In this document: one piece after another, positions 1 to 64,000 of the stretch | Numbering within the stretch: position 1 is the stretch's first letter | Layout: each line of letters starts with the position of its first letter | Made by a program: the position numbers and the translations under genes | Source: Clostridioides sp. ES-S-0054-01 | GTDB taxonomy: Bacteria > Bacillota > Clostridia > Peptostreptococcales > Peptostreptococcaceae | Length of the DNA stretch: 64,000 nt | Assembly: GCA_021561035.1 (NCBI GenBank) | Contig: CP067346.1 | Coordinates: forward strand, 341,001-405,000 | Direction of reading: 5' to 3' | Notes under the pieces: model-generated | Told to the model about the DNA's origin: nothing | The model's input: only the letters and a program-made list of their open reading frames with translations | The model's database searches: none

Positions 1-310
1 AGACACTCCAGCTATGGTGTTAGTATCGGAACAATCTATTAGAATGGCAGAAATGCAATCAAGATTTGCTGGAATGGATTTAGGAATGAACTTTGAGGAA
101 GAAAAGACTCTTGTTATAAATGAAAACAGTCCAATAATCAAAAAATTAGTTTCTCTTAAAGATGATGATGAAAAGAAAGATAAGATTACACTTATCTGTA
201 ATCAGATAGCAGATTTAGCTTTACTTTCTAATAAAGAATTAAAACCAGATGAATTAGATTCATTCGTTCAAAGAAGTAATAAACTTATGAACATGTTAAT
301 AGAGTTATAA
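1..310 (+). CDS. htpG: HtpG (Hsp90) molecular chaperone, C-terminal end (5' truncated)
   Basis: About 102 C-terminal residues of a cytosolic Hsp90-family ATP-dependent chaperone; the reading frame is open to the window edge, so the ATP-binding and middle domains lie outside. The DTPAMVLVSEQ start, the MQ-rich helix and the NENSPIIKKL segment fit the Hsp90 C-terminal dimerisation domain, where a conserved N-x-x-HP/SP-hhxxL motif precedes the last helical bundle (ADLALLSNKELKPDEL). The stop is followed by a rho-independent terminator, so htpG probably ends its own transcript. Family assignment is by recognition of the C-terminal domain only. Confidence 0.85.
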   Translation, partial: DTPAMVLVSEQSIRMAEMQSRFAGMDLGMNFEEEKTLVINENSPIIKKLVSLKDDDEKKDKITLICNQIADLALLSNKELKPDELDSFVQRSNKLMNMLIEL

Positions 311-356
311 GATTAAATATATTAAAGTAAATTTGAAAAAAGTATCTAATATTATG

Positions 357-415
357 AGAAGAGTTATTTTAAGATAATTGAAATTATCTTTGTTTAATTC
401 TTCTTTATTTTTTAT
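357..415 (+). terminator. Terminator after htpG
   Basis: Imperfect inverted repeat with a strong inner stem (AAGATAAT, TGAA loop, ATTATCTT), outer GAAGA/TCTTC pairing and a T-rich tail. Confidence 0.7.
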
Positions 416-553
416 CATTGATTAAGTTTTAAATATTTAAATAGATTATCATTAAAATTTGTATTTGGTTAAATAGAGTTAACTTTATATAGGATAAAAT
501 AATACATATAATTAAGTAAAAGATTGTTTTGTAATTTATGTTTTAATACATAA

Positions 554-688
554 TTACGCTGTGTTGAAAAATCAGATATAGATTGGTTAACTGATAATTG
601 TATGAAAATATCAGTTGCAAATATTAAGAGATATCCAAAAACTTTTAATAAGGAACAAATAAGGGAAATATACTACAAATCTCTATAA
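554..688 (+). pseudogene. Unidentified C-terminal coding remnant
   Basis: Between htpG and the SPL gene (311-888) there is no full gene. One frame reads about 44 codons with protein-like composition (begins LRCVEKSDIDWL, ends IREIYYKSL, then TAA). It has no start codon with a ribosome site and is preceded in frame by a stop. I read it as the tail of a deleted gene; the family is not recognised. The rest of the intergenic stretch is AT-rich and shows nothing else except the SPL leader. Confidence 0.3.
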
Positions 689-888
689 CTTAATATTATA
701 TATTTAATTTTAGATAAAAACATTTATTATCAGTAAGAAATTTGTAACTAATAAGGCATATATAGTAAATTTATCTTAAACTTTTATTTTACTTTATAAT
801 AAATAAAGGAGTTTAAAAAAGGGAAGATTAACTAAGTAATATTTTATAAAAATCTTTAATTTAAAAACTTTAAGTAGAGGTGAAATAA

Positions 889-1911
889 ATGTTTAATCCC
901 AAAAGAATAATATTCGAAAAAGATGCCTTAGATACTGATGTCGGCAAAAGTATATATAATAAATTTAAAGATAAAAAAGATGTAGAGATAATTAATATAT
1001 CGTCAAATAGAATTAAGGAACATATTCCAGGTGAAAATCTATATGAGCAATATAGAAGTGGAAAACAGACCATGGTAGTTGGGATTAGGAAAAGTATGAA
1101 GTTTCAAACATGTAAACCTTCTGCTAATTATCAACTACCACTTGTTAGTGGATGTATGGGAAGATGTGAATATTGCTATTTAAATACACAATTAGGAGAT
1201 AAACCATTTATAAGGGTGTTTGTGAATGTAGATGAAATACTTGAACAAACAAAGAAATATATTGAAGATAGAAAACCACAAGTTACTATATTTGAAGGTG
1301 CAGCTACATCAGACCCAGTTCCAGTAGAACCGTATACTAATTCATTGAAAAAAACAATAGAGTTTTTTGGGAGAGAAGAAAAGGGAAGATTTAGATTTGT
1401 TACTAAATACAGTGATGTAGATAGCTTATTGGATGTCGAACATAATAATCATACAGAAATACGATTCAGTATAAACACTCCTAGAATTATAGAAGGACAT
1501 GAACATTATACAGCGTCTTCTAATAAAAGAATAGAATCAGCTGTAAAACTTGCTAAAGCTGGTTATCAGATTGGTTTTATAATAGCACCTGTTTTTCTAT
1601 ATGAAGGTTGGAAAGAAGAATATAGAAGTCTTATTAGAAACATAAAAGAAGCTTTGCCAAAGGATTTTGATAAAAAAATTATATTTGAAGTTATATCTCA
1701 TAGATATACAACTAAAGCAAAAAATAGAATATTAGAAATTTATCCAGATACACTATTACCAATGGAAAATGAAGATAGAAAGTTTAAATATGGTCAATTT
1801 GGATATGGTAAGTATGTATATGATAAAGAACAAATAGACGATATGAAAGATTTTTTTCATAAGGAAATAAATGAAGTATTTAAAAATAGCTTAATAAAAT
1901 ATATAATATAG
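889..1911 (+). CDS. splB: Spore photoproduct lyase homologue (radical SAM)
   Basis: Radical-SAM enzyme of the spore photoproduct lyase family, which directly reverses the UV lesion 5-thyminyl-5,6-dihydrothymine during germination. Length (340 aa) is normal. The [4Fe-4S]/SAM motif is C89-x3-C93-x2-C96 in SGCMGRCEYCYL, and the two tyrosines of the radical-transfer chain are present (Y95, Y97). The rest of the family pattern follows: RFVTKYSDVDSLLD, IRFSINTP, GFIIAPVFLYEGW, and the C-terminal KYGQFGYGKYVY. The cysteine that donates the H atom in Bacillus (C141) corresponds here to Ala139 in FEGAATSDPV. A GAGGTG site at about 878 precedes the ATG. The gene is monocistronic with its own terminator. 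In Bacillus, spl genes are sigma-G controlled; I could not define a promoter here. Confidence 0.88.
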   Translation: MFNPKRIIFEKDALDTDVGKSIYNKFKDKKDVEIINISSNRIKEHIPGENLYEQYRSGKQTMVVGIRKSMKFQTCKPSANYQLPLVSGCMGRCEYCYLNTQLGDKPFIRVFVNVDEILEQTKKYIEDRKPQVTIFEGAATSDPVPVEPYTNSLKKTIEFFGREEKGRFRFVTKYSDVDSLLDVEHNNHTEIRFSINTPRIIEGHEHYTASSNKRIESAVKLAKAGYQIGFIIAPVFLYEGWKEEYRSLIRNIKEALPKDFDKKIIFEVISHRYTTKAKNRILEIYPDTLLPMENEDRKFKYGQFGYGKYVYDKEQIDDMKDFFHKEINEVFKNSLIKYII

Positions 1912-1943
1912 CAAATCTTTAGATGAGATTTGCTATATTTTAT
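1907..1943 (+). terminator. Terminator after splB
   Basis: Perfect 12-bp stem TATAGCAAATCT / AGATTTGCTATA with a short loop and TTTTAT tail; overlaps the stop codon. Confidence 0.85.
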
Positions 1944-2096
1944 GTTCATATGTATTTTATATTTGCTTAAAAAGTAATAAAACTCAGTATTATTAGATAA
2001 AAAATTAAAAAGGGCACTGTATATCAAGAACATTTTTTCTAGCTTTGATAATATAAAGGTATAAGATTAATAACAATATTAGGAGGTACTTATAAC

Positions 2097-3008
2097 TTGC
2101 ATGCATGGGAATCTATTCAAATCACATTAGACTTAATAGAAGAAAGGTTATCAGAAGAAATATCAATTAATAAGCTAGCAAATAAAGCGAACTTATCACC
2201 ATTTTATTATCAAAGACTATTTAAAAGATTAGTCAATAAAACAGTAATGGAGTATATAAAACTTCGTCGTCTTGCAAAAGCTTCTGAACATTTAGCAGAA
2301 CATAAGAATCGTATACTTGATGTAGCATTAAGTTTTGGATTTGAAAGTCATGAGACGTTTACACGTTCTTTTAAAAAAGCATATGGATTAACTCCAGAAG
2401 AATATAGAACAAATCCAGTAAAACTTAATCAGTTTGTTAAGCCAGAATTAATTTTAAATTATATTATGGTTGATGAAGGTGTGCCATTAATTGCAGATGA
2501 TATAGTAATTGAAGTAACTCGCAGAAAATTGAGTAATCCAAGGACTTTTATTGGAATAGAAGGAGAAATACCTATTTGTCAGCTAATGGGAGGTGAAACA
2601 ACTGGTATCGCAACAGCGAAGGAATTATGGATGGAACTTGGAAATCAAAAACATAATATACCAAATCAAATTCCAGGTGGAAATGAATTTGCTGCTCTTT
2701 ATATGGGAAATGCAAAAGAAGGAAATTGTATGTATATGGCAGGTATAGAAGTGGAGTCAGGTACATCGGTGGAAGGATACAGTACTTTTGAGTTACCAGC
2801 TAAAGAGTATTTAGTATGTGGATTTGAAGCGGAAAATTTTAATGAGTTAGTTGATTCAGCTGTTTTTAAAGCGGATAAGTTTATGGAAAGATGGATGAGG
2901 AATCATAATTTAATAGCTACTGATTTTGCGATTGAAATGTATTATCCTACTACACCTGAAGTGGCATATATGGAACATTGGATTATTCCAGTGCCTATTG
3001 AACAATAG
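2097..3008 (+). CDS. AraC-family regulator with GyrI-like effector domain
   Basis: Transcriptional regulator of 303 aa. Residues about 8-105 hold the two AraC/XylS helix-turn-helix units (INKLANKANLSPFYYQRLFK and ILDVALSFGFESHETFTRSF, then the typical KKAYGLTPEEYR). Residues about 145-303 look like a GyrI/BmrR-type small-molecule binding domain (ending MYYPTTPEVAYMEHWIIPV). The start is TTG at 2097, placed by an AGGAGG site at 2081-2086; no in-frame ATG fits. A DUF3788 gene, now broken, follows by 8 bp and may have been co-transcribed. The ligand is unknown; such regulators often respond to amphipathic compounds. Confidence 0.85.
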   Translation: MHAWESIQITLDLIEERLSEEISINKLANKANLSPFYYQRLFKRLVNKTVMEYIKLRRLAKASEHLAEHKNRILDVALSFGFESHETFTRSFKKAYGLTPEEYRTNPVKLNQFVKPELILNYIMVDEGVPLIADDIVIEVTRRKLSNPRTFIGIEGEIPICQLMGGETTGIATAKELWMELGNQKHNIPNQIPGGNEFAALYMGNAKEGNCMYMAGIEVESGTSVEGYSTFELPAKEYLVCGFEAENFNELVDSAVFKADKFMERWMRNHNLIATDFAIEMYYPTTPEVAYMEHWIIPVPIEQ

Positions 3009-3016
3009 AAAGGGTG

Positions 3017-3439
3017 ATGAATATGGATTGGCAAGATATGTTTTTTCAAGATAATAAACCAACACTTGAGTAAATCAAAGAGTTTATCAATAGCCCCTTA
3101 TGGGACAAGCTAAATAATGTTGTGACTTCAACTTATAATGTAGAACCTAAGCTTGAATATAGTAAATGTTCAATGCAAAGAGGTTGGAATATAAAGTACA
3201 AAAAAAGAGGTAAATCATTATGTACTTTATATCCACAAGAGGGTTCTTTTAAGGCTTTGGTTATTGTAAATGAGAGTAATAGAGTAGAAGTCGATTTATT
3301 TATCAATACTTGTTGTGATTATATCAAACAAATATACAACGAGATAAATTTTTTTAATGGTAGTAAGTGGTTGATGATTCAAGTAGATAATATATCCGTA
3401 TTGAATGATACACTTGAACTGATTAAATTTAGAGCTTAA
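3017..3439 (+). pseudogene. DUF3788-family protein, broken by an in-frame stop
   Basis: From ATG 3017 (ribosome site AAAGGG just upstream) the frame reads MNMDWQDMFFQDNKPTLE and then hits TAA at 3071-3073. The same frame continues without a shift as IKEFINSPLWDKLNN and on to LELIKFRA at 3439, giving about 140 codons, the normal size for DUF3788. Conserved family segments are intact after the stop (LEYSKCSMQRGWNIKYKK, KSLCTLYPQEGSFKALV, KWLMIQVD). Function of the family is unknown. A single-base change creates the stop, so the break is recent. An internal re-start at GTG 3122 could give a shortened protein. Confidence 0.8.
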
Positions 3440-3442
3440 GAT

Positions 3443-3480
3443 ATAAAACAGGATGATTTATATACTCATTCTGTTTTATA
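3443..3480 (+). terminator. Terminator after DUF3788 pseudogene
   Basis: ATAAAACAG...CTGTTTTAT stem with inner ATGA/TCAT pairing, T-rich 3' arm. Confidence 0.7.
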
Positions 3481-3521
3481 TTAACTTTTAATAACTTATA
3501 TAAATTAGAAAAATTTTTGTA

Positions 3522-3958
3522 TCTGTAAAAATAGGGGCTTTTGTTACACCTAATGGTCAAATGTATGGTCTTGATGTCAATCATTTTAATATAAAAAATC
3601 ATGTAATATAGACTCTTAAGAGATTAAATCTAGATTACATAAACCTTTATCAACCTGCAAGAATAGATTTAGCAATACAAGTAGAAGAGACTATAGGAGC
3701 TATTTCTGACTAGTAAAAGTACTCAAGTTACCAACTGCTAGAGAATTTAAGGGAAATAGCAGATGAAAAAGAAGCTACTATTCCACAAGTAGCTCTTGCA
3801 TGGGTTTTATCAAAAGGGATGATATTATAACTTTGGTTGGAGCATTAAGAAGGGTTACATTACTGGATTCTTTAAAATCTAAAGACATTAAATTGAGTGA
3901 TAAAGATATAAGAAGGATTGAAAATGCTATAGACAAGAATAAAATTTGTTGCAAATAA
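3522..3958 (+). pseudogene. Aldo/keto reductase, heavily decayed remnant
   Basis: Fragments of an NADPH-dependent aldo/keto reductase in different frames: IGAFVTPNGQMYG, then TLKRLNLDYINLYQPARID (the LGxDYIDLYxxHRxD motif), VEETIGAISD, then after a stop and shift ENLREIADEKEATIPQVALAWVLSKG and VTLLDSLKSKDIKLSDKDI. At least three disabling changes are visible (TAG at about 3609, TAG at about 3711, a frameshift near 3820) and the N-terminal barrel strands are missing. It lies immediately beside an IS256-type element. Confidence 0.75.
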
Positions 3959-4020
3959 TCTAATAAACTTCAATTTACGAGAATGTATATAGATTTGTGT
4001 AAATATATATTTTTGCTATT

Positions 4021-4060
4021 AAATATTACTGGAAATTTTCAATTCTAGTAATATTTTTTT
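4021..4060 (+). terminator. Hairpin terminator near the left IS end
   Basis: AATATTACT / AGTAATATT stem followed by a run of T, oriented for + strand transcripts. It lies inside the inferred IS boundary and may shield the transposase from outside antisense transcription, or be the old terminator of the aldo/keto reductase if the IS end is misplaced. Confidence 0.55.
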
Positions 4061-4154
4061 ATTATCAGGAAATACTAATAATGGTATTTTATACACATTT
4101 ATTGTATGTTAAATTTAGGTTTTTATACACTAAATGTACCATTTTTCAAAAAAA

Positions 4155-5387
4155 TTATATTATATAATTTTTAGGAATTCTATCTCCAAACATTATTGTA
4201 AGTTGACCTAATGTAGCTGACCAATTTTGATTTGGAGAGTTCCATTTCTCAATAATTTTCATAGTTGATAGGTATAATGATTTTCTAAGTGACTCATCTG
4301 TAGGAAATACTGTTCTGACTTTAGTATATTTTCTAAGTTGCCTATTAAAACCTTCCAGTGCATTTGTAGTATATATAATTCTTCTAATATCTTCTGGGTA
4401 TGCAAAGAATGTTGATAAATTACTCCAATTATTATACCAAGAATCTATTACTACTGAATATTTTTGATACCATTTTTCCTTCAAGGAATCCAAGTTCAAG
4501 AGTGCTGTTTCTTCATTAAATGCCTTGTAAACTGATTTTAAATCTTTCATAAATTCTTTTTGGTCTTTTGATGCTATATATTTAAAACTATTTCTAATTT
4601 GATGAACTATACAGGTTTGTATACTTACATCTGGATATACCGTTTTTATTGCTTCTGGAAGTCCTTTTAGACCATCCATACAGGCAATCAATATATCTTC
4701 AAGCCCTCTATTTCTAAGGTCATTGCAGACTGATAACCAAAACTTAGCACCTTCGGCTTCACCTATCCAAATACCTAGAATATCTTTTTTTCCAGTCATA
4801 TCTAAAGCCATACATATATATGCAGCTTTAGAAACTATTTTATTATCATCTCTTACCTTAAAATGCATAGCATCCATATATACAATTGGATAAACTGATT
4901 CTAAAGTTCTACTTTGCCATTCGGCGGCAGCCTCCACAACCTTGTCGGTTATTTTAGATATCATTGATGGTGATACATCTATTCCATACAGCTCTTCCAT
5001 TTCTGATTGAATATCTCTTACACTCATGCCACATGCATAAAGACCAATTATTTTTTTATCTAGTTCATTACAAACCGTTTCATATTTTTTTACAACCTTC
5101 GGCTCAAACTCAGCATTTCTATCTCTTGGTATATCTAAATTTACCTCTCCAAAACTGCTACTTACATTTTTAGAACTATATCCATTTCGATAATTTTTAT
5201 CACACATATCTTTTCTTTCATATTTATTTCTACCTAAATGCTCCTCCATTTCTGCATCTAATAGTTGCTGAATAACATCTTTGAATAGTTTTTGCATAAG
5301 GCCATTTTTCCCAACCACATCTTCCATTGTCTTGCATTTTTTAACTTCTGTTTGATAATCAACATCTGGAACAATTATATCTTTCAT
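4155..5387 (-). CDS. IS256-family (mutator-type) transposase
   Basis: Cut-and-paste DDE transposase of about 410 aa, full length for the family. Catalytic residues are visible as D172 (VYMDAMHFKVR), D238 (IACMDGLKGLPEAI) and E345 (TTNALEGFNRQLRK), with the C-x2-H signature TCIVHQIRNS between the second D and the E. The N-terminal region has the usual EHLGRNKYER and RNGYSSK motifs. I place the start at ATG 5387 behind a GGAGG site rather than the upstream TTG at 5402. No disabling mutation is visible, so it may be active. Confidence 0.93.
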   Translation of the reverse strand: MKDIIVPDVDYQTEVKKCKTMEDVVGKNGLMQKLFKDVIQQLLDAEMEEHLGRNKYERKDMCDKNYRNGYSSKNVSSSFGEVNLDIPRDRNAEFEPKVVKKYETVCNELDKKIIGLYACGMSVRDIQSEMEELYGIDVSPSMISKITDKVVEAAAEWQSRTLESVYPIVYMDAMHFKVRDDNKIVSKAAYICMALDMTGKKDILGIWIGEAEGAKFWLSVCNDLRNRGLEDILIACMDGLKGLPEAIKTVYPDVSIQTCIVHQIRNSFKYIASKDQKEFMKDLKSVYKAFNEETALLNLDSLKEKWYQKYSVVIDSWYNNWSNLSTFFAYPEDIRRIIYTTNALEGFNRQLRKYTKVRTVFPTDESLRKSLYLSTMKIIEKWNSPNQNWSATLGQLTIMFGDRIPKNYII

Positions 5388-5501
5388 TTTCAAAACCTCC
5401 AAAATTTTTTATATGAATATTATTCCAAATTTACCAATTTTGTATACCAAAAAGACTATAGGTAAATTTGTTTTTACACAAATCTACTTACAGCCCCCAA
5501 T

Positions 5502-5894
5502 TTACTTTCTTTTTCGACATTCCTTACAACTAAGTCCACACATATTTTTTTCTTGCATATTGCTAGCTCCCCAATTAGCAAGTTGTTGTAAAATAGGCAC
5601 AATACTTTTACCTTTACTTGTCAATGTATATTCAACTTTTGGAGGGATTTCATTATATTGTTTACGATGAATAATGCCATCAGACTCTAAGTCTTTTAAT
5701 GATTGAGCTAACATAGTATTTGTAATTCCATCTAGTTTTCTTTTTATGCTACTATATCTAATCGGATTATCAACTGCTAACATACATATAATAGGTAATT
5801 TCCACTTACCACCGACAATATCTAATGCATAGCGTATTGGACAGGTTAATTCTTCAATATTTGTAGTCATATTCTTTTCATTATCTAAATTCAT
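5502..5894 (-). CDS. HxlR-family winged-helix regulator
   Basis: 130-aa DNA-binding protein with the HxlR signature: CPIRYALDIVGGKWKLPIICML at the front (conserved Cys18 used for redox or electrophile sensing in several members), then IKRKLDGITNTMLAQSLKDLE and GIIHRKQYNEIPPKVEYTLT. A Cys-rich tail (CGLSCKECRKRK) ends the protein and could bind metal or be redox active. It is divergently transcribed from the pyridoxamine-oxidase-like gene at 6035, the usual arrangement where HxlR controls its neighbour. The IS256 right end lies about 17 bp past its stop and does not damage it. Confidence 0.88.
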   Translation of the reverse strand: MNLDNEKNMTTNIEELTCPIRYALDIVGGKWKLPIICMLAVDNPIRYSSIKRKLDGITNTMLAQSLKDLESDGIIHRKQYNEIPPKVEYTLTSKGKSIVPILQQLANWGASNMQEKNMCGLSCKECRKRK

Positions 5895-5918
5895 TATAAT
5901 TACTCCTTATTTATATTA

Positions 5919-6016
5919 GTATCTTTTTTATACTTTATCAGAAAAAACTGCATACTTGTTTTTTCTGTATTTTATATTAAAATTATATCAAAGGATAATC
6001 CTTAATACAAGTATTT
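5919..6016. promoter_or_regulatory. Shared intergenic control region with short repeats
   Basis: Between the divergent HxlR and flavin-type genes: AGTAT(7 nt)ATACT at 5919-5935, CATACTTGT at 5952-5960 and its near complement ACAAGTATT at 6008-6016. These are candidate HxlR sites; short and AT-rich, so only suggestive. Confidence 0.3.
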
Positions 6017-6034
6017 AAAAGGGGTGTAAAAATT

Positions 6035-6430
6035 ATGAAAGTATTAGAATTTTTGAACAAAGCGGGAGTTTATTATTTAGCAACAGCTGATGAGAACAAT
6101 CAAGCACATGTGCGTCCTCTAGGATTTGTTATGGAATATGATGGCAAGCTTACATTTTGCACATCTAATCAGAAGGAGATGTTTAAGCAACTTATTTTTA
6201 ATCCAAAGGTTGAGCTTTGCTGTATAGACCAAAACCTTAATACTCTACGTATTTTGGGTCAAGCAGTATTCGTTACATCAAAAGAGACACAAGCTAAGGC
6301 ACTTGAAATAATGCCAAGTTTAAGCCAGATGTACTCTGTAGGAGATGGCAAATTTGAAATATTTTCTATTGATAAGGCAAAAATTAGTTGTTGTTCAATG
6401 AGTGGTAAAAAAGTTGATGTAGAACTTTAA
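6035..6430 (+). CDS. Pyridoxamine 5'-phosphate oxidase-family flavin protein
   Basis: 131-aa split-barrel protein of the PNPOx-like superfamily, which binds FMN or F420 and often acts as a small reductase. Typical start VLEFLNKAGVYYLATADENNQAHVRPLGFV, then LTFCTSNQKEMFKQLIFNPKVELCCID and LRILGQAVFV; ends in SMSGKKVDVEL. Ribosome site GGGGTG at about 6021. The divergent HxlR gene suggests induction by an electrophile or oxidant. This short clade does not supply PLP in a known pathway; the substrate is unknown. Confidence 0.85.
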   Translation: MKVLEFLNKAGVYYLATADENNQAHVRPLGFVMEYDGKLTFCTSNQKEMFKQLIFNPKVELCCIDQNLNTLRILGQAVFVTSKETQAKALEIMPSLSQMYSVGDGKFEIFSIDKAKISCCSMSGKKVDVEL

Positions 6431-6715
6431 TTATAATTGAATTGATATCCATAATGAAAAGGAAGAAAACGTTACTACCGAAATATTGATAGATTTAATT
6501 TAAATGCAATGAAAAGATTTTTAAATAATCAATGTATAAAAATTTTAGCTACTAGATGTGTATTTCAATAATGACATATTATTTTGAATAATTACATAAT
6601 AAAAATAAGGACAATTAAAATTTATTTTATGGTGGGGTAGACTTACTTTAAAAAATATTTTAACTATAGTTGATTTTTATTCAATTTGAAGAAAATATGA
6701 TGATTATAAAAAATT

Positions 6716-6758
6716 GCTACTTATTATTTGCATATTTTGTATATAAATAATAAGTAGC
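6716..6758. repeat. Perfect 14-bp inverted repeat in a gene-free stretch
   Basis: GCTACTTATTATTT at 6716-6729 and its exact complement at 6745-6758, 15-nt loop. A short T-run lies on the minus-strand side, so it would act as a minus-strand terminator, but no minus-strand gene ends here. The rest of 6431-6831 is AT-rich and shows nothing else. Confidence 0.6.
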
Positions 6759-6831
6759 ATTACTTTATACATTAGTAGTGATAGAATATAAATTAATAGA
6801 TAAAATATAATTTTAAAAGGAGTGATATAAG

Positions 6832-6990
6832 ATGAGCAAATATAGTTCTTTATGGGAATATGTTCAGAAAAATGGTAGTCAATCGTTTAAATTAACTTTT
6901 GAAGAAATAAAAGATATTGCTGGAATAGAGATAGAGCATTCGTTTTTGAAATATAAAATGGATAAGACTTTAAAACAAATAAAAGAGTAA
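6832..6990 (+). CDS. Small DUF7662-like protein (52 aa)
   Basis: Short gene: ATG at 6832 behind a good AAGGAG site (6817-6822). The protein starts MSKYSSLWEYVQKNG and has LTFEEIKDIAGIEIEHSFLK, the hallmark pattern of a small domain of unknown function (KYxxLWEYL...LTFxEIExIxGxxLPxSF) found as a free-standing protein in Firmicutes and actinobacteria. A terminator follows directly. No function is known. Confidence rests on the ribosome site, terminator and family pattern. Confidence 0.72.
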   Translation: MSKYSSLWEYVQKNGSQSFKLTFEEIKDIAGIEIEHSFLKYKMDKTLKQIKE

Positions 6991-7030
6991 AGTGATAAGA
7001 TAATAAATATCTAATCATTTACTCTTTTTG
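6982..7030 (+). terminator. Terminator after the small DUF7662-like gene
   Basis: AAAGAGTAAA...TTTACTCTTT stem with inner GAT/ATC pairing, followed by a T-rich run; may also serve the minus-strand XRE gene ending at 7126. Confidence 0.75.
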
Positions 7031-7125
7031 TTTTATTTATTTAAATATTTTTATTTTAAGTTTAACCAATGAATAAAATATGCAATGGTCATAGATAGTT
7101 TTATATTTTATGACTACAATATATT

Positions 7126-7335
7126 TTATTCAAAGTAAAATAAATCTTCAAATTTTTTATCTAGAGCGATACATAAAATAAGTGCTAATTTTGCTGTTGG
7201 ATTAAACTGACCTGTTTCTATTGAACTAATCGTGTTTCTTGATACTCCAACCATTTCAGCTAGTTGGCTTTGAGATAATTTTTTCTCTGCTCTTGCCGTT
7301 TTTAAGTGATTTTTTAATATTAATTCTTCATTCAT
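7126..7335 (-). CDS. XRE-family (Cro/CI) repressor, 69 aa
   Basis: Minimal helix-turn-helix regulator made of the DNA-binding domain alone: LKTARAEKKLSQSQLAEMVG, then VSRNTISSIETGQFNPTAKLALILC, ending KFEDLFYFE. Such proteins normally control their own operon together with a small membrane protein. Here the gene is preceded by 4 bp by a DUF6442-like membrane gene, and the common promoter carries matching operators (7675-7720). Confidence 0.9.
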   Translation of the reverse strand: MNEELILKNHLKTARAEKKLSQSQLAEMVGVSRNTISSIETGQFNPTAKLALILCIALDKKFEDLFYFE

Positions 7336-7339
7336 ACGT

Positions 7340-7651
7340 TTACCTCAAAGATGATAAAACAAAATTAGTTAATGAGAATATAGTTGAAATTAAGAAAATA
7401 ATAGCCCAAATTAAATTCTTTTTTTCATGTGTGAATTGGTACTTTATTACATTTTCAGAAAGCCCAAATGTCCAAAATAAAGCAAGTATCGCATCGTTTT
7501 TTTGTCCAGTAAAGGCATTAAATATTTCAATGAAAAAGCAGACACATACGAAAATTGAATATCCTACTTTTCTACCCTTATTTTCAATATACTCTAATCC
7601 TTCATCTCTATTAGATTGACGACTTTTACTTAAAATTTCTTCTTTATTCAT
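7340..7651 (-). CDS. DUF6442-like membrane protein
   Basis: About 103 aa, with a charged N-terminus (MNKEEILSKSRQSNRDEGLEYIENKG) and three hydrophobic segments (VGYSIFVCVCFFIEIFNAF, DAILALFWTFGLSENVI and LIWAIIFLISTIFSLTNFVL), ending within the membrane. This architecture with a following XRE regulator is widespread in Clostridia; function unknown. I choose ATG at 7651, 8 nt from AGGAGG; the longer frame from GTG 7660 would start inside the ribosome site. First gene of a two-gene operon. Confidence 0.75.
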   Translation of the reverse strand: MNKEEILSKSRQSNRDEGLEYIENKGRKVGYSIFVCVCFFIEIFNAFTGQKNDAILALFWTFGLSENVIKYQFTHEKKNLIWAIIFLISTIFSLTNFVLSSLR

Positions 7652-7674
7652 ATAAGACACCTCCTATTTGGATG

Positions 7675-7723
7675 CCAAGTTTACTTGGTATTTTCATTAT
7701 ATCATACCAAGTTTACTTGTCAA
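7675..7723 (-). promoter_or_regulatory. Consensus promoter overlapped by two palindromic operators
   Basis: Minus-strand promoter: -35 TTGACA (7718-7723), 16-bp spacer, -10 TATAAT (7696-7701) with an extended TG. Operators CCAAGTTTACTTGG (7675-7688, perfect palindrome) and CCAAGTTTACTTGT (7707-7720) sit over the start site and the -35/spacer, as expected for autorepression by the XRE protein. A further half-site ACTTGG lies at 7740-7745. Confidence 0.85.
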
Positions 7724-8014
7724 TAGATTTGACAATAAAACTTGGCATAAATTCACCAGATTTGTCTCTTTAAAATATATTTCAAACTCTACTTTATATA
7801 ACAGTTGAGTTTAATGCTTTATAATTGAAATATAATTTTTTTTAACTTGAAAGGAGTTTAATTTCTCAGACATATGAATATAGAGAAAAGTATTTAAAGA
7901 AATATCCTTATTTATTAGTTTATTAAATAGACTCTTCATTATAATTTCCTCATTTAATATAATATAAATAGTACTAAGGTTTTTATAAGAGTTAAATTAA
8001 GTATGTATTATTAC

Positions 8015-8413
8015 TCAAATATTTGTATAATCAACATCTAGTAATTTACCTTTTTGGTGAAAATGATTAATAAGTTTTTTAGGATAATTCATTATTAATT
8101 CATCTGGAAAATTAATTTCTTTTAAGATATTCTCAGAATACTCATAATTACCTATATCAAAACAAATGTGAGCATCTGAAGTTAGTATGATTTTAGTACC
8201 ATATTTTTTGCAAAGTGTGGCAATATACTTGCAATTATCCGAGCTACCATTTCTTGAGACACCTTTGATAGAACAATTATTTATTTCTATTAAGATATTC
8301 TTTTCCATGGCTAATTTAATGATTAATTCATAGTCGATTGGGTAGTTTGGGTTTCCAAGGTGGCCTAATATTTTAATATTATCATGCTTATTTATTGCAT
8401 TTAAATTCCTCCT
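8015..8413 (-). pseudogene. PHP-family phosphoesterase, C-terminal remnant
   Basis: The frame reads NLNAINKHDNIKILGHLGNP, then NYPIDYELIIKLAMEKNILIE, NNCSIKGVSRNGSSDN and IILTSDAHICFDIGNY, ending KGKLLDVDYTNI. These are the second half of a YcdX-like PHP metal-dependent phosphatase (GHLGNP and SDAH carry metal ligands). The first half (about 110 aa with the HTHT motif) is missing and a TAG closes the frame upstream at about 8414. An AGGAGG plus out-of-frame ATG (ATG CAA TAA) stands just before the remnant. An internal ATG at 8308 opens a 97-aa frame but would lack half of the metal site. The stretch 7746-8014 holds nothing else recognisable. Confidence 0.75.
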
Positions 8414-8561
8414 CTATAAAAGATGATGGTAACGTAATTTATATTATAAAACGAACAGGAAACAAAATCAATAGTTACACAATTAGACAAAAATATTAAA
8501 ATATTATAGAATTAAGCTTAATAATATTTAACAGTATTACTGCTTATACGGGAGGTTAACT

Positions 8562-11129
8562 ATGATACAAAAGAAGCTATCAAGGAAAGAAAAAGTTTTA
8601 ATTTGCTTGAAAAGGTTAACAGAAGAACACTTGAACCTTAATAATGGCATTAGATTTGGATTTGATGCAGAATATATTGCTACTGAAGTAGGTATAAATA
8701 GAAGTAATGCTAGTAAGGAATTAAATCAATTAATAAAGGAAAGTACTATTATAAAGATAAAGGGAAAACCTGTTCAGTACTTATATAAAGAAAGTATTGA
8801 GAGTATTTTAGGAAAGAAACTAAATAAAGGGATATTTGATAATATTAACTCTATAAACGAATATAGTGAAAATGATTCTATCAAAGATGAGTATATTGTA
8901 GAGGGTATAAAAAAAGAGAACAATATTTTTAATTTAATAGGCTGTGACGGAAGCTTAAAGTCCCAGATAGAGCAAGCTAAAGCAGCAGTAATATATCCAC
9001 CTAAGGGGTTGAGTACATTAATAATAGGACCTACAGGAGTTGGTAAATCTATATTTGCAGAATATATGTATAAGTATAGTTTAACTATAAAAGAAGATAG
9101 TGATAATACACCATTTATCATATTTAACTGTGCTGATTATTCTGATAATCAGCACTTATTATTAGCACAGCTTTTTGGATATGTAAAAGGAGCATTTACT
9201 GGAGCTGATAAAGATAAGTATGGTCTTGTACATGAGGCTAATAATGGAATATTATTTTTAGATGAAGTTCATAGGTTATCTGCAGAGGGGCAAGAAATGC
9301 TATTTCTGCTTATGGATAAAGGTATATATAGAAGGTTAGGAGAGGCTAATAAGGTACATGAGTGTAGGGTTATGATAATTGCAGCTACTACAGAAGACCC
9401 AGAGACAGCAATGTTGGATACGTTTTTAAGAAGAATACCTGTAACTATAAAGATTCCATCTTTAGAGGAAAGAGGTTTTCAAGAGAGAATGAAGCTTATA
9501 TGTTATTTTTTTAAAGAAGAAAGTATTAGGATTGGTGTTAAGTTAAAGGTTTCAAAAGAAGTTATTAAGGCATTTATTTTATATAAGTGTAAGGGAAATA
9601 TAGGACAATTAAAAAGTGACATACAATTAATTTGTGCAAGAGCTTTTTTAGATTATATGACCTATAAAAGGGAATGTGTATATGTAAGACTCTCTCTTCT
9701 ACCAAACAATATTAGAGAATCATTATATGGAAATAATAGAAAAGAGGAGTTTGTACAAAACTTCAGTTTTATTGGGAAAGATGATATTACTTTTTTACCA
9801 GAAAAAAAGAATTTTGAAAGTGAAAATTTATTAATAGAAAATAAAAAATATGATTTAGATTTCTATGGAATGATAAAAGAAACTTGGAATAAACTTCAAC
9901 AAGAAGGTATTAAAGAGTCACAAATTAGAAGCGTTATAGATGAAGATATACAGAAGTATTCCTATAATTTAATGAATACTTTTATATATAATAGTAGTAA
10001 TCAAACAGCCTATAACAATATTGTTAATGATTCAATTGCAACTACTGTGAAGTATATTTTACAAAAGCATGATAAATGGAGCAAAAGAGAAGGATTAGAT
10101 AAATTAATAAAAGCTATAGCCTTACATATTCAGAATTTAATTGAAAGAATAAAGATTGGAAACATAGTAAAGCACCCTAATAAAGATGAAATTATGAAGG
10201 AAAGAGCATATGAATATAACATAGCAAAGGAAATATTATCTAACGTGTCGTTAATGTATGGAGTTGAGTTTCCAGAAGATGAAGCAATTTTTTTAGCAAC
10301 GTTTCTTTATTTATCTTATGTGGGATTAAATGAGGAGAGTATAGCAATATTAGTTATAATGCATGGAGAATCTACGGCATCTAGCATGGTGAATGTAGCT
10401 AATACTTTACTGGATTGTAACCATGCAGTGGCAATCAATATGGGATTAGAAGATAGAGTTCAGGATATTTTAGTCCAAGCTGTAGAAATAGCCAATAAAA
10501 TTGACAAAGGAAAGGGAATTTTAATTCTAACTGATATGGGGTCTATTTTAACATTTGCTAAAGTTATTCATGATGCTACTGGAAAAGAAGTAAAAGCAAT
10601 AGATATGGTAAGTACACCTATTGTAATAGAAGCAACTAGAAAGGCTCTAACTCCGGAAATGACATTAGAGAAATTATATTTTAATATTATAGAATCTATA
10701 AAGAAACATTATGGAGATATGGAAATTACATATGCTGAAAAAGATAATGGTGGTAGATATTTTGATAGATTACTAATTGATAATATTAGTAAAACTTTGA
10801 CTTTTTTAAATGGGGAAAAGGCTTATTTTATATTAAAAGAAGTAATTAATAGAATTAGCGAACATTATTCTTTAGTAATCCAAGATGAGCTTTTAGTAAA
10901 GTTTATATTTCATTGTTCATGTATGATTGAAAGAGTAATAATAAAAGAGTCTTTAGTTTATAAATTATATGAAGAAAGAATTGGTAGAAGTAAAGAATTA
11001 TATTTAGTTATAAAAGAAAGTTTTAAGCTTGTAGAAGAGATATTCGATATAATTATTTCAGATATGGAATATGCAAATATATTAGATATATTTGAATCAC
11101 AGTATGATACAGATAAATTCAAAAGTTGA
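8562..11129 (+). CDS. levR: LevR-type sigma-54 activator with PTS regulation domains
   Basis: 855-aa enhancer-binding protein that activates sigma-54 promoters of mannose-family PTS operons. Domains: N-terminal winged helix (about 1-75); AAA+ domain (about 125-365) with Walker A GPTGVGKS (156-163), the sigma-54 contact loop GAFTGA (210-215) and Walker B ILFLDEVH (230-237); PRD1 (about 480-590, candidate phospho-His521); EIIA-Man-like domain (about 593-715, His601 in VIMHGES); PRD2 (about 745-850, His784). HPr and EII phosphorylation of these histidines is known to tune LevR activity. The gene is upstream of, and in the same direction as, the operon it should activate; its own terminator lies at 11141. 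Start ATG 8562 behind GGGAGG. Confidence 0.93.
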   Translation: MIQKKLSRKEKVLICLKRLTEEHLNLNNGIRFGFDAEYIATEVGINRSNASKELNQLIKESTIIKIKGKPVQYLYKESIESILGKKLNKGIFDNINSINEYSENDSIKDEYIVEGIKKENNIFNLIGCDGSLKSQIEQAKAAVIYPPKGLSTLIIGPTGVGKSIFAEYMYKYSLTIKEDSDNTPFIIFNCADYSDNQHLLLAQLFGYVKGAFTGADKDKYGLVHEANNGILFLDEVHRLSAEGQEMLFLLMDKGIYRRLGEANKVHECRVMIIAATTEDPETAMLDTFLRRIPVTIKIPSLEERGFQERMKLICYFFKEESIRIGVKLKVSKEVIKAFILYKCKGNIGQLKSDIQLICARAFLDYMTYKRECVYVRLSLLPNNIRESLYGNNRKEEFVQNFSFIGKDDITFLPEKKNFESENLLIENKKYDLDFYGMIKETWNKLQQEGIKESQIRSVIDEDIQKYSYNLMNTFIYNSSNQTAYNNIVNDSIATTVKYILQKHDKWSKREGLDKLIKAIALHIQNLIERIKIGNIVKHPNKDEIMKERAYEYNIAKEILSNVSLMYGVEFPEDEAIFLATFLYLSYVGLNEESIAILVIMHGESTASSMVNVANTLLDCNHAVAINMGLEDRVQDILVQAVEIANKIDKGKGILILTDMGSILTFAKVIHDATGKEVKAIDMVSTPIVIEATRKALTPEMTLEKLYFNIIESIKKHYGDMEITYAEKDNGGRYFDRLLIDNISKTLTFLNGEKAYFILKEVINRISEHYSLVIQDELLVKFIFHCSCMIERVIIKESLVYKLYEERIGRSKELYLVIKESFKLVEEIFDIIISDMEYANILDIFESQYDTDKFKS

Positions 11130-11299
11130 TACAAAATTTAAGGATAGCCAAAAGGCTACCTTTTTTTACTTCTTTTTGATACAGATTTGATACAGGTTTG
11201 AAAAAAGTTTTGATACATATTGAAAGAGTAAGTTTTTTTTATAAATTAAGTGAAAAGGTTTAATTAAATCCCGTATAATAGCCATTTGTTATTGATACA
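11126..11299 (+). promoter_or_regulatory. Five copies of TTGATACA upstream of the sigma-54 promoter (candidate LevR enhancer)
   Basis: Identical octamers TTGATACA start at 11126, 11176, 11187, 11210 and 11292. The three central copies are 11 and 23 bp apart, one and two helical turns, and lie about 90-130 bp upstream of the -24/-12 element, the normal position for an activator's upstream sequence. Binding by the LevR-type protein is inferred. Confidence 0.7.
11141..11168 (+). terminator. Terminator after levR
   Basis: GGATAGCC-AAAA-GGCTACC stem with one bulge, then seven or more T. Confidence 0.85.
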
Positions 11300-11305
11300 C
11301 ATAAG

Positions 11306-11322
11306 TTGGCACGGTAGTTGCT
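11306..11322 (+). promoter_or_regulatory. Sigma-54 (-24/-12) promoter of the PTS operon
   Basis: TTGGCACGGTAGTTGCT: GG at 11308-11309 and GC at 11320-11321 are 10 bp apart, matching the TGGCAC-N5-TTGC consensus perfectly. Confidence 0.93.
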
Positions 11323-11358
11323 TATATAAAAAGTGACAAGAAAAGTGAGGTGAGATTG

Positions 11359-11763
11359 GTGATAGGTATAATAGTTATGACTCATGGGAGTTTTAGTGAA
11401 GAAATTATAAAAAGCTGTGAACTTATTGCAGGACCAGCAGAAAGAACAGCAGCACTTAAACTAAATAGGAATGATAATATTGAAGACTTAAATAGAAATT
11501 TTGTAGAAAAGTTAAATGAATTAGATGAAGGTGACGGAGTTTTAGTATTAGCTGACCTATTAGGAGGTTCACCAAGTAATGTTGCAAGTTTAAACCTTAA
11601 AAAAGGTGGAAAGTTTCATGCACTTACTGGAGTAAATCTTACAATGCTACTTGAAGCTTTAATTAATAGAGAGGGAAAAAGTTTAGAAGAGTTAGCAGAG
11701 GCATGTATTGAAGCGGGGAAAACTGGTATAAATCATATTAATAAAGTTCTTAGCTCAATGTAA
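11359..11763 (+). CDS. PTS mannose/fructose/sorbose-family EIIA (first copy)
   Basis: Cytoplasmic phosphocarrier of the mannose-type PTS, about 134 aa. MIGIIVMTHGSFSEEIIKSC carries the phosphorylated histidine (His9) accepting phosphate from HPr; VLVLADLLGGSPSNVAS is the typical core. I start it at GTG 11359 because GAGGTGA ends about 6-8 nt upstream; in-frame GTG 11350 and TTG 11356 are alternatives. First gene of the sigma-54 operon, whose promoter lies 37 bp upstream. Confidence 0.92.
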   Translation: MIGIIVMTHGSFSEEIIKSCELIAGPAERTAALKLNRNDNIEDLNRNFVEKLNELDEGDGVLVLADLLGGSPSNVASLNLKKGGKFHALTGVNLTMLLEALINREGKSLEELAEACIEAGKTGINHINKVLSSM

Positions 11764-11786
11764 TAGAAAAAGGAGTTCGATTAAAA

Positions 11787-12284
11787 ATGTCTTTAGTAAA
11801 ATATTGCAGATGTGATGATAGATTAATACATGGTCAAGTGATATATAAATGGGTTAAGTATCTAGGTGTTAAAAAAATAGTAGTAGTAGATGATGAAACA
11901 ACCAATGATGTTATTGCTAAAGGTTTGGTAAAAATGGCAGCACCAAAGAATATTGATTTATCAATATTAACTGTAAGTGAATCAAGGAGGTATTTTTATA
12001 ATAACCAAGCTGATGATAACGTTTTTGTATTAATTAAAAACTTAGATACTGCAAATAGAATGAGAGAAGAAGGAATTGATATTAAAAAACTTATTATTGG
12101 AAGAATACCTACAGGAATAGGAAAAAAGAAAATATCTCAAAATGTATACATTAATAAAAAAGAGTTTCTTTTAATAGATAAATTTATTAAAAAAAATATA
12201 AATGTATCAATTCAAATGGTACCTGATGAGGAAGAAGTAGAATTAAATCATAGTATTAATCGCTATAAAGGAGAGTTTGTTTAA
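11787..12284 (+). CDS. PTS mannose/fructose/sorbose-family EIIB (first copy)
   Basis: 165-aa phosphocarrier that takes phosphate from EIIA and passes it to the incoming substrate. CRCDDRLIHGQVIYKWVKYL contains the active His15, and the family core follows (IVVVDDETTNDVIAKGLVKMAAPKN). Its closest relative in the window is the second EIIB at 12706, from which it differs clearly (DDRLIHG instead of DHRLIHG). Second gene of the operon; ribosome site AAGGAG. Confidence 0.93.
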   Translation: MSLVKYCRCDDRLIHGQVIYKWVKYLGVKKIVVVDDETTNDVIAKGLVKMAAPKNIDLSILTVSESRRYFYNNQADDNVFVLIKNLDTANRMREEGIDIKKLIIGRIPTGIGKKKISQNVYINKKEFLLIDKFIKKNINVSIQMVPDEEEVELNHSINRYKGEFV

Positions 12285-12286
12285 CA

Positions 12287-12688
12287 ATGAATAAATATAA
12301 GGCAATCATACTTTGCCATGGAACTTGGGGAAAGGTATTAATAGAAGAAGCAAATAAAAATTTTGGATTATCAAATCAATACGAAGTTTTATCACTAAGC
12401 TCTGAAAAAGATGTTTCTGTATTCATGAAAGAGGTTGAAGAAGTAGTAGATAAAGAGGATGTGAAAATTATAATAGCAGATTTGTATGGGGGATCTACAT
12501 CAAGTATTGCAATATCTGTTGCTATAAGAAGAGGGATAGATGCAATAAATGGACTTAGCTTACAGACAATTTTAATCGTAGATGAAGAATTAAGCAAAGA
12601 AGATAAAGTACATACATTACCAGAAAGAATCGTCAAAAAAAATAATAACCTTTGTGTGGATTTAATTAAGGAATTTAAAAAAATATAA
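12287..12688 (+). CDS. PTS mannose-family EIIA (second copy)
   Basis: 133 aa, same fold as the first EIIA: YKAIILCHGTWGKVLIEEA has the active-site His11, and VKIIIADLYGGSTSSIAISVA matches the DLxGGSP core. Divergent from the first copy, so it is not a recent duplication. It starts 2 bp after the preceding stop, implying translational coupling. Two EIIA and two EIIB in one operon suggest either two substrate specificities sharing one IIC/IID channel or one regulatory pair acting on LevR. Confidence 0.87.
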   Translation: MNKYKAIILCHGTWGKVLIEEANKNFGLSNQYEVLSLSSEKDVSVFMKEVEEVVDKEDVKIIIADLYGGSTSSIAISVAIRRGIDAINGLSLQTILIVDEELSKEDKVHTLPERIVKKNNNLCVDLIKEFKKI

Positions 12689-12705
12689 ATTATGAGGTGG
12701 ATATA

Positions 12706-13194
12706 ATGGCAAAAATAACATTAGTAAGAGTAGATCACAGATTAATTCATGGACAAGTTATAACAAAATGGGTGAAAATCGCTCAAGCTCAAAAAATAAT
12801 AATAGTTGATGACTTCTTAGGTCAAGATGAATTTATGGCTGACATATATAAAATGGCAGCGCCATCAGGAGTAGAAGTAGATATTTTAACAGCAGAAGAT
12901 GCAGGACAAGCATTCCAAAACAATACTTTAGGAGATAAAAATATATTTATTCTATTTAAGAACGTTGATATGGCAAATAAGGCGTATAAGGCTGGACTTA
13001 AATATGAAAAGATTCAATTAGGAGGTATCCCAAATGAAGCAGGAAAGAAGATGGTATTTACAGCTGTTTCATTAGGAAATGAAGATGTAGAACAACTAAA
13101 TGAACTTAATGAAGATGGGGTTGAAATAGTTTTACAAGTTATACCAGAGGAATCATCTATGACATATGAAAATGCGTTAAAGAAATTTAAATAA
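12706..13194 (+). CDS. PTS mannose/fructose/sorbose-family EIIB (second copy)
   Basis: 162-aa EIIB with LVRVDHRLIHGQVITKWVK (active His15) and the IIVVDD-type strand (IIIVDDFLGQDEFMADIYKM). GAGGTGGAT in front selects ATG 12706; the GTG at 12697 lies inside that ribosome site. This copy matches the family consensus more closely than the first and precedes the channel genes, so it is the likely substrate-phosphorylating partner of IIC/IID. Confidence 0.93.
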   Translation: MAKITLVRVDHRLIHGQVITKWVKIAQAQKIIIVDDFLGQDEFMADIYKMAAPSGVEVDILTAEDAGQAFQNNTLGDKNIFILFKNVDMANKAYKAGLKYEKIQLGGIPNEAGKKMVFTAVSLGNEDVEQLNELNEDGVEIVLQVIPEESSMTYENALKKFK

Positions 13195-13220
13195 AAATTA
13201 TAAATTAGGAGGAATTATAA

Positions 13221-13976
13221 ATGGAATCTGTTTTGATGTTGGCAATTATAACAGGATTATGGTATTGGTTTGCAGCAGGTCTTGCAGGGTATACCCTTTT
13301 TTCAACACTAAAGTCCCCTTTATTTATAGGTTTTAGTCTTGGATTACTTTGGGGTGATGTAACAACTGGTATGATTGTTGGTGCAAGTATAGAAATGGTT
13401 TATCTAGGAATGGTAGCAGCAGGAGGAAATATTCCATCAGATAAATGTTTAGCTGCTCTTATTGCAATACCAGTAGCACTTCAAACTGGTGTTAATGCAG
13501 AAGTTGCAGTATCTATTGCGGTACCTTTAGGTGTTATAGGAGTATTAGTTAATAACTTAAGAAGAACTGGTAATGCTGTATTAGTTCATAAGGCAGATAA
13601 GTATGCCGAAGAAGGTAACACAAAAGGTATATGGAGATGTGCAACACTTTACTCTTTAATATTTGGGTTTGTTTTAAGATTTCCAATAGTTTTTGTATGT
13701 AACTTTTTTGGAGCAGATTTAGTTAAATCATTATTAGATGTTATACCACAATGGTTGATGAATGGATTAACAGTAATGGGTGGTATATTACCTGCATTAG
13801 GTTTTGCAACAACAATATTTACTATAGGTAAAAATAAATTCTTACCAATGTTTATTATAGGATTTTTTATGGTTCAATATTTTGAAATTTCAATTACTGC
13901 TGCTGCAATATTTGGTGTTTGTATAGCTCTTTTAGTTACATTTATGAAAGAAGATAAAAGGGTGGGTGAAGTATGA
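13221..13976 (+). CDS. PTS mannose-family EIIC channel subunit
   Basis: 251-aa membrane protein with about 7-8 hydrophobic segments; characteristic stretch MIVGASIEMVYLGMVAAGGNIPSD (the E-M-x-x-L/M-G motif) and VNNLRRTGNAVLVHKADKYAEEGN. With EIID it forms the sugar channel in the inner membrane. Strong AGGAGG site at 13208. The stop overlaps the start of EIID, so the two are coupled. Confidence 0.94.
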   Translation: MESVLMLAIITGLWYWFAAGLAGYTLFSTLKSPLFIGFSLGLLWGDVTTGMIVGASIEMVYLGMVAAGGNIPSDKCLAALIAIPVALQTGVNAEVAVSIAVPLGVIGVLVNNLRRTGNAVLVHKADKYAEEGNTKGIWRCATLYSLIFGFVLRFPIVFVCNFFGADLVKSLLDVIPQWLMNGLTVMGGILPALGFATTIFTIGKNKFLPMFIIGFFMVQYFEISITAAAIFGVCIALLVTFMKEDKRVGEV

Positions 13977-14839
13977 TGCAAGAAATAAAAAATAAAGAAG
14001 TTAAAAATGAACAAGGTACAACTGAAGTTAATAAGACAAAAGTACTTACGAAAAAAGATGTAACAAAAACATATCTAAGATGGTGGTGGACAGCAGAATT
14101 ATCTAACTCTTTTGAAAGAATGCAAGCATTAGCAGTTTGTGCAAGTTTCACTCCGGCTTTAGAAAAGTTATATAAGAAAAAAGAAGATTTAGTAGATGCG
14201 TTAAAGAGACACTTACAATTTTTCAATACTCAAGCTATATGGGGAGGTTTAATTCACGGTACAGTTTTAGCTATGGAAGAAGAGAAGGCTACTGAAGGAA
14301 AAATCCCAGGAGAAGTTATTTCAGGTGTTAAGAATGGGCTTATGGGACCTTTGGCTGGAATTGGAGATACTTTAGATTTTGGTACATTTCAAACAATATT
14401 CTTAGCTTTAGGTGCTTCATTTGGAGCAGAAGGAAGTGTTATAGGTGCATTTTTCCCAATAATGTTTAGTATATTACTATTTTGCGAAGGTTATTACTTA
14501 TTTCATTTAGGATATTCTTTGGGTAGAGATTCAATTAAGAAAATTTTATCAGGTGGTATTGTCAATAAGATAATTGATGGTGCTTCGATTCTAGGAATGT
14601 TTATGATGGGAGCATTATCTGCAACTACAGTTAAGCTTTCAACTCCATTATCATTTGATATTGGTGGTAAAGCAATTGTTGTTCAAGATACATTAAACAT
14701 GATTGCTCCAGGTTTATTACCACTAGGTGTTGTATTCTTTGTATATTGGGGAATGAAATACAAGAAGTGGACAATAACTAAGTTATTAGTAATTTTAGTT
14801 GTAGTAGCATTGGTAGGGTCATTTATTGGAATATTCTAA
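13973..14839 (+). CDS. PTS mannose-family EIID subunit
   Basis: 288 aa. A soluble N-terminal part (LTKKDVTKTYLRWWWTAELS, FERMQALAVCASFTPALEKLY, HLQFFNTQ) is followed by the typical GVKNGLMGPLAGIGDTLDFG loop and several membrane helices. EIID pairs with EIIC for transport. Start at ATG 13973 or the adjacent ATG 13976; both overlap the EIIC stop. N-terminal Lys/Glu-rich extension of about 30 residues before the family core is a little longer than usual. Confidence 0.94.
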   Translation: MMQEIKNKEVKNEQGTTEVNKTKVLTKKDVTKTYLRWWWTAELSNSFERMQALAVCASFTPALEKLYKKKEDLVDALKRHLQFFNTQAIWGGLIHGTVLAMEEEKATEGKIPGEVISGVKNGLMGPLAGIGDTLDFGTFQTIFLALGASFGAEGSVIGAFFPIMFSILLFCEGYYLFHLGYSLGRDSIKKILSGGIVNKIIDGASILGMFMMGALSATTVKLSTPLSFDIGGKAIVVQDTLNMIAPGLLPLGVVFFVYWGMKYKKWTITKLLVILVVVALVGSFIGIF

Positions 14840-14885
14840 TTTACAATGATTAAAATATAGAATTTAATTTTAGGAGGAGAAAGAA

Positions 14886-15365
14886 ATGTCAGAAAAAATG
14901 TATACAGAAAAGGAATATTTAGAAGGAGTTAGAGGAGCAACAGGAGAAAGAGCAGTATGGTTCTATCTTCTTATGAAAGAAGCTGAAAAATTAGGAGTTA
15001 ATCCAGATGATATATGTAAAGAAGCAATATATGAATTTGGTAAAATGAGAGGTCAAAAATATAGCGTAGCAGATACTCCAGGAAAAATGGCAGAAATGTT
15101 ATATAACAGTAAAGGACAAAAAGTGTTTGAAATGGAATTAGTAGAAAATACAGATGAGAATGGAGTTTTAAAATTCCATCACTGTCCATTAGATGCTGCT
15201 TGGAAAGAATATGGATTAACTAAAGAAGAAAGAAAAGAAATTTGTAGATTAGCTTGCTACGGTGACTATGGAAGAGTTGATTGTGCACAAGGTGTTAGAT
15301 TAGAGTTTGCTCAAAAATGTGCTCATGATGATGAAGTTTGTGAGTTAGTATTCACAAGAAAATAG
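14886..15365 (+). CDS. L-2-amino-thiazoline-4-carboxylate (ATC) hydrolase-family protein
   Basis: 159-aa protein of the ATC_hydrolase family, named after the Pseudomonas enzyme that opens 2-amino-thiazoline-4-carboxylate to S-carbamoyl-cysteine, though most members have unknown substrates. Conserved residues visible: FHHCPLDAAWKEYGLT, CRLACYGDYGRVDCAQG and FAQKCAHDDEVCELVF, where several Cys/His could bind a metal. It follows EIID by 46 bp in the sigma-54 operon. The association with a PTS and a dipeptidase argues for a hydrolase that processes the imported, phosphorylated compound; this is inference. Confidence 0.82.
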   Translation: MSEKMYTEKEYLEGVRGATGERAVWFYLLMKEAEKLGVNPDDICKEAIYEFGKMRGQKYSVADTPGKMAEMLYNSKGQKVFEMELVENTDENGVLKFHHCPLDAAWKEYGLTKEERKEICRLACYGDYGRVDCAQGVRLEFAQKCAHDDEVCELVFTRK

Positions 15366-15377
15366 TTTTTAATGCTA

Positions 15378-15404
15378 AAAGCCTGTTCTTTAAGAACAGG
15401 CTTT
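15378..15404 (+). terminator. Perfect palindromic hairpin between ATC hydrolase and dipeptidase genes
   Basis: AAAGCCTGTTCTT-T-AAGAACAGGCTTT. It is followed by A rather than T residues, so it is more likely an mRNA-stabilising or processing hairpin, or a weak attenuator, than a strong terminator. Confidence 0.6.
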
Positions 15405-15429
15405 AAAAAAACAGAAAGTAGGTTGATTT

Positions 15430-16737
15430 ATGGATATAAGTAGAAGTGTAGATAATAGTTTAAATAGAACCGTAGAATTCCTAAAAGAATTAATAAAAAT
15501 TGACTCACAACAAGGTGAACCTATTTCACAATCTCCTTTTGGTATAGGACCTAAAAAATCTTTAGAGAAAACTTTAGATTACTGCGCTAGTTTGGGTTTT
15601 AGCGTTAAAAATATTGATAATTATATTGGATATGCAGAAATTGGAGAAGGAGAAGAATTGATAGGGATTCCAATGCATTTAGATGTAGTTCCACCAGGAG
15701 ATGGGTGGAGTGTAGAGCCATTTTCGGGAACAGTAATCGACAATATTATTTATGGAAGAGGTGCCATAGATAATAAGGGGGCTGTGTCTATGCTTATACA
15801 TGTATTGAAAAACATAGAGGATATGTATCCTACAATTAATAAAAGAATAAGATTAATTTTTGGTACAAATGAGGAAACAGGTATGGAATGTATCAAATAT
15901 TACTTAGATAAAGGTGAAGAAATTCCAAGTATGGGCTTTACTCCAGATGCTATGTATCCAGTGGTTAATGGAGAAAAAGGAAGGGTTCATATAAGGATAG
16001 AAAAAGAGATTAAAATTGATAAAAGTAAGCCTTACATAATAGTAAGTGGAGGAACTAAAGAAAATGTTGTTCCATCTCATTGTACTGCAAAAATTATTAA
16101 TGGAATTATTTCAGAGTTAACTACTAAAGGAGTAGCTACGCATGCAAGTAATCCTGAAAAGGGAGAAAATGCTATATCTAAAATGATAATAAAGATAGTT
16201 GAAGATAATATGGATTTTCAGTATAGAGAAGATATAGAATTAGTTTCAAAATACCTTTGTAGTGACTATTATGGAGATGCATTGGGGATTAATCAATATG
16301 ATGAGGTATTCAAAAACACTACCTTAAATTTAGGAATATTAAAGGTAAATGAGGAAAGAATCGTATGTGAGTTAGATATAAGGTATGGTAAAAATATAGT
16401 TTTAAATAATATAATAGATAGATTCAAAAAGTTTTTTTGTAATGGTTGGAAAATAGAAGTTATTGCTCATAAAGACTTACATTATGTGGATGAGAGTAAT
16501 TTAGTACTTAAAAAATTATTGAGAGCCTATGAAGAAGTAACAGATGAAAATGGATATACAATTGCTATGGGTGGTGGCACATATGCAAGTTGGTTTAAAG
16601 ATATGGTGGCGTTTGGACCTAAGTTCTTAGCGTATAAAACTGGTGGTCATGGAGTAGATGAAAGAGTACCAATAAATCATATACGAAAGAATATGGAGAT
16701 ATATACCTTGGCTTTAATAAAACTATTAGAATTGTAA
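15430..16737 (+). CDS. M20-family dipeptidase (PepV/Sapep-like)
   Basis: 435-aa zinc/manganese peptidase of the PepV-type M20 group, which removes N-terminal residues from dipeptides. Metal-site residues: H83 and D85 in PMHLDVVPPGDGW, D114 in YGRGAIDNKGAV, and E148/E149 in FGTNEETG; the C-terminal GGGTYASWFKDMVAFGP is also typical. It follows the PTS genes and ATC-hydrolase-like gene in the same direction with only a hairpin between, so it is probably the last gene of the operon. The peptidase suggests the imported compound contains an amino-acid or peptide bond. Confidence 0.9.
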   Translation: MDISRSVDNSLNRTVEFLKELIKIDSQQGEPISQSPFGIGPKKSLEKTLDYCASLGFSVKNIDNYIGYAEIGEGEELIGIPMHLDVVPPGDGWSVEPFSGTVIDNIIYGRGAIDNKGAVSMLIHVLKNIEDMYPTINKRIRLIFGTNEETGMECIKYYLDKGEEIPSMGFTPDAMYPVVNGEKGRVHIRIEKEIKIDKSKPYIIVSGGTKENVVPSHCTAKIINGIISELTTKGVATHASNPEKGENAISKMIIKIVEDNMDFQYREDIELVSKYLCSDYYGDALGINQYDEVFKNTTLNLGILKVNEERIVCELDIRYGKNIVLNNIIDRFKKFFCNGWKIEVIAHKDLHYVDESNLVLKKLLRAYEEVTDENGYTIAMGGGTYASWFKDMVAFGPKFLAYKTGGHGVDERVPINHIRKNMEIYTLALIKLLEL

Positions 16738-16814
16738 AAGGAGAAGAGACTTTATGTGCAAATATATAGATATCTTAAAAAGAGAGAAAAAATGAGTTCA
16801 ACTTTATTTAAATG

Positions 16815-16875
16815 TTCAACATCATCAGATACTATTCAATCACCTAAAGATTGAATAGTATCTGATGATGTTGAA
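16815..16875. repeat. Perfect 27-bp inverted repeat, 7-nt loop
   Basis: The arm at 16815-16841 (begins TTCAACATCATCAG, ends TTCAATC) is complemented base for base by 16849-16875. No T-tail follows, so it is not a classical terminator. It abuts a dead immunity-like gene. A short frame (MSSTLFKCSTSSD...) ends inside it and is probably not a gene. A 13-codon frame with a fair ribosome site also starts at 16754 just after the dipeptidase stop. Confidence 0.9.
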
Positions 16876-17093
16876 GAGAAAATAAGTATGAAGTTATTAA
16901 AAAAGATGATTTTATAAAAGTTAAGGTTGAAAAGTTAATTGAATGGAATTAGCTAAATGGAGAAGACTGTATACTATCTAATAAAATAACAAAAGAGTGT
17001 TATAAAATTGGTTATATGATTAGAGAAAAGTCTATTGATACTTATCCAGATAGTAGATGGGGATTTACGACTTGGGATGAAAATGGAGAATAA
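16875..17093 (+). pseudogene. Imm33/DUF2185-like immunity protein, decayed
   Basis: One frame reads ENKYEVIKKDDFIKVKVEKL, IEWN, TAG, then LNGEDCILSNKITKECYKIG and YMIREKSIDTYPDSRWGFTT before TAA. The pattern CxxSxxIxxxGYKIGYMxRE...D(S)GWRF matches the DUF2185/Imm33 family, found as orphan immunity genes. It lacks a start, contains an in-frame stop and ends early after the W-G-F segment. Family call is by motif only. Confidence 0.5.
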
Positions 17094-17133
17094 TAAAAAT
17101 TATAGTTTATACAGTTTAATAAGATATATGTAC

Positions 17134-17169
17134 AAGCAGTTAATCTAAATGATTGACTGCTTTTCTTTT
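17134..17169 (+). terminator. Terminator-like hairpin
   Basis: AAGCAGTTAATC...GATTGACTGCTT followed by TTTCTTTT. The remainder of 17170-17518 is AT-rich with no recognisable gene. Confidence 0.75.
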
Positions 17170-17518
17170 ATAGAATTTTATATAATAGACAAATACCAAT
17201 ACATGATAGTTGCCTGTTATAATTAGAGGAATAAATACGAATAATAACTTTATAAAAGAATTAAATGGAAAATCGAAGAGTTATATTCAGTATTTTAAAA
17301 AGAATATGAAATGAGAAATGAAAATAAGGTGCTTATATTAAAAGATATTTTATACAAAATATTAAAAAACGTGATAAATAAAAACTGTATTTAGATAGAT
17401 TAACTACTAGTTTTATATATAATATGGATTTTGTTTACAAAGTTTACATATTTTACAAATTATTTTTAAAATATATTTAAATATATATTTTAGATACTTG
17501 TTTATTTGTTTCTCTGTG

Positions 17519-17583
17519 GTTGATTTTTTCGTCAAAAGTCAACTTCAAATCGCTTGTTAGCTTTACATGTTTAAGGATATAAT
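17519..17583 (+). promoter_or_regulatory. Promoter and palindrome ahead of the XRE/ABC operon
   Basis: Palindrome GTTGATTTT-N6-AAAAGTCAAC (17519-17543), then -35 TTGTTA (17554-17559), 18-bp spacer and -10 TATAAT (17578-17583). The palindrome is a candidate operator for the downstream XRE regulator. Confidence 0.55.
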
Positions 17584-17604
17584 TATATATAAGGAGGGAT
17601 TGAC

Positions 17605-18699
17605 ATGAATGAATTAAACATCGCAAAAACGCTGATTTTAAAGCGTAAAGAAAAAGGAATTACACAAGATGAACTTGCAAATTATATAGGCGTTTCTAAA
17701 GCTTCTGTATCTAAATGGGAAACTGGACAAAGCTATCCTGACATAACCTTTTTACCGCAACTCGCGACATATTTCGACATTACAGTTGATGAGTTAATAT
17801 GCTATGAACCTCAAATGATGAAGGAAGATATTAATAAACTGTATAATAAACTGTGCAAAGACTTTACGGTTAAACCATTTGATGAAGTAATGGATGAAAT
17901 AAGAGAAATCATAAAAAAATATTATTCATGTTTTCCTTTGATTTTTCGGATGAGTCTTTTAATAGTTAATCACTATGATATTGTAGATGAAAAAAAGCGT
18001 GAGCTATTAATTAGTGAAGCATTAGAAATATTTATTCGTATACAGGAAACTTGTAATGACATAGATATTTGCCGTCAAGCAAAAAGTATGGAGGCAACTT
18101 GTTATATATTGTTAAATCAACCCATACAAGTGGTTGATTTATTGCAAAACAGCAATTTTCCCATGATAAATGAATCTATACTTCTTGCACAGGGGCAAAT
18201 GATGAATGGTCAAATTGATGAAGCAAGAGAAACATTTCAACTTGGGGCATATCAGAACCTTATATCACTAGTTCAAAATCTAGTGGGTATTTTGCAAAAT
18301 GCAGATAAATTACAAATGAAAGAAATAGAAAGACGTATTCTAGCAATTTCAGATATATTTGAACTTGATACATTATCTCCTGCTATTATGCTTTCTGCAT
18401 ATTTAACACAGGCACAAATTAATTTAATACATGGGGATAATGAAGGAGTTATTAAATCATTACGAAAATATGTAGATTTAGCAACACGTGATATATACCC
18501 AATTATAATACATGGTGATGACTTTTTTAATAAACTTGACAGATGGATTTCTGAAATTGGAACAGGTATTACACGTGATGATACAATCGTAAAATCGGGT
18601 ATTGTTGCTGCTATTAAAAATAATCCAATGTTTTCTGTATTAAGTGAAAACAAAGAATACAAATTTCTTATAGAAAAATTATCTTTATTGGAGGAATAA
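17605..18699 (+). CDS. XRE regulator with C-terminal TPR-like helical domain
   Basis: 364 aa. N-terminal HTH (RKEKGITQDELANYIGVSKA, SVSKWETGQSYPDITFLPQL, then DITVDELI) fused to about 290 residues of helical, TPR-like sequence with no transmembrane part (e.g. LINLIHGDN-like and SLRKYVDLATR segments). This architecture typically controls an adjacent ABC transporter of the BcrA type, sensing a peptide or a cell-envelope signal. It starts a four-gene operon: regulator, PLDc_N-like protein, ABC ATPase, ABC permease. AGGAGG at about 17593 sets the start. Confidence 0.88.
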   Translation: MNELNIAKTLILKRKEKGITQDELANYIGVSKASVSKWETGQSYPDITFLPQLATYFDITVDELICYEPQMMKEDINKLYNKLCKDFTVKPFDEVMDEIREIIKKYYSCFPLIFRMSLLIVNHYDIVDEKKRELLISEALEIFIRIQETCNDIDICRQAKSMEATCYILLNQPIQVVDLLQNSNFPMINESILLAQGQMMNGQIDEARETFQLGAYQNLISLVQNLVGILQNADKLQMKEIERRILAISDIFELDTLSPAIMLSAYLTQAQINLIHGDNEGVIKSLRKYVDLATRDIYPIIIHGDDFFNKLDRWISEIGTGITRDDTIVKSGIVAAIKNNPMFSVLSENKEYKFLIEKLSLLEE

Positions 18700-18703
18700 G
18701 ATT

Positions 18704-18904
18704 ATGGAAAATTTGATGGAATACTTACCACTTTTGATTCCTGTTATTATTTTAGATTTAATACTTATAATTACTGCACTTGTTCATGTACTGAGACATC
18801 CAAATTATAAAATTGGAAATAAGGCAATATGGATTATTGTAGTACTGTTTATTAATCTAATAGGACCAATTTTGTATTTTACAATAGGAAGAGGTGAAGA
18901 ATGA
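18704..18904 (+). CDS. PLDc_N-domain small membrane protein
   Basis: 66 aa with two hydrophobic helices separated by HPNYKIGNKAIWIIVVL and the end motif NLIGPILYFTIGRGE, which is the phospholipase-D N-terminal (cardiolipin synthase-like) membrane hairpin domain without the catalytic HKD part. Such stand-alone proteins are frequent between XRE/TPR regulators and BcrAB-type ABC transporters. Role unknown; likely an accessory membrane subunit. Its stop overlaps the start of the ATPase gene. Confidence 0.88.
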   Translation: MENLMEYLPLLIPVIILDLILIITALVHVLRHPNYKIGNKAIWIIVVLFINLIGPILYFTIGRGEE

Positions 18905-19821
18905 TGAATATTGTCTCAATAAATGGGTTATCAAAAAGTTTTGGTAATCGAAAGATAATAGATAATCTAAATTTTACTGTACCAGAAGGGTCAGTCTTTG
19001 GGTTTGTAGGTAAGAATGGTGCAGGTAAGACTACAACAATGAAAATTGTACTTGGGTTACTTGAACCAGATAGTGGAACTATAGATGTTTGTGGTGAGAA
19101 AGTGACCTATGGAAGAACAAGTTCTAATCGTCATGTAGGTTATCTGCCTGATGTTCCAGAGTTTTACAACTATATGAGACCACTTGAATATCTTTCTCTT
19201 TGCGGTGAAATTACGGGGCTTTCAAAAAAAGAAATAAAGATAAGGAGTGAAGAGTTGTTGTCACTTGTGGGGCTTGGTAATGAAAAGAGACGAATAGGTG
19301 GATTTTCTCGTGGAATGAAGCAACGACTTGGTATAGCTCAAGCTTTGCTTTCACGTCCAAAATTACTTATTTGTGATGAACCAACAAGTGCACTTGACCC
19401 TGTTGGTCGAAAAGAAATATTAGATATTATGCTTAAAATCAAAGACTCAACAACGGTAATATTCTCAACACATATACTATCAGATGTTGAAAGAATTTGT
19501 GACCATGTTGCTATATTAAACAAAGGAAGTATTGCTCTTAGTGGTACACTTTCAGAAATAAAAAGTATGCACGGAAAGGATAGACTTTTACTGGAGTTTG
19601 CAAGTAATGATGAAATTCAAAAGTTTAAGTCTAGTGATGGCATTAAATCCTTACTAAAAGATTCAGAAGAAACTAATATGGAAATTGTTTTGCATGGTAA
19701 AGATATAAAAGCAATACAAAAAACAGTTATATCTACACTCGCAGAAATAAATCTTTGTCCAGTAAAGATGGAATTAATAGAATTGTCACTTGAAAATTTA
19801 TTTTTGGAGGTAGTAAAGTGA
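18901..19821 (+). CDS. ABC transporter ATPase (BcrA/NatA-type)
   Basis: 306-aa nucleotide-binding subunit: Walker A GKNGAGKTT near residue 38, Q-loop replaced by the YLPDVPEFY segment usual in this clade, signature GFSRGMKQRLG, Walker B LLICDEPTSALDPVG and the H-loop FSTHILSDVERI. The C-terminal 90 residues form the regulatory extension of bacitracin-type exporters. It overlaps both neighbours by 4 bp, so it is coupled with the permease gene. Probable role: antibiotic peptide export or sensing; the substrate is not deducible. Confidence 0.93.
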   Translation: MMNIVSINGLSKSFGNRKIIDNLNFTVPEGSVFGFVGKNGAGKTTTMKIVLGLLEPDSGTIDVCGEKVTYGRTSSNRHVGYLPDVPEFYNYMRPLEYLSLCGEITGLSKKEIKIRSEELLSLVGLGNEKRRIGGFSRGMKQRLGIAQALLSRPKLLICDEPTSALDPVGRKEILDIMLKIKDSTTVIFSTHILSDVERICDHVAILNKGSIALSGTLSEIKSMHGKDRLLLEFASNDEIQKFKSSDGIKSLLKDSEETNMEIVLHGKDIKAIQKTVISTLAEINLCPVKMELIELSLENLFLEVVK

Positions 19822-20576
19822 GAGAATACATAGCATTTACAAAAAAAGAGTTTAAAGAGAACGTAAGAAATTATAAATTACTTAGTTTGACTATTTTATT
19901 TTTAGTATTTGGAATAATGAGTCCTCTTTCTGCAAAATTTATGCCAGACTTGATTGCTCATTTTGCCCCAACTTTAAAAGTTACTACTGTACCAACTGCT
20001 TTAGATTCTTGGACACAGTTTTCTGGAAATATTTCTGGTCTTGGAATGAGTTTAACTCTAATTGTTTTTTGCAATATTTTATCAAACGAATATTCTAAAG
20101 GGACACTCGTTATTATGTTGACTAAAGGGTTATCACGTTCATCTGTAGTATTGTCTAAATTTTCTATTGCAGTAATTATTATGACAATTGGTTTTTGGTT
20201 GAGCTTTTTATGTACTTATGGATATACAATGTATTTTTGGCCAACTGCAAATCTTAATCATATTATATTTTCAGCATTTAACTTATGGTTAATTGGTATT
20301 ATGTATATTACCATATTAATTCTTGGGTGTGTACTATTTAGACCAGCATTTGCAAGTGTGTTACTTGTATTAGTAGCAACTGCTATTTTGAGTTTGATTT
20401 CTATTCCTAAACAGATTGCACCTTATACGCCTAATTTCATATTATCAAAAAATATAGATTTAGTTTCAGGTAAAGTGGTAGCTCCAGAATTTATTATTCC
20501 AATCATTGTAACAATTGTTATTTCGATAGTATGTCTGTTATTAGCTGTTGTTTTGTTTAATAAAAAAGCAGTTTAA
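19818..20576 (+). CDS. ABC transporter permease (ABC-2 type)
   Basis: 252 aa with about six hydrophobic helices; begins MREYIAFTKKEFKENVRNYK (cytoplasmic amphipathic segment typical of ABC-2 permeases) and contains the FCNILSNEYSKGTLVIMLTKGLSRS coupling region split over two lines of sequence. It is the membrane partner of the preceding ATPase (4-bp overlap). Last gene of the operon; the repeat element at 20663 follows. Confidence 0.9.
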   Translation: MREYIAFTKKEFKENVRNYKLLSLTILFLVFGIMSPLSAKFMPDLIAHFAPTLKVTTVPTALDSWTQFSGNISGLGMSLTLIVFCNILSNEYSKGTLVIMLTKGLSRSSVVLSKFSIAVIIMTIGFWLSFLCTYGYTMYFWPTANLNHIIFSAFNLWLIGIMYITILILGCVLFRPAFASVLLVLVATAILSLISIPKQIAPYTPNFILSKNIDLVSGKVVAPEFIIPIIVTIVISIVCLLLAVVLFNKKAV

Positions 20577-20662
20577 GGATATTTTTATTATAAATACAAA
20601 TAGTACTGTATTGTGGAAAAATGTGTTTAGTATTGTAGAAGAATATATTTAAGTAAAAAAGA

Positions 20663-20776
20663 GGCTATCTCAAAATAGAGAAATAAGTCTCTTTTTTATT
20701 GTTAAAATTATAAAAACATATTTGATTTTATACAAAAAAGTTACTTATAAACTAAAAATTCATTTTGAGACACTTA
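20663..20776. repeat. Dispersed ~115-bp element, copy 1 (MITE-like)
   Basis: Starts CTATCTCAAAATAGAGA and ends TTCATTTTGAGACA; the ends TCTCAAAAT and ATTTTGAGA are inverted. A homologous copy (about three quarters identical) lies at 60387-60501. No coding capacity. The rest of 20777-21043 is AT-rich without recognisable features. Confidence 0.8.
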
Positions 20777-21043
20777 CTTTTTTATTTTAGTCGTCATCAT
20801 TATACTTTATAATAATTAAGTTATTACCTTAAGGAACTATCTAAAAAAAGAGATATAGATTATAATCTAATGCTTATCAGTTATTTACGATGTTTAGTAT
20901 ATAGAGTTTAAAGTAGTGAAGGATTAAAATAATATTGTTTTCATTAAATAAAGATAAGAATCTTTAATTGTGGTAAAATATACTAAAAATCATTTTAAAA
21001 GTGATAAAATTATTTTAAGTAAATATTTTAAAGGGGTGTAGAT

Positions 21044-22117
21044 ATGGAAAAGTCAAAAGTATATTTTTGTGATTTATACTCAAATTCGCAAAATAAAAAT
21101 GTACCAAACAATGTAAGAAGATTATTTGATAAAGCAGGATTCAAAGATTTAATAGAAAAGAATGACCAAGTCGCAATTAAACTTCACTTTGGAGAAAAGG
21201 GAAATACTACATATATGAGTCCTGTGGCAGTTAGACAAGTGGTTGATAAGGTCAAAGACTGCGAAGGAAAGCCATTTTTAACAGATACAAATACACTGTA
21301 TACAGGGAGTAGAACAAATTCTGTAGACCATCTTACAACTGCTATAGAAAATGGATTTGCTTATGCAGTTGTAAATGCACCAGTAATAATTGCAGATGGA
21401 TTATATAGTAGAAATTATGAGAATGTAAAAATAGATAAAAAACATTTTGAAAGTGTAAAAATAGGTGGAGAAATTTATAATTCTTCTGCAATGATAGTAA
21501 TGAGTCATTTTAAAGGTCATGAAGCAGCAGGTTTTGGAGGAGCATTAAAAAATTTAGCTATGGGATGTGCAAGTGCAGCAGGAAAGCAAATGCAACATTC
21601 TGATGTTACTCCAGTAGTAAAGGAAGAGAAGTGTATAGGTTGTGGAAAGTGTGTTAATTCTTGTCCTACAAAAGCTATAAGTATAGTAGATAAGAAGGCA
21701 ATTATAGATTCTGATGTATGTTATGGATGTGGAGAATGCCCAACTGTCTGTCCAACTAGAGCAGTAACTATACAATGGGAAAGTGACTCAGATGTGTTTG
21801 TCGAAAAGATGGCAGAATACGCTTATGGAGCAGTATCAAACAAAAAAGATAAGGTAGGATATATAACTTTTGTTATGAATGTAACTCCACTTTGTGACTG
21901 TGTGCCTTGGTCAGGTAGACCAATTGCACATGATATAGGCATATTAGCATCAACAGACCCTGTAGCTATTGAACAAGCATGTTATGATTTGATTTGTAAG
22001 GAAATGGGTCATGATGTGTTCAAACATGAGCATCCTCATGTAAATGGAACTAGAATAATAGACTATGCATGTGAAATGGGTATGGGAAGTAAAGAATATG
22101 AATTAATAAAATTATAA
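21044..22117 (+). CDS. DUF362-domain protein with two 4Fe-4S ferredoxin motifs
   Basis: 357 aa. The N-terminal DUF362 region (KSKVYFCDLYSNS, VAIKLHFGEKGNTTYM, PFLTDTNTLYTGSR, MSHFKGHEAAGFGGALKNLA) is followed by two classical clusters: C197-x2-C200-x2-C203-x3-C207 and C226-x2-C229-x2-C232-x3-C236. The C-terminal part returns to DUF362 (DIGILASTDPVAIEQACYD). Such proteins are anaerobic iron-sulfur electron carriers or [4Fe-4S]-associated scaffold proteins; no substrate is established. Stand-alone gene with ribosome site AAGGGGTG. Confidence 0.9.
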   Translation: MEKSKVYFCDLYSNSQNKNVPNNVRRLFDKAGFKDLIEKNDQVAIKLHFGEKGNTTYMSPVAVRQVVDKVKDCEGKPFLTDTNTLYTGSRTNSVDHLTTAIENGFAYAVVNAPVIIADGLYSRNYENVKIDKKHFESVKIGGEIYNSSAMIVMSHFKGHEAAGFGGALKNLAMGCASAAGKQMQHSDVTPVVKEEKCIGCGKCVNSCPTKAISIVDKKAIIDSDVCYGCGECPTVCPTRAVTIQWESDSDVFVEKMAEYAYGAVSNKKDKVGYITFVMNVTPLCDCVPWSGRPIAHDIGILASTDPVAIEQACYDLICKEMGHDVFKHEHPHVNGTRIIDYACEMGMGSKEYELIKL

Positions 22118-22186
22118 GAATAGTAGGACTTAGATGCATATAATTATTGTAAGAGAAATTTAAAAGTATCAAAGGAGTATGCATTT

Positions 22187-22450
22187 ATGAAAATTTACTA
22201 TGAGAAAGAAAACAGCAAGAAAGCCAATGTAAACAATATTCCAAGTGTATTTGCATTTAATTTTCTAAGAAACTTTTTAACTAGCAAAGAGTATGAGGAA
22301 ACTAGAAAAGAATATTTTATAAATAATCTAACAAAAAGTCAGGTTAATCAAGCTATGAAGGATTTAAAATGGTTGTTTAGAGAATATGAAGGCTTAGAGG
22401 TTATCACAATTGAAAGCTTGGATGGCGTTAAGACAAGAATAGTTTTATAA
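22187..22450 (+). CDS. Conserved hypothetical protein, 87 aa
   Basis: Small, charged, probably cytoplasmic helical protein (SVFAFNFLRNFLTSKEYEET, NNLTKSQVNQAMKDLKWLFR, then VITIESLDGVKTRIVL with a beta-strand tail). Real gene features: AAAGGAG at 22171 nine bases before the ATG, and a terminator 40 bp after the stop. No family recognised. Confidence 0.7.
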   Translation: MKIYYEKENSKKANVNNIPSVFAFNFLRNFLTSKEYEETRKEYFINNLTKSQVNQAMKDLKWLFREYEGLEVITIESLDGVKTRIVL

Positions 22451-22486
22451 ATTAATAAGAATGATTCTTTAATAAAAAATACTGTT

Positions 22487-22541
22487 TTAATAATGATACG
22501 TATAAGATATTATACAAATACTATTTTAGAACAGTATTTTT
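22487..22541 (+). terminator. Terminator after the 87-aa gene
   Basis: AAATACTGTT ... AACAGTATTT arms with a long AT-rich loop and a T7 tail. Confidence 0.65.
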
Positions 22542-22572
22542 TTGTTTAATAGTAAACCTATATAAAAAATAA

Positions 22573-22836
22573 AATGTAAAATCAATTCCAATAAATATTT
22601 TAAATCCTATTAAGAATACTCCTATGGAAAAATTAAAAACAACAGCAGTCTTTAGATTTATAATTCCTAATGTATACATAAGGTATGCTGGTGGAAGGTT
22701 ATCTTTAAAAGGATATGACAAAGTTGGATTTAATGGGGGTGTAAATTCTGCAATTGTAGGTGATTATTTGACAACTGTCGGAAATGGGATTGAAAATGAT
22801 AAAAAAATGATTATAGAACAAGGACTTGAATTTTAA
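22573..22836 (+). pseudogene. bioB: Biotin synthase (BioB) C-terminal remnant
   Basis: The frame VKSIPINILNPIKNTPMEKL continues AVFRFIIPNVYIRYAGGRLS and GGVNSAIVGDYLTTVGNGIE, ending DDKKMI-type (NDKKMIIEQGLEF). This is the last ~85 residues of the radical-SAM enzyme biotin synthase; the arginine of the [2Fe-2S] site (YIRYAGGR) is present. The N-terminal two thirds with the CxxxCxxC motif are gone and no ribosome site precedes the ATG at 22624. It stands alone, with no other bio genes nearby. Confidence 0.85.
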
Positions 22837-22982
22837 TAAAGATTACTTAAATTAATTAGTATACTTTTAAATAATAATAAAGGTATATTAATTTTTTTGC
22901 ATATTAATTAAAATACTAAAGTTGAATTATAAATCACAGTATTTTGAAAAATAAGAAAAATATCAAAATTTATACAAAATAG

Positions 22983-23041
22983 TTGCAAAGGAAAAAAGGA
23001 TGTGCTAATATCTAGGTAACCGGTTAAGTAAAACGGTTTCC
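22983..23041 (+). promoter_or_regulatory. rbs operon promoter and RbsR-type operators
   Basis: -35 TTGCAA (22983-22988), 17-bp spacer, -10 TAATAT (23006-23011) with extended TGC. Immediately downstream: GTAACCGGTTAA (23016-23027, centred on AACCGGTT) and AAACGGTTTCC (23031-23041), both LacI-family-like sites; one may also serve CcpA. Confidence 0.8.
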
Positions 23042-23062
23042 TAAACTATGGGGGTGAACTTC

Positions 23063-24076
23063 TTGAGTATAACTATAAAAGAAATTGGCGAATTGGCTGG
23101 TGTTTCTAAAACAACTGTGTCAAAAGTCATTAATAATAAAGATGAAAATATAAGTCAAGCAACAAGAGAAAAAATTTTGAAAATAATGAAAGAGAAAAAT
23201 TATGTACCAAACAAATTAGCACAAAGTTTAGTAACTAAAAAAACTAATACTATAGGGCTTCTTATACCAGATATACGAAATCCATTCTTTACAGATGTAT
23301 CAAGAGGTGTAGAAGATAAAGCCAATGAAGAAGGCTATAACATAATTTTATGTAATACAGATGAAGATGCTAAAAAAGAATATGAAGGAATAAGAACACT
23401 ATCAGAGAGGATGATAGATGGAATTATATTTGCAGCTTCTTCAAATACAAACTGGAAAGAAGCAAATTATAAAGATATAAAAATACCAACTGTGTTGATT
23501 GATAAGAAGATAAGCATGAACAAAGAAACCTTAAAAGGAATTGTTAAAATAAACAACTTTGAAGGTGCATATATAGTTACAAAACATTTATTAGATATTG
23601 GAAATAAGAAAATAATATACCTAAGTGGTCCACTTCAAAATGAAATAGCAGTAGATAGATTAGAAGGATATAAAAAGGCTCTAATCGAGTGTAATTTAAG
23701 CTACAATCCTGATTATGTATTTGAGGGAAAATATAAGATTGAATGGGGACAAGAATTTATAAAAAATTTAGAAAAAATAAACTTTGATGCAATATTTTGT
23801 GCAAATGATTTAATTGCAATAGGTGTTATAAGAGGTCTTAAAGAAAGAGGATTAAGTATACCAAATGATGTAAGTGTTGTGGGATTTGATGATATTCAAA
23901 CATCTAGTTTAATAAGCCCTTCTCTTACAACAGTAAGACAACCCTCTTATGATATAGGATACAAAGCCAGTGAAATATTGATAAATTGTTTAAGAGGAGA
24001 TAAAAAAGAATCGTTTGATGAATTGATTTTCAAACCAGAATTAGTCATAAGAGATTCAACAAAAGAAAATGAATAA
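23063..24076 (+). CDS. rbsR: Ribose operon repressor RbsR (LacI family)
   Basis: LacI/GalR regulator of about 337 aa: N-terminal HTH and hinge (MSITIKEIGELAGVSKTTVS, KVINNKDENISQATREKI) and a periplasmic-binding-protein-like effector domain (GLLIPDIRNPFFTDVSRGVE; ending FKPELVIRDST). It should bind the operators overlapping its own promoter and be released by ribose or ribose-phosphate. The start is TTG 23063, 7-8 nt behind GGGGGTG; the upstream in-frame ATG at 23048 precedes that ribosome site. First gene of rbsRKBAC. Confidence 0.92.
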   Translation: MSITIKEIGELAGVSKTTVSKVINNKDENISQATREKILKIMKEKNYVPNKLAQSLVTKKTNTIGLLIPDIRNPFFTDVSRGVEDKANEEGYNIILCNTDEDAKKEYEGIRTLSERMIDGIIFAASSNTNWKEANYKDIKIPTVLIDKKISMNKETLKGIVKINNFEGAYIVTKHLLDIGNKKIIYLSGPLQNEIAVDRLEGYKKALIECNLSYNPDYVFEGKYKIEWGQEFIKNLEKINFDAIFCANDLIAIGVIRGLKERGLSIPNDVSVVGFDDIQTSSLISPSLTTVRQPSYDIGYKASEILINCLRGDKKESFDELIFKPELVIRDSTKENE

Positions 24077-24117
24077 CAGTATAAAAGACATAAATAGATA
24101 TGTAAAGGAGTAATGTA

Positions 24118-25011
24118 ATGGGAAACATAGTTGTCATAGGAAGTGTAAACATGGACATGGTATGTTCTGTAGATAAAAGACCAGAAAAAGGAGAAACAGT
24201 GCTAGGTAATAGTTTTTTTACATCACCTGGTGGAAAAGGTGCTAATCAAGCTATTTCAGCATCTAAGTTAGGCGCAAATGTAAAAATGATATCATGTGTA
24301 GGTGAGGATAGCTTAGGTGAGGAGTTAATAAGAAATTTTAGAAATAATAAAGTCGATTATAGTCTAGTATCTAAAGATAAACATAAAAGCTCTGGTGTTG
24401 CTGTCATAACACTATGTGAAAATGATAATAGTATTGTTGTTGTATCAGGTACTAATGAATTAGTAGATATAGAGTTAATTAAAAAAAATGAAGAGGAGAT
24501 AAAGAATGCAGATATAGTATTACTGCAATTAGAAATTCCATTAGAAACAATAAATTATGTAGTAAATTTCTGTTTTGAAAATGAGATAAAGGTTTTATTA
24601 AATCCAGCACCTGCAATAAAATTAGATAGAGATATAATAGAAAAAGTAACTTACTTAACGCCAAATGAACATGAATATAAGATAGTTTTTGACACAGAGG
24701 AAGAGATAGAGGAAATATTAAAAAAATATCCTAATAAACTTGTGATAACAGAAGGAAAAAATGGAGCTAGATTTTATGATGGTAAAGAAATTAAGCATGT
24801 ATCTTGTATAAGTGTTGATGTTCAAGACACCACAGGGGCAGGAGATACATTTAATGGAGCATTGTCAGTGGCTATAACAGAAGGTAAAAATCTATATACA
24901 GCAGTAGAATATGCAGTAGTAGTATCAGGTCTTTCTGTAACAAAATTAGGAGCACAATCTGGTATGCCTTATAGAGAAGATGTTGAAAAATATTTAAATA
25001 TTAATAAATAG
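24118..25011 (+). CDS. rbsK: Ribokinase
   Basis: 297-aa PfkB-family kinase that phosphorylates D-ribose at O5 with ATP. N-terminal NMDMVCSVDKRPEKGETVLG and the sugar-binding SPGGKGANQAISASKLGAN are typical, and the C-terminal anion-hole motif DTTGAGDTFNGAL with the catalytic Asp is intact. 42 bp after rbsR, before the transporter genes. Confidence 0.95.
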   Translation: MGNIVVIGSVNMDMVCSVDKRPEKGETVLGNSFFTSPGGKGANQAISASKLGANVKMISCVGEDSLGEELIRNFRNNKVDYSLVSKDKHKSSGVAVITLCENDNSIVVVSGTNELVDIELIKKNEEEIKNADIVLLQLEIPLETINYVVNFCFENEIKVLLNPAPAIKLDRDIIEKVTYLTPNEHEYKIVFDTEEEIEEILKKYPNKLVITEGKNGARFYDGKEIKHVSCISVDVQDTTGAGDTFNGALSVAITEGKNLYTAVEYAVVVSGLSVTKLGAQSGMPYREDVEKYLNINK

Positions 25012-25058
25012 AAATCTAATTTGTTTAAAATTAAAACTATTAAAAATGGAGGTTAATT

Positions 25059-26021
25059 ATGAGATTGAGAAAAGTTTTATCTTTAGGAATTGCTGGAATG
25101 CTAGCAATAGGAATGTTAACAGGATGTTCAATGGAAGGACCAAGTAAATCAGACAATAAAGGTGGTTCAGACAAGAAAGATTTAACTATTGGAGTATCTA
25201 CAATAACTCTTCAACATCAATTTTTTATAGATATTGATGAGGGAATAAAAGAAAAAGCCAAAGAGCTAGGTGTGAAAGTTATAGTAAATGACCCAGACCA
25301 AGATGTAGCTAAGCAAACATCAGCAATAGAAGATTTTATACAACAAAACGTAGATGGAATGATAGTACTTGGAACAGATAACTCAGCTATAGTACCAGCA
25401 GTAGAAGGAGCGTTTGAAAAAATGCCAGTAGTTACAGTAGATGCTGTATTAAATACTGAAAATATTACAAGTTATGTAGGAACAGTTAGTTATGATGCTG
25501 GTAAAAAGTTAGGGGAATACACTAAAAAGTACATAGATGAAAAATTAGGTGGAAAATCAGAAATAGCGATAGTAACAGATTTAAAATCTCAAATACAAAT
25601 GCAGAGAATAGATGGATTTAAAGATGCATTAAAAGGTTCAGCAAATGTTAAGATATTAAATTCACAACCAGGATATGACAGAGAAGAATCTCTTAATACA
25701 GTAGAAAACTTAATTCAATCTAACCCAGATGTAGATATAATATATGCAACAGCTGAAAATAGTGTACTAGGAGCTAAAGCTGCACTTGAATCTGCAAAGA
25801 ATAAGGATGTTAAGATTGTAGGGTTTGACTTAACTGAAGAAGCATCAAGTGGAATAACAGATGGGACTATTCTTGCTATGATTCAACAACAGCCTAAAGA
25901 GATGGGACGTTTAGCTGTAGAAGCAGTAGTAAAAGCTATAAAAGGGGAAAAGGTAGAAAAAAATATACCAGTACCAGCTTTACTTTATGATAAAGGAAAT
26001 ATAAAAGACTTTAAGAATTAG
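25059..26021 (+). CDS. rbsB: Ribose ABC transporter substrate-binding lipoprotein
   Basis: 320 aa. Signal peptide with lipobox LTGC (lipid-modified Cys23) and a Ser/Lys/Asp-rich linker, then a type I periplasmic-binding fold (LTIGVSTITLQHQFFIDIDE, VIVNDPDQDVAKQTSAIEDF, VDGMIVLGTDNSA, VGFDLTEEASSGITDGTILA). Anchored to the outer face of the membrane, it delivers ribose to RbsC. Confidence 0.95.
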   Translation: MRLRKVLSLGIAGMLAIGMLTGCSMEGPSKSDNKGGSDKKDLTIGVSTITLQHQFFIDIDEGIKEKAKELGVKVIVNDPDQDVAKQTSAIEDFIQQNVDGMIVLGTDNSAIVPAVEGAFEKMPVVTVDAVLNTENITSYVGTVSYDAGKKLGEYTKKYIDEKLGGKSEIAIVTDLKSQIQMQRIDGFKDALKGSANVKILNSQPGYDREESLNTVENLIQSNPDVDIIYATAENSVLGAKAALESAKNKDVKIVGFDLTEEASSGITDGTILAMIQQQPKEMGRLAVEAVVKAIKGEKVEKNIPVPALLYDKGNIKDFKN

Positions 26022-26074
26022 TAAAATAAAATGAGATTATTTGAAAGAAATCCTATTTAAAAAGGAGTGTCATT

Positions 26075-27586
26075 ATGAGTAATACAATTCTGAAGTTAAG
26101 TAATATTGCTAAAGAATTTCCTGGTGTCAGAGCATTAGATAATGTTAATTTTGAGTTATTTCATGGGGAAGTTCATGCACTATTGGGTGAAAATGGTGCT
26201 GGTAAATCAACAATGATAAAGATTTTAACTGGTGCTCACTCAAAAACTTCTGGTAAATTCATTTTTGAAGGTAAAGAAATAGAGAATATATCACCAGATA
26301 TTTCTAAAAAGATAGGTATAAATGCAATCTATCAGGAATTAACAGTATTTGATGAGTTGACAGTAGCACAAAATATTTTTATGGGAAAAGAAATAAATGG
26401 CAAAGTCTTAACCAATGACAAAAAAATGAATGAAGAGGCTAAAAAGATTTTCGATAATATGGGAATAGATATAAATCCAAATAGTTTAGTCAAAGAGCTT
26501 AGTATAGCTCAAAAACAAATGGTAGAAATAGCAAGAGTTTTATCATCAGAAACTAAGGTCTTAATAATGGATGAGCCTACATCTTCAATAAGCAAAAAGG
26601 AGACTGAAATACTTTTTAGACTTATAAATGATTTAAAAGATAGTGGAGTCAGTATAATATATATCTCCCATAGGATGGAAGAACTCTTTGAGATTTGTAA
26701 CAGAATAACTATAATGCGAGATGGGAAAACGATTTCGACTTTGAATACCAAAGATGTATCATCCGAGGAAGAATTAGTTAATTTAATGATAGATAGAAAG
26801 CTAGACCAATTTTTTCCGAAAAGAAAAGTAGAAATAAAAGAAGAAATTATGAGAGTGGAAAATCTAACTAAGAACAATGTTTTTAACGATGTCAGTTTTA
26901 ATATAAGAAAAGGCGAGATATTGGGAATAGGTGGACTAGTTGGAAGTAAGAGAAGTGAAATAGTAGAGGCTATATTTGGACTTGGAACGTATGATTCTGG
27001 GAAAATATATTTAAATAATAAAGAAGTAAAATTTAAAACTCCATCAGATGCGATTGAAAATGGGCTAGGATTAATAACAGAGGATAGAAAAGGTACTGGA
27101 TTATTTTTACAAATGAGTGTCAAAGAAAATACAACTATGGCTGGATTAAAAAAGATATCTAAGTTTAAATCATTTATAGACAGAAAAAAGGAAAAAGAAG
27201 TACTAGAAAAATACATAGAAGCATTAAAGATAAAAACGCCACATATGAATCAAGTTATACAGAGTCTAAGTGGTGGAAACCAACAAAAAGCTATAATAGC
27301 AAGATGGCTTTTATTACAACCAGATATATTAATTATGGACGAACCAACTAGAGGTATAGATGTAAATGCTAAAGCAGAGATATACAATCTAATGGGAGAT
27401 TTAGTAGAGAGTGGTGTAAGTATCATAATGATATCTTCTGAGATACCAGAATTAATATCAATGAGTGACAGGATAATGGTTATGAGAGAAGGTCATATAA
27501 GTGGATTTTTAGAAGGTGAAGAAATGGTTGAAAATAATGTATTAAAATTGGCTTTCGGAGGTAAAATTAATGAGTTCAATAACTAA
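26075..27586 (+). CDS. rbsA: Ribose ABC transporter ATPase (two NBDs)
   Basis: 503-aa double ATPase: first domain Walker A LGENGAGKST, signature LSIAQKQMVEIAR, Walker B VLIMDEPTSSIS; second domain has the degenerate Walker A (GIGGLVGSKRSEIVEA) typical of RbsA/MglA second halves, signature LSGGNQQKAIIARWL and Walker B ILIMDEPTRGIDV. Energises RbsC. Overlaps rbsC by 17 bp. Confidence 0.95.
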   Translation: MSNTILKLSNIAKEFPGVRALDNVNFELFHGEVHALLGENGAGKSTMIKILTGAHSKTSGKFIFEGKEIENISPDISKKIGINAIYQELTVFDELTVAQNIFMGKEINGKVLTNDKKMNEEAKKIFDNMGIDINPNSLVKELSIAQKQMVEIARVLSSETKVLIMDEPTSSISKKETEILFRLINDLKDSGVSIIYISHRMEELFEICNRITIMRDGKTISTLNTKDVSSEEELVNLMIDRKLDQFFPKRKVEIKEEIMRVENLTKNNVFNDVSFNIRKGEILGIGGLVGSKRSEIVEAIFGLGTYDSGKIYLNNKEVKFKTPSDAIENGLGLITEDRKGTGLFLQMSVKENTTMAGLKKISKFKSFIDRKKEKEVLEKYIEALKIKTPHMNQVIQSLSGGNQQKAIIARWLLLQPDILIMDEPTRGIDVNAKAEIYNLMGDLVESGVSIIMISSEIPELISMSDRIMVMREGHISGFLEGEEMVENNVLKLAFGGKINEFNN

Positions 27587-28568
27587 GCATAAAGAAGACA
27601 AATCCTCTCCATTATTAACAAAATTAACAAGTACATTCAGAGATCAAGGGAGTGCAGCTATAGGGCTTGTAATAATTTTTATAATAATGAGTGTAGCTTC
27701 ATCTAATTTTTTAACTTTAGATAATTTAATTAACGTTGGAAGACAGATATCGATAAATGCAATTCTTGCAGTGGGTATGACATTTGTAATAATTACAGGA
27801 GGAATAGATTTAAGTGTAGGGGCAGTAATTGCTCTAGTAGGTACGTTTTGGGCTACAACAGTAGTAAATTATAATGCACCTATATGGGTAGGTATGATAC
27901 TTGCATTGGCAATAGGCGCAATATTAGGAATTATAAAAGGTGCGATTATTTCAACACAAAAACTACCACCATTCATTGTAACTTTAGCCATGTTGACGAT
28001 AATAAGTGGGATAAGTTTTGTATTTACAGGAGGAAGACCTATATCAGTAAATACGGACGCATTTAAGATGTTAGGTAGAGGATATGTTGGACCAATACCA
28101 ATACCAGTTATAATTATGATTATAGTTGTAATAATAGGTCATTTTCTATTAAAAAGAACTAATTTTGGACGTCATGTACATGCAGTAGGTGGAAATGAAG
28201 AAGCTGCTAGATTATGTGGAGTAAAAGTAAATAAAGTGATAGTAAAAGTATATGCACTAGCTGGATTACTAACAGCATTGGCTGGAATAATACTATCATC
28301 ACGTTTGGCATCAGGTTCACCTACTGTTGGAGATGGAGCAGAGTTGGATGCTATAGCAGCAGTTGTGCTTGGTGGTACTAACATGATGGGTGGCTCTGGT
28401 TCTATAGTAGGTACATGTATAGGTGTTGGAATAATAGGAATATTAGGAAATGGATTAAACTTATTAAGTGTATCTTCGTATAATCAAATGATTATAAAAG
28501 GTTTGGTAATGTTATTTGCTATATGGATAAATAATATAAGATTAAAAAAATCGGCTAAAGCTAAATAG
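27570..28568 (+). CDS. rbsC: Ribose ABC transporter permease
   Basis: 332-aa membrane protein of the BPD-transp-2 type with about 8-10 helices; signatures ITGGIDLSVGAVIALVGTFW, NFGRHVHAVGGNEEAARLCG and VNKVIVKVYALAGLLTALAG. Coupled to rbsA by overlap. No rbsD (ribose mutarotase/pyranase) is present in this operon. Confidence 0.95.
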   Translation: MSSITKHKEDKSSPLLTKLTSTFRDQGSAAIGLVIIFIIMSVASSNFLTLDNLINVGRQISINAILAVGMTFVIITGGIDLSVGAVIALVGTFWATTVVNYNAPIWVGMILALAIGAILGIIKGAIISTQKLPPFIVTLAMLTIISGISFVFTGGRPISVNTDAFKMLGRGYVGPIPIPVIIMIIVVIIGHFLLKRTNFGRHVHAVGGNEEAARLCGVKVNKVIVKVYALAGLLTALAGIILSSRLASGSPTVGDGAELDAIAAVVLGGTNMMGGSGSIVGTCIGVGIIGILGNGLNLLSVSSYNQMIIKGLVMLFAIWINNIRLKKSAKAK

Positions 28569-28749
28569 TAATTAAATTTTAGTTGATGAACTATAAAAAT
28601 TATTAAGTTTTTGTATATTTTTATACTTTAATTTGCATATATCTTTATATATTAAATGGGAATATACTAAGTGAAAAAGTTTACTATGGTTTAAATAGAG
28701 GAGATTAGACTTGAAATTTTAAATGTAAAAATAAATCTTAGGAGGAAAT

Positions 28750-30012
28750 ATGAAAAAAATTCTCTTAGATACATTAAATAGTAGAAAACAAGAATATATA
28801 GATTATTTAAAAGAACTTGTAAGTATAAAGACTGAAGATATTGGTCATGGAATATTAGGTGGATTTGAAAAAGAGGGACAGGAATATATTGAGAAACTTG
28901 CAAATGACATAGGTTTTAGTGTAGATAGACAAGAAATGAGTGAAGAGCTAATTAAAAAAGCAAAAGATACCTATAAAGAAGGAAATCTAGGTCACAATTA
29001 TAAAGATAGATATAATTTAATTTGCAAATACAGTGATAATTTACCTGGAAAGACAATTGTATTTAATGGTCATGTAGACACTATGCCACCTGGCGATATA
29101 AGTAAGTGGAGATATAATCCATACTATGGGACGGAAGATAATGGGAAGCTTTATGGTCTTGGAACTGCAGATATGAAATCTGGGCTTATAGCATCAATAT
29201 TAGCTGTAAAGCTTATAAAAGATAGTGGTTTAAATATACCTGGTAATGTGAAGATAATGTCAGTAGTAGATGAAGAAGGTGGGGGAAATGGTACTATAAA
29301 TGCAGTTATGAATGGAATTGATGGAGACTACTGTGTAATTTGTGAACCATCAGAACAGAATTTAATAATTGCACATATGGGATTTGTATTCTTTGAAGTT
29401 GAGGTTAAAGGTGTATCTCTTCACTGTGGTAGTAAGTGGGAGGGTGTTAATGCGATAGAGAAGGCTATGTTACTCCTTCAAGATATAAAAGAATTAGAAC
29501 ATAACTGGCTTATGATATATAAGCATCCACTATTACCATCACCTACAATAAATTTAGGTATGATAAATGGTGGGACAGCAGGTTCTACTGTGCCAGATAA
29601 GTGTGTATTTAACTTATGTGTACACTTCTTACCAAATATAATGAGTTATGAACAAGTTGTAAATGACGTGACCAATGTCATAATGACAAGAGCTAATGGG
29701 GATTTGTGGCTTAAAGATAATAAGCCAAATATAAATATATATCAATCAGGATTAGGTTTTGAGATGGACAAGAATTCTGATTTTGTAGTTAATGCTCATA
29801 AAATACTAGAAGAAACTCTAGAGAAAAAATTAGAAATAAGAGGTTCGACAGCTGGGAATGATGCGAGATTGATGAAAAATTTAGCTGAAATACCAACACT
29901 TATATTAGGTCCAGGCTCAATAGAACAATGCCATTCAATAGATGAATATGTTGAAATTAAGGAGTATCTAGATAGTATACTTATGTATGCAAGTCTAATA
30001 TTAAATTTATAA
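28750..30012 (+). CDS. M20-family metallopeptidase (ArgE/DapE type)
   Basis: 420-aa deacylase/peptidase: metal ligands H108 and D110 (VFNGHVDTMPPGD), D141 (GLGTADMKSGLI), E175/E176 (SVVDEEGGGNG), and the lid domain with VPDKCVFNLCVHFLPN and GSTAGNDARLMKN. Substrate class is N-acyl amino acids or similar; not determinable. It is followed by a GATase-like gene with 19 bp between, so the two are co-transcribed. It sits about 180 bp behind rbsC without a clear terminator, so partial read-through from rbs is possible. Confidence 0.9.
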   Translation: MKKILLDTLNSRKQEYIDYLKELVSIKTEDIGHGILGGFEKEGQEYIEKLANDIGFSVDRQEMSEELIKKAKDTYKEGNLGHNYKDRYNLICKYSDNLPGKTIVFNGHVDTMPPGDISKWRYNPYYGTEDNGKLYGLGTADMKSGLIASILAVKLIKDSGLNIPGNVKIMSVVDEEGGGNGTINAVMNGIDGDYCVICEPSEQNLIIAHMGFVFFEVEVKGVSLHCGSKWEGVNAIEKAMLLLQDIKELEHNWLMIYKHPLLPSPTINLGMINGGTAGSTVPDKCVFNLCVHFLPNIMSYEQVVNDVTNVIMTRANGDLWLKDNKPNINIYQSGLGFEMDKNSDFVVNAHKILEETLEKKLEIRGSTAGNDARLMKNLAEIPTLILGPGSIEQCHSIDEYVEIKEYLDSILMYASLILNL

Positions 30013-30031
30013 AAGTAGGAGGAATATATAA

Positions 30032-30775
30032 ATGAAAAAAGTATTAATAGTAGGGGAATCTTGGGTAAAAAATATAACTCATATAAAAGGGTTTGATACA
30101 TTTGTTACAACTCACTATGAAGAAGCTGTAAAGTGGTTAAAAGAGGCAATAGAATCTGGAGGATATGAGACAGTTCATATGCCTGCACATGTAGCAGCAG
30201 ATAGCTTCCCATATAAATTAGAAGAATTAAATGAGTATGACTGTATAATATTATCTGATATAGGTTCTAATACGTTCTTATTATCTAATAGTACTTTTAT
30301 AGATTGCAATAGTAATCCAGATAGACTTGAACTAATCAAAGATTACGTAAATAATGGTAGGGCATTAATCATGGTAGGTGGATACATGTCATTTACAGGT
30401 ATAGATGCAAAAGCTAGATTTGGTGAAACTGCTATTAAAGATGTATTACCAATAACAATGATAGATAAAGATGATAGAGTAGAAAAACCAGCAGGAATAA
30501 TTCCAGTAGTTGTTGACTCTCAACATCCAGTATTAAAAGATATACCAACAGAATGGCCAAAGTTTTTAGGATATAATAAGACAGTTGCTAGAGATAATTG
30601 CCCTGTGCTAGCAACTATTGGAGGAGACCCATTTGTAGCTGTTGGTGAGTTTGGAAAAGGAAAATCTGCTGTATTTAGTTCTGATTGTGCACCTCATTGG
30701 GGTTCAAAAGAATTTACTGACTGGAAATACTATAATAAATTATGGGTCAATATGCTTGATTGGCTAACATGTTAA
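30032..30775 (+). CDS. GATase1-like/ThuA-type hydrolase-fold protein
   Basis: 247 aa, class I glutamine amidotransferase-like fold of the cytoplasmic protein group: begins MKKVLIVGESWVKNITHIKG, with YDCIILSDIGSNTFLLSN, NNGRALIMVGGYMSFTGI and GKGKSAVFSSDCAPHWGS. The canonical nucleophile Cys is replaced (YMSF after GG), so it is unlikely to be a true glutaminase. Function unknown; the pairing with an M20 peptidase suggests catabolism of an amino-acid conjugate. Confidence 0.8.
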   Translation: MKKVLIVGESWVKNITHIKGFDTFVTTHYEEAVKWLKEAIESGGYETVHMPAHVAADSFPYKLEELNEYDCIILSDIGSNTFLLSNSTFIDCNSNPDRLELIKDYVNNGRALIMVGGYMSFTGIDAKARFGETAIKDVLPITMIDKDDRVEKPAGIIPVVVDSQHPVLKDIPTEWPKFLGYNKTVARDNCPVLATIGGDPFVAVGEFGKGKSAVFSSDCAPHWGSKEFTDWKYYNKLWVNMLDWLTC

Positions 30776-30792
30776 AAATTTTATAAAATTTG

Positions 30793-30839
30793 AAAACCTC
30801 TTACTTGATAAAACGAAACTTACAAGTCAAGAGGTTTTA
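30793..30839 (+). terminator. Terminator after the GATase-like gene
   Basis: AAAACCTCTT-A-CTTGA ... TCAAGAGGTTTT with a T-rich tail; strong stem with one bulge. Confidence 0.85.
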
Positions 30840-30948
30840 TTGTATAAAATTGATGTACAGTAGAAAATATTTTTAAATCAGTTAAAATTAGTCATTTTGG
30901 TTGATAAGTAGATAAGTTATTAGAAACAGGGAGGTTTATATAATTAAT

Positions 30949-31796
30949 ATGGATGATTTAAATAAAAAGTTTTTAATGGAATATATAGATGAGATACAGG
31001 GAGAATTAAGAGATATATCAGATAAAATATGGAAAAATCCAGAACTTCAATATAAAGAATATTATGCTTCAAGCTTACAAAAGGAATATTTAAAAAAACA
31101 TGATTTTAGTATAGATGAATTAGATGGTGTGGAAAAATGCTAAATATAGTTCCAGATTTTTCAGAAGTGTGGTATTACATAAGAGGAGTTAAAATGGAGC
31201 ATGTAAGAGATGTATTTGACAGAATTGTTGATATAGCAAAAGGGGCAGCATTAATGACTGGTACTAGTATGGAATATAATATTATAAGTGGGGTGTATGA
31301 TTATATTCCAAATACAATATTAACAAATATCCTATCACAAAACATGAGATTGGTAGGAGTACAAAATTATAGCGAAGATGACTACTATTTTGCAGAAAAA
31401 TTAGCTGAAACAGTGTATATAGATAAAAGAATTAGTGTTTCTAGTGTATTAAGTGGAAATAAGGATATTACTAAGATGAATTTACATGATGAGGTTACAG
31501 ATGATACATTTACTCATAATAACTGTATATCATTATCACTAGATATTGGAGATATTAGTTACATAATTCCTACAGCACAATGTTCTTGCTCAGTTTGGCC
31601 TATTGGTATTTCTGCTCATACATGGCAGTCTTGTGCTAGTGCAGGTTCTGATATGGGATTTAAAGCTATGTTGTTAGCATCTAAATCTATAGCGTGTTCA
31701 ATAAATGATGTGATGCTTGATGAATTGGTTATAAATAAAGCAAAAAAGGAATTGAAGGATACTGTAGGTAGTTTTGAATATATACCAATTATTTAA
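30949..31796 (+). pseudogene. Amidohydrolase (AbgB/M20 type), internal deletion and frameshift
   Basis: The first frame (30949-31143) gives the N-terminus LRDISDKIWKNPELQYKEYY; the second (31137-31796) gives the C-terminal lid and end (VPDFSEVWYYIRGVKMEHVR, MEYNIISGVYDYIPNTILTN, SCSVWPIGISAHTWQSCASA). Between DGVE and NIVPDF about 170 residues containing most metal ligands are missing and the frame is shifted, so the enzyme is inactive. An intact homologue would be about 450 aa and hydrolyse p-aminobenzoyl-glutamate-like amides. The ribosome site GGGAGG before the ATG is intact, pointing to recent loss. Confidence 0.88.
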
Positions 31797-31873
31797 ATTT
31801 TAAATTGATATAAAGCATAATTAACTTGTATGAGTTAATATAAGTATATAATTTAATATTATTTTTAACTTAA

Positions 31874-31921
31874 CCTTCTAATTATTTTAAATTTAAGATA
31901 CAATGATTAGAAGGAATTTTT
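31874..31921 (+). terminator. Terminator after the amidohydrolase pseudogene
   Basis: CCTTCTAAT...ATTAGAAGG stem followed by AATTTTTT. Confidence 0.8.
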
Positions 31922-32016
31922 TAAGTTTTTTAGAATACTGTATCTTATATAATCTTGATAAAAAGTGTTATACTATATATAATCTAAATAAAAAATAGTA
32001 CAAAAAAGGAGTATTT

Positions 32017-32856
32017 ATGTTTGGATATGTTAAAATAAACAAAATGGATTTAACATTTAGAGAATATGACTATTACAAAGCTTATTATTGTGGACTATGT
32101 AAATACTTAAAAAGAAATCATGGAGAAATTTCTAGATTTTCTCTGAATTATGATATAACATTTTTAATTGTTTTATTAACAGCAGTATATAACCCAGAGT
32201 CTATAAGCACAGAGGAAGTATGTATAGTTAATCCATTTAAAAAGAAAAAGGTAATTACAAATGATATTACAGAATATGCAGCAAGTATGAATATTCTTTT
32301 AACGTATTATAAATTGGAAGATAATTTAATGGATGATAAACGCATAAAAGATAAATTAGCATATTATATATATAAAAACAAATTAAAATTAGCATATGAA
32401 AAGTATCCTGAAAAGGCAGAGTATATAAAACAACAGTTAAATGAATTAAATAAGTTAGAAAAAGATAAAAATATAAATATAGATGAAGTATCTAGTATAT
32501 TTGGAAATATAATGGGTGAAGTATTTGCTTATAAAAAAGATGAAAACGAGAGAAACTTAAGAATGATAGGCTTTAATATAGGTAAGTATATATATCTACT
32601 AGATGCCTATGAAGATTTAGATGAAGATTTTAAAAAAGGAAGATACAATCCATTTATAGAGTATATAGATAAAAATGATGAGTTAAAAGAAAAAGTAAAA
32701 AAAATAATAGTAACATCATTAGGATTTTTAGCTAAAGGAATTGATAATCTAAATCTAAATAAAAATGTTGGAATAATAGAAAATATAATTTATTCTGGTG
32801 TTTATTTAAGATATATGAATATATTAGAAAGTAGAGGTGGAAAAAGTGTACAGTAA
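32017..32856 (+). CDS. DUF5685-family protein
   Basis: 279 aa, predicted cytosolic and mostly helical. Family marks: MFGYVKINKMDLTFREYDYY, then KAYYCGLCKYLKRNHG (a CxxC pair at about residues 27-30), the NPFKKKKV segment, and IYLLDAYEDLDEDFKKGRYN with PFIEY, resembling the Asp-rich motif of helical metal/diphosphate-binding enzymes. Function unknown. It begins a three-gene operon and its stop overlaps the start of the Cys-rich TPR protein. Confidence 0.85.
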   Translation: MFGYVKINKMDLTFREYDYYKAYYCGLCKYLKRNHGEISRFSLNYDITFLIVLLTAVYNPESISTEEVCIVNPFKKKKVITNDITEYAASMNILLTYYKLEDNLMDDKRIKDKLAYYIYKNKLKLAYEKYPEKAEYIKQQLNELNKLEKDKNINIDEVSSIFGNIMGEVFAYKKDENERNLRMIGFNIGKYIYLLDAYEDLDEDFKKGRYNPFIEYIDKNDELKEKVKKIIVTSLGFLAKGIDNLNLNKNVGIIENIIYSGVYLRYMNILESRGGKSVQ

Positions 32857-33289
32857 TACTTATAATAATGAAAATTTTATGAGAGCAAGAGCTTTTATAG
32901 AAAACAGTGAATTTAGAAAAGCATATGATTTTTTGAAAACTTTGACTGACAAATGTGCAGAATGGTATTATTTAACTGGTTTTTCTGCAATGAACATAGG
33001 ATATTATGAAGAAGGCGAAGACTTCTTAAAAAGAGCAAAGTTTATGGAGCCTGAAAATAGTGAATATAGTGATGCACTTAGAAGTTATACACAATATAGA
33101 AATGAATATAACAACAGAGCTGATAATTATAATAGAAGAAGACGTAATGATTTAGATGGATGTTGTTGCTGTTGCTGTGATGATTGTTGCTGTTGTCTAG
33201 GTGACGATTGTTGTGAAAATTGTGCTAAGCTTTGGTGTTTAGATTCATGTTGCGAATGTTTTGGTGGAGATTTAATAACTTGTTGTTAG
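32846..33289 (+). CDS. TPR-like protein with cysteine-cluster tail
   Basis: About 147 aa. Residues about 8-80 look like two TPR helices (RARAFIENSEFRKAYDFLKT, WYYLTGFSAMNIGYYEEGED), followed by an Asn/Arg linker and a C-terminal tail with about 20 cysteines in some 45 residues, ending CAKLWCLDSCCECFGGDLITC. The tail type occurs in other Firmicutes attached to a J-domain instead of TPRs (from memory), next to DUF5685 genes. Start: GTG 32846 behind GAGGTGG; GTG 32837 would lie in the ribosome site. It overlaps the DUF5685 stop. Possibly a metal-binding or scaffold protein. Confidence 0.8.
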   Translation: MYSNTYNNENFMRARAFIENSEFRKAYDFLKTLTDKCAEWYYLTGFSAMNIGYYEEGEDFLKRAKFMEPENSEYSDALRSYTQYRNEYNNRADNYNRRRRNDLDGCCCCCCDDCCCCLGDDCCENCAKLWCLDSCCECFGGDLITCC

Positions 33290-33299
33290 GATGATAAAT

Positions 33300-33797
33300 A
33301 TGAGTATAAAAGTTGCTTATGGAGGAGTTTTATTAGCATTAAATGTGATACTGCTGACTCTTACAAATATTATTCCTGTAAATACATTGTTTATTATGGG
33401 GTTAGCATCACTTTTAGTATCAATTGTAATAATGGAATGGGGATTCAAAAGTGGAGTAGCTTTTTATATAGGTTCTATAGCTTTAGGATTTATAGTAATG
33501 GCAAGTAAGTCTCAATGGCTTGTATATTCACTTACCTTTGGAATATATGGTATTGTAAAATATCTTATAGAAAAAGATAGGTCGATATATATTGAGTATT
33601 TTATGAAATTGGTGTTTGCAAATATAATGATACTTATATTGTATTTTTTATTAAGAACAATAGTTTATATTCCAATAAATATTTTTATTATAGGCTTATT
33701 TGAGGTAGCCTTTATAGTATATGATTATGTTTATAGTTCTTTTGTAGGTTATTACAATAATAAGTTAAGAAAAATTCTATTTAAAAATAACAGTTAA
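33300..33797 (+). CDS. Integral membrane protein, 165 aa
   Basis: Five hydrophobic segments (VAYGGVLLALNVILLTLTNI, LFIMGLASLLVSIVIMEWGF, VAFYIGSIALGFIVMASKSQ, FVANIMILILYFLLRTIVYI-like, IPINIFIIGLFEVAFIVYDY) and a positively charged end. Third gene of the DUF5685 operon, starting 10 bp after the previous stop. I choose ATG 33300 over ATG 33291 because of ribosome-site spacing. Unknown function; the first helices resemble energy-coupling S components only loosely. Confidence 0.75.
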   Translation: MSIKVAYGGVLLALNVILLTLTNIIPVNTLFIMGLASLLVSIVIMEWGFKSGVAFYIGSIALGFIVMASKSQWLVYSLTFGIYGIVKYLIEKDRSIYIEYFMKLVFANIMILILYFLLRTIVYIPINIFIIGLFEVAFIVYDYVYSSFVGYYNNKLRKILFKNNS

Positions 33798-33919
33798 TTT
33801 TATATTTTTTAATAAAGTAGATGGTAGTTCACTAAGATTGTAATTTGAATAAATGTAAACACCGTATCTAAATATGTATTTGGATATAAAGCTAAATTCA
33901 ATATATCCTTAGTGCAATA

Positions 33920-33956
33920 TACAAAAAGCTTTGACTAAAAATCAAAGCTTTTTGTG
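33920..33956. terminator. Bidirectional terminator between convergent genes
   Basis: AAAAAGCTTTGA-CTAAAAA-TCAAAGCTTTTT, perfect 12-bp stem with T-runs on both strands; separates the membrane gene (+) and the HAD gene (-). Confidence 0.9.
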
Positions 33957-33996
33957 TATTAGATATAATATAAGTTTTTAAAATAGATAATATAAA

Positions 33997-34725
33997 TCAA
34001 ATATCCACTATATTTACATCTGTAGATAAAGAATAAATAATATCCTTTCTTTCTACTATTATCTCAACATTTTTAGAAATTTCCTTATCAAGTGATATTT
34101 GAGATAAAAGTTCCTTTGTTGGATTTATTGCAATTGGATTTCCAACTCTTTTTAACATATTTATGTCACCATTAGTATCTCCATAAGCATATGAGTTTGA
34201 TAAGTCTAAATTATACTTTACAACAAAATCATTTATAGCATTATTCTTACTTATAGAATCCCACATTGGAATAACTTTTCCTGTAAATATATTATTTTCA
34301 AATATATAATCACTTCCTAGAAAATCAGTTACATTATATTTCTTTGCCATTTTTTCAACTAGAAACCCTGGGCTACCAGATATAAATATAACTATATGCC
34401 CTTGATTTAGATGCCAATCAATTCTTGAACGTGTGTATTTATAAACTCTATCTGCTTTTAATTTAATTACTTGGTCACTTGTAAAATTGATGCAAGTTTT
34501 ATCTAATCCTTTTAATGAATCAACATAAAGGTTACATATTTCTAATAGATAATCATCATAATTACCTTGTCTTTTATCCCAATCCATAAAAGTGTCTCTT
34601 GCGTGTTTATACCAATTTTTTTGGTCAATTATATCATATTTAATTAATTTCTTAAAATGCTCAACCATAAGAGAGTCTCTATAAAGAGTACCATCTATAT
34701 CAAAAAAAGCTGCTATATTTTTCAT
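33997..34725 (-). CDS. HAD-superfamily IB phosphatase
   Basis: 242 aa. Motif I FFDIDGTLYRDSL (nucleophile Asp9, Asp11), motif II IFISGSPGFLVEKMA, and motif IV YGDTNGDINML (metal-binding Asp pair) place it in the PSP-like HAD-IB group, whose members dephosphorylate phosphoserine or phospholipid head groups. The cap region between motifs I and II (about residues 15-125) is helical. Substrate not deducible. Monocistronic. Confidence 0.9.
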   Translation of the reverse strand: MKNIAAFFDIDGTLYRDSLMVEHFKKLIKYDIIDQKNWYKHARDTFMDWDKRQGNYDDYLLEICNLYVDSLKGLDKTCINFTSDQVIKLKADRVYKYTRSRIDWHLNQGHIVIFISGSPGFLVEKMAKKYNVTDFLGSDYIFENNIFTGKVIPMWDSISKNNAINDFVVKYNLDLSNSYAYGDTNGDINMLKRVGNPIAINPTKELLSQISLDKEISKNVEIIVERKDIIYSLSTDVNIVDI

Positions 34726-34849
34726 AAGACCACCTCAATTAATCATTTCCTTATATTATATTATAAATTGTACCTAAGTTGTTAAAATATATGTATAATA
34801 ATTTATATATTAAAAAACAAGTATTTTAAAGTTTAAAGGATGTGACTAT

Positions 34850-35938
34850 ATGAATTTTAATTTTGCAAAGGCTACAAATTCTAGACTTATGGGCAGTTTA
34901 GGTCTTATAATAAATTGGATAGATGATAAAAATAATCACTTTTGTCAATATTTTTTATTAGATGCAGAAGGATTAGGTTTGGCAGATTATGTGAGTTTAA
35001 AAAATCCAACACAGGAAGAAGCATATATGGAAGAAGAAAGATTAATGGGAGGATTTGGTTCAGATAGAGTTGAGTTAACGAAGGATGAATCTTTATTCTT
35101 AGTATATTATTTTGGGAATAAGAATCTTTACTATGATAAATTATTGCCAGGAGATAAATATGAGTATATTGATATTATAAAAAGCTATAAAACAGATTTA
35201 ACTATAGAAATATTATATAATAAAATATGTAAAAGAGTTGATGAAGAAGTTGAATTTATAAACTATATGACCATGAGATTTATAGCATGGGATAGAGAAA
35301 GTCTAAAGTACTTTTCTGGAAGTGATGAGATTGCAAATATGCATATTACAAATATAAATGGTACATTACTTAAAAATGTAGTGAGTAGTAAAGGTCAAGG
35401 TCGATATATAAGTGAAGCTTTATATGAAGATAATGATGGATATTATATGTGTAAAATTGCTTTTTGTATAAGTAAGTGCCATGAAACTGGTTTTAGAATT
35501 AATTCTTTATTAGTATCAGATAAAGAACCTATGTATGATTTTGAGGTATTTGATGAGATTTCTAAGAATGAATTTGTGAGTGTATATAGTGTAAAGTCTC
35601 CTGAAGAATTTGCAAAAGTGTTTTATAGAGAAAACCCATTTTTATTGAAAAGTGATATGAATGAGGGCATATTTTTTACTAGATTTAATTTTAATAATGA
35701 CCATGTTAAGGAAAATGTATATATAATAAATAATGATATGAAAGCTATATATTACTTAATGGGAAATAAGTTTTTTATTGGTACTTATAATGAAAATGAT
35801 TGCAATTATATCAATGAAATAAGTCAATCTAACTATAGTAACTATATTAAGTTTGAAGAGAATTTTTTCTTTGAGCAAAATGCATTATATGATTTTGCAG
35901 AATCAGGCTCATTAGATTTTGATGACTTTTTAGAATAA
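34850..35938 (+). CDS. Unidentified conserved protein, 362 aa
   Basis: Long soluble, acidic protein with no signal peptide or membrane segment. Visible: MNFNFAKATNSRLMGSLGLI, KNPTQEEAYMEEERLMGG, DELTKDESL-like segments, and C-terminal YDFAESGSLDFDDFLE. It starts with a good RBS (AAAGGATG) and ends in a strong terminator, so it is a real gene; the codon use matches neighbours. I do not recognise a family. Flanked by HAD phosphatase (divergent). Confidence 0.75.
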   Translation: MNFNFAKATNSRLMGSLGLIINWIDDKNNHFCQYFLLDAEGLGLADYVSLKNPTQEEAYMEEERLMGGFGSDRVELTKDESLFLVYYFGNKNLYYDKLLPGDKYEYIDIIKSYKTDLTIEILYNKICKRVDEEVEFINYMTMRFIAWDRESLKYFSGSDEIANMHITNINGTLLKNVVSSKGQGRYISEALYEDNDGYYMCKIAFCISKCHETGFRINSLLVSDKEPMYDFEVFDEISKNEFVSVYSVKSPEEFAKVFYRENPFLLKSDMNEGIFFTRFNFNNDHVKENVYIINNDMKAIYYLMGNKFFIGTYNENDCNYINEISQSNYSNYIKFEENFFFEQNALYDFAESGSLDFDDFLE

Positions 35939-35953
35939 TAATTTTAGACATTA

Positions 35954-35988
35954 TTTAAGCGAGATTAACTGAATTTAATCTCGCTTAA
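35954..35988 (+). terminator. Strong terminator after the 362-aa gene
   Basis: TTTAAGCGAGATTAA / TTAATCTCGCTTAAA perfect 15-bp stem, TTTATTT tail. Confidence 0.9.
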
Positions 35989-35996
35989 ATTTATTT

Positions 35997-36313
35997 CTAT
36001 AATATTGGGGGAATATTATGAGGAATACATTTATTATTGTTGTCAATTATTAAAATTTTATACAGTTTATTAGAAAAATAAAAAAATTTATAATTTTCCT
36101 CATGTGATTTGTTATAAAATACTTTGGAACCTTTAGAATCTAATTTTTTGATTAGTAAATTTGATAAATCATAATTTATATAGCTGTCCTCAACAGCTGT
36201 GTGGATTATAAATATATCTTTTTACAAAGTCTAATACAATTTGAGGTGCATTCGACACAAACATGTTTATTTTCAAATTTTTGTTTTACTTTATTAATTA
36301 TATATTCTGTCAT
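35997..36313 (-). pseudogene. Unidentified reverse-strand gene remnant
   Basis: Read on the minus strand: MTEYIINKVKQKFENK, then (shifted) MFVSNAPQIVLDFVKRYI, then (shifted) HTAVEDSYINYDLSNLLIKK, KLDSKGSKVFYNKSHEEN and the tail NKLYKILIIDNNNKCIPHNI ending PPIL-stop. Protein-like in three frames joined by two shifts, so it is a decayed gene. The tail overlaps repeat copy A, which also occurs next to the Asn/Met-rich gene. Family not recognised. Confidence 0.45.
36001..36076. repeat. Direct repeat copy A (76 bp)
   Basis: About 90 percent or more identical to 36635-36710; begins AATATTGGGGGAATATTATG. Confidence 0.85.
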
Positions 36314-36518
36314 ACTAGTTCCAGAAAGTCAAAATATATATAGCTTGTTCAAAGCAGTACTTTCTATTAAATAGTCACTTATTAGAGTGATTATAGTATA
36401 GAGTTAATTAACTTAATAGAAAGCAAAAAGATTTTTTATATTGTCAGTATTTTCATAAATACAAAATTAAATAATAGTTATAGTCTGTAGTGACATTTTA
36501 CTAATATACTTTTAAATG

Positions 36519-36556
36519 AAAAAATCAGATAAAATTTAATTTTATCTGATTTTTTC
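36519..36556. terminator. Bidirectional hairpin AAAATCAGATAAAATT...
   Basis: AAAAAATCAGATAAAATT / AATTTTATCTGATTTTTT, long perfect stem with T-run on each strand; between repeat copies A and B. The other sequence in 36314-36634 shows nothing recognisable. Confidence 0.8.
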
Positions 36557-36634
36557 TATATTTATTTTATTAGATTATGTTAATATTTGTTGACCGAATA
36601 AAATTATATTCAGTCAACTTTCTATACCTATAAT

Positions 36635-36710
36635 AATATTGGGGGAATATTATGAGGAATACATTTATTATTATGGTCAATTATTAAAATTTTATACAAT
36701 TTACTTGAAA
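36635..36710. repeat. Direct repeat copy B (76 bp)
   Basis: Second copy of 36001-36076; in reverse reading both encode the same tail (SKLYKILIIDHNNKCIPHNI in B). Lies 7 bp downstream of the stop of the Asn/Met-rich gene. Confidence 0.85.
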
Positions 36711-36717
36711 AAATATA

Positions 36718-37566
36718 TTACATTTCTTCCTCATCAAATTCCTCTATGTTAGTAGTTTGTGGCATGCCTTGTATGGACATATTATTAGAGCCATAAGGAA
36801 TTGGAGATATATTAGGAGACATAGTACTAGGCATAACTACAGGCATACCTTGCATTGTATTATGACATATAACACCTGGTATCATCATAAGTACATTAGG
36901 AGGCATATTTTGATTACATGAGAAGTTAGGAATACCCATATTCATACTATATCCCATATTATTATTCATGTTGCCAGACATGTTGTTAGGCATACCCATA
37001 TTACCATACATATTATTATTCATATTGTTAGGCATACCTGTATTACCGTATATATTATTATTCATATTGTTAGGCATACCCATATTACTATTCATGTTAT
37101 TAGACATGTTGTTAGGCATACCCATATTATTATTTATGTTGTTAGACATATTGTTAGGTATACCCATATTATTATTCATGTTGCTAGACATATTGTTAGG
37201 CATACCCATATTGTTATTCATGTTGCTAGATGTGTTATTAGGTGTACCCATATTATTAGATGTACTATAGTTCGAGTTATTAGGCATATTATTAGATGTA
37301 TTGTAATTCATATTTCCAGATGTATTATTTGTGTTAGGCAAGTTGTTTGGGGAATTATTGCTTTTAGGATAATTATTTTCGTTATTAGGATACAGGTTAT
37401 TTATGTTCTGGTTATTAGGTATTTTTGTATAACCATTAGAAATTTGAGGGTCATTTCTCAATTCATCTTGGGGAATTTCTTCATTAGTAATATAATCTGC
37501 ATAGTTCGCTGGGTCTAAGTAAGGCATGTAACTATTATCTAAATCCTTTCTTTTTTTGTTACTCAT
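36718..37566 (-). CDS. Asn/Met-rich tandem-repeat protein (possible spore surface protein)
   Basis: 282 aa. Charged N-terminus (MSNKKRKDLDNSYMPYLDPA), then from about residue 107 to 206 seven or so tandem 14-residue units of the type GMPNNMSxNMNNNM, and a conserved-looking C-terminal end (LMMIPGVICHNTMQGMPVVM; acidic tail EEFDEEEM). No signal peptide. Composition (Asn, Met, Pro) and repeats resemble spore coat/exosporium morphogenetic proteins, but there is no direct evidence for this. AGGAGG at 37577-37582 precedes the start. A sigma factor could not be assigned. Confidence 0.75.
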   Translation of the reverse strand: MSNKKRKDLDNSYMPYLDPANYADYITNEEIPQDELRNDPQISNGYTKIPNNQNINNLYPNNENNYPKSNNSPNNLPNTNNTSGNMNYNTSNNMPNNSNYSTSNNMGTPNNTSSNMNNNMGMPNNMSSNMNNNMGIPNNMSNNINNNMGMPNNMSNNMNSNMGMPNNMNNNIYGNTGMPNNMNNNMYGNMGMPNNMSGNMNNNMGYSMNMGIPNFSCNQNMPPNVLMMIPGVICHNTMQGMPVVMPSTMSPNISPIPYGSNNMSIQGMPQTTNIEEFDEEEM

Positions 37567-37689
37567 ATTAAACTTGCACCTCCTAGAAAACTATAAAAAA
37601 GTTTACAAAAACTTATTCTAATAATATATATATTAAAAAAGTTTATAATATGTGCATTCAAATTGTTATTAAATAAATAAAAATTATTA

Positions 37690-37745
37690 TTGCAAATTTA
37701 GACATGATAACATATAATGAACATATGAACAGTTATTCATATGTT
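37690..37745 (+). promoter_or_regulatory. Promoter and CadC/ArsR-type operator
   Basis: -35 TTGCAA (37690-37695), 17-bp spacer, -10 TATAAT (37713-37718), and directly downstream a perfect inverted repeat AACATATGAA-N6-TTCATATGTT (37720-37745), the SmtB/ArsR type. The repressor should block transcription start until metal binds. Confidence 0.9.
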
Positions 37746-37765
37746 TAAATAATGGAGGATTAAAA

Positions 37766-38131
37766 ATGAGAGAAGAGATAAATGATTGTAGTTGTAATAT
37801 AATACATGAAGAAATAGTAACAGAAGCTAAATCAACTATGCCAGATGAAGAAATGTTATATGATTTAGCAGAATTATTTAAAGTATTTGGGGATACGACT
37901 AGAGTAAAAATACTATATGCATTATTTGCAAATGAAATGTGTGTATGTGATATAGCGAGTTTATTAAATATGACTCATTCTGCAATATCACATCAACTTA
38001 GAGTATTAAAGCAAGCTAGGTTAGTAAAGTTCAGAAGAGAAGGAAAGACAGTGTATTACTCACTAGATGATAGTCATATAAGTCAAATATTTGATTGTGG
38101 ATTAAATCATATTAGAGAGACTTATAAATGA
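37766..38131 (+). CDS. cadC: CadC/SmtB-type metal-responsive repressor (ArsR family)
   Basis: 121-aa winged helix: FKVFGDTTRVKILYALFANE, MCVCDIASLLNMTHSAISHQ and LRVLKQARLVKFRREGKTVY. Cys59/Cys61 (CVCD) plus an N-terminal Cys pair (Cys8, Cys10 in NDCSCN) are the ligands used by CadC-type sensors for Cd, Pb or Zn at the alpha-3N site. Controls itself and the downstream ATPase (22 bp away). Confidence 0.92.
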   Translation: MREEINDCSCNIIHEEIVTEAKSTMPDEEMLYDLAELFKVFGDTTRVKILYALFANEMCVCDIASLLNMTHSAISHQLRVLKQARLVKFRREGKTVYYSLDDSHISQIFDCGLNHIRETYK

Positions 38132-38153
38132 TAAACGAGAGGAGTGAATGTAT

Positions 38154-40541
38154 ATGGAAACAAATAATATAATTAAAAAAGAATTTATATTAGGTGGATT
38201 AAACTGTGCGCACTGTGCAGAAGAGATTAATAATAAAGTTTCTAAGCTACAAGAAGTTAAATCTTCCAACTTAAATTTTATAAATAAAAAACTTACAGTA
38301 AATATAGAGGATAGCTTTAATGAGGATATTACTATAGAAAAGATAATAGATATAATAGATTCAACAGAACCAGGTCTTGATATACAGATAAGTTTTAAAG
38401 AAAATGTATCTAACAAGGCATTAATTAAAAAAGAATTTATATTAGGAGGGTTGAACTGTGCACATTGTGCAGAAGAGATTAACAATAAAGTTTCTAAATT
38501 AAAAGAAGTTGAATCTTCTAATTTGAATTTTGTAAATAAAAAGCTTACAGTAAATATAATTAATGACTTTGAAGAGGATACTGTTATAAACAAAATAAAG
38601 GAAATAATAGATTCAACAGAACCAGGACTTAATATACAATTAGAGTCCACTGACAAAGTAAAAGCCAGAACTAATGAAAAAGTAGGTACTGCAAATGATA
38701 CAAATAAGAAAGAATTGATTCCACTTATAATTGGAGCTCTCGTATATATATTTGGTATATATCAAACAGCTACAGGTTATGAAAGTCAATTTAGTAATAT
38801 AGTATTTATAGTTGCTTATGTAATAGTAGGTGGTGATGTGCTTTTAAGAGCAATAAGAAATATATCAAAGGGAAGAGTATTTGATGAGAACTTTTTGATG
38901 GCTCTAGCAACAGTTGGAGCGTTAGCAATAGGAGAACTATCAGAAGCAGTAGGGGTTATGCTATTCTATAAAATAGGAGAGTATTTACAAGGTGTTGCAG
39001 TTGGTAAATCTAGAAAATCTATAACTTCACTTATGCAAATAAGACCAGATTATGCAAATCTGAAAGTTAACTCTGAAGTTAAGGTAGTGTCACCAGAAGA
39101 AGTAAATGTGGGTGACATAATAGTAGTAAAACCTGGTGAAAAAGTGCCACTAGATGGTATTGTAGTAGATGGTATTTCTATGCTAGATACCTCTGCACTT
39201 ACAGGTGAATCAGTACTAAGAGAAGTTGAAAAAGGAGATGAAATTTTATCTGGTGTTATAAATAAGAATGCTTTGCTAAGTATTGAGGTTACAAAGAACT
39301 TTGGAGAATCAACAGTTTCAAAAATCCTTGACCTTGTTGAAAATTCTAGTATTAAAAAATCAAAAACAGAAAACTTTATATCTAAATTTTCAAGATATTA
39401 TACTCCAATAGTAGTAATAGCAGCCTTATTGATAGCATTTGTTCCACCACTTGTAATCTCAGGTGAAGTGTTTAGTGATTGGTTGTATAGAGGATTGATA
39501 TTCTTGGTTGTTTCTTGCCCTTGTGCACTAGTTTTATCAATACCACTTAGTTTCTTTAGTGGAATTGGATTTGCATCTAAAAATGGTATCCTTATTAAGG
39601 GAAGTAATTATTTAGAAGCTTTAAGAAGTGTAGATACAGTAGTGTTTGATAAAACAGGAACACTTACTAAAGGTGTATTTAATGTAACTAAGTTAAATCC
39701 TGAAGGTATATCAGAAGAAGAGTTACTAGAATTTGCAGCTATTGCAGAAGTAAACTCAAACCATCCAATAGCTAAATCTATATTAAGTTACTATAATAAA
39801 AAAATTGATTTAGATACAATCGACAGCTATGAGGAAATAGCAGCTTATGGAATCAGAGTAAAACATAATGAAAAACTTATATTAGCAGGTAATGAAAAAC
39901 TTATGAAAAAGGAAAATATATTGTATTCACCAGCTAAAGAAGTAGGCACAGTAGTTTATATTGCTGTTGATAAAGTGTATAGAGGCTATATAGTTATATC
40001 TGACGAAATAAAAGAAGATAGTAAAAATGCTATAATAAGCTTAAAATCAATAGGAGTAAAAGAAGTTGTAATGTTAACTGGGGATAATGAGAAAGTAGCA
40101 AAAAATATTGCTCAAGAATTAGAATTAGATACAGTTTACTCAAATTTACTTCCTAATGAAAAAGTTGATAGATTAGAAGATTTATATGAAGGAAGAACTG
40201 AAAAAGAAAAAATAGCTTTTGTAGGTGATGGAATAAATGATGCTCCAGTACTAGCTCGTGCTGATGTTGGTATAGCAATGGGAGGTTTAGGTTCAGATGC
40301 AGCCATTGAAGCGGCAGATGTAGTTCTTATGACAGATGAACCTAGTAAAATATCTAAAGCAATTGAGATAGCAAATAAGACTAATAAAATAGTATGGCAA
40401 AATATAATATTTGCGTTAGGAGTAAAAGTTATAGTTATGATATTAGGAGCTGGAGGGATAGCTACTATGTGGGAAGCTATATTTGCTGATGTAGGGGTAG
40501 CGCTTATTGCAGTATTAAATGCCATGAGAGCTATGAGATAA
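38154..40541 (+). CDS. cadA: P1B-type heavy-metal efflux ATPase (Zn/Cd/Pb; CadA/ZntA type)
   Basis: About 795 aa, exporting divalent soft metals. Two N-terminal HMA domains, each with GGLNCAHCAEE (Cys pairs 18/21 and 102/105), are nearly identical copies; then 8 membrane helices, the transmembrane CPC motif (455-457, SCPCAL), phosphorylation site DKTGT (D499) and hinge GDGINDAP (691-698). CPC together with these motifs indicates the Zn/Cd/Pb subgroup. I choose ATG 38154 because AGGAG is 3 bp from ATG 38148. Operon with the CadC-type repressor; chromosomal. Confidence 0.93.
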   Translation: METNNIIKKEFILGGLNCAHCAEEINNKVSKLQEVKSSNLNFINKKLTVNIEDSFNEDITIEKIIDIIDSTEPGLDIQISFKENVSNKALIKKEFILGGLNCAHCAEEINNKVSKLKEVESSNLNFVNKKLTVNIINDFEEDTVINKIKEIIDSTEPGLNIQLESTDKVKARTNEKVGTANDTNKKELIPLIIGALVYIFGIYQTATGYESQFSNIVFIVAYVIVGGDVLLRAIRNISKGRVFDENFLMALATVGALAIGELSEAVGVMLFYKIGEYLQGVAVGKSRKSITSLMQIRPDYANLKVNSEVKVVSPEEVNVGDIIVVKPGEKVPLDGIVVDGISMLDTSALTGESVLREVEKGDEILSGVINKNALLSIEVTKNFGESTVSKILDLVENSSIKKSKTENFISKFSRYYTPIVVIAALLIAFVPPLVISGEVFSDWLYRGLIFLVVSCPCALVLSIPLSFFSGIGFASKNGILIKGSNYLEALRSVDTVVFDKTGTLTKGVFNVTKLNPEGISEEELLEFAAIAEVNSNHPIAKSILSYYNKKIDLDTIDSYEEIAAYGIRVKHNEKLILAGNEKLMKKENILYSPAKEVGTVVYIAVDKVYRGYIVISDEIKEDSKNAIISLKSIGVKEVVMLTGDNEKVAKNIAQELELDTVYSNLLPNEKVDRLEDLYEGRTEKEKIAFVGDGINDAPVLARADVGIAMGGLGSDAAIEAADVVLMTDEPSKISKAIEIANKTNKIVWQNIIFALGVKVIVMILGAGGIATMWEAIFADVGVALIAVLNAMRAMR

Positions 40542-40602
40542 ATTATAAATGTAGACATATATTATTCAAAAAATATAAAGCTGTATTAATGATGAAAGGA
40601 AA

Positions 40603-40645
40603 GTATTAATAAATTTATCTTAACTTTATTGATGCTTTTTCTTTT
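40603..40645 (+). terminator. Terminator after the metal ATPase
   Basis: AGTATTAATAAATTT ... AACTTTATTGATGCT (with GU pairs) followed by TTTTTCTTTT. The stretch 40646-40923 is AT-rich without genes. Confidence 0.65.
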
Positions 40646-40923
40646 ATTATATATAAATGTATATCTATTATGTTTATTTAATACCATTGTTTGGTTTTTA
40701 TATTATGATTTTTAAACTTACACAATAGATAATTTATTTCTATTATATAAGCTTAGATTAAGTTGGATAAGAATTATAATAATCATAATAATGCAGATTG
40801 TTAATTACAATTTTTATGAGAAAATATATATATCAAAAGTATTTAATCCTATAATATAACTATTGTTTAAGAAGTCATATAATATAAAAAAATAAATAAT
40901 TTAAAAAATAATTTAAAAAAGTA

Positions 40924-40952
40924 TTGACGAATTGTTTTTAAGATGATATAGT
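40924..40952 (+). promoter_or_regulatory. rRNA operon promoter
   Basis: TTGACG (40924-40929), 17-bp spacer, TATAGT (40947-40952). About 135 bp upstream of mature 16S. Confidence 0.85.
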
Positions 40953-40998
40953 ATTACTTGTCCTTAAGAAAAGGAAAAAGAAATAAACACGAACATTG

Positions 40999-41020
40999 AA
41001 AATTAAACAGTAGGTTAATT
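40999..41020 (+). other. 16S processing stem, 5' half (pairs with 42598-42618)
   Basis: AAAATTAAACAGTAGG(T)TAATT here is complementary to AATTACCTACTGTTTAATTTT at 42598-42618 with one bulged T, the usual RNase III processing stalk around 16S. Confidence 0.8.
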
Positions 41021-41086
41021 TATATTAAGAAACAAACCATAAAGCCAGATATTTTGATAACAATAGTATCTGAGCCTGATAAACTT

Positions 41087-42599
<1,513 letters not shown>

Positions 42600-42809
42600 T
42601 TACCTACTGTTTAATTTTGAGGGTTCGTTTTTACGAATACTCATTGTTAGCACTTTAAGCAACGGGATTTATCCGTTGGCGCTGTGCGTTAGCACTTTGA
42701 AAACTGCATATATATTTAGTGATATGACATCTAATTTGTAATATATAAAGCTGATAACTTTTTAAAATTATCAAGTTGATAGACTTTAATCTATGAAACC
42801 TTTTTAACT

Positions 42810-45706
<2,897 letters not shown>

Positions 45707-45830
45707 TATTTATTTGATGTTCATTAATTAAGATATATATGTAGTTTTTAGAGTGTTAACTCTAAAGAAACTAGTGTTACTAGATTCTAAAAACTTACTA
45801 AAACTTAATAGAAATATTAAGCATAGAGAT

Positions 45831-45950
<120 letters not shown>

Positions 45951-46114
45951 ATTTTTTTTATTTATTAAGTTTCTTATTTTTAAAGTACTATTTTTAAAGT
46001 ATGTTATAAATACTTTGTATAAATACATATAATAGTTTAAAGAGATTGATTCTTTAAATATAGGGTGGGAGCTCTTATAGATATGTACTTTTAAATAAGA
46101 AAGGAGATAAGTAA

Positions 46115-46723
46115 GTGTCTGTAATCAATAGTTTTATTTTACAATATGGATTAATCTCTGTATTTGTATTAATTATGATTGAGTATGCTTGTTTTCCATT
46201 ACCTAGCGAAGTTGTTTTACCATTATGTGGAGCAATTGCGGCAAGAAATCATTTTGGATTTTTGACAATTCTAATTTTGAGTATAATTGCAGGTATACTT
46301 GGTTCAATATTTTGTTACACAGTAGGAAATTGGGGTGGTAAATCTATCATCAATAAAATAATAGAAATATGCCCAAAGGCGAAGAAAGGAATATTTGCAT
46401 CTCAGGATTATTTTAATAAATATTCTTCTATTTCCGTCTGCGTATGTAGATTAATTCCATTATGTAGAACATACATATCTTTTATAGCAGGTATAGCAGG
46501 TCAAAATATTATAACTTTTGTAATATCATCTCTTGTGGGAATTACCATATGGAATATTTCCTTAATTAGTATTGGGTATATTTTCTCAGAGAGTTGGGTA
46601 AAAATAATGTCTCATTATAATGATTATAAATTTCTAGTTTTAATTATACCAATATCTGTAATCCTTATTGGATTTGCTATTAAGTCATATATACATAAAA
46701 AACACCACAAGGTAAGATTATAA
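46115..46723 (+). CDS. DedA/SNARE-associated family membrane protein
   Basis: 202 aa with the DedA signature pattern: FPLPSEVVLPLCGAIAARNH, FCYTVGNWGGKSIINKI, CVCRLIPLCRTYISFIAGIA and IWNISLISIGYIFSES. Reentrant loops carry the conserved acidic (E of PSE) and arginine residues; members act as undecaprenyl-phosphate or phospholipid flippases. GTG start behind AAGGAG (46101). Directly downstream of rrf on the same strand; own promoter not resolved. Confidence 0.9.
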   Translation: MSVINSFILQYGLISVFVLIMIEYACFPLPSEVVLPLCGAIAARNHFGFLTILILSIIAGILGSIFCYTVGNWGGKSIINKIIEICPKAKKGIFASQDYFNKYSSISVCVCRLIPLCRTYISFIAGIAGQNIITFVISSLVGITIWNISLISIGYIFSESWVKIMSHYNDYKFLVLIIPISVILIGFAIKSYIHKKHHKVRL

Positions 46724-46798
46724 AAAATCAGTAGATTTTTTCATTATTTTCTATACTTATTGTAGTATCTAAATGTTTGAAATAATTTCCAATAATCA

Positions 46799-46837
46799 AA
46801 ATCCCCGTTTTTAGTCCAGTCTGGAAACGGGGATATT
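46799..46837. terminator. Strong hairpin after the DedA gene
   Basis: ATCCCCGTTT ... AAACGGGGAT, 10-bp GC-rich stem, T-rich on both sides. The rest of 46838-47231 shows no supported gene. Confidence 0.75.
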
Positions 46838-47231
46838 TAATCCTCTTATACTGTACTTACTGTATTTGTTGGTTAAGCACAGTATAGGTTTATAAATAAG
46901 TATTGTCAAGATAATAAATATAAAAGAGAGAATAATACAATAATTGATATATTGGTCAATATACTGTGTATTTTTTACAGATACAGTAAGGTTGTCCATC
47001 ATGAAATATATCTATAAAGCTCAGTATATGACTATTGAAATAAGCTGTAACCTGATAATTTTCAATTATTTCCTCAAAAAAATCTATAAGATATATCTAC
47101 GAGTGATTTTTTCTTTAAAGTTGAGAAAGAGGTATCATTAATTTATAAAATCGATTTTAGCTTATATCCTTTTATGCTAAAATGGTGTTAAGAAATGAAA
47201 CAAATACTATTTATATAAAAGGGGTAAGAAT

Positions 47232-48161
47232 ATGGATATAATAGATAATCTAAGGGTACAAGGGGTAGATGAGAAGCTTATTGAAGATGTGCTATATTTT
47301 AGACGTTATTATGGTCTAGAAAAAGATTTAGAATACAGAGTAACAAAGTCTAAAACTTATTTTTATGGAAAAGAAATTTTGTCTATGTGTATAGCAGCTA
47401 TTTTAGAAGAAGAAAATATATTGTTATCAGGACCAAAGGCAACAGGAAAAAACTTACTTGCTGATAATTTGGGGGAGATATTTAATAGACCTCAATGGAA
47501 TACATCATTTCATATAAATACGGACAGTTCAACACTTATAGGTACAGATACTTTTATAGATAATGAAGTTAAGCTTAGAAGGGGTTCAGTCTATGAATGT
47601 GCTATAAATGGGGGCTTTGGTGTATTTGATGAAATTAATATGGCAAAGAATGATGCTATAGTTGTAGTACATTCAGCTTTAGATTATAGAAGAATAATTG
47701 ATGTACCTGGATATGAGAGAGTCAATCTACATCCAGCAACAAGATTTATTGGAACTATGAATTATGAATATGCAGGAACAAAAGAGCTTAATGAAGCACT
47801 AGTATCTAGATTTATGGTGATAGATATTCCTTCTATAGAAGAAGATAAGTTAATGATGATTTTAAAAAATGAATTTCCAGATGCTGATGAAAAAAAATTA
47901 ATACATTTTGCAGGAATATTTTTAGATTTACAATTGAAGTCTCAAAATGGTGAGATATCTAGCAAAGCTATTGACTTACGTGGTCTTATGGCATCTCTTA
48001 AGACTATAAGAAGAGGATTAAAACCAACTCTTGCAATTAATATGGGACTTACAGGAAAGACTTTTGATATATATGAGAAAGAAATGGTTGGAGATGTAAT
48101 TAAAACTAGAATACCTAATAAATGGGAGAGTATAGATGTATTTCCAATAAGTCATATTTAA
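47232..48161 (+). CDS. MoxR-family AAA+ ATPase
   Basis: 309 aa: Walker A GPKATGKN (67-74; the usual Ser/Thr is Asn), Walker B GGFGVFDEINMAKNDAIVVV, sensor FIGTMNYEYAGTKELNEALV, SRFMVIDIPS arginine-finger region. MoxR ATPases act as chaperone-like motors with a VWA partner, here the next gene 13 bp away. The NTPase clade with GKN is seen in several genera. It lies upstream of the cobalt transport locus but outside its riboswitch control. Confidence 0.92.
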   Translation: MDIIDNLRVQGVDEKLIEDVLYFRRYYGLEKDLEYRVTKSKTYFYGKEILSMCIAAILEEENILLSGPKATGKNLLADNLGEIFNRPQWNTSFHINTDSSTLIGTDTFIDNEVKLRRGSVYECAINGGFGVFDEINMAKNDAIVVVHSALDYRRIIDVPGYERVNLHPATRFIGTMNYEYAGTKELNEALVSRFMVIDIPSIEEDKLMMILKNEFPDADEKKLIHFAGIFLDLQLKSQNGEISSKAIDLRGLMASLKTIRRGLKPTLAINMGLTGKTFDIYEKEMVGDVIKTRIPNKWESIDVFPISHI

Positions 48162-48174
48162 TATAGGTGAGATT

Positions 48175-49950
48175 ATGAAATGGATATATGATGATTATGA
48201 ATTTGAAAACAGAGCAAATAACTTATCTTGGACAATAGCTGGAGATTATAATGAAAGTATAGATATATCAGAAAAAGATTATTCTTCAAAAGAAGTAGGT
48301 TTATACTTTGCAATAATTGCAGGTGCTAGAAGAAAATATGTAGATTGGGGCATAGTGAAAAAATACCTTACAAATAGAATACGAAAAGGATATGATAAAG
48401 ATATTATACTGGGTCTGATTCAAGTTATATTAAATACAATAGTTGAAGAAAAGGCTATTAAAGATAGACCAGGGATAGAAGATATAAGAAGAAATGCTTA
48501 TAAAGATATTGTTTCACGTTTTACCAAAATACACAATGACAATATTATGGATAAAATTAAATATGCCTTTATACTTTACAATATGGACAAGCATCCAGCA
48601 TTAGACAGCCTAACTAGAAGAATAGTTAATGACATAAGAAATATAGATACAAATAAAGATATTATGGAGATTTTAAAGTCCTTAGATGTAATATATTTAA
48701 CTTACTTTGAGTATATATTAAATGGAGAAGAAAGTAGTTCTACATATGATGAAAGTAATGTAAAAGATGTTGACGTAAATTTTGATACATTTGCTGACTT
48801 TATGTATGAAGAACTTTATAGTGATGAAGAAGAAAATATTATTGAAAGTGATATAGACTCTATATCTTCATCTATTCTTATAGAAGGAGTAGGAGATTTT
48901 GAGGATTCTCAATCTAGTAATTCAGCAGACAGGGTTATATATGTTGATGAAGAGACTGCAAATAAAATATATTCAAAAATAGAACATTATTATGGGAAAA
49001 CTTATTTGAGTAAAGGTGAAATTAAAAAGATTGAAACACAAAATTGTAGAAATGTTCATGAAGGGTGTAGAATACACTTTACAGATGGAGTTCTTAGAAG
49101 TGAGTGTAATAATGTATTCCAGTTAAAATATGTAACAAGGCAAAAAGAAAATAATTTAGGGAAATTTAGAGAACATGCTAGAATGTATAGACAGCAGATA
49201 AAGAGATTAAAAGAAAGTTTAGCTAGAATTTTAATAGAAGAAAATGCTAAAACTAGAGTGTACTCTGATTGTGGCACTATATTAGCAAATAGAGCTTGGA
49301 GAGTGGGTAGAAGTAATAATAATAAAATATTTTATAAAGATATAGAAAATGAAAAAGGGAAATATGTTATTGATATATTATTGGATGCAAGTGGTTCTCA
49401 AAGTAGAAATCAAGGAAATGTAGCAATTCAGGCTTATATAATTGCAAATGCTCTAACAGAAGTTGGTATACCAAATAGAGTTATGGGATTCTCTAGTTTT
49501 TTAGACTATACAATATTAAAAAGATTTAAAGATTATGATGATGGTTTAAAAAATAGCGAAAATATATTTGAATACTTTTGTGCTGGTAATAATAGAGACG
49601 GTTTGGCTATAAAATCTATATGTAGTGGTCTAATAAATAGAGATGAAGAAAATAAAGTTTTGATAGTTCTTAGCGATGGAAGGCCAAATGATGTAAAGAT
49701 AGGAAAAAATAGTGAGAGAACCTTAAGGGGAGAAAAAGCTTATAGAGGTATAGTTGGTTTGAGAGATACAGCCAATGAGGTAAGAAAGGCTAGAAAACAA
49801 AATATATTGGTATTAGGAGTATTTACAGGAAAAGAATCAGAACTTGAGGCTGAAAGATTAATATATGGAAATGATTTTATATATTCTAGAGATATAACTA
49901 GATTTTCTGATGTGGTTTCAATGTATTTAAAGAAGATAATTAGAAATTAA
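48175..49950 (+). CDS. VWA-domain protein (CobT/CoxE-like), partner of MoxR
   Basis: 591 aa. Long helical N-terminal part and an acidic stretch (about residues 215-260, many Glu/Asp), then a VWA domain from about 395: MIDAS D404-x-S406-x-S408 (LLDASGSQSRNQGNVAIQA), GNNRDGLAIKSICSG, and VLSDGRPNDVKIG. The layout (acidic linker followed by MIDAS) recalls cobaltochelatase CobT and magnesium chelatase ChlD. With the MoxR gene it may form a metal-insertion or protein-remodelling complex; next to a cobalt uptake operon, a role in cobalt or corrinoid use is possible. Confidence 0.9.
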   Translation: MKWIYDDYEFENRANNLSWTIAGDYNESIDISEKDYSSKEVGLYFAIIAGARRKYVDWGIVKKYLTNRIRKGYDKDIILGLIQVILNTIVEEKAIKDRPGIEDIRRNAYKDIVSRFTKIHNDNIMDKIKYAFILYNMDKHPALDSLTRRIVNDIRNIDTNKDIMEILKSLDVIYLTYFEYILNGEESSSTYDESNVKDVDVNFDTFADFMYEELYSDEEENIIESDIDSISSSILIEGVGDFEDSQSSNSADRVIYVDEETANKIYSKIEHYYGKTYLSKGEIKKIETQNCRNVHEGCRIHFTDGVLRSECNNVFQLKYVTRQKENNLGKFREHARMYRQQIKRLKESLARILIEENAKTRVYSDCGTILANRAWRVGRSNNNKIFYKDIENEKGKYVIDILLDASGSQSRNQGNVAIQAYIIANALTEVGIPNRVMGFSSFLDYTILKRFKDYDDGLKNSENIFEYFCAGNNRDGLAIKSICSGLINRDEENKVLIVLSDGRPNDVKIGKNSERTLRGEKAYRGIVGLRDTANEVRKARKQNILVLGVFTGKESELEAERLIYGNDFIYSRDITRFSDVVSMYLKKIIRN

Positions 49951-50097
49951 TCAAAATTATAAAAAATAATTTATATGCATAAAAATATAAAAATAAATAA
50001 AATTTGTGAAAAACATAGAAATTTTCACAGAAAAGGTATACAATGATTTGTATAGAAATGATTTAAGAATAATTTAAAAATTAAATATATAATATTA

Positions 50098-50305
50098 TAG
50101 GTTCTTTAAGTAAGATTAATAGGGAAAAAGGTTAAATTCCTTTACAGTCCCCGCTACTGTGATGCAGACGAAACTTTTGTTAGCCACTATGATGATATAT
50201 TTTTATATTTCATGGGAAGGAAGAGAAGTAGGATGAAGCTAAGTCAGGAGACCTGCCTAAAATATTAAAGTAATTTCTTCGGGGATGGAGAAAGTTTCTT
50301 ATAAT
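50098..50305 (+). ncRNA. Cobalamin (AdoCbl) riboswitch
   Basis: Classic B12 element: GGGAA-type start, the CCCCGCTACTGTGATGCAGA segment, GTTAGCCACT, GGGAAGG, then AGTAGGATGA and GCTAAGTCAGGAGACCTGCC (B12 box). Precedes a terminator and cbiM, so B12 should switch off cobalt uptake by premature termination. Confidence 0.95.
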
Positions 50306-50359
50306 AATTATGCAGATATATTTATTTTATGTGTTTGTATTTGGATTTTCGGAAATTGG

Positions 50360-50392
50360 AAGCCTAACCATCGAGTTAGGCTTTTTTATTTT
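50360..50392 (+). terminator. Riboswitch-controlled terminator
   Basis: AAGCCTAAC-CATCGA-GTTAGGCTT then T-rich run, between the B12 riboswitch and cbiM. Confidence 0.93.
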
Positions 50393-50458
50393 ATTAGGTA
50401 AATCAGATATATATTATTTATGTTTTAATTATTGGAAAAGGAGAGAGGGGATATTAAA

Positions 50459-51211
50459 ATGAAACAGAATATCAAGTTAGGGGTTATCACTGCACTTATG
50501 TTAATCATTTTAACTCCAGTTACGTCAAATGCAATGCATATAATGGAAGGTTATTTACCAGTAAAATGGTCTATAGCATGGGGAGTTATATTTATACCAT
50601 TTTTCTTAGTAGGACTCAAATCAATAGGTAAAATAGTAAAGCAGGACCCTAAAAAGAAAGTATTATTAGCACTATGTGGAGCATTTGTATTTGTATTATC
50701 GGCACTAAAAATACCTTCAGTAACAGGAAGTTGCTCACATCCTACTGGAGTAGGTCTTGGAGCAATAATGTTTGGACCAAGTGTAATGTTTGTTCTTGGA
50801 ACTATAGTTTTAATATTCCAAGCGTTACTATTAGCACATGGAGGAATAACTACCTTAGGAGCGAACGCTTTTTCAATGGCTATTGTAGGGCCAATTATAT
50901 CATTCTTAATATTTAAAGCATTAAAGAAAAAAGACGGAAATAATGCAATGCCAGTATTTCTTGCAGCAGCAATAGGAGATTTGGCTACATATACAATAAC
51001 TTCGATACAGTTGGCACTGGCTTTCCCAGATCCATCAGGTGGAGTGATGGCTTCAGCAATTAAATTCTTAGGAATTTTCTTTATGACTCAAATACCAATA
51101 GCAATAGCAGAAGGTATTCTTACTGTAATTGTATATAATTTAGTTACAGAAAATGGAGAAAAAAGTATACTAGAAAATAGTGATAAAGGAGTTAAAGCTA
51201 ATGAGTGCTAA
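50459..51211 (+). CDS. cbiM: Cobalt ECF transporter S component CbiM
   Basis: 250 aa. A cleavable signal peptide ([20 protein letters not shown]) ends in SNA, exposing the [10 protein letters not shown]-terminus whose Met-His residues are known to bind Co2+ in CbiM/NikM. Then six or so helices with [20 protein letters not shown] and [19 protein letters not shown]. Start ATG 50459 behind GAGGGG; an in-frame TTG at 50432 is rejected. Regulated by the B12 riboswitch. First gene of cbiMNQO. Confidence 0.95.
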
Positions 51212-51485
51212 AACAAAGACGAAAACTAATATATTACTACTTTTATTAGTAGTGGCTCTTATCATATTCCCATTACTTGTTAACTCAGGTGCTGAATATG
51301 GAGGGGCAGATGGTCAAGCTGAAAGTGAAATTACTAAGATAAATCCAGATTATGAGCCATGGTTTAGTAGTCCATATGAGCCACCAAGTGGAGAAATAGA
51401 AAGTTTATTATTCTCTGCACAGGCAGCTCTAGGAGCAGGTGTAATAGGGTACATACTAGGTCTTCAAAGAGGAAAGAGAAGTTAA
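51201..51485 (+). CDS. cbiN: Cobalt ECF transporter small subunit CbiN
   Basis: 94 aa with a hydrophobic helix at each end and the extracytoplasmic loop [20 protein letters not shown] that is known to gate CbiM. Start ATG 51201 behind AAAGGAG inside the cbiM end (cbiM stop at 51209-51211), i.e. translational coupling; the track-like longer start 51180 lies inside cbiM. Confidence 0.93.
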
Positions 51486-51487
51486 TT

Positions 51488-52186
51488 ATGCTTATAATTG
51501 ATAAATATGCATATACAAATAGATTAAGTAAAGTAAATCCAAATAAAAAAGTAGCCATAGGAGTAATCTTTCTGATTGCTTCTATGGTAATAAAAAATAT
51601 ATTTGTTTTAAGTGGAATTATGATTTTAATGAGTATTCTAGTTGTTTGTGTGGCTGGAATAGATTTAAAGAATTATTTAAAATTACTCAGAATACCAATG
51701 TACTTTTTATTTCTTAGTATAGGAATAACTCTTGTAAATATATCTTTTAATAAGGCAGACTTATTATACAGTTTTAAAATTTTTAGTTTCAATGTAGGAA
51801 TATCAAAAGCATCTATTGACACGTCCATTCACGTGTTATTTAGGGCTATGTCTTGTTTGACTTGTGTGTACTTTTGTATACTTACAACACCTTTTAATCA
51901 GTTAATATTCTTCTTTAAAAAACTGCATTTACCTGATACTTTTGTTGAGCTATCAATGTTAATATATAGGTTTATATTTATATTTCTAGAAGAATTTTCA
52001 GAAATATATAAGTCACAAGAGCTAAGATTTGGGTACATAAATTTAAAAACTTCATATAAATCCTTAGGAATTCTTGGAAGTATGCTGTACAAAAGACTTA
52101 TGACAAGGTATGATGATATGTGTATATCATTAGACATAAAATTGTATGATGGTAAATTTCACATAGTAGGGGATAATGATGTTTAA
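51488..52186 (+). CDS. cbiQ: Cobalt ECF transporter T component CbiQ
   Basis: 232-aa membrane coupling subunit. Helical N-terminal membrane part and the cytosolic EcfT coupling segments near residues 155-205 (ELSMLIYRFIFIFLEEFSEI, SLGILGSMLYKRLMTRYDDM), matching the family's Ala/Arg-type motifs. Starts 2 bp after cbiN; its end overlaps cbiO. Confidence 0.92.
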   Translation: MLIIDKYAYTNRLSKVNPNKKVAIGVIFLIASMVIKNIFVLSGIMILMSILVVCVAGIDLKNYLKLLRIPMYFLFLSIGITLVNISFNKADLLYSFKIFSFNVGISKASIDTSIHVLFRAMSCLTCVYFCILTTPFNQLIFFFKKLHLPDTFVELSMLIYRFIFIFLEEFSEIYKSQELRFGYINLKTSYKSLGILGSMLYKRLMTRYDDMCISLDIKLYDGKFHIVGDNDV

Positions 52187-52997
52187 AATAAATAATTTAA
52201 CTTATCGATATGAAAAGAATGCCAATGCATTATTAAACATTAATATGGATTTCTCAAAAGGAAATGTTATAGGTATAATAGGTTCAAATGGTTCAGGAAA
52301 ATCAACATTATTTATGAATTTAATGGGTATATTAAAACCTACATCTGGAGAAATTCTTTTTAAAGAAGAAAAATTAAAATATGATAAGAAAAGTTTGTAT
52401 AATCTTAGAAAAAATGTGGGTATTGTCTTTCAAGACCCAGAAAAACAAATTTTTTATTCAAAAGTATATGATGATATAGCATTCGCAATGAGAAACATTG
52501 GTATAGATGAAAAAACAATTAAAGAGAGAATAAACAAAGCTCTAGTAGCTGTTAATGGAATAGATTTTATAGACAGACCAGTACATTTTTTAAGTTATGG
52601 TCAGAAAAAAAGGGTAGCAATAGCATCAGTTATAGCAATGGAAAATGAAATTATATTGCTTGATGAGCCTACAGCTGGCTTAGACCCAGTAAGTACTAGG
52701 TCTATTGTAGACATAATAAAGGGATTAAATAAAGATAATATAAAAATAGTAATATCCAGTCATGATATGAACTTAATGTATGAAATATGTGATTACATAT
52801 ATGTATTGGATAAGGGGATTTTGATTGATGAAGGAAAGGCAGAAAATGTATTTATAAATGAAAATAATATAATACAAGCTGGCTTAGAATCCCCATGGTT
52901 GGTAAAAGTACATAAAAATATGAATTTACCTTTATTTAAGAAAGAAGAAGATTTGTATAAGTATTGGAAAGAAAGAGAACTTAATACAAACAAATAA
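52176..52997 (+). CDS. cbiO: Cobalt ECF transporter ATPase CbiO
   Basis: 273 aa: Walker A GSNGSGKST, Q-loop GIVFQDPEKQIF, signature LSYGQKKRVAIAS, Walker B IILLDEPTAGLDP and H-loop VISSHDMN. Overlaps cbiQ by 11 bp; last gene, with a terminator 72 bp on. ATG 52176 and ATG 52179 are both possible. Confidence 0.95.
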   Translation: MMFKINNLTYRYEKNANALLNINMDFSKGNVIGIIGSNGSGKSTLFMNLMGILKPTSGEILFKEEKLKYDKKSLYNLRKNVGIVFQDPEKQIFYSKVYDDIAFAMRNIGIDEKTIKERINKALVAVNGIDFIDRPVHFLSYGQKKRVAIASVIAMENEIILLDEPTAGLDPVSTRSIVDIIKGLNKDNIKIVISSHDMNLMYEICDYIYVLDKGILIDEGKAENVFINENNIIQAGLESPWLVKVHKNMNLPLFKKEEDLYKYWKERELNTNK

Positions 52998-53068
52998 TTA
53001 AGCCCTAAACCTATTTTAAAAAAATAGATTTATATATAATAACCCTTAACCTAGACCCCTTAAAGGTG

Positions 53069-53106
53069 CCTTATGATTCCCCAAATCATAAGGTTATTTT
53101 TTTGAG
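53069..53106 (+). terminator. Terminator after cbiO
   Basis: CCTTATGATT-CCCCA-AATCATAAGG followed by TTATTTTTTT. Confidence 0.9.
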
Positions 53107-53247
53107 TAATAAAATAAATTGTATGGAAAAGTGTTATTTAATTGTAATATATTGGAAATAATCTATTAATATAATACATAATTATAATTTGAAGTAATTC
53201 ATATTTTAGATTAAAATATATTTATGGCTGTTAACAGGAGGAGAAAT

Positions 53248-55512
53248 ATGAATTTAGATACATTAAATCCTGCTCAAAGAGAAGCAGTAGAAAAGACTGA
53301 AGGTCCAGTACTTATACTGGCTGGTGCTGGTTCAGGTAAAACTAAGGTATTAACAACAAGAATAGCATACCTTATAGAAGATAAAGGTGTACAAGCACCA
53401 AATATATTAGCTATAACATTTACAAACAAAGCTGCAAATGAAATGAGAGAGAGAGTTGAACAAAACATAGGTCCTGAAACTAAGGACATGTGGATAAGTA
53501 CATTCCATTCTTGTTGTGTTCGTATACTCAGAAAAGATATAAATAAGATTGGTTACAACAGAAGTTTTGTAATTTATGATTCAGCAGACCAAGTTACATT
53601 GGTTAAAGATTGTCTTAAAGAATTAAATTTAAGTGATAAAGTATTTGAACCAAAAGCAGTTATAAGTGCAATTTCAGGAGCAAAAGACAAGCTTTATACT
53701 CCAAAACAGTTTAAAGATATTAACATGGCAGATAATAGAATGGTTAAGATTGCGGATATTTATGCTTTATATCAAGACCGTTTAAAAAGAAATAGTGCAC
53801 TTGACTTTGATGATTTAATTCTTAAAACTGTAGAACTTTTCAAGGCTAATGATGAAGTATTAGCATATTACAGAAGTAGATTTAGATACATAATGGTAGA
53901 TGAGTACCAAGATACAAGTAAGGCTCAATATGAATTGATAAAATTACTAGCAAGAGAACATCAAAATATTTGTGTTGTTGGAGATGATGACCAAAGTATT
54001 TATGGATGGAGAGGGGCCGATATAAGAAATATACTTGAATTTGAGAAGGATTATGACAATGTACATGTTGTAAAGTTAGAGCAAAATTATAGGTCTACAC
54101 AAGTAATATTAGATGCAGCTAATAAAGTCATATCTAATAATATAGAAAGAAAAAGAAAAAAACTTTGGAGTGAAAAAAAAGAAGGAGAGCTTATAAAAAT
54201 ACAATTAACTAGTAGCGAAATAGAAGAGGCTGATTTCATTGCTGACTCAATTGCACAAATAGCTAGAAAAGAGAATAGACCTTATAAGGATTTCGCAGTA
54301 CTTTATAGAGCAAATGCACAAGCTAGACCTGTAGAAGATGCTTTAAATAGGAGTCAAATCCCGTACAATATATATGGTGGTACAAAATTCTATGAAAGAA
54401 AAGAAATAAAGGATTTGTTGGCGTATTTAAGAGTTATTCAAAACCCACAGGATGATATATCTATAAAAAGGATTATAAATGTTCCTAGAAGGGGAATAGG
54501 GCTTAGAACTATAGAAAAAATTGAAGACAGAGCTAATTTAAAACAAGAAAGTATATATTCAGTATTAATTGATATAGAAACAAATTCAGATATATCTACT
54601 AAAGCAAGAGCGAGTATAAGTGGATTTGTTGATATTATAAGCACTCTTAGAACTATAAAAGAAGTTTATCCTGTTAGTAAACTTATAGAAAAAGTCTTGG
54701 ACACTACAGGATATATGGACGAGCTAGTAGAGATAAGAAATAAAAATGAAAAAGATTTAACTGGTAAAGGTGAAGAAGCCCAAGATAGAATTGACAACTT
54801 AAGAGAATTTATATCTATAGCTTTAGAGTTTGAAAGTAGTAATGATGAGAATTATGAAAATAAAGACTTAGAGACATTCTTAACTAGTATAGCACTTACA
54901 TCTGAATCAAATGATGAAGAAGACAATGACAGGGTTTCTCTTATGACAATTCATACGTCTAAAGGACTGGAATTCCCTGTAGTGTTCTTAATAGGCATGG
55001 AAGAAGGGTTATTCCCTATATCAAGGGCTATAAAGTCTCTGAGTGATTCACAGATAGAAGAAGAAAGAAGACTTTGTTATGTTGGTATAACTAGAGCTAA
55101 AGAAGAACTATATATGTCATTAACAGAGAAGAGAACATTATATGGTAAAACAAATGTTGCAATAGCTTCAAGATTTATGGAAGAGTTGCCAGAAGAATGT
55201 ATAGAAAGATTGTACAAAGTAAAAAAAGAGTTAAGTTATTCCAAAGCAAGCTATAATATGTTAGATAAATATACTAAAAAATATATGAATACTATAAGTA
55301 AATCTAAAGTTGCAGATAAAGTTAATGCAACGATAAAAGATTCTAATAAAGAAACGAATCCAGATGATATAAAACTTGGCTCTAAAGTACATCATCCTAA
55401 ATTTGGGGTTGGGACAGTAGTATCCATAATTGGTACAGATATTACTATAGCTTTTGACAAGCAAGGAATTAAAAAAATAAATAAAGAATATACAACACTA
55501 AATATTTTATAA
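53248..55512 (+). CDS. pcrA: ATP-dependent DNA helicase PcrA (UvrD/Rep family)
   Basis: 754 aa superfamily 1 helicase acting in nucleotide-excision repair, replication restart and plasmid replication. Motifs: N-terminal LNPAQREAVEK (Q motif), I GAGSGKT, Ia ITFTNKAANEMRERV, II YIMVDEYQDTSKAQYEL, III CVVGDDDQSIYGWRGADI, IV VVKLEQNYRST, V VSLMTIHTSKGLEFPVVFLI, VI EERRLCYVGITRAKEELYM; C-terminal tail with the RNA-polymerase-binding HPKFGVGTV Tudor-like segment. Start ATG 53248 behind AGGAGGAG; an in-frame ATG at 53224 is further away. Confidence 0.96.
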   Translation: MNLDTLNPAQREAVEKTEGPVLILAGAGSGKTKVLTTRIAYLIEDKGVQAPNILAITFTNKAANEMRERVEQNIGPETKDMWISTFHSCCVRILRKDINKIGYNRSFVIYDSADQVTLVKDCLKELNLSDKVFEPKAVISAISGAKDKLYTPKQFKDINMADNRMVKIADIYALYQDRLKRNSALDFDDLILKTVELFKANDEVLAYYRSRFRYIMVDEYQDTSKAQYELIKLLAREHQNICVVGDDDQSIYGWRGADIRNILEFEKDYDNVHVVKLEQNYRSTQVILDAANKVISNNIERKRKKLWSEKKEGELIKIQLTSSEIEEADFIADSIAQIARKENRPYKDFAVLYRANAQARPVEDALNRSQIPYNIYGGTKFYERKEIKDLLAYLRVIQNPQDDISIKRIINVPRRGIGLRTIEKIEDRANLKQESIYSVLIDIETNSDISTKARASISGFVDIISTLRTIKEVYPVSKLIEKVLDTTGYMDELVEIRNKNEKDLTGKGEEAQDRIDNLREFISIALEFESSNDENYENKDLETFLTSIALTSESNDEEDNDRVSLMTIHTSKGLEFPVVFLIGMEEGLFPISRAIKSLSDSQIEEERRLCYVGITRAKEELYMSLTEKRTLYGKTNVAIASRFMEELPEECIERLYKVKKELSYSKASYNMLDKYTKKYMNTISKSKVADKVNATIKDSNKETNPDDIKLGSKVHHPKFGVGTVVSIIGTDITIAFDKQGIKKINKEYTTLNIL

Positions 55513-55528
55513 TGGAGGTAAATGAGAA

Positions 55529-56827
55529 ATGGATAGTATAAACTTTGCTAAAAACTTAATAGACTTCATATATGATAGCCCATCGTCTTTTCATGCAGTC
55601 GAGAGTGCTAAGGAAATCTTAGATAAAAATGGATTTGAAGAATTAGTTTTGAATCAGAAATGGAATCTAAAAGTTGGTGGAAAATATTATGTTACTAAAA
55701 ATTTATCAGCTATAGTAGGCTTTGTAGTAAATTCAGAAGATATAGAAAGAGATGGATTTAGGATAATAGGTTCTCATTCAGATTCTCCTACATTTAGTAT
55801 TAAGCCAAATTCAGAAATGGAAGTCGAAAAATCTTATTTGAAGTTGAATACAGAGTGCTATGGAGGGGCAATATTGAGTACATGGTTAGATAGACCTCTT
55901 GGAATAGCTGGTAGAGTAGTTTTAAAAGGTGATAATATATTAAAACCAAACGAAAAACTTATAGACTTTAAAAAGCCAATTTGTATAATACCAAATCTAG
56001 CTATACATTTAAATAGAAGCATAAATGATGGTCATTCATATAACAAACAAAAAGATATGTTACCTTTAGTTGGTCTGTTAAATGATACATTAGAAAAAGA
56101 TAATTTTCTTTTAAAACAAATAGCATCTAATTTGAATGTAAATATGGAAGATATTATAGATTTTGATTTATTTTTATATGAATTTGAAAAAGGAAGCTTA
56201 ATAGGGGCGAATGATGAATTTATATCTATTGGAAGACAAGATAATCTTGCAATGGTACATGCTAGTTTGAATGCTCTTGTTGATACTAAGGGTCAACATG
56301 GTGTAAATGTAATGGCTGTATTTGATAACGAAGAAGTTGGTAGTTCTACTAAACAAGGTGCAGATTCAAACATGTTGTTAAATATATTAGAGAGAATATG
56401 TTTATCAATAGGTAAAGATAGGGAGGAGTTCTTTGAGTCTATTTATTCATCTTTTATGATATCATCAGATTTGGCTCATGCTATCCATCCAAATACTCCA
56501 GAAAAACATGACCCAACTAATAAACCGGTTATGGGAAAAGGACCAGTTATAAAGATAAATGCTAGTCAGGCATACACAAGTGATGGATATTCTATAGCTG
56601 TTTATAAAAATATATGTAGAGAAGCTAATGTCGAGTATCAAGAATTTGTCAATAGGTCAGATGAAAGAGGTGGAAGCACTATAGGTCCAATATCTTCTAC
56701 TCATATAGATATACCATCTGTGGATGTGGGAAGTCCAATTTTAGCAATGCACTCTATAAGAGAATTAGGAAATGTTGAGGACCACTACAGTATATATAAA
56801 ACATTTAGTAAGTTTTTTGAAATATAA
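55529..56827 (+). CDS. apeB: M18 aspartyl aminopeptidase
   Basis: 432 aa. M18 marks: FHAVESAKEILDKNGFEEL, GSHSDSPTFSIKPNSEMEVE (metal-binding His/Asp), ECYGGAILSTWLDRPLGIAG, VFDNEEVGSSTKQGADSNML (Glu base), SSDLAHAIHPNTPEKHDPTN and HSIRELGNVEDHY. Removes N-terminal acidic or neutral residues in the cytoplasm. 16 bp after pcrA, with GGAGG, so possibly co-transcribed. Confidence 0.94.
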   Translation: MDSINFAKNLIDFIYDSPSSFHAVESAKEILDKNGFEELVLNQKWNLKVGGKYYVTKNLSAIVGFVVNSEDIERDGFRIIGSHSDSPTFSIKPNSEMEVEKSYLKLNTECYGGAILSTWLDRPLGIAGRVVLKGDNILKPNEKLIDFKKPICIIPNLAIHLNRSINDGHSYNKQKDMLPLVGLLNDTLEKDNFLLKQIASNLNVNMEDIIDFDLFLYEFEKGSLIGANDEFISIGRQDNLAMVHASLNALVDTKGQHGVNVMAVFDNEEVGSSTKQGADSNMLLNILERICLSIGKDREEFFESIYSSFMISSDLAHAIHPNTPEKHDPTNKPVMGKGPVIKINASQAYTSDGYSIAVYKNICREANVEYQEFVNRSDERGGSTIGPISSTHIDIPSVDVGSPILAMHSIRELGNVEDHYSIYKTFSKFFEI

Positions 56828-56857
56828 ATATAAGATAAACAATTTGGAGATGAGACT

Positions 56858-57610
56858 ATGAAATTAGGATTATGCTTAGAGGGTGGAGGCGCAAAAGGAG
56901 CTTATCAAGCAGGAGTAGTAAAAGCATTATATGATGGAGGAATAAATAAATTTTATTCAATTTCAGGGACATCAATAGGAGCTATAAATGGATATTACTT
57001 ATACACAGGTAATGTTGATAAATTAGAAAAAATGTGGACAAATATAAAAGATATCCAGAATGGAAATGTAAAAATAGTAAATAATACTGTGGATAATTCT
57101 CCTGCTATAGATAATTTAAGGGAACTAGATGATAGCAAGACAGAAGAAATGAAATTTTATGTTAATTATGTAGAAGTTGATAATAAGGTAGTATCAGAAA
57201 AGATTGTTGATGTCTCAAAAATGTCTCGTAATGAAGCTATTATAAGCATTTCGTATAGTGGATTGCTACCAGCAAATCCAAATGCTACTCTTGGTTTTAA
57301 AGAACAATTTGTGAAAGATGTACAAGAAGGAATTTATGATGGTTTCAAATTAGATGGAGGTCTAATTAGGAGTGCGTTAATTGAACCACTAACTGGGGAT
57401 AATGTGGATAAAATTATTTTAATATCCACAAAACATAATTATGAGTTGCCAGATGATATCAAAAAAATCTATGATGAAGATAGAATTGTAGTGGTTAGAC
57501 CTAATACTAAGTTTGCACCTAAAGACACTCTTAATTTTGATGATAAGTTTTGTAAAACTATTTATCGAGAAGGATATGAAATAGGAAAAAATATACTTGA
57601 TAGACTTTAA
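56858..57610 (+). CDS. Patatin-like phospholipase (RssA type)
   Basis: 250 aa: oxyanion loop GGGAKGAYQAG (11-21), nucleophile GTSIG (Ser at about 42), catalytic Asp in DGGLIRSALIEPL, and the ISISYSGLLPAN segment. Hydrolyses acyl esters of phospholipids or lipids; substrate unknown. 30 bp downstream of apeB in the same direction. Confidence 0.9.
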   Translation: MKLGLCLEGGGAKGAYQAGVVKALYDGGINKFYSISGTSIGAINGYYLYTGNVDKLEKMWTNIKDIQNGNVKIVNNTVDNSPAIDNLRELDDSKTEEMKFYVNYVEVDNKVVSEKIVDVSKMSRNEAIISISYSGLLPANPNATLGFKEQFVKDVQEGIYDGFKLDGGLIRSALIEPLTGDNVDKIILISTKHNYELPDDIKKIYDEDRIVVVRPNTKFAPKDTLNFDDKFCKTIYREGYEIGKNILDRL

Positions 57611-57674
57611 TTTAGAGTATAATATAATAAATATAATTGTGTAATTTAACTAATGAAAAGGAAGGTAATAAATT

Positions 57675-58199
57675 ATGGAAAATAAAAATCCTATAGTAAC
57701 TATAGAAATGGAAAATGGAAAAGAAATCAAAATTGAGTTATATCCAAATATAGCTCCAAATACAGTTAAAAATTTTGTATCATTAGTAAATGAAGGATAC
57801 TATAATGGAATAATCTTTCATAGAGTAATACCAGGATTTATGATACAAGGAGGATGCCCAAATGGTACAGGAATGGGTGGACCAGGATACTCTATAAAAG
57901 GTGAATTTAGTGGTAATGGATTTACTAATAATTTAAAACATGAAAGAGGAGTTATATCAATGGCTAGAACTATGGCACCTAATTCAGCTGGCTCTCAATT
58001 TTTCATAATGCATAAAAACTCACCACATTTAGATGGTCAATATGCAGGTTTTGGTAGAGTAATAGAAGGTATAGATGTTGTTGATGAAATAGCATCAGTT
58101 AGAACAGATGCAGCTGATAAGCCACAAAGTCCACAAATTATGAAATCTGTTACTGTAGAAACTTTTGGAATAGATTATTCAGATGTAGAAAAAAACTAA
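57675..58199 (+). CDS. Peptidyl-prolyl cis-trans isomerase (cyclophilin)
   Basis: 174 aa, one cyclophilin domain: FHRVIPGFMIQGGCPNGTGM (catalytic Arg), GPGYSIKGEF, GVISMARTMAPNSAGSQFFI and LDGQYAGFGRVIEGIDVVDE. Lacks a signal peptide, so cytoplasmic. It catalyses proline isomerisation during folding. A terminator follows. Confidence 0.95.
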   Translation: MENKNPIVTIEMENGKEIKIELYPNIAPNTVKNFVSLVNEGYYNGIIFHRVIPGFMIQGGCPNGTGMGGPGYSIKGEFSGNGFTNNLKHERGVISMARTMAPNSAGSQFFIMHKNSPHLDGQYAGFGRVIEGIDVVDEIASVRTDAADKPQSPQIMKSVTVETFGIDYSDVEKN

Positions 58200-58261
58200 A
58201 ACATATATAAAAGTTAACTATAAGTAAAAGTAAAAATATATTTTTTAAATGAAGATAAAGT

Positions 58262-58303
58262 GAGATGTAGTTGCGTCTTTAGACGAATACATCTCATTTT
58301 TTT
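58262..58303 (+). terminator. Terminator after the cyclophilin gene
   Basis: GAGATGTA..CGTCT-TT-AGACG..TACATCTC, then TTTTTTT. Confidence 0.9.
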
Positions 58304-58644
58304 ATTTGTTTTATATAAGGAAAAATTATATCATATTATCAAATGTTAAATTACAAAATATATTAACTAAAAATAGCATTATATTTTAAGTTACTTATTC
58401 CATAAAACTACTATTATCTGTTATTATGAAATTTTAATTGAAAAGTAAAGTGTAATTAAAAAAAATTTACTAAAATTATTTTTATCTAAGTTTTTATACA
58501 ATAATATATTAAATAAATACAGAATATATATGGAAAACACTTATTCCAGTATTTTTTGAAATTATTTTATCTATTTTATTTAAGAAAAATAAGTTTTTTG
58601 TACTTTTTGTTTAGAAAAAAATATTGTTATGGTAATATCTTCTA

Positions 58645-58842
58645 TTTACAATTTCACAACTTTGGTTTACAATAATAGAGACAATAAATCCTAAAAAACA
58701 TAAGAAGAAAAAAGTGCTTAATATTTTAGAGAGACTGGTTTAGTTTACACCAGCTAAGCCAGTCAAGGAATAATTTAAAGTGTAATATATAATAATGAAA
58801 GAGAACATGTTATTAGAAATTTCTAATGCATGTTCTTTTTTT
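58645..58842 (+). ncRNA. Candidate small RNA with its own promoter and terminator
   Basis: Between the cyclophilin and bclA1. Promoter: TTTACA (58645-58650), 17-bp spacer, TACAAT (58668-58673); predicted start near 58680. A hairpin GACTGGTTTAG / CTAAGCCAGTC (58733-58764, GU pairs allowed) and a perfect-type terminator AGAACATG ... CATGTTCT with T8 (58802-58842). No credible reading frame fits. Length about 160 nt. Riboswitch families do not match what I recognise. The stretch 58304-58640 shows nothing recognisable. Confidence 0.55.
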
Positions 58843-58900
58843 GTAGAAATTAGTATTATTATATAAATATTTAAGATAGTAAATTTCTAACTATACTGTA

Positions 58901-58927
58901 ACTAAATATGTATTTTAACATAGTATA
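58901..58927 (+). promoter_or_regulatory. Sigma-K-like promoter of bclA1
   Basis: -10 element CATAGTATA (58919-58927, consensus CATANNNTA) with AC at 58901-58902, 16 nt upstream; start about 29 bp before the ATG. Fits the late mother-cell timing known for exosporium genes. Confidence 0.55.
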
Positions 58928-58955
58928 ATATAGACCCAAAATGGAGGGATTATAA

Positions 58956-60353
<1,398 letters not shown>

Positions 60354-60386
60354 TTTTATATTTAATATATGTATAAATAAGAAAGG

Positions 60387-60501
60387 GATTGTCTCAAAAT
60401 AGAGATAAGCTTTTTTTTCATTGTTGAAATGATGAAAATATATTTGGCTTGATACAAAAAAAGAGTGCCCTATGAACTAAAAAGTTCATTTTAAGACACT
60501 C
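60387..60501. repeat. Dispersed ~115-bp element, copy 2 (MITE-like)
   Basis: Starts TTGTCTCAAAATAGAGA, ends TTCATTTTAAGACA; homologous to 20663-20776. Lies between bclA1 and ppaC, which converge. Its T-rich inside may also act as a terminator for either gene. Confidence 0.8.
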
Positions 60502-60527
60502 ATTTTTTGTTGTTTAAAAATTTTATA

Positions 60528-62126
60528 TTATTTAAAGTTTTTGATTGCAGTAGTTAAATTAGGAACTAATTGTTTTTTTCTTGATACAACACCTGGTGCA
60601 AATGTACCTTGAACACCTTGAACACCAAATGCGTTGGCAATTAATCTATCTTCTGCTTTATAAATTAAATAAGAACCTTCTTTGATTATATCTGTAACTG
60701 CAAGAACTAATTTATCATAATCAGTTGAATTTATATAAGATAAAAACTCATCTTTTTTAGAGAATATAGAGTCTATGTCTAAAGTAAATACTTGTCCAAT
60801 ACCAACTCTATGTCCACTCATATTAAACTCTTTAAAATCCATATTTATTATTTCTTCTATAGTATATTCATCTAAAGAAGTACCATATTTAAACATATCC
60901 ATAGCATACTTTTCCATATCTATTTTTGCTATTTTACTTAATTCTTCACAAGCTTTCTTATCCATGTCAGTTGTTGTTGGAGATTTAAATAATAATGTAT
61001 CTGATAATATAGCAGATAAAAGAAGACCAGCTATTTCATAAGGTATTTCAACATTATTTTCTTTGTACATTTGATAAATTATAGTACTATTACATCCAAC
61101 AGGCATTACTCTAAAAGACATAGGAACATCAGTAGAAATACCGCCAAGTTTATGATGGTCAACTATTTCAACTATATTTGCCTGTTCAATTCCATCAGCA
61201 CTTTGGGCATATTCATTATGGTCAACTAAAACGACATTCTTTTTAGAAGGATTTAATAGATGACCTTTTGAAATTAAACCTAAAAACTTGTTATCATCAT
61301 CTAATATAGGATAAGATCTGAAGTTAGTCTCTAGCATAATCTCTTTTATTTCATCCATGTAGTCATCTTCTTTGAATGTAATTAGATTTTCTGTGGCTTC
61401 TATAGAGTCTAAGAAACTACATTGATTTATTACATTAGAAGTTTTATAATTGTCACTTTCAACAGAAACAACAGACACTCCATTTATTTTAGCAAGAGCT
61501 AACAAATCTTTTGAAATCTCTGTATGATTAGTAAGTATTAAAAGTTTAACTTTTGTATCAATAGCGTATTCAATACTATCATATCTATCACCAACAATAG
61601 CTATGTCTCCTTCTTTTAAAGTCTCTATTAGAGTCTCCATCCCAAATGATAAAGTAACTACTCTACCTTTTATATCTTCACCACAATCCACAAGTATAGT
61701 ACCATTAAGGTTTTTACAAATGTTTGATAGTGATGTGTGTATAGTTGTAAAGTGTTGATGAAGTAGGTTTTTAGCTATTTCTTTCATAGTAATAATACCA
61801 GCAAAAGTTCCGTCATCATAAGTTACAGGTAGCGTTTTAACATTTTTTTCATCCATAAGATTATAAGCTTCTAATATAGATGAAGTAGGAGTTAAAGGCA
61901 CTACTTTATCATAATTTAAATCTCTAACTTGTATTCTAACATTATCTAAAATTTCAGGTGCATCTACCTTAAAGTAATCTAAGGCATATTTAGCTTCTTT
62001 TCTGATATCTCCTAAAGCATAAGCTGTTGCTTTTATTCCTAGTTTGTTTTTTAAATGTGCTAATGAAATTGCAGAACATATTGAATCTGTATCTGGATTT
62101 TTATGTCCGAAAACTAATAAATTCAT
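60528..62126 (-). CDS. ppaC: Mn-dependent inorganic pyrophosphatase with CBS and DRTGG domains
   Basis: 532-aa family II pyrophosphatase. N-terminal DHH-type half with GHKNPDTDSICSAISLAHLK; then CBS1 (about 70-130), a DRTGG domain (about 130-250), CBS2 (about 250-300); second catalytic part with VDHNEYAQSADGIEQANIVE and VDHHKLGGISTDVP; C-terminal RKKQLVPNLTTAIKN (substrate-closing R-K-K). The CBS/DRTGG insert binds adenine nucleotides (AMP/ATP/diadenosine tetraphosphate) to modulate activity in clostridial enzymes. Monocistronic. Confidence 0.95.
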   Translation of the reverse strand: MNLLVFGHKNPDTDSICSAISLAHLKNKLGIKATAYALGDIRKEAKYALDYFKVDAPEILDNVRIQVRDLNYDKVVPLTPTSSILEAYNLMDEKNVKTLPVTYDDGTFAGIITMKEIAKNLLHQHFTTIHTSLSNICKNLNGTILVDCGEDIKGRVVTLSFGMETLIETLKEGDIAIVGDRYDSIEYAIDTKVKLLILTNHTEISKDLLALAKINGVSVVSVESDNYKTSNVINQCSFLDSIEATENLITFKEDDYMDEIKEIMLETNFRSYPILDDDNKFLGLISKGHLLNPSKKNVVLVDHNEYAQSADGIEQANIVEIVDHHKLGGISTDVPMSFRVMPVGCNSTIIYQMYKENNVEIPYEIAGLLLSAILSDTLLFKSPTTTDMDKKACEELSKIAKIDMEKYAMDMFKYGTSLDEYTIEEIINMDFKEFNMSGHRVGIGQVFTLDIDSIFSKKDEFLSYINSTDYDKLVLAVTDIIKEGSYLIYKAEDRLIANAFGVQGVQGTFAPGVVSRKKQLVPNLTTAIKNFK

Positions 62127-62342
62127 TTTAATACTCCTTTCAAAACTTGAATATAATAATAATTGATAAAAACATTATATCAAAAGGTGGTGGGTATTTG
62201 TTGTAAAAAGAAAAAAATTTAATGAAAAAAGATTATATAAAATTTTATTTCTTACATAAATACTACGAATTTGATATAAAAATTATTATTATATTATACT
62301 TTTACCCAATCACATACTTAACTAAATTTACTTTTATTTGAA

Positions 62343-62560
62343 ATAAATTGCCTAAATATACCTATAATACTTATAAAGATACTAAAACTTGTGGTGTAAT
62401 AGAAAAAGATGAAGCATACTGTACTATAGAAACTGCTAGAGTTGTACATGAAGCATCAGTTAAGGCGGGTGCACCAAAAGGACTTTATAGGTTGGGTAGA
62501 TGTACCTTCAATCGAACTTACTAATGTTGTTATATTAGAGAAAAATCTTATATATGTATA
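62343..62560 (+). pseudogene. adhE: Alcohol/acetaldehyde dehydrogenase (AdhE) fragment
   Basis: Reads NKLPKYTYNTYKDTKTCGVI then EKDEA, then an internal jump to IETARVVHEASVKAGAPKG, then a +1 shift to GWVDVPSIELTNVVILEKN. These match, in order, separate parts of the ALDH domain of AdhE/EutE (…TCGVIE-DE…, …VVLEAAVKAGAPEG-IGWIDVPSLELSN…), with a deletion of about 55 residues between the first two. No start codon or RBS; dead. 62127-62342 and 62561-62710 show nothing else. Confidence 0.8.
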
Positions 62561-62712
62561 TTTAATCAAATAACTTTAAAATTAGTCGTAAAATTTTTTT
62601 ATTACATATAATTTTAAAGCATAATATGCAAAAAACTTTATGAAAAAATTATAAAAATATTCAGAAAATTCTATTGACTAATTTATTTATCATGATATAA
62701 TAAGTTTAGAAA

Positions 62713-62742
62713 ACAAAAAGAATTGGGGCCTATTAAGGCCCC
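62713..62742 (-). terminator. Terminator of the minus-strand operon end
   Basis: GGGGCCT-ATTA-AGGCCCC stem; on the minus strand it is followed by AATTCTTTTT. Lies 5 bp past the stop of the 113-aa gene. Confidence 0.88.
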
Positions 62743-62746
62743 CTTA

Positions 62747-63088
62747 CTATTTTTTGATAGATTTATTTAGAATAACTTTCTCATTTTGATTTTTTATATT
62801 TATTATAGAGTCAGTATAATCTACTTCAAAGTTGGTAAAAGCAGAAAATAAATCTATGTCTCTTAATAAATGGATTGTCATAAGTTGATTGTTTCTATTT
62901 AACCTCAAAATTAATGCTTTTACAAATGGAAATTGGATTCTAGAATTAAATAAGTTAGAGCCATCAGTATTTATATCTAAGCTACGATAATTAATATCTA
63001 TAAATATATCTACATCATCGTTTTCTTCTCTTATTATTCTGTAGTCAAAATCCAAGTCTAAATTTAAATTACCTAAAACAAATAACAT
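62747..63088 (-). CDS. Conserved hypothetical protein, 113 aa
   Basis: Soluble beta-rich sequence (MLFVLGNLNLDLDFDYRIIR, ENDDVDIFIDINYRSLDINT, then FPFVKALILRLNRNNQLMTI), with a Lys-rich end. It lies 34 bp downstream of the ABC ATPase gene, in the same direction, and shares the transcript end. No family recognised. An RBS (AGAGGAT) fits the ATG. Confidence 0.7.
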   Translation of the reverse strand: MLFVLGNLNLDLDFDYRIIREENDDVDIFIDINYRSLDINTDGSNLFNSRIQFPFVKALILRLNRNNQLMTIHLLRDIDLFSAFTNFEVDYTDSIINIKNQNEKVILNKSIKK

Positions 63089-63121
63089 TTAAATCCTCTT
63101 TTCTATAAGTAGTTTAGAGTG

Positions 63122-63790
63122 TCAGTTTAACTTAAGCTCTCCATCTATTATAGATATAACTCTATCTGCTTTTCTAGCAATATTTTCATTATGTGTTATT
63201 ATTATAAGAGTTTGGTTATATTTTTTTATAGAACTTTTTAGTAAATCCATGACTTCTTCTGTAGTTTTACTATCCAAATTTCCTGTTGGCTCATCTGCTA
63301 GTATTATACTTGGCTTTGCAGATAAAGCACGTGCAATAGCAACTCTTTGCTGTTGACCACCAGATAATTGATTGGGAAGATGATTTTTCCTTTCATTAAG
63401 CCCCAATAAATTTATAAGGTCTTCAATATATTCTTTATCTATTTTTTTATTGTCTAACTTTAATGGTAATTCTATATTTTCCTTTACATTTAATACAGGA
63501 ATTAGATTATACTGTTGAAAGACAAATCCTACTTTTTGTCTTCTATATCTTGCTAGTTCTTTATCTGAAAGACAACATATATCTTTACCAGCAACTTTTA
63601 TAGTACCATTACTTGGTCTCTCAAGACCACCTACTAAATGTAGAAATGTACTTTTTCCACTTCCACTTGGCCCAATTATCGCAACGAACTCACCCTTATT
63701 TACTTTTAAATTTGCATCCTTTAGTGCATGCACAGATGTTTCCTTTTTTCCATAAATCTTACCTAAGTTAGTAATTTCTAATATAGACAT
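63122..63790 (-). CDS. ABC transporter ATPase (MacB/LolD-like)
   Basis: 222 aa: Walker A GPSGSGKST, Q-loop FVFQQYNLIPVLNVKENIEL, signature LSGGQQQRVAIARAL, Walker B ILADEPTGNLD and H-loop IITHNENIARKAD. Paired with an FtsX-type permease (next entry), typical of peptide or lipid export or bacitracin sensing. I choose ATG 63790 because AGGAGG lies seven bases before it; ATG 63796 would be too close. Confidence 0.93.
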   Translation of the reverse strand: MSILEITNLGKIYGKKETSVHALKDANLKVNKGEFVAIIGPSGSGKSTFLHLVGGLERPSNGTIKVAGKDICCLSDKELARYRRQKVGFVFQQYNLIPVLNVKENIELPLKLDNKKIDKEYIEDLINLLGLNERKNHLPNQLSGGQQQRVAIARALSAKPSIILADEPTGNLDSKTTEEVMDLLKSSIKKYNQTLIIITHNENIARKADRVISIIDGELKLN

Positions 63791-63801
63791 AATCATTCCT
63801 C

Positions 63802-64000
63802 CTATTCTGTGATGTTTATAGCTTCAACTATACTAATTTTATTTATTTTCCTTGATGGAATGTATGTAGCTAGAATACCTACGATTATGTTTGCTAAAGT
63901 AACTAGGATATATACTTTGTAATCTATTGAAAATCCCAATCCATATGATACATAATCATACGTGTAATACATTCTAAACTGTATTATAAGTCCTGCTACA
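63802..64000 (-). CDS. FtsX/MacB-type ABC permease, C-terminal part (truncated at window end)
   Basis: The last ~66 residues of a permease: VAGLIIQFRMYYTYDYVSYG, then DYKVYILVTLANIIVGILA, then TYIPSRKINKISIVEAINIT and stop. The P-x-R-K-I-x-K-x-x-x-x-E-A-I pattern is the C-terminal signature of the MacB/FtsX permease fold. Operon upstream of the ATPase gene; its stop overlaps that gene's ribosome site. Confidence 0.85.
   Translation of the reverse strand, partial: VAGLIIQFRMYYTYDYVSYGLGFSIDYKVYILVTLANIIVGILATYIPSRKINKISIVEAINITE

Follow-up and report, generated by a model that had tools for sequence, protein, structure and literature searches.

The locus occupies positions 8562–16737, on the forward strand, of a 64-kb window of a Clostridioides genome (the window being the whole stretch of DNA analysed, to which all coordinates refer), where a LevR-type activator gene is followed by a -24/-12 promoter, mannose-family PTS genes in the order IIA-IIB-IIA-IIB-IIC-IID, a PF14196 gene and a PepV-like M20 peptidase gene (Table 1). 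Reading frames and family matches agree with the gene order and families given in the first-pass annotation, which was right in its description of the genes but overlooked a truncation: the operon formerly ran on into cyuA and ridA. Terminator-like sites on the forward strand lie at 9130, 11145 and 17134, with none between 11158 and the end of the M20 gene, consistent with a single transcript.

Table 1. Features of the locus and of the adjoining remnant, in window coordinates.
Feature	Position	Strand	Basis or remark
LevR-type sigma-54 enhancer-binding protein, 855 aa	8562..11129	+	AAA+ with GAFTGA, two PRD stretches, EIIA-man domain
Intrinsic-terminator-like hairpin directly 3' of levR	11145..11158	+	stem kept in alignment
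Five TTGATACA boxes (11126, 11176, 11187, 11210, 11292)	11126..11299	+	five within 174 bp
-24/-12 promoter TGGCACGGTAGTTGCT	11307..11322	+	pattern match; promoter reported for the orthologue in C. difficile (PMC7438776)
IIA1, mannose-family PTS IIA	11359..11763	+	start picked by eye; ORF list gives GTG 11350
IIB1, PTS IIB	11787..12284	+	among 14 PTS-type loci, confined to those with LevR
IIA2, divergent IIA	12287..12688	+	CHG motif retained; among 14 PTS-type loci, confined to those with LevR
IIB2, PTS IIB	12706..13194	+	best match of the single IIB of Atopobiaceae
IIC, PTS	13221..13976	+	family match
IID, PTS	13973..14839	+	family match
PF14196 (ATC-hydrolase family) protein, ~160-aa clade	14886..15365	+	profile match
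M20 PepV/Sapep-like metallopeptidase	15430..16737	+	profile match and alignment
cyuA (L-cysteine desulfidase) remnant	16754..16885	+	11 first matching codons, early stop, fragment from near the 3' end

Sigma-54 control, as first proposed for the operon, is upheld by the pairing of this promoter with an activator carrying GAFTGA (residue 210) and the AAA+, PRD and EIIA-man domains of the LevR type (135 bits for Sigma54_activat, 88.9 for PRD and 42.9 for EIIA-man); against the DagR model (NCBIfam NF047795) the same protein scores 543.3 bits, below the cut-off of 1400. The promoter is the sole mismatch-free match to the search pattern (TGGCAC-N5-TTGCT) in the 64 kb, and the genome holds one strong match to sigma-54 itself (a 452-aa frame) besides two weak and partial ones. 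The TTGATACA boxes, which are probably activator-binding sites, number 14 on both strands of the whole window against 4.5 expected; the box region includes an 11-bp tandem at 11175–11221, and the boxes are kept in five other Clostridioides genomes and, with a single differing base in one of them, also in C. paraputrificum.

Matches to PF03610, PF03830, PF03609 and PF03613, all above cut-off, place the transporter in the mannose family. IIA2 has no Pfam match at E 0.001 and reaches 24 bits against NCBIfam AgaF, far below the cut-off of 130; the IIB1-IIA2 pair may have a regulatory role. Purifying selection is evident in the dN/dS of IIC (0.08) and IID (0.055), as in that of the PF14196 (0.09) and M20 (0.19) genes. 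Scanning nine proteins found no deglycase, ammonia-lyase or aldolase, in keeping with the earlier statement that deglycase and aldolase genes are missing, and the operon is thus not of the gfr/dga type.

The PF14196 protein passes the curated cut-off (37.7 vs 28.1 bits), with a longer member of ~235 aa (L131) scoring 114 bits, and is by its profile score a divergent member of the family. Among 14 sequences of the protein Cys100 and Cys152 are invariant and Cys120 nearly so. A sequence search of the PDB returned no match to a solved structure, and an AlphaFold model built from an 11-sequence input was unusable (mean pLDDT 50). The M20 protein passes the cut-off of the Sapep/PepV subfamily (TIGR01887, 347.8 vs 207.95) and falls below those of the PepV-proper equivalogs (NF005591/TIGR01886, 366.5 vs 435 and 256.7 vs 632); the residues that bind metal in PepV are all conserved among the orthologues aligned. 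Identification with the N-carbamoyl-cysteine amidohydrolase of Pseudomonas was rejected, no carbamoylase model being found among the 25 of 43 NCBIfam matches listed, and carbamoyl cleavage is retained only as an alternative to the cleavage of an amide such as Cys-Gly or N-acyl-cysteine that the M20 enzyme may perform.

Downstream, all that survives of cyuA in the window is a short piece of its start and a single later fragment, with no match to ridA in the remnant region; the gene is a remnant or lost at all six Clostridioides loci. In all eight PTS loci outside Clostridioides a full-length cyuA directly follows the M20 gene, with gaps of 16 bp in C. paraputrificum (L026), 1 bp in L031 and 2 bp in L034, and in C. 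paraputrificum ridA comes after it; an ancestral operon ending in CyuA and RidA, both since lost by Clostridioides, is accordingly proposed. Alignment of these three of the eight operon CyuA copies (C. paraputrificum and two Atopobiaceae) finds the Cys-x-Glu motif (GCTEP) and three cluster cysteines, as named for MmCyuA (PMC12647591), all kept. In Pfam, CyuA matches SDH_alpha, a family that takes its name from serine dehydratase; at E 0.001 no NCBIfam model matches it.

A separate 441-aa protein of the CyuA family, present in all eight Clostridioides genomes searched and in this genome 40% identical to CyuA, is presumed to be CdsB, for which cysteine desulfidase activity is reported in C. difficile (PMC5767170). 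Redundancy with CdsB was considered as the sole cause of cyuA loss and is weakened by five Atopobiaceae genomes, which carry an extra family member (one of them 38% identical to CyuA) beyond the operon cyuA and a serine-dehydratase-like copy and nevertheless keep the operon cyuA, so that redundancy is not a full explanation.

Conservation of the neighbourhood outside the genus had been set beforehand as a test of the first-pass reading, which it did not refute: the order IIA-IIB-IIC-IID-PF14196-M20 was found in C. paraputrificum and in seven of 140 genomes of the Atopobiaceae (Actinomycetota), where IIC, IID and PF14196 retain about 56–69% protein identity. Gene order is kept across two phyla, which rules out a gene set confined to Clostridioides, itself represented by six of the eight genomes (the operon is absent from two). 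All 14 PTS-type loci (six Clostridioides, one C. paraputrificum, seven Atopobiaceae) hold PTS, PF14196 and M20 together and form one clade with support of 100/100. That the C. paraputrificum genome is a mislabelled Clostridioides was ruled out, since it encodes a 297-aa serine-dehydratase-family protein beside the operon cyuA and no 441-aa protein, its flank is mostly unmatched to the Clostridioides loci, and other genomes emerged when its family was searched; a block of roughly 9 kb that shares 93.7–95.6% nucleotide identity with the Clostridioides loci then points to horizontal transfer, in either direction.

Among 56 PF14196 loci without the PTS, nine have a cyuA-like gene no more than 10 kb away, spread over several distinct clades and gene arrangements, and the remaining 47 have none at that distance; 31 of the 56 lack every neighbour tested, and no match to the operon's M20 protein is close to any. 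HAAT-type amino-acid ABC transporters occur at 14 of these loci, 11 of them with the dihydroxyacetone-type kinase DhaK too, a combination found at none of the 14 PTS-type loci, as would be expected if the PTS replaces an ABC importer and a kinase. Sulfur-amino-acid-type PLP enzymes are encoded near L016, L134, L166 and L168, and LarE near L016 and L166. The 19 Coriobacteriia relatives (L088–L106) have none of the tested neighbours, and the PF14196 family as a whole is therefore not always tied to cysteine. The first-pass interpretation is supported in part; its cysteine or thiazoline side gains independent support from the full-length cyuA at every PTS locus outside Clostridioides and from the cyuA-like genes near a minority of the others.

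Taken together, these observations are best explained by a route in which a sugar-like conjugate bearing cysteine is taken up and phosphorylated by the PTS, and PF14196 and M20 would free its cysteine for desulfurisation, an account in which our confidence is evenly balanced. LevR, which would detect the substrate by way of PTS phosphorylation, would turn the operon on together with SigL; IIA1-IIB2-IIC-IID would import the conjugate and phosphorylate one of its sugar-type hydroxyls; a ring like that of a thiazoline or thiazolidine, or some other link to cysteine, would then be opened by the PF14196 protein; and M20 would cleave the remaining amide, for example of Cys-Gly or N-acyl-cysteine. 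The products would be free cysteine and a sugar phosphate able to enter glycolysis, which would explain the missing isomerase, aldolase and deglycase. In the ancestral operon CyuA would have converted cysteine to pyruvate, H2S and ammonia, with RidA, which clears 2-aminoacrylate, acting beside it; Clostridioides, without either, could use its chromosomal CdsB-like enzyme. We infer the substrate, the order of reactions and the PF14196 and M20 activities; the conjugate might be, for example, a sugar-cysteine or sugar-Cys-Gly thiazolidine. In the gut, reducing sugars and glutathione breakdown could give rise to such thiazolidines. That the PTS is dedicated to glycated cysteine, with a spontaneously formed thiazolidine of either kind passing through ring opening to cysteine and on to pyruvate and H2S, is a tentative proposal that we consider doubtful.

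Counted against the cysteine-conjugate reading are the divergence of PF14196 and its V4R/HNOB likeness, an M20 enzyme that is not obviously an N-carbamoylase, the 47 loci lacking cyuA and the two Clostridioides genomes lacking the operon. The conjugate could instead carry another amino acid, such as serine, or a dipeptide or N-acyl group of a general kind; the CyuA-like protein would then be no cysteine enzyme but one of the dehydratases that the serine-dehydratase family in its wider sense contains. The SDH_alpha match, the want of an NCBIfam match at E 0.001 and the dipeptidase-like M20 agree with this, yet it is unlikely given that GCTEP and the three-cysteine pattern accord with CyuA, that CyuA resembles the protein taken to be CdsB (PMC5767170), and that sulfur-amino-acid-type PLP enzymes and LarE recur near relatives of PF14196.

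Known substrates of mannose-family PTSs are sugars or sugar derivatives, and an ordinary sugar or amino-sugar PTS, with PF14196, M20 and cyuA as passengers moved along with it, would also suit the decay of cyuA in Clostridioides, which makes the tail dispensable at least in part; this is quite unlikely in view of an order maintained between phyla at such protein identities, purifying selection on PF14196 and M20, and a PF14196-cyuA pairing seen again without a PTS. The PF14196 protein might alternatively be no enzyme at all, acting as a small-molecule or metal sensor, or a thiol binder, that tunes the cysteine/H2S response: the family resembles the V4R and HNOB sensor domains, with which it has a three-cysteine cluster in common (PMC5847659), and its own cysteines are invariant or nearly so. 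We rate such a role as very improbable, Pfam recognising no output domain on the protein, whose gene sits between those for transporter and peptidase, away from the regulator.

Were the cysteine-conjugate reading true, an annotated sugar PTS of a major gut pathogen and its relatives would be an entry route for cysteine-bearing conjugates, tying the uptake of sugars to sulfide production and to cysteine signalling, and PF14196, named after one bacterial enzyme, would gain a physiological setting in gut bacteria. Cysteine reportedly represses the toxin genes of C. difficile, and under the glycated-cysteine proposal the orphan 'mannose' PTS of that organism would become a cysteine-delivery route. 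The reading yields concrete substrate candidates in the form of cysteine-bearing sugar-like conjugates.

A sigma-54 activator and a mannose-type PTS also serve the gfrABCDEF/GfrR operon for glucoselysine/fructosamine and the dga/DagR operon for D-glucosaminate, each concerned with an amine-bearing sugar; unlike these, the present operon shows neither a deglycase nor an ammonia-lyase nor an aldolase in the scan of nine proteins, and its LevR falls at 543 bits against the DagR cut-off of 1400. The C. difficile operon CD0283/CD0284-CD0289 is taken to be its orthologue, with the same IIA-IIB-IIA-IIB-IIC-IID order and a closely similar promoter (PMC7438776, PMC9130780, PMC6311696), the published promoter core of strain 630 lying upstream of the operon copy in another Clostridioides genome (G004). 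CD0284-0289 is described there only as a SigL-dependent, second-line mannose/fructose/sorbose PTS, expressed at 0.2–0.3x in a sigL mutant (PMC7438776, Table 4); in their passages on the operon these accounts link expression to SigL and to iron limitation rather than to cysteine conjugates, and name neither PF14196, M20, the lost cyuA nor a substrate. Titles and abstract openings of literature on glycated amino acids, LevR, thiazolidine and ATC likewise do not describe the operon's substrate. The logic resembles that of Pseudomonas, where an ATC hydrolase opens the ring, carbamoyl-cysteine amidohydrolase releases cysteine and a cysteine desulfhydrase follows (PMC10821248), a likeness of pathway description from which the divergent PF14196, the PepV-like M20 and the phosphorylating PTS uptake set the present operon apart. 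Unlike known CyuA and CdsB, the operon enzyme is tied to a PTS and is broken in the window; like them, its C. paraputrificum and two aligned Atopobiaceae counterparts keep the catalytic and cluster residues.

Judged from sequence, the operon appears to be a mannose-type PTS tied to cysteine catabolism, and the strongest clue to its role is its broken end, a remnant of the L-cysteine desulfidase gene cyuA. The window, bases 341001–405000 of a 3.93-Mb single-contig genome, holds nine intact operon genes: a LevR-type sigma-54 activator, IIA, IIB, IIA, IIB, IIC, IID, a member of the ATC-hydrolase (L-2-amino-thiazoline-4-carboxylate hydrolase) family PF14196 and a PepV-like M20 metallopeptidase; the first-pass annotation had these genes right and missed the cyuA end. 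A mismatch-free −24/−12 site ends ~36 bases 5' of the likely IIA start, with five TTGATACA boxes around and upstream of it (three within an 11-bp tandem stretch), and by alignment C. paraputrificum and five further Clostridioides genomes largely keep both promoter and boxes. For sigma-54 itself the genome has a single strong match, within a 452-aa frame, besides two that are weak and partial. Since no + strand terminator-like hairpin lies between that 3' of levR and one beyond the cyuA remnant, the PTS, PF14196 and M20 genes may form a single transcript. Features elsewhere in the window are included in the table.

Coordinates of features in the window and in related PF14196 loci
Sequence	Position	Strand	Feature
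Window	4155-5402		415-aa ORF, IS256-type transposase-like by eye, ~3.1 kb upstream of levR
Window	7898-8403		Gene upstream of levR, PHP-domain-like by eye; only a 97-aa ORF left (277 aa in L026 and L051; window lacks ~350 bp relative to L026)
Window	7898-16786		Block shared with L026
Window	8562-16737		Nine intact operon genes
Window	16754-16885		cyuA remnant
Window	16815-16875		Perfect 27-bp inverted repeat, 7-base loop
Window	17134	+	Next terminator-like hairpin after that of levR
Window	59753-59876	-	Four identical matches in 36-base steps, indicating a 36-bp repeat array
L026 (C. paraputrificum)	2675-11900		Block shared with window
L131 (Clostridium family)	9575-16528		Short and long PF14196 paired
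L134 (Clostridium family)	7357-13302		Short and long PF14196 paired
L137 (Clostridium family)	8135-13387		Short and long PF14196 paired
L127	4299-9631		HAAT-PF14196 with DhaK-DhaL and DhaM-like protein

In C. difficile 630, the operon CD0284–CD0289 adjoins the gene of the LevR-type CD0283 and is preceded by the promoter TTGGCACGGCAATTGCTTA; in a sigL mutant its level drops to 0.2–0.3 (PMC7438776). Clostridioides genome G004 has the core of this promoter 5' of an operon copy with full-length matches to PF14196 and M20. Transcripts of CD0285–0289 rise by 1.5–2.3 log2 units at low iron and 1.7–2.7 in a fur mutant, with protein changes of −0.5 to 0.2 and 0.1 to 1.0, respectively (PMC6311696). Among the modules that Nie 2019 gives for Clostridioides are gfr and cdsB; it leaves eight regulator groups without function, and the portion of its Table 1 examined has no entry for the module described here (PMC6615313).

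Apart from cyuA, the operon is under purifying selection. Taken as a ratio of means across the 21 pairings of seven genomes, and with IIA and IIB numbered in operon order, dN/dS is 0.08 for IIC, 0.09 for PF14196 and for LevR, 0.10 for IIB2, 0.18 for IIA2, 0.19 for M20 and, highest, 0.24 for IIB1 and 0.27 for IIA1; IID gives 0.055 over 10 pairs, two genomes whose match starts at residue 8 being excluded. In C. paraputrificum (L026), M20 is followed by cyuA (16-bp gap) and ridA (12-bp gap), and a full-length cyuA match lies directly 3' of M20 in all seven Atopobiaceae loci, with a HAD-family gene after it in the three whose next gene was read (L030, confirmed by Pfam, L031 and L035). The L026 CyuA is Pfam SDH_alpha and, together with those of the Atopobiaceae loci L031 and L034, retains the Cys-x-Glu and three cluster cysteines, residues as named in PMC12647591. 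Every Clostridioides genome with the operon has cyuA broken, leaving residues 1–131 in two frames (G007), residues 1–107 (G005), two fragments (G006), residues 46–78 (G010), or a short start and one late fragment (window), and no cyuA match was found at the G004 operon. The inverted repeat inside the window's remnant pairs at 26 of 27 positions in locus L029, with a best arm of 5 bp in the corresponding stretch of the intact L026 gene, and looks like a template-switch mutation.

A separate 441-aa CyuA-family member, present in all eight Clostridioides genomes and 40% identical to CyuA in the window's own, is presumed to be CdsB, which in C. difficile acts as an inducible cysteine desulfidase (PMC5767170). 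A family search of the C. paraputrificum genome found no such copy. Each of five Atopobiaceae genomes searched has three family members, so redundancy with the other copy is not the whole explanation of cyuA loss in Clostridioides.

The PF14196 gene occurs in six of eight Clostridioides genomes (G008 and G009 lack it and a matching IID) and in one of 23 genera of the family, the proteins of Clostridioides relatives being 96–98% identical to the window's. A single-protein scan of a genome collection returned C. paraputrificum together with three records from Clostridioides and six from Atopobiaceae; a family scan placed the PTS locus in 7 of 140 Atopobiaceae genomes; and a phylum sample of 398 genomes gave 13 PF14196 matches at E 1e-25 (own copy 320 bits, next 120), the other 12 with no PTS within reach. 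PTS, PF14196 and M20 occur together in all 14 PTS-type loci examined, whose PF14196 proteins form one clade (support 100/100). No LevR match was found at the Atopobiaceae PTS loci, which have one IIA and one IIB, with IIA1 and IIB2 as their respective best matches; as the IIB1–IIA2 pair occurs, among the 14, only where LevR does, we infer that it serves this regulator. At the DNA level the ~9-kb C. paraputrificum block shares 93.7–95.6% identity with the six Clostridioides loci, nearly as much as the window's operon shares with the remaining five of these (95.8–97.5%), which points to recent horizontal transfer between families.

Neighbours were compared at 70 PF14196 loci: 14 with a PTS, the window's included, and 56 without, some of the latter on short contigs (all 8 places outside the genus, 19 of 35 non-PTS further genomes, 17 of another 18 genomes, and all 12 from the phylum sample). 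Within 10 kb, cyuA is matched at 8 of the 14 PTS loci, namely the eight outside Clostridioides (the L027 and L028 remnants were left out), and at 9 of the 56 non-PTS loci (eight aligned full length, the ninth, L167, an ORF match), related loci not being independent; with 2–3 members of the wider family per 2–4-Mb genome, we estimate the chance of one in a 20-kb stretch at ~1–2%. The nine fall into several arrangements, including GntR-PF14196-cyuA-membrane protein, PF14196-HAAT-DhaKL-cyuA, cyuA-ridA-HAAT-PF14196-DhaKL-ribokinase and HAAT-PF14196-cyuA-DhaKLM. DhaK is near 11 of 14 HAAT loci versus none of 14 PTS loci, and a match to the window's M20 (E 1e-15) near 14 of 14 PTS loci versus none of the 56 others. 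Other loci have sulfur-amino-acid-type PLP enzymes, LarE, ProC-like or longer PF14196 proteins. Where neighbours could be recognised, the gene content suggests a shared theme, a cysteine-derived compound processed and its hydroxylated remainder phosphorylated; 31 of the 56 non-PTS loci have none of the tested neighbours, which counts against it. Separately, at L131, L134 and L137 the paired PF14196 proteins stand with a ProC-like reductase (by Pfam at L134) and a polar amino-acid ABC transporter, which suggests a thiazolidine/thiazoline oxidation-hydrolysis route, and the EIIA-man-type DhaM-like protein at L127 and L167, where HAAT-PF14196 stands with DhaK-DhaL, hints at a ketose- or triose-like remainder.

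The PF14196 family resembles the sensor domains V4R and HNOB and has three conserved cysteines in common with them (PMC5847659). The window's protein belongs to it only distantly; across 14 sequences two cysteines, Cys100 and Cys152, never vary and Cys120 is nearly invariant, sequence search found no solved relative, and structure prediction gave an unusable model. Gene context makes an enzyme likely.

Sugars and cysteine form thiazolidines. A cysteine-derived compound would be taken up and opened and its sulfur removed. Kinases would phosphorylate the hydroxylated remainder in the ABC variants; in the PTS variant the transporter would do this itself. Such a scheme would fit a sugar-like conjugate of cysteine. 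M20, within our sample restricted to the PTS variant, would remove a further amide, for instance an acyl group or the glycine in Cys-Gly, and opening a phosphorylated aldose-cysteine thiazolidine would directly give a sugar phosphate, which would make further sugar enzymes unnecessary. The direction first guessed, uptake of an amino-acid-containing conjugate, is strengthened by the comparative evidence, and the sugar-cysteine mechanism as a whole stays provisional. Its logic would be common to the Pseudomonas route, in which ATC yields carbamoyl-cysteine and then cysteine, which passes to a desulfhydrase (PMC10821248).
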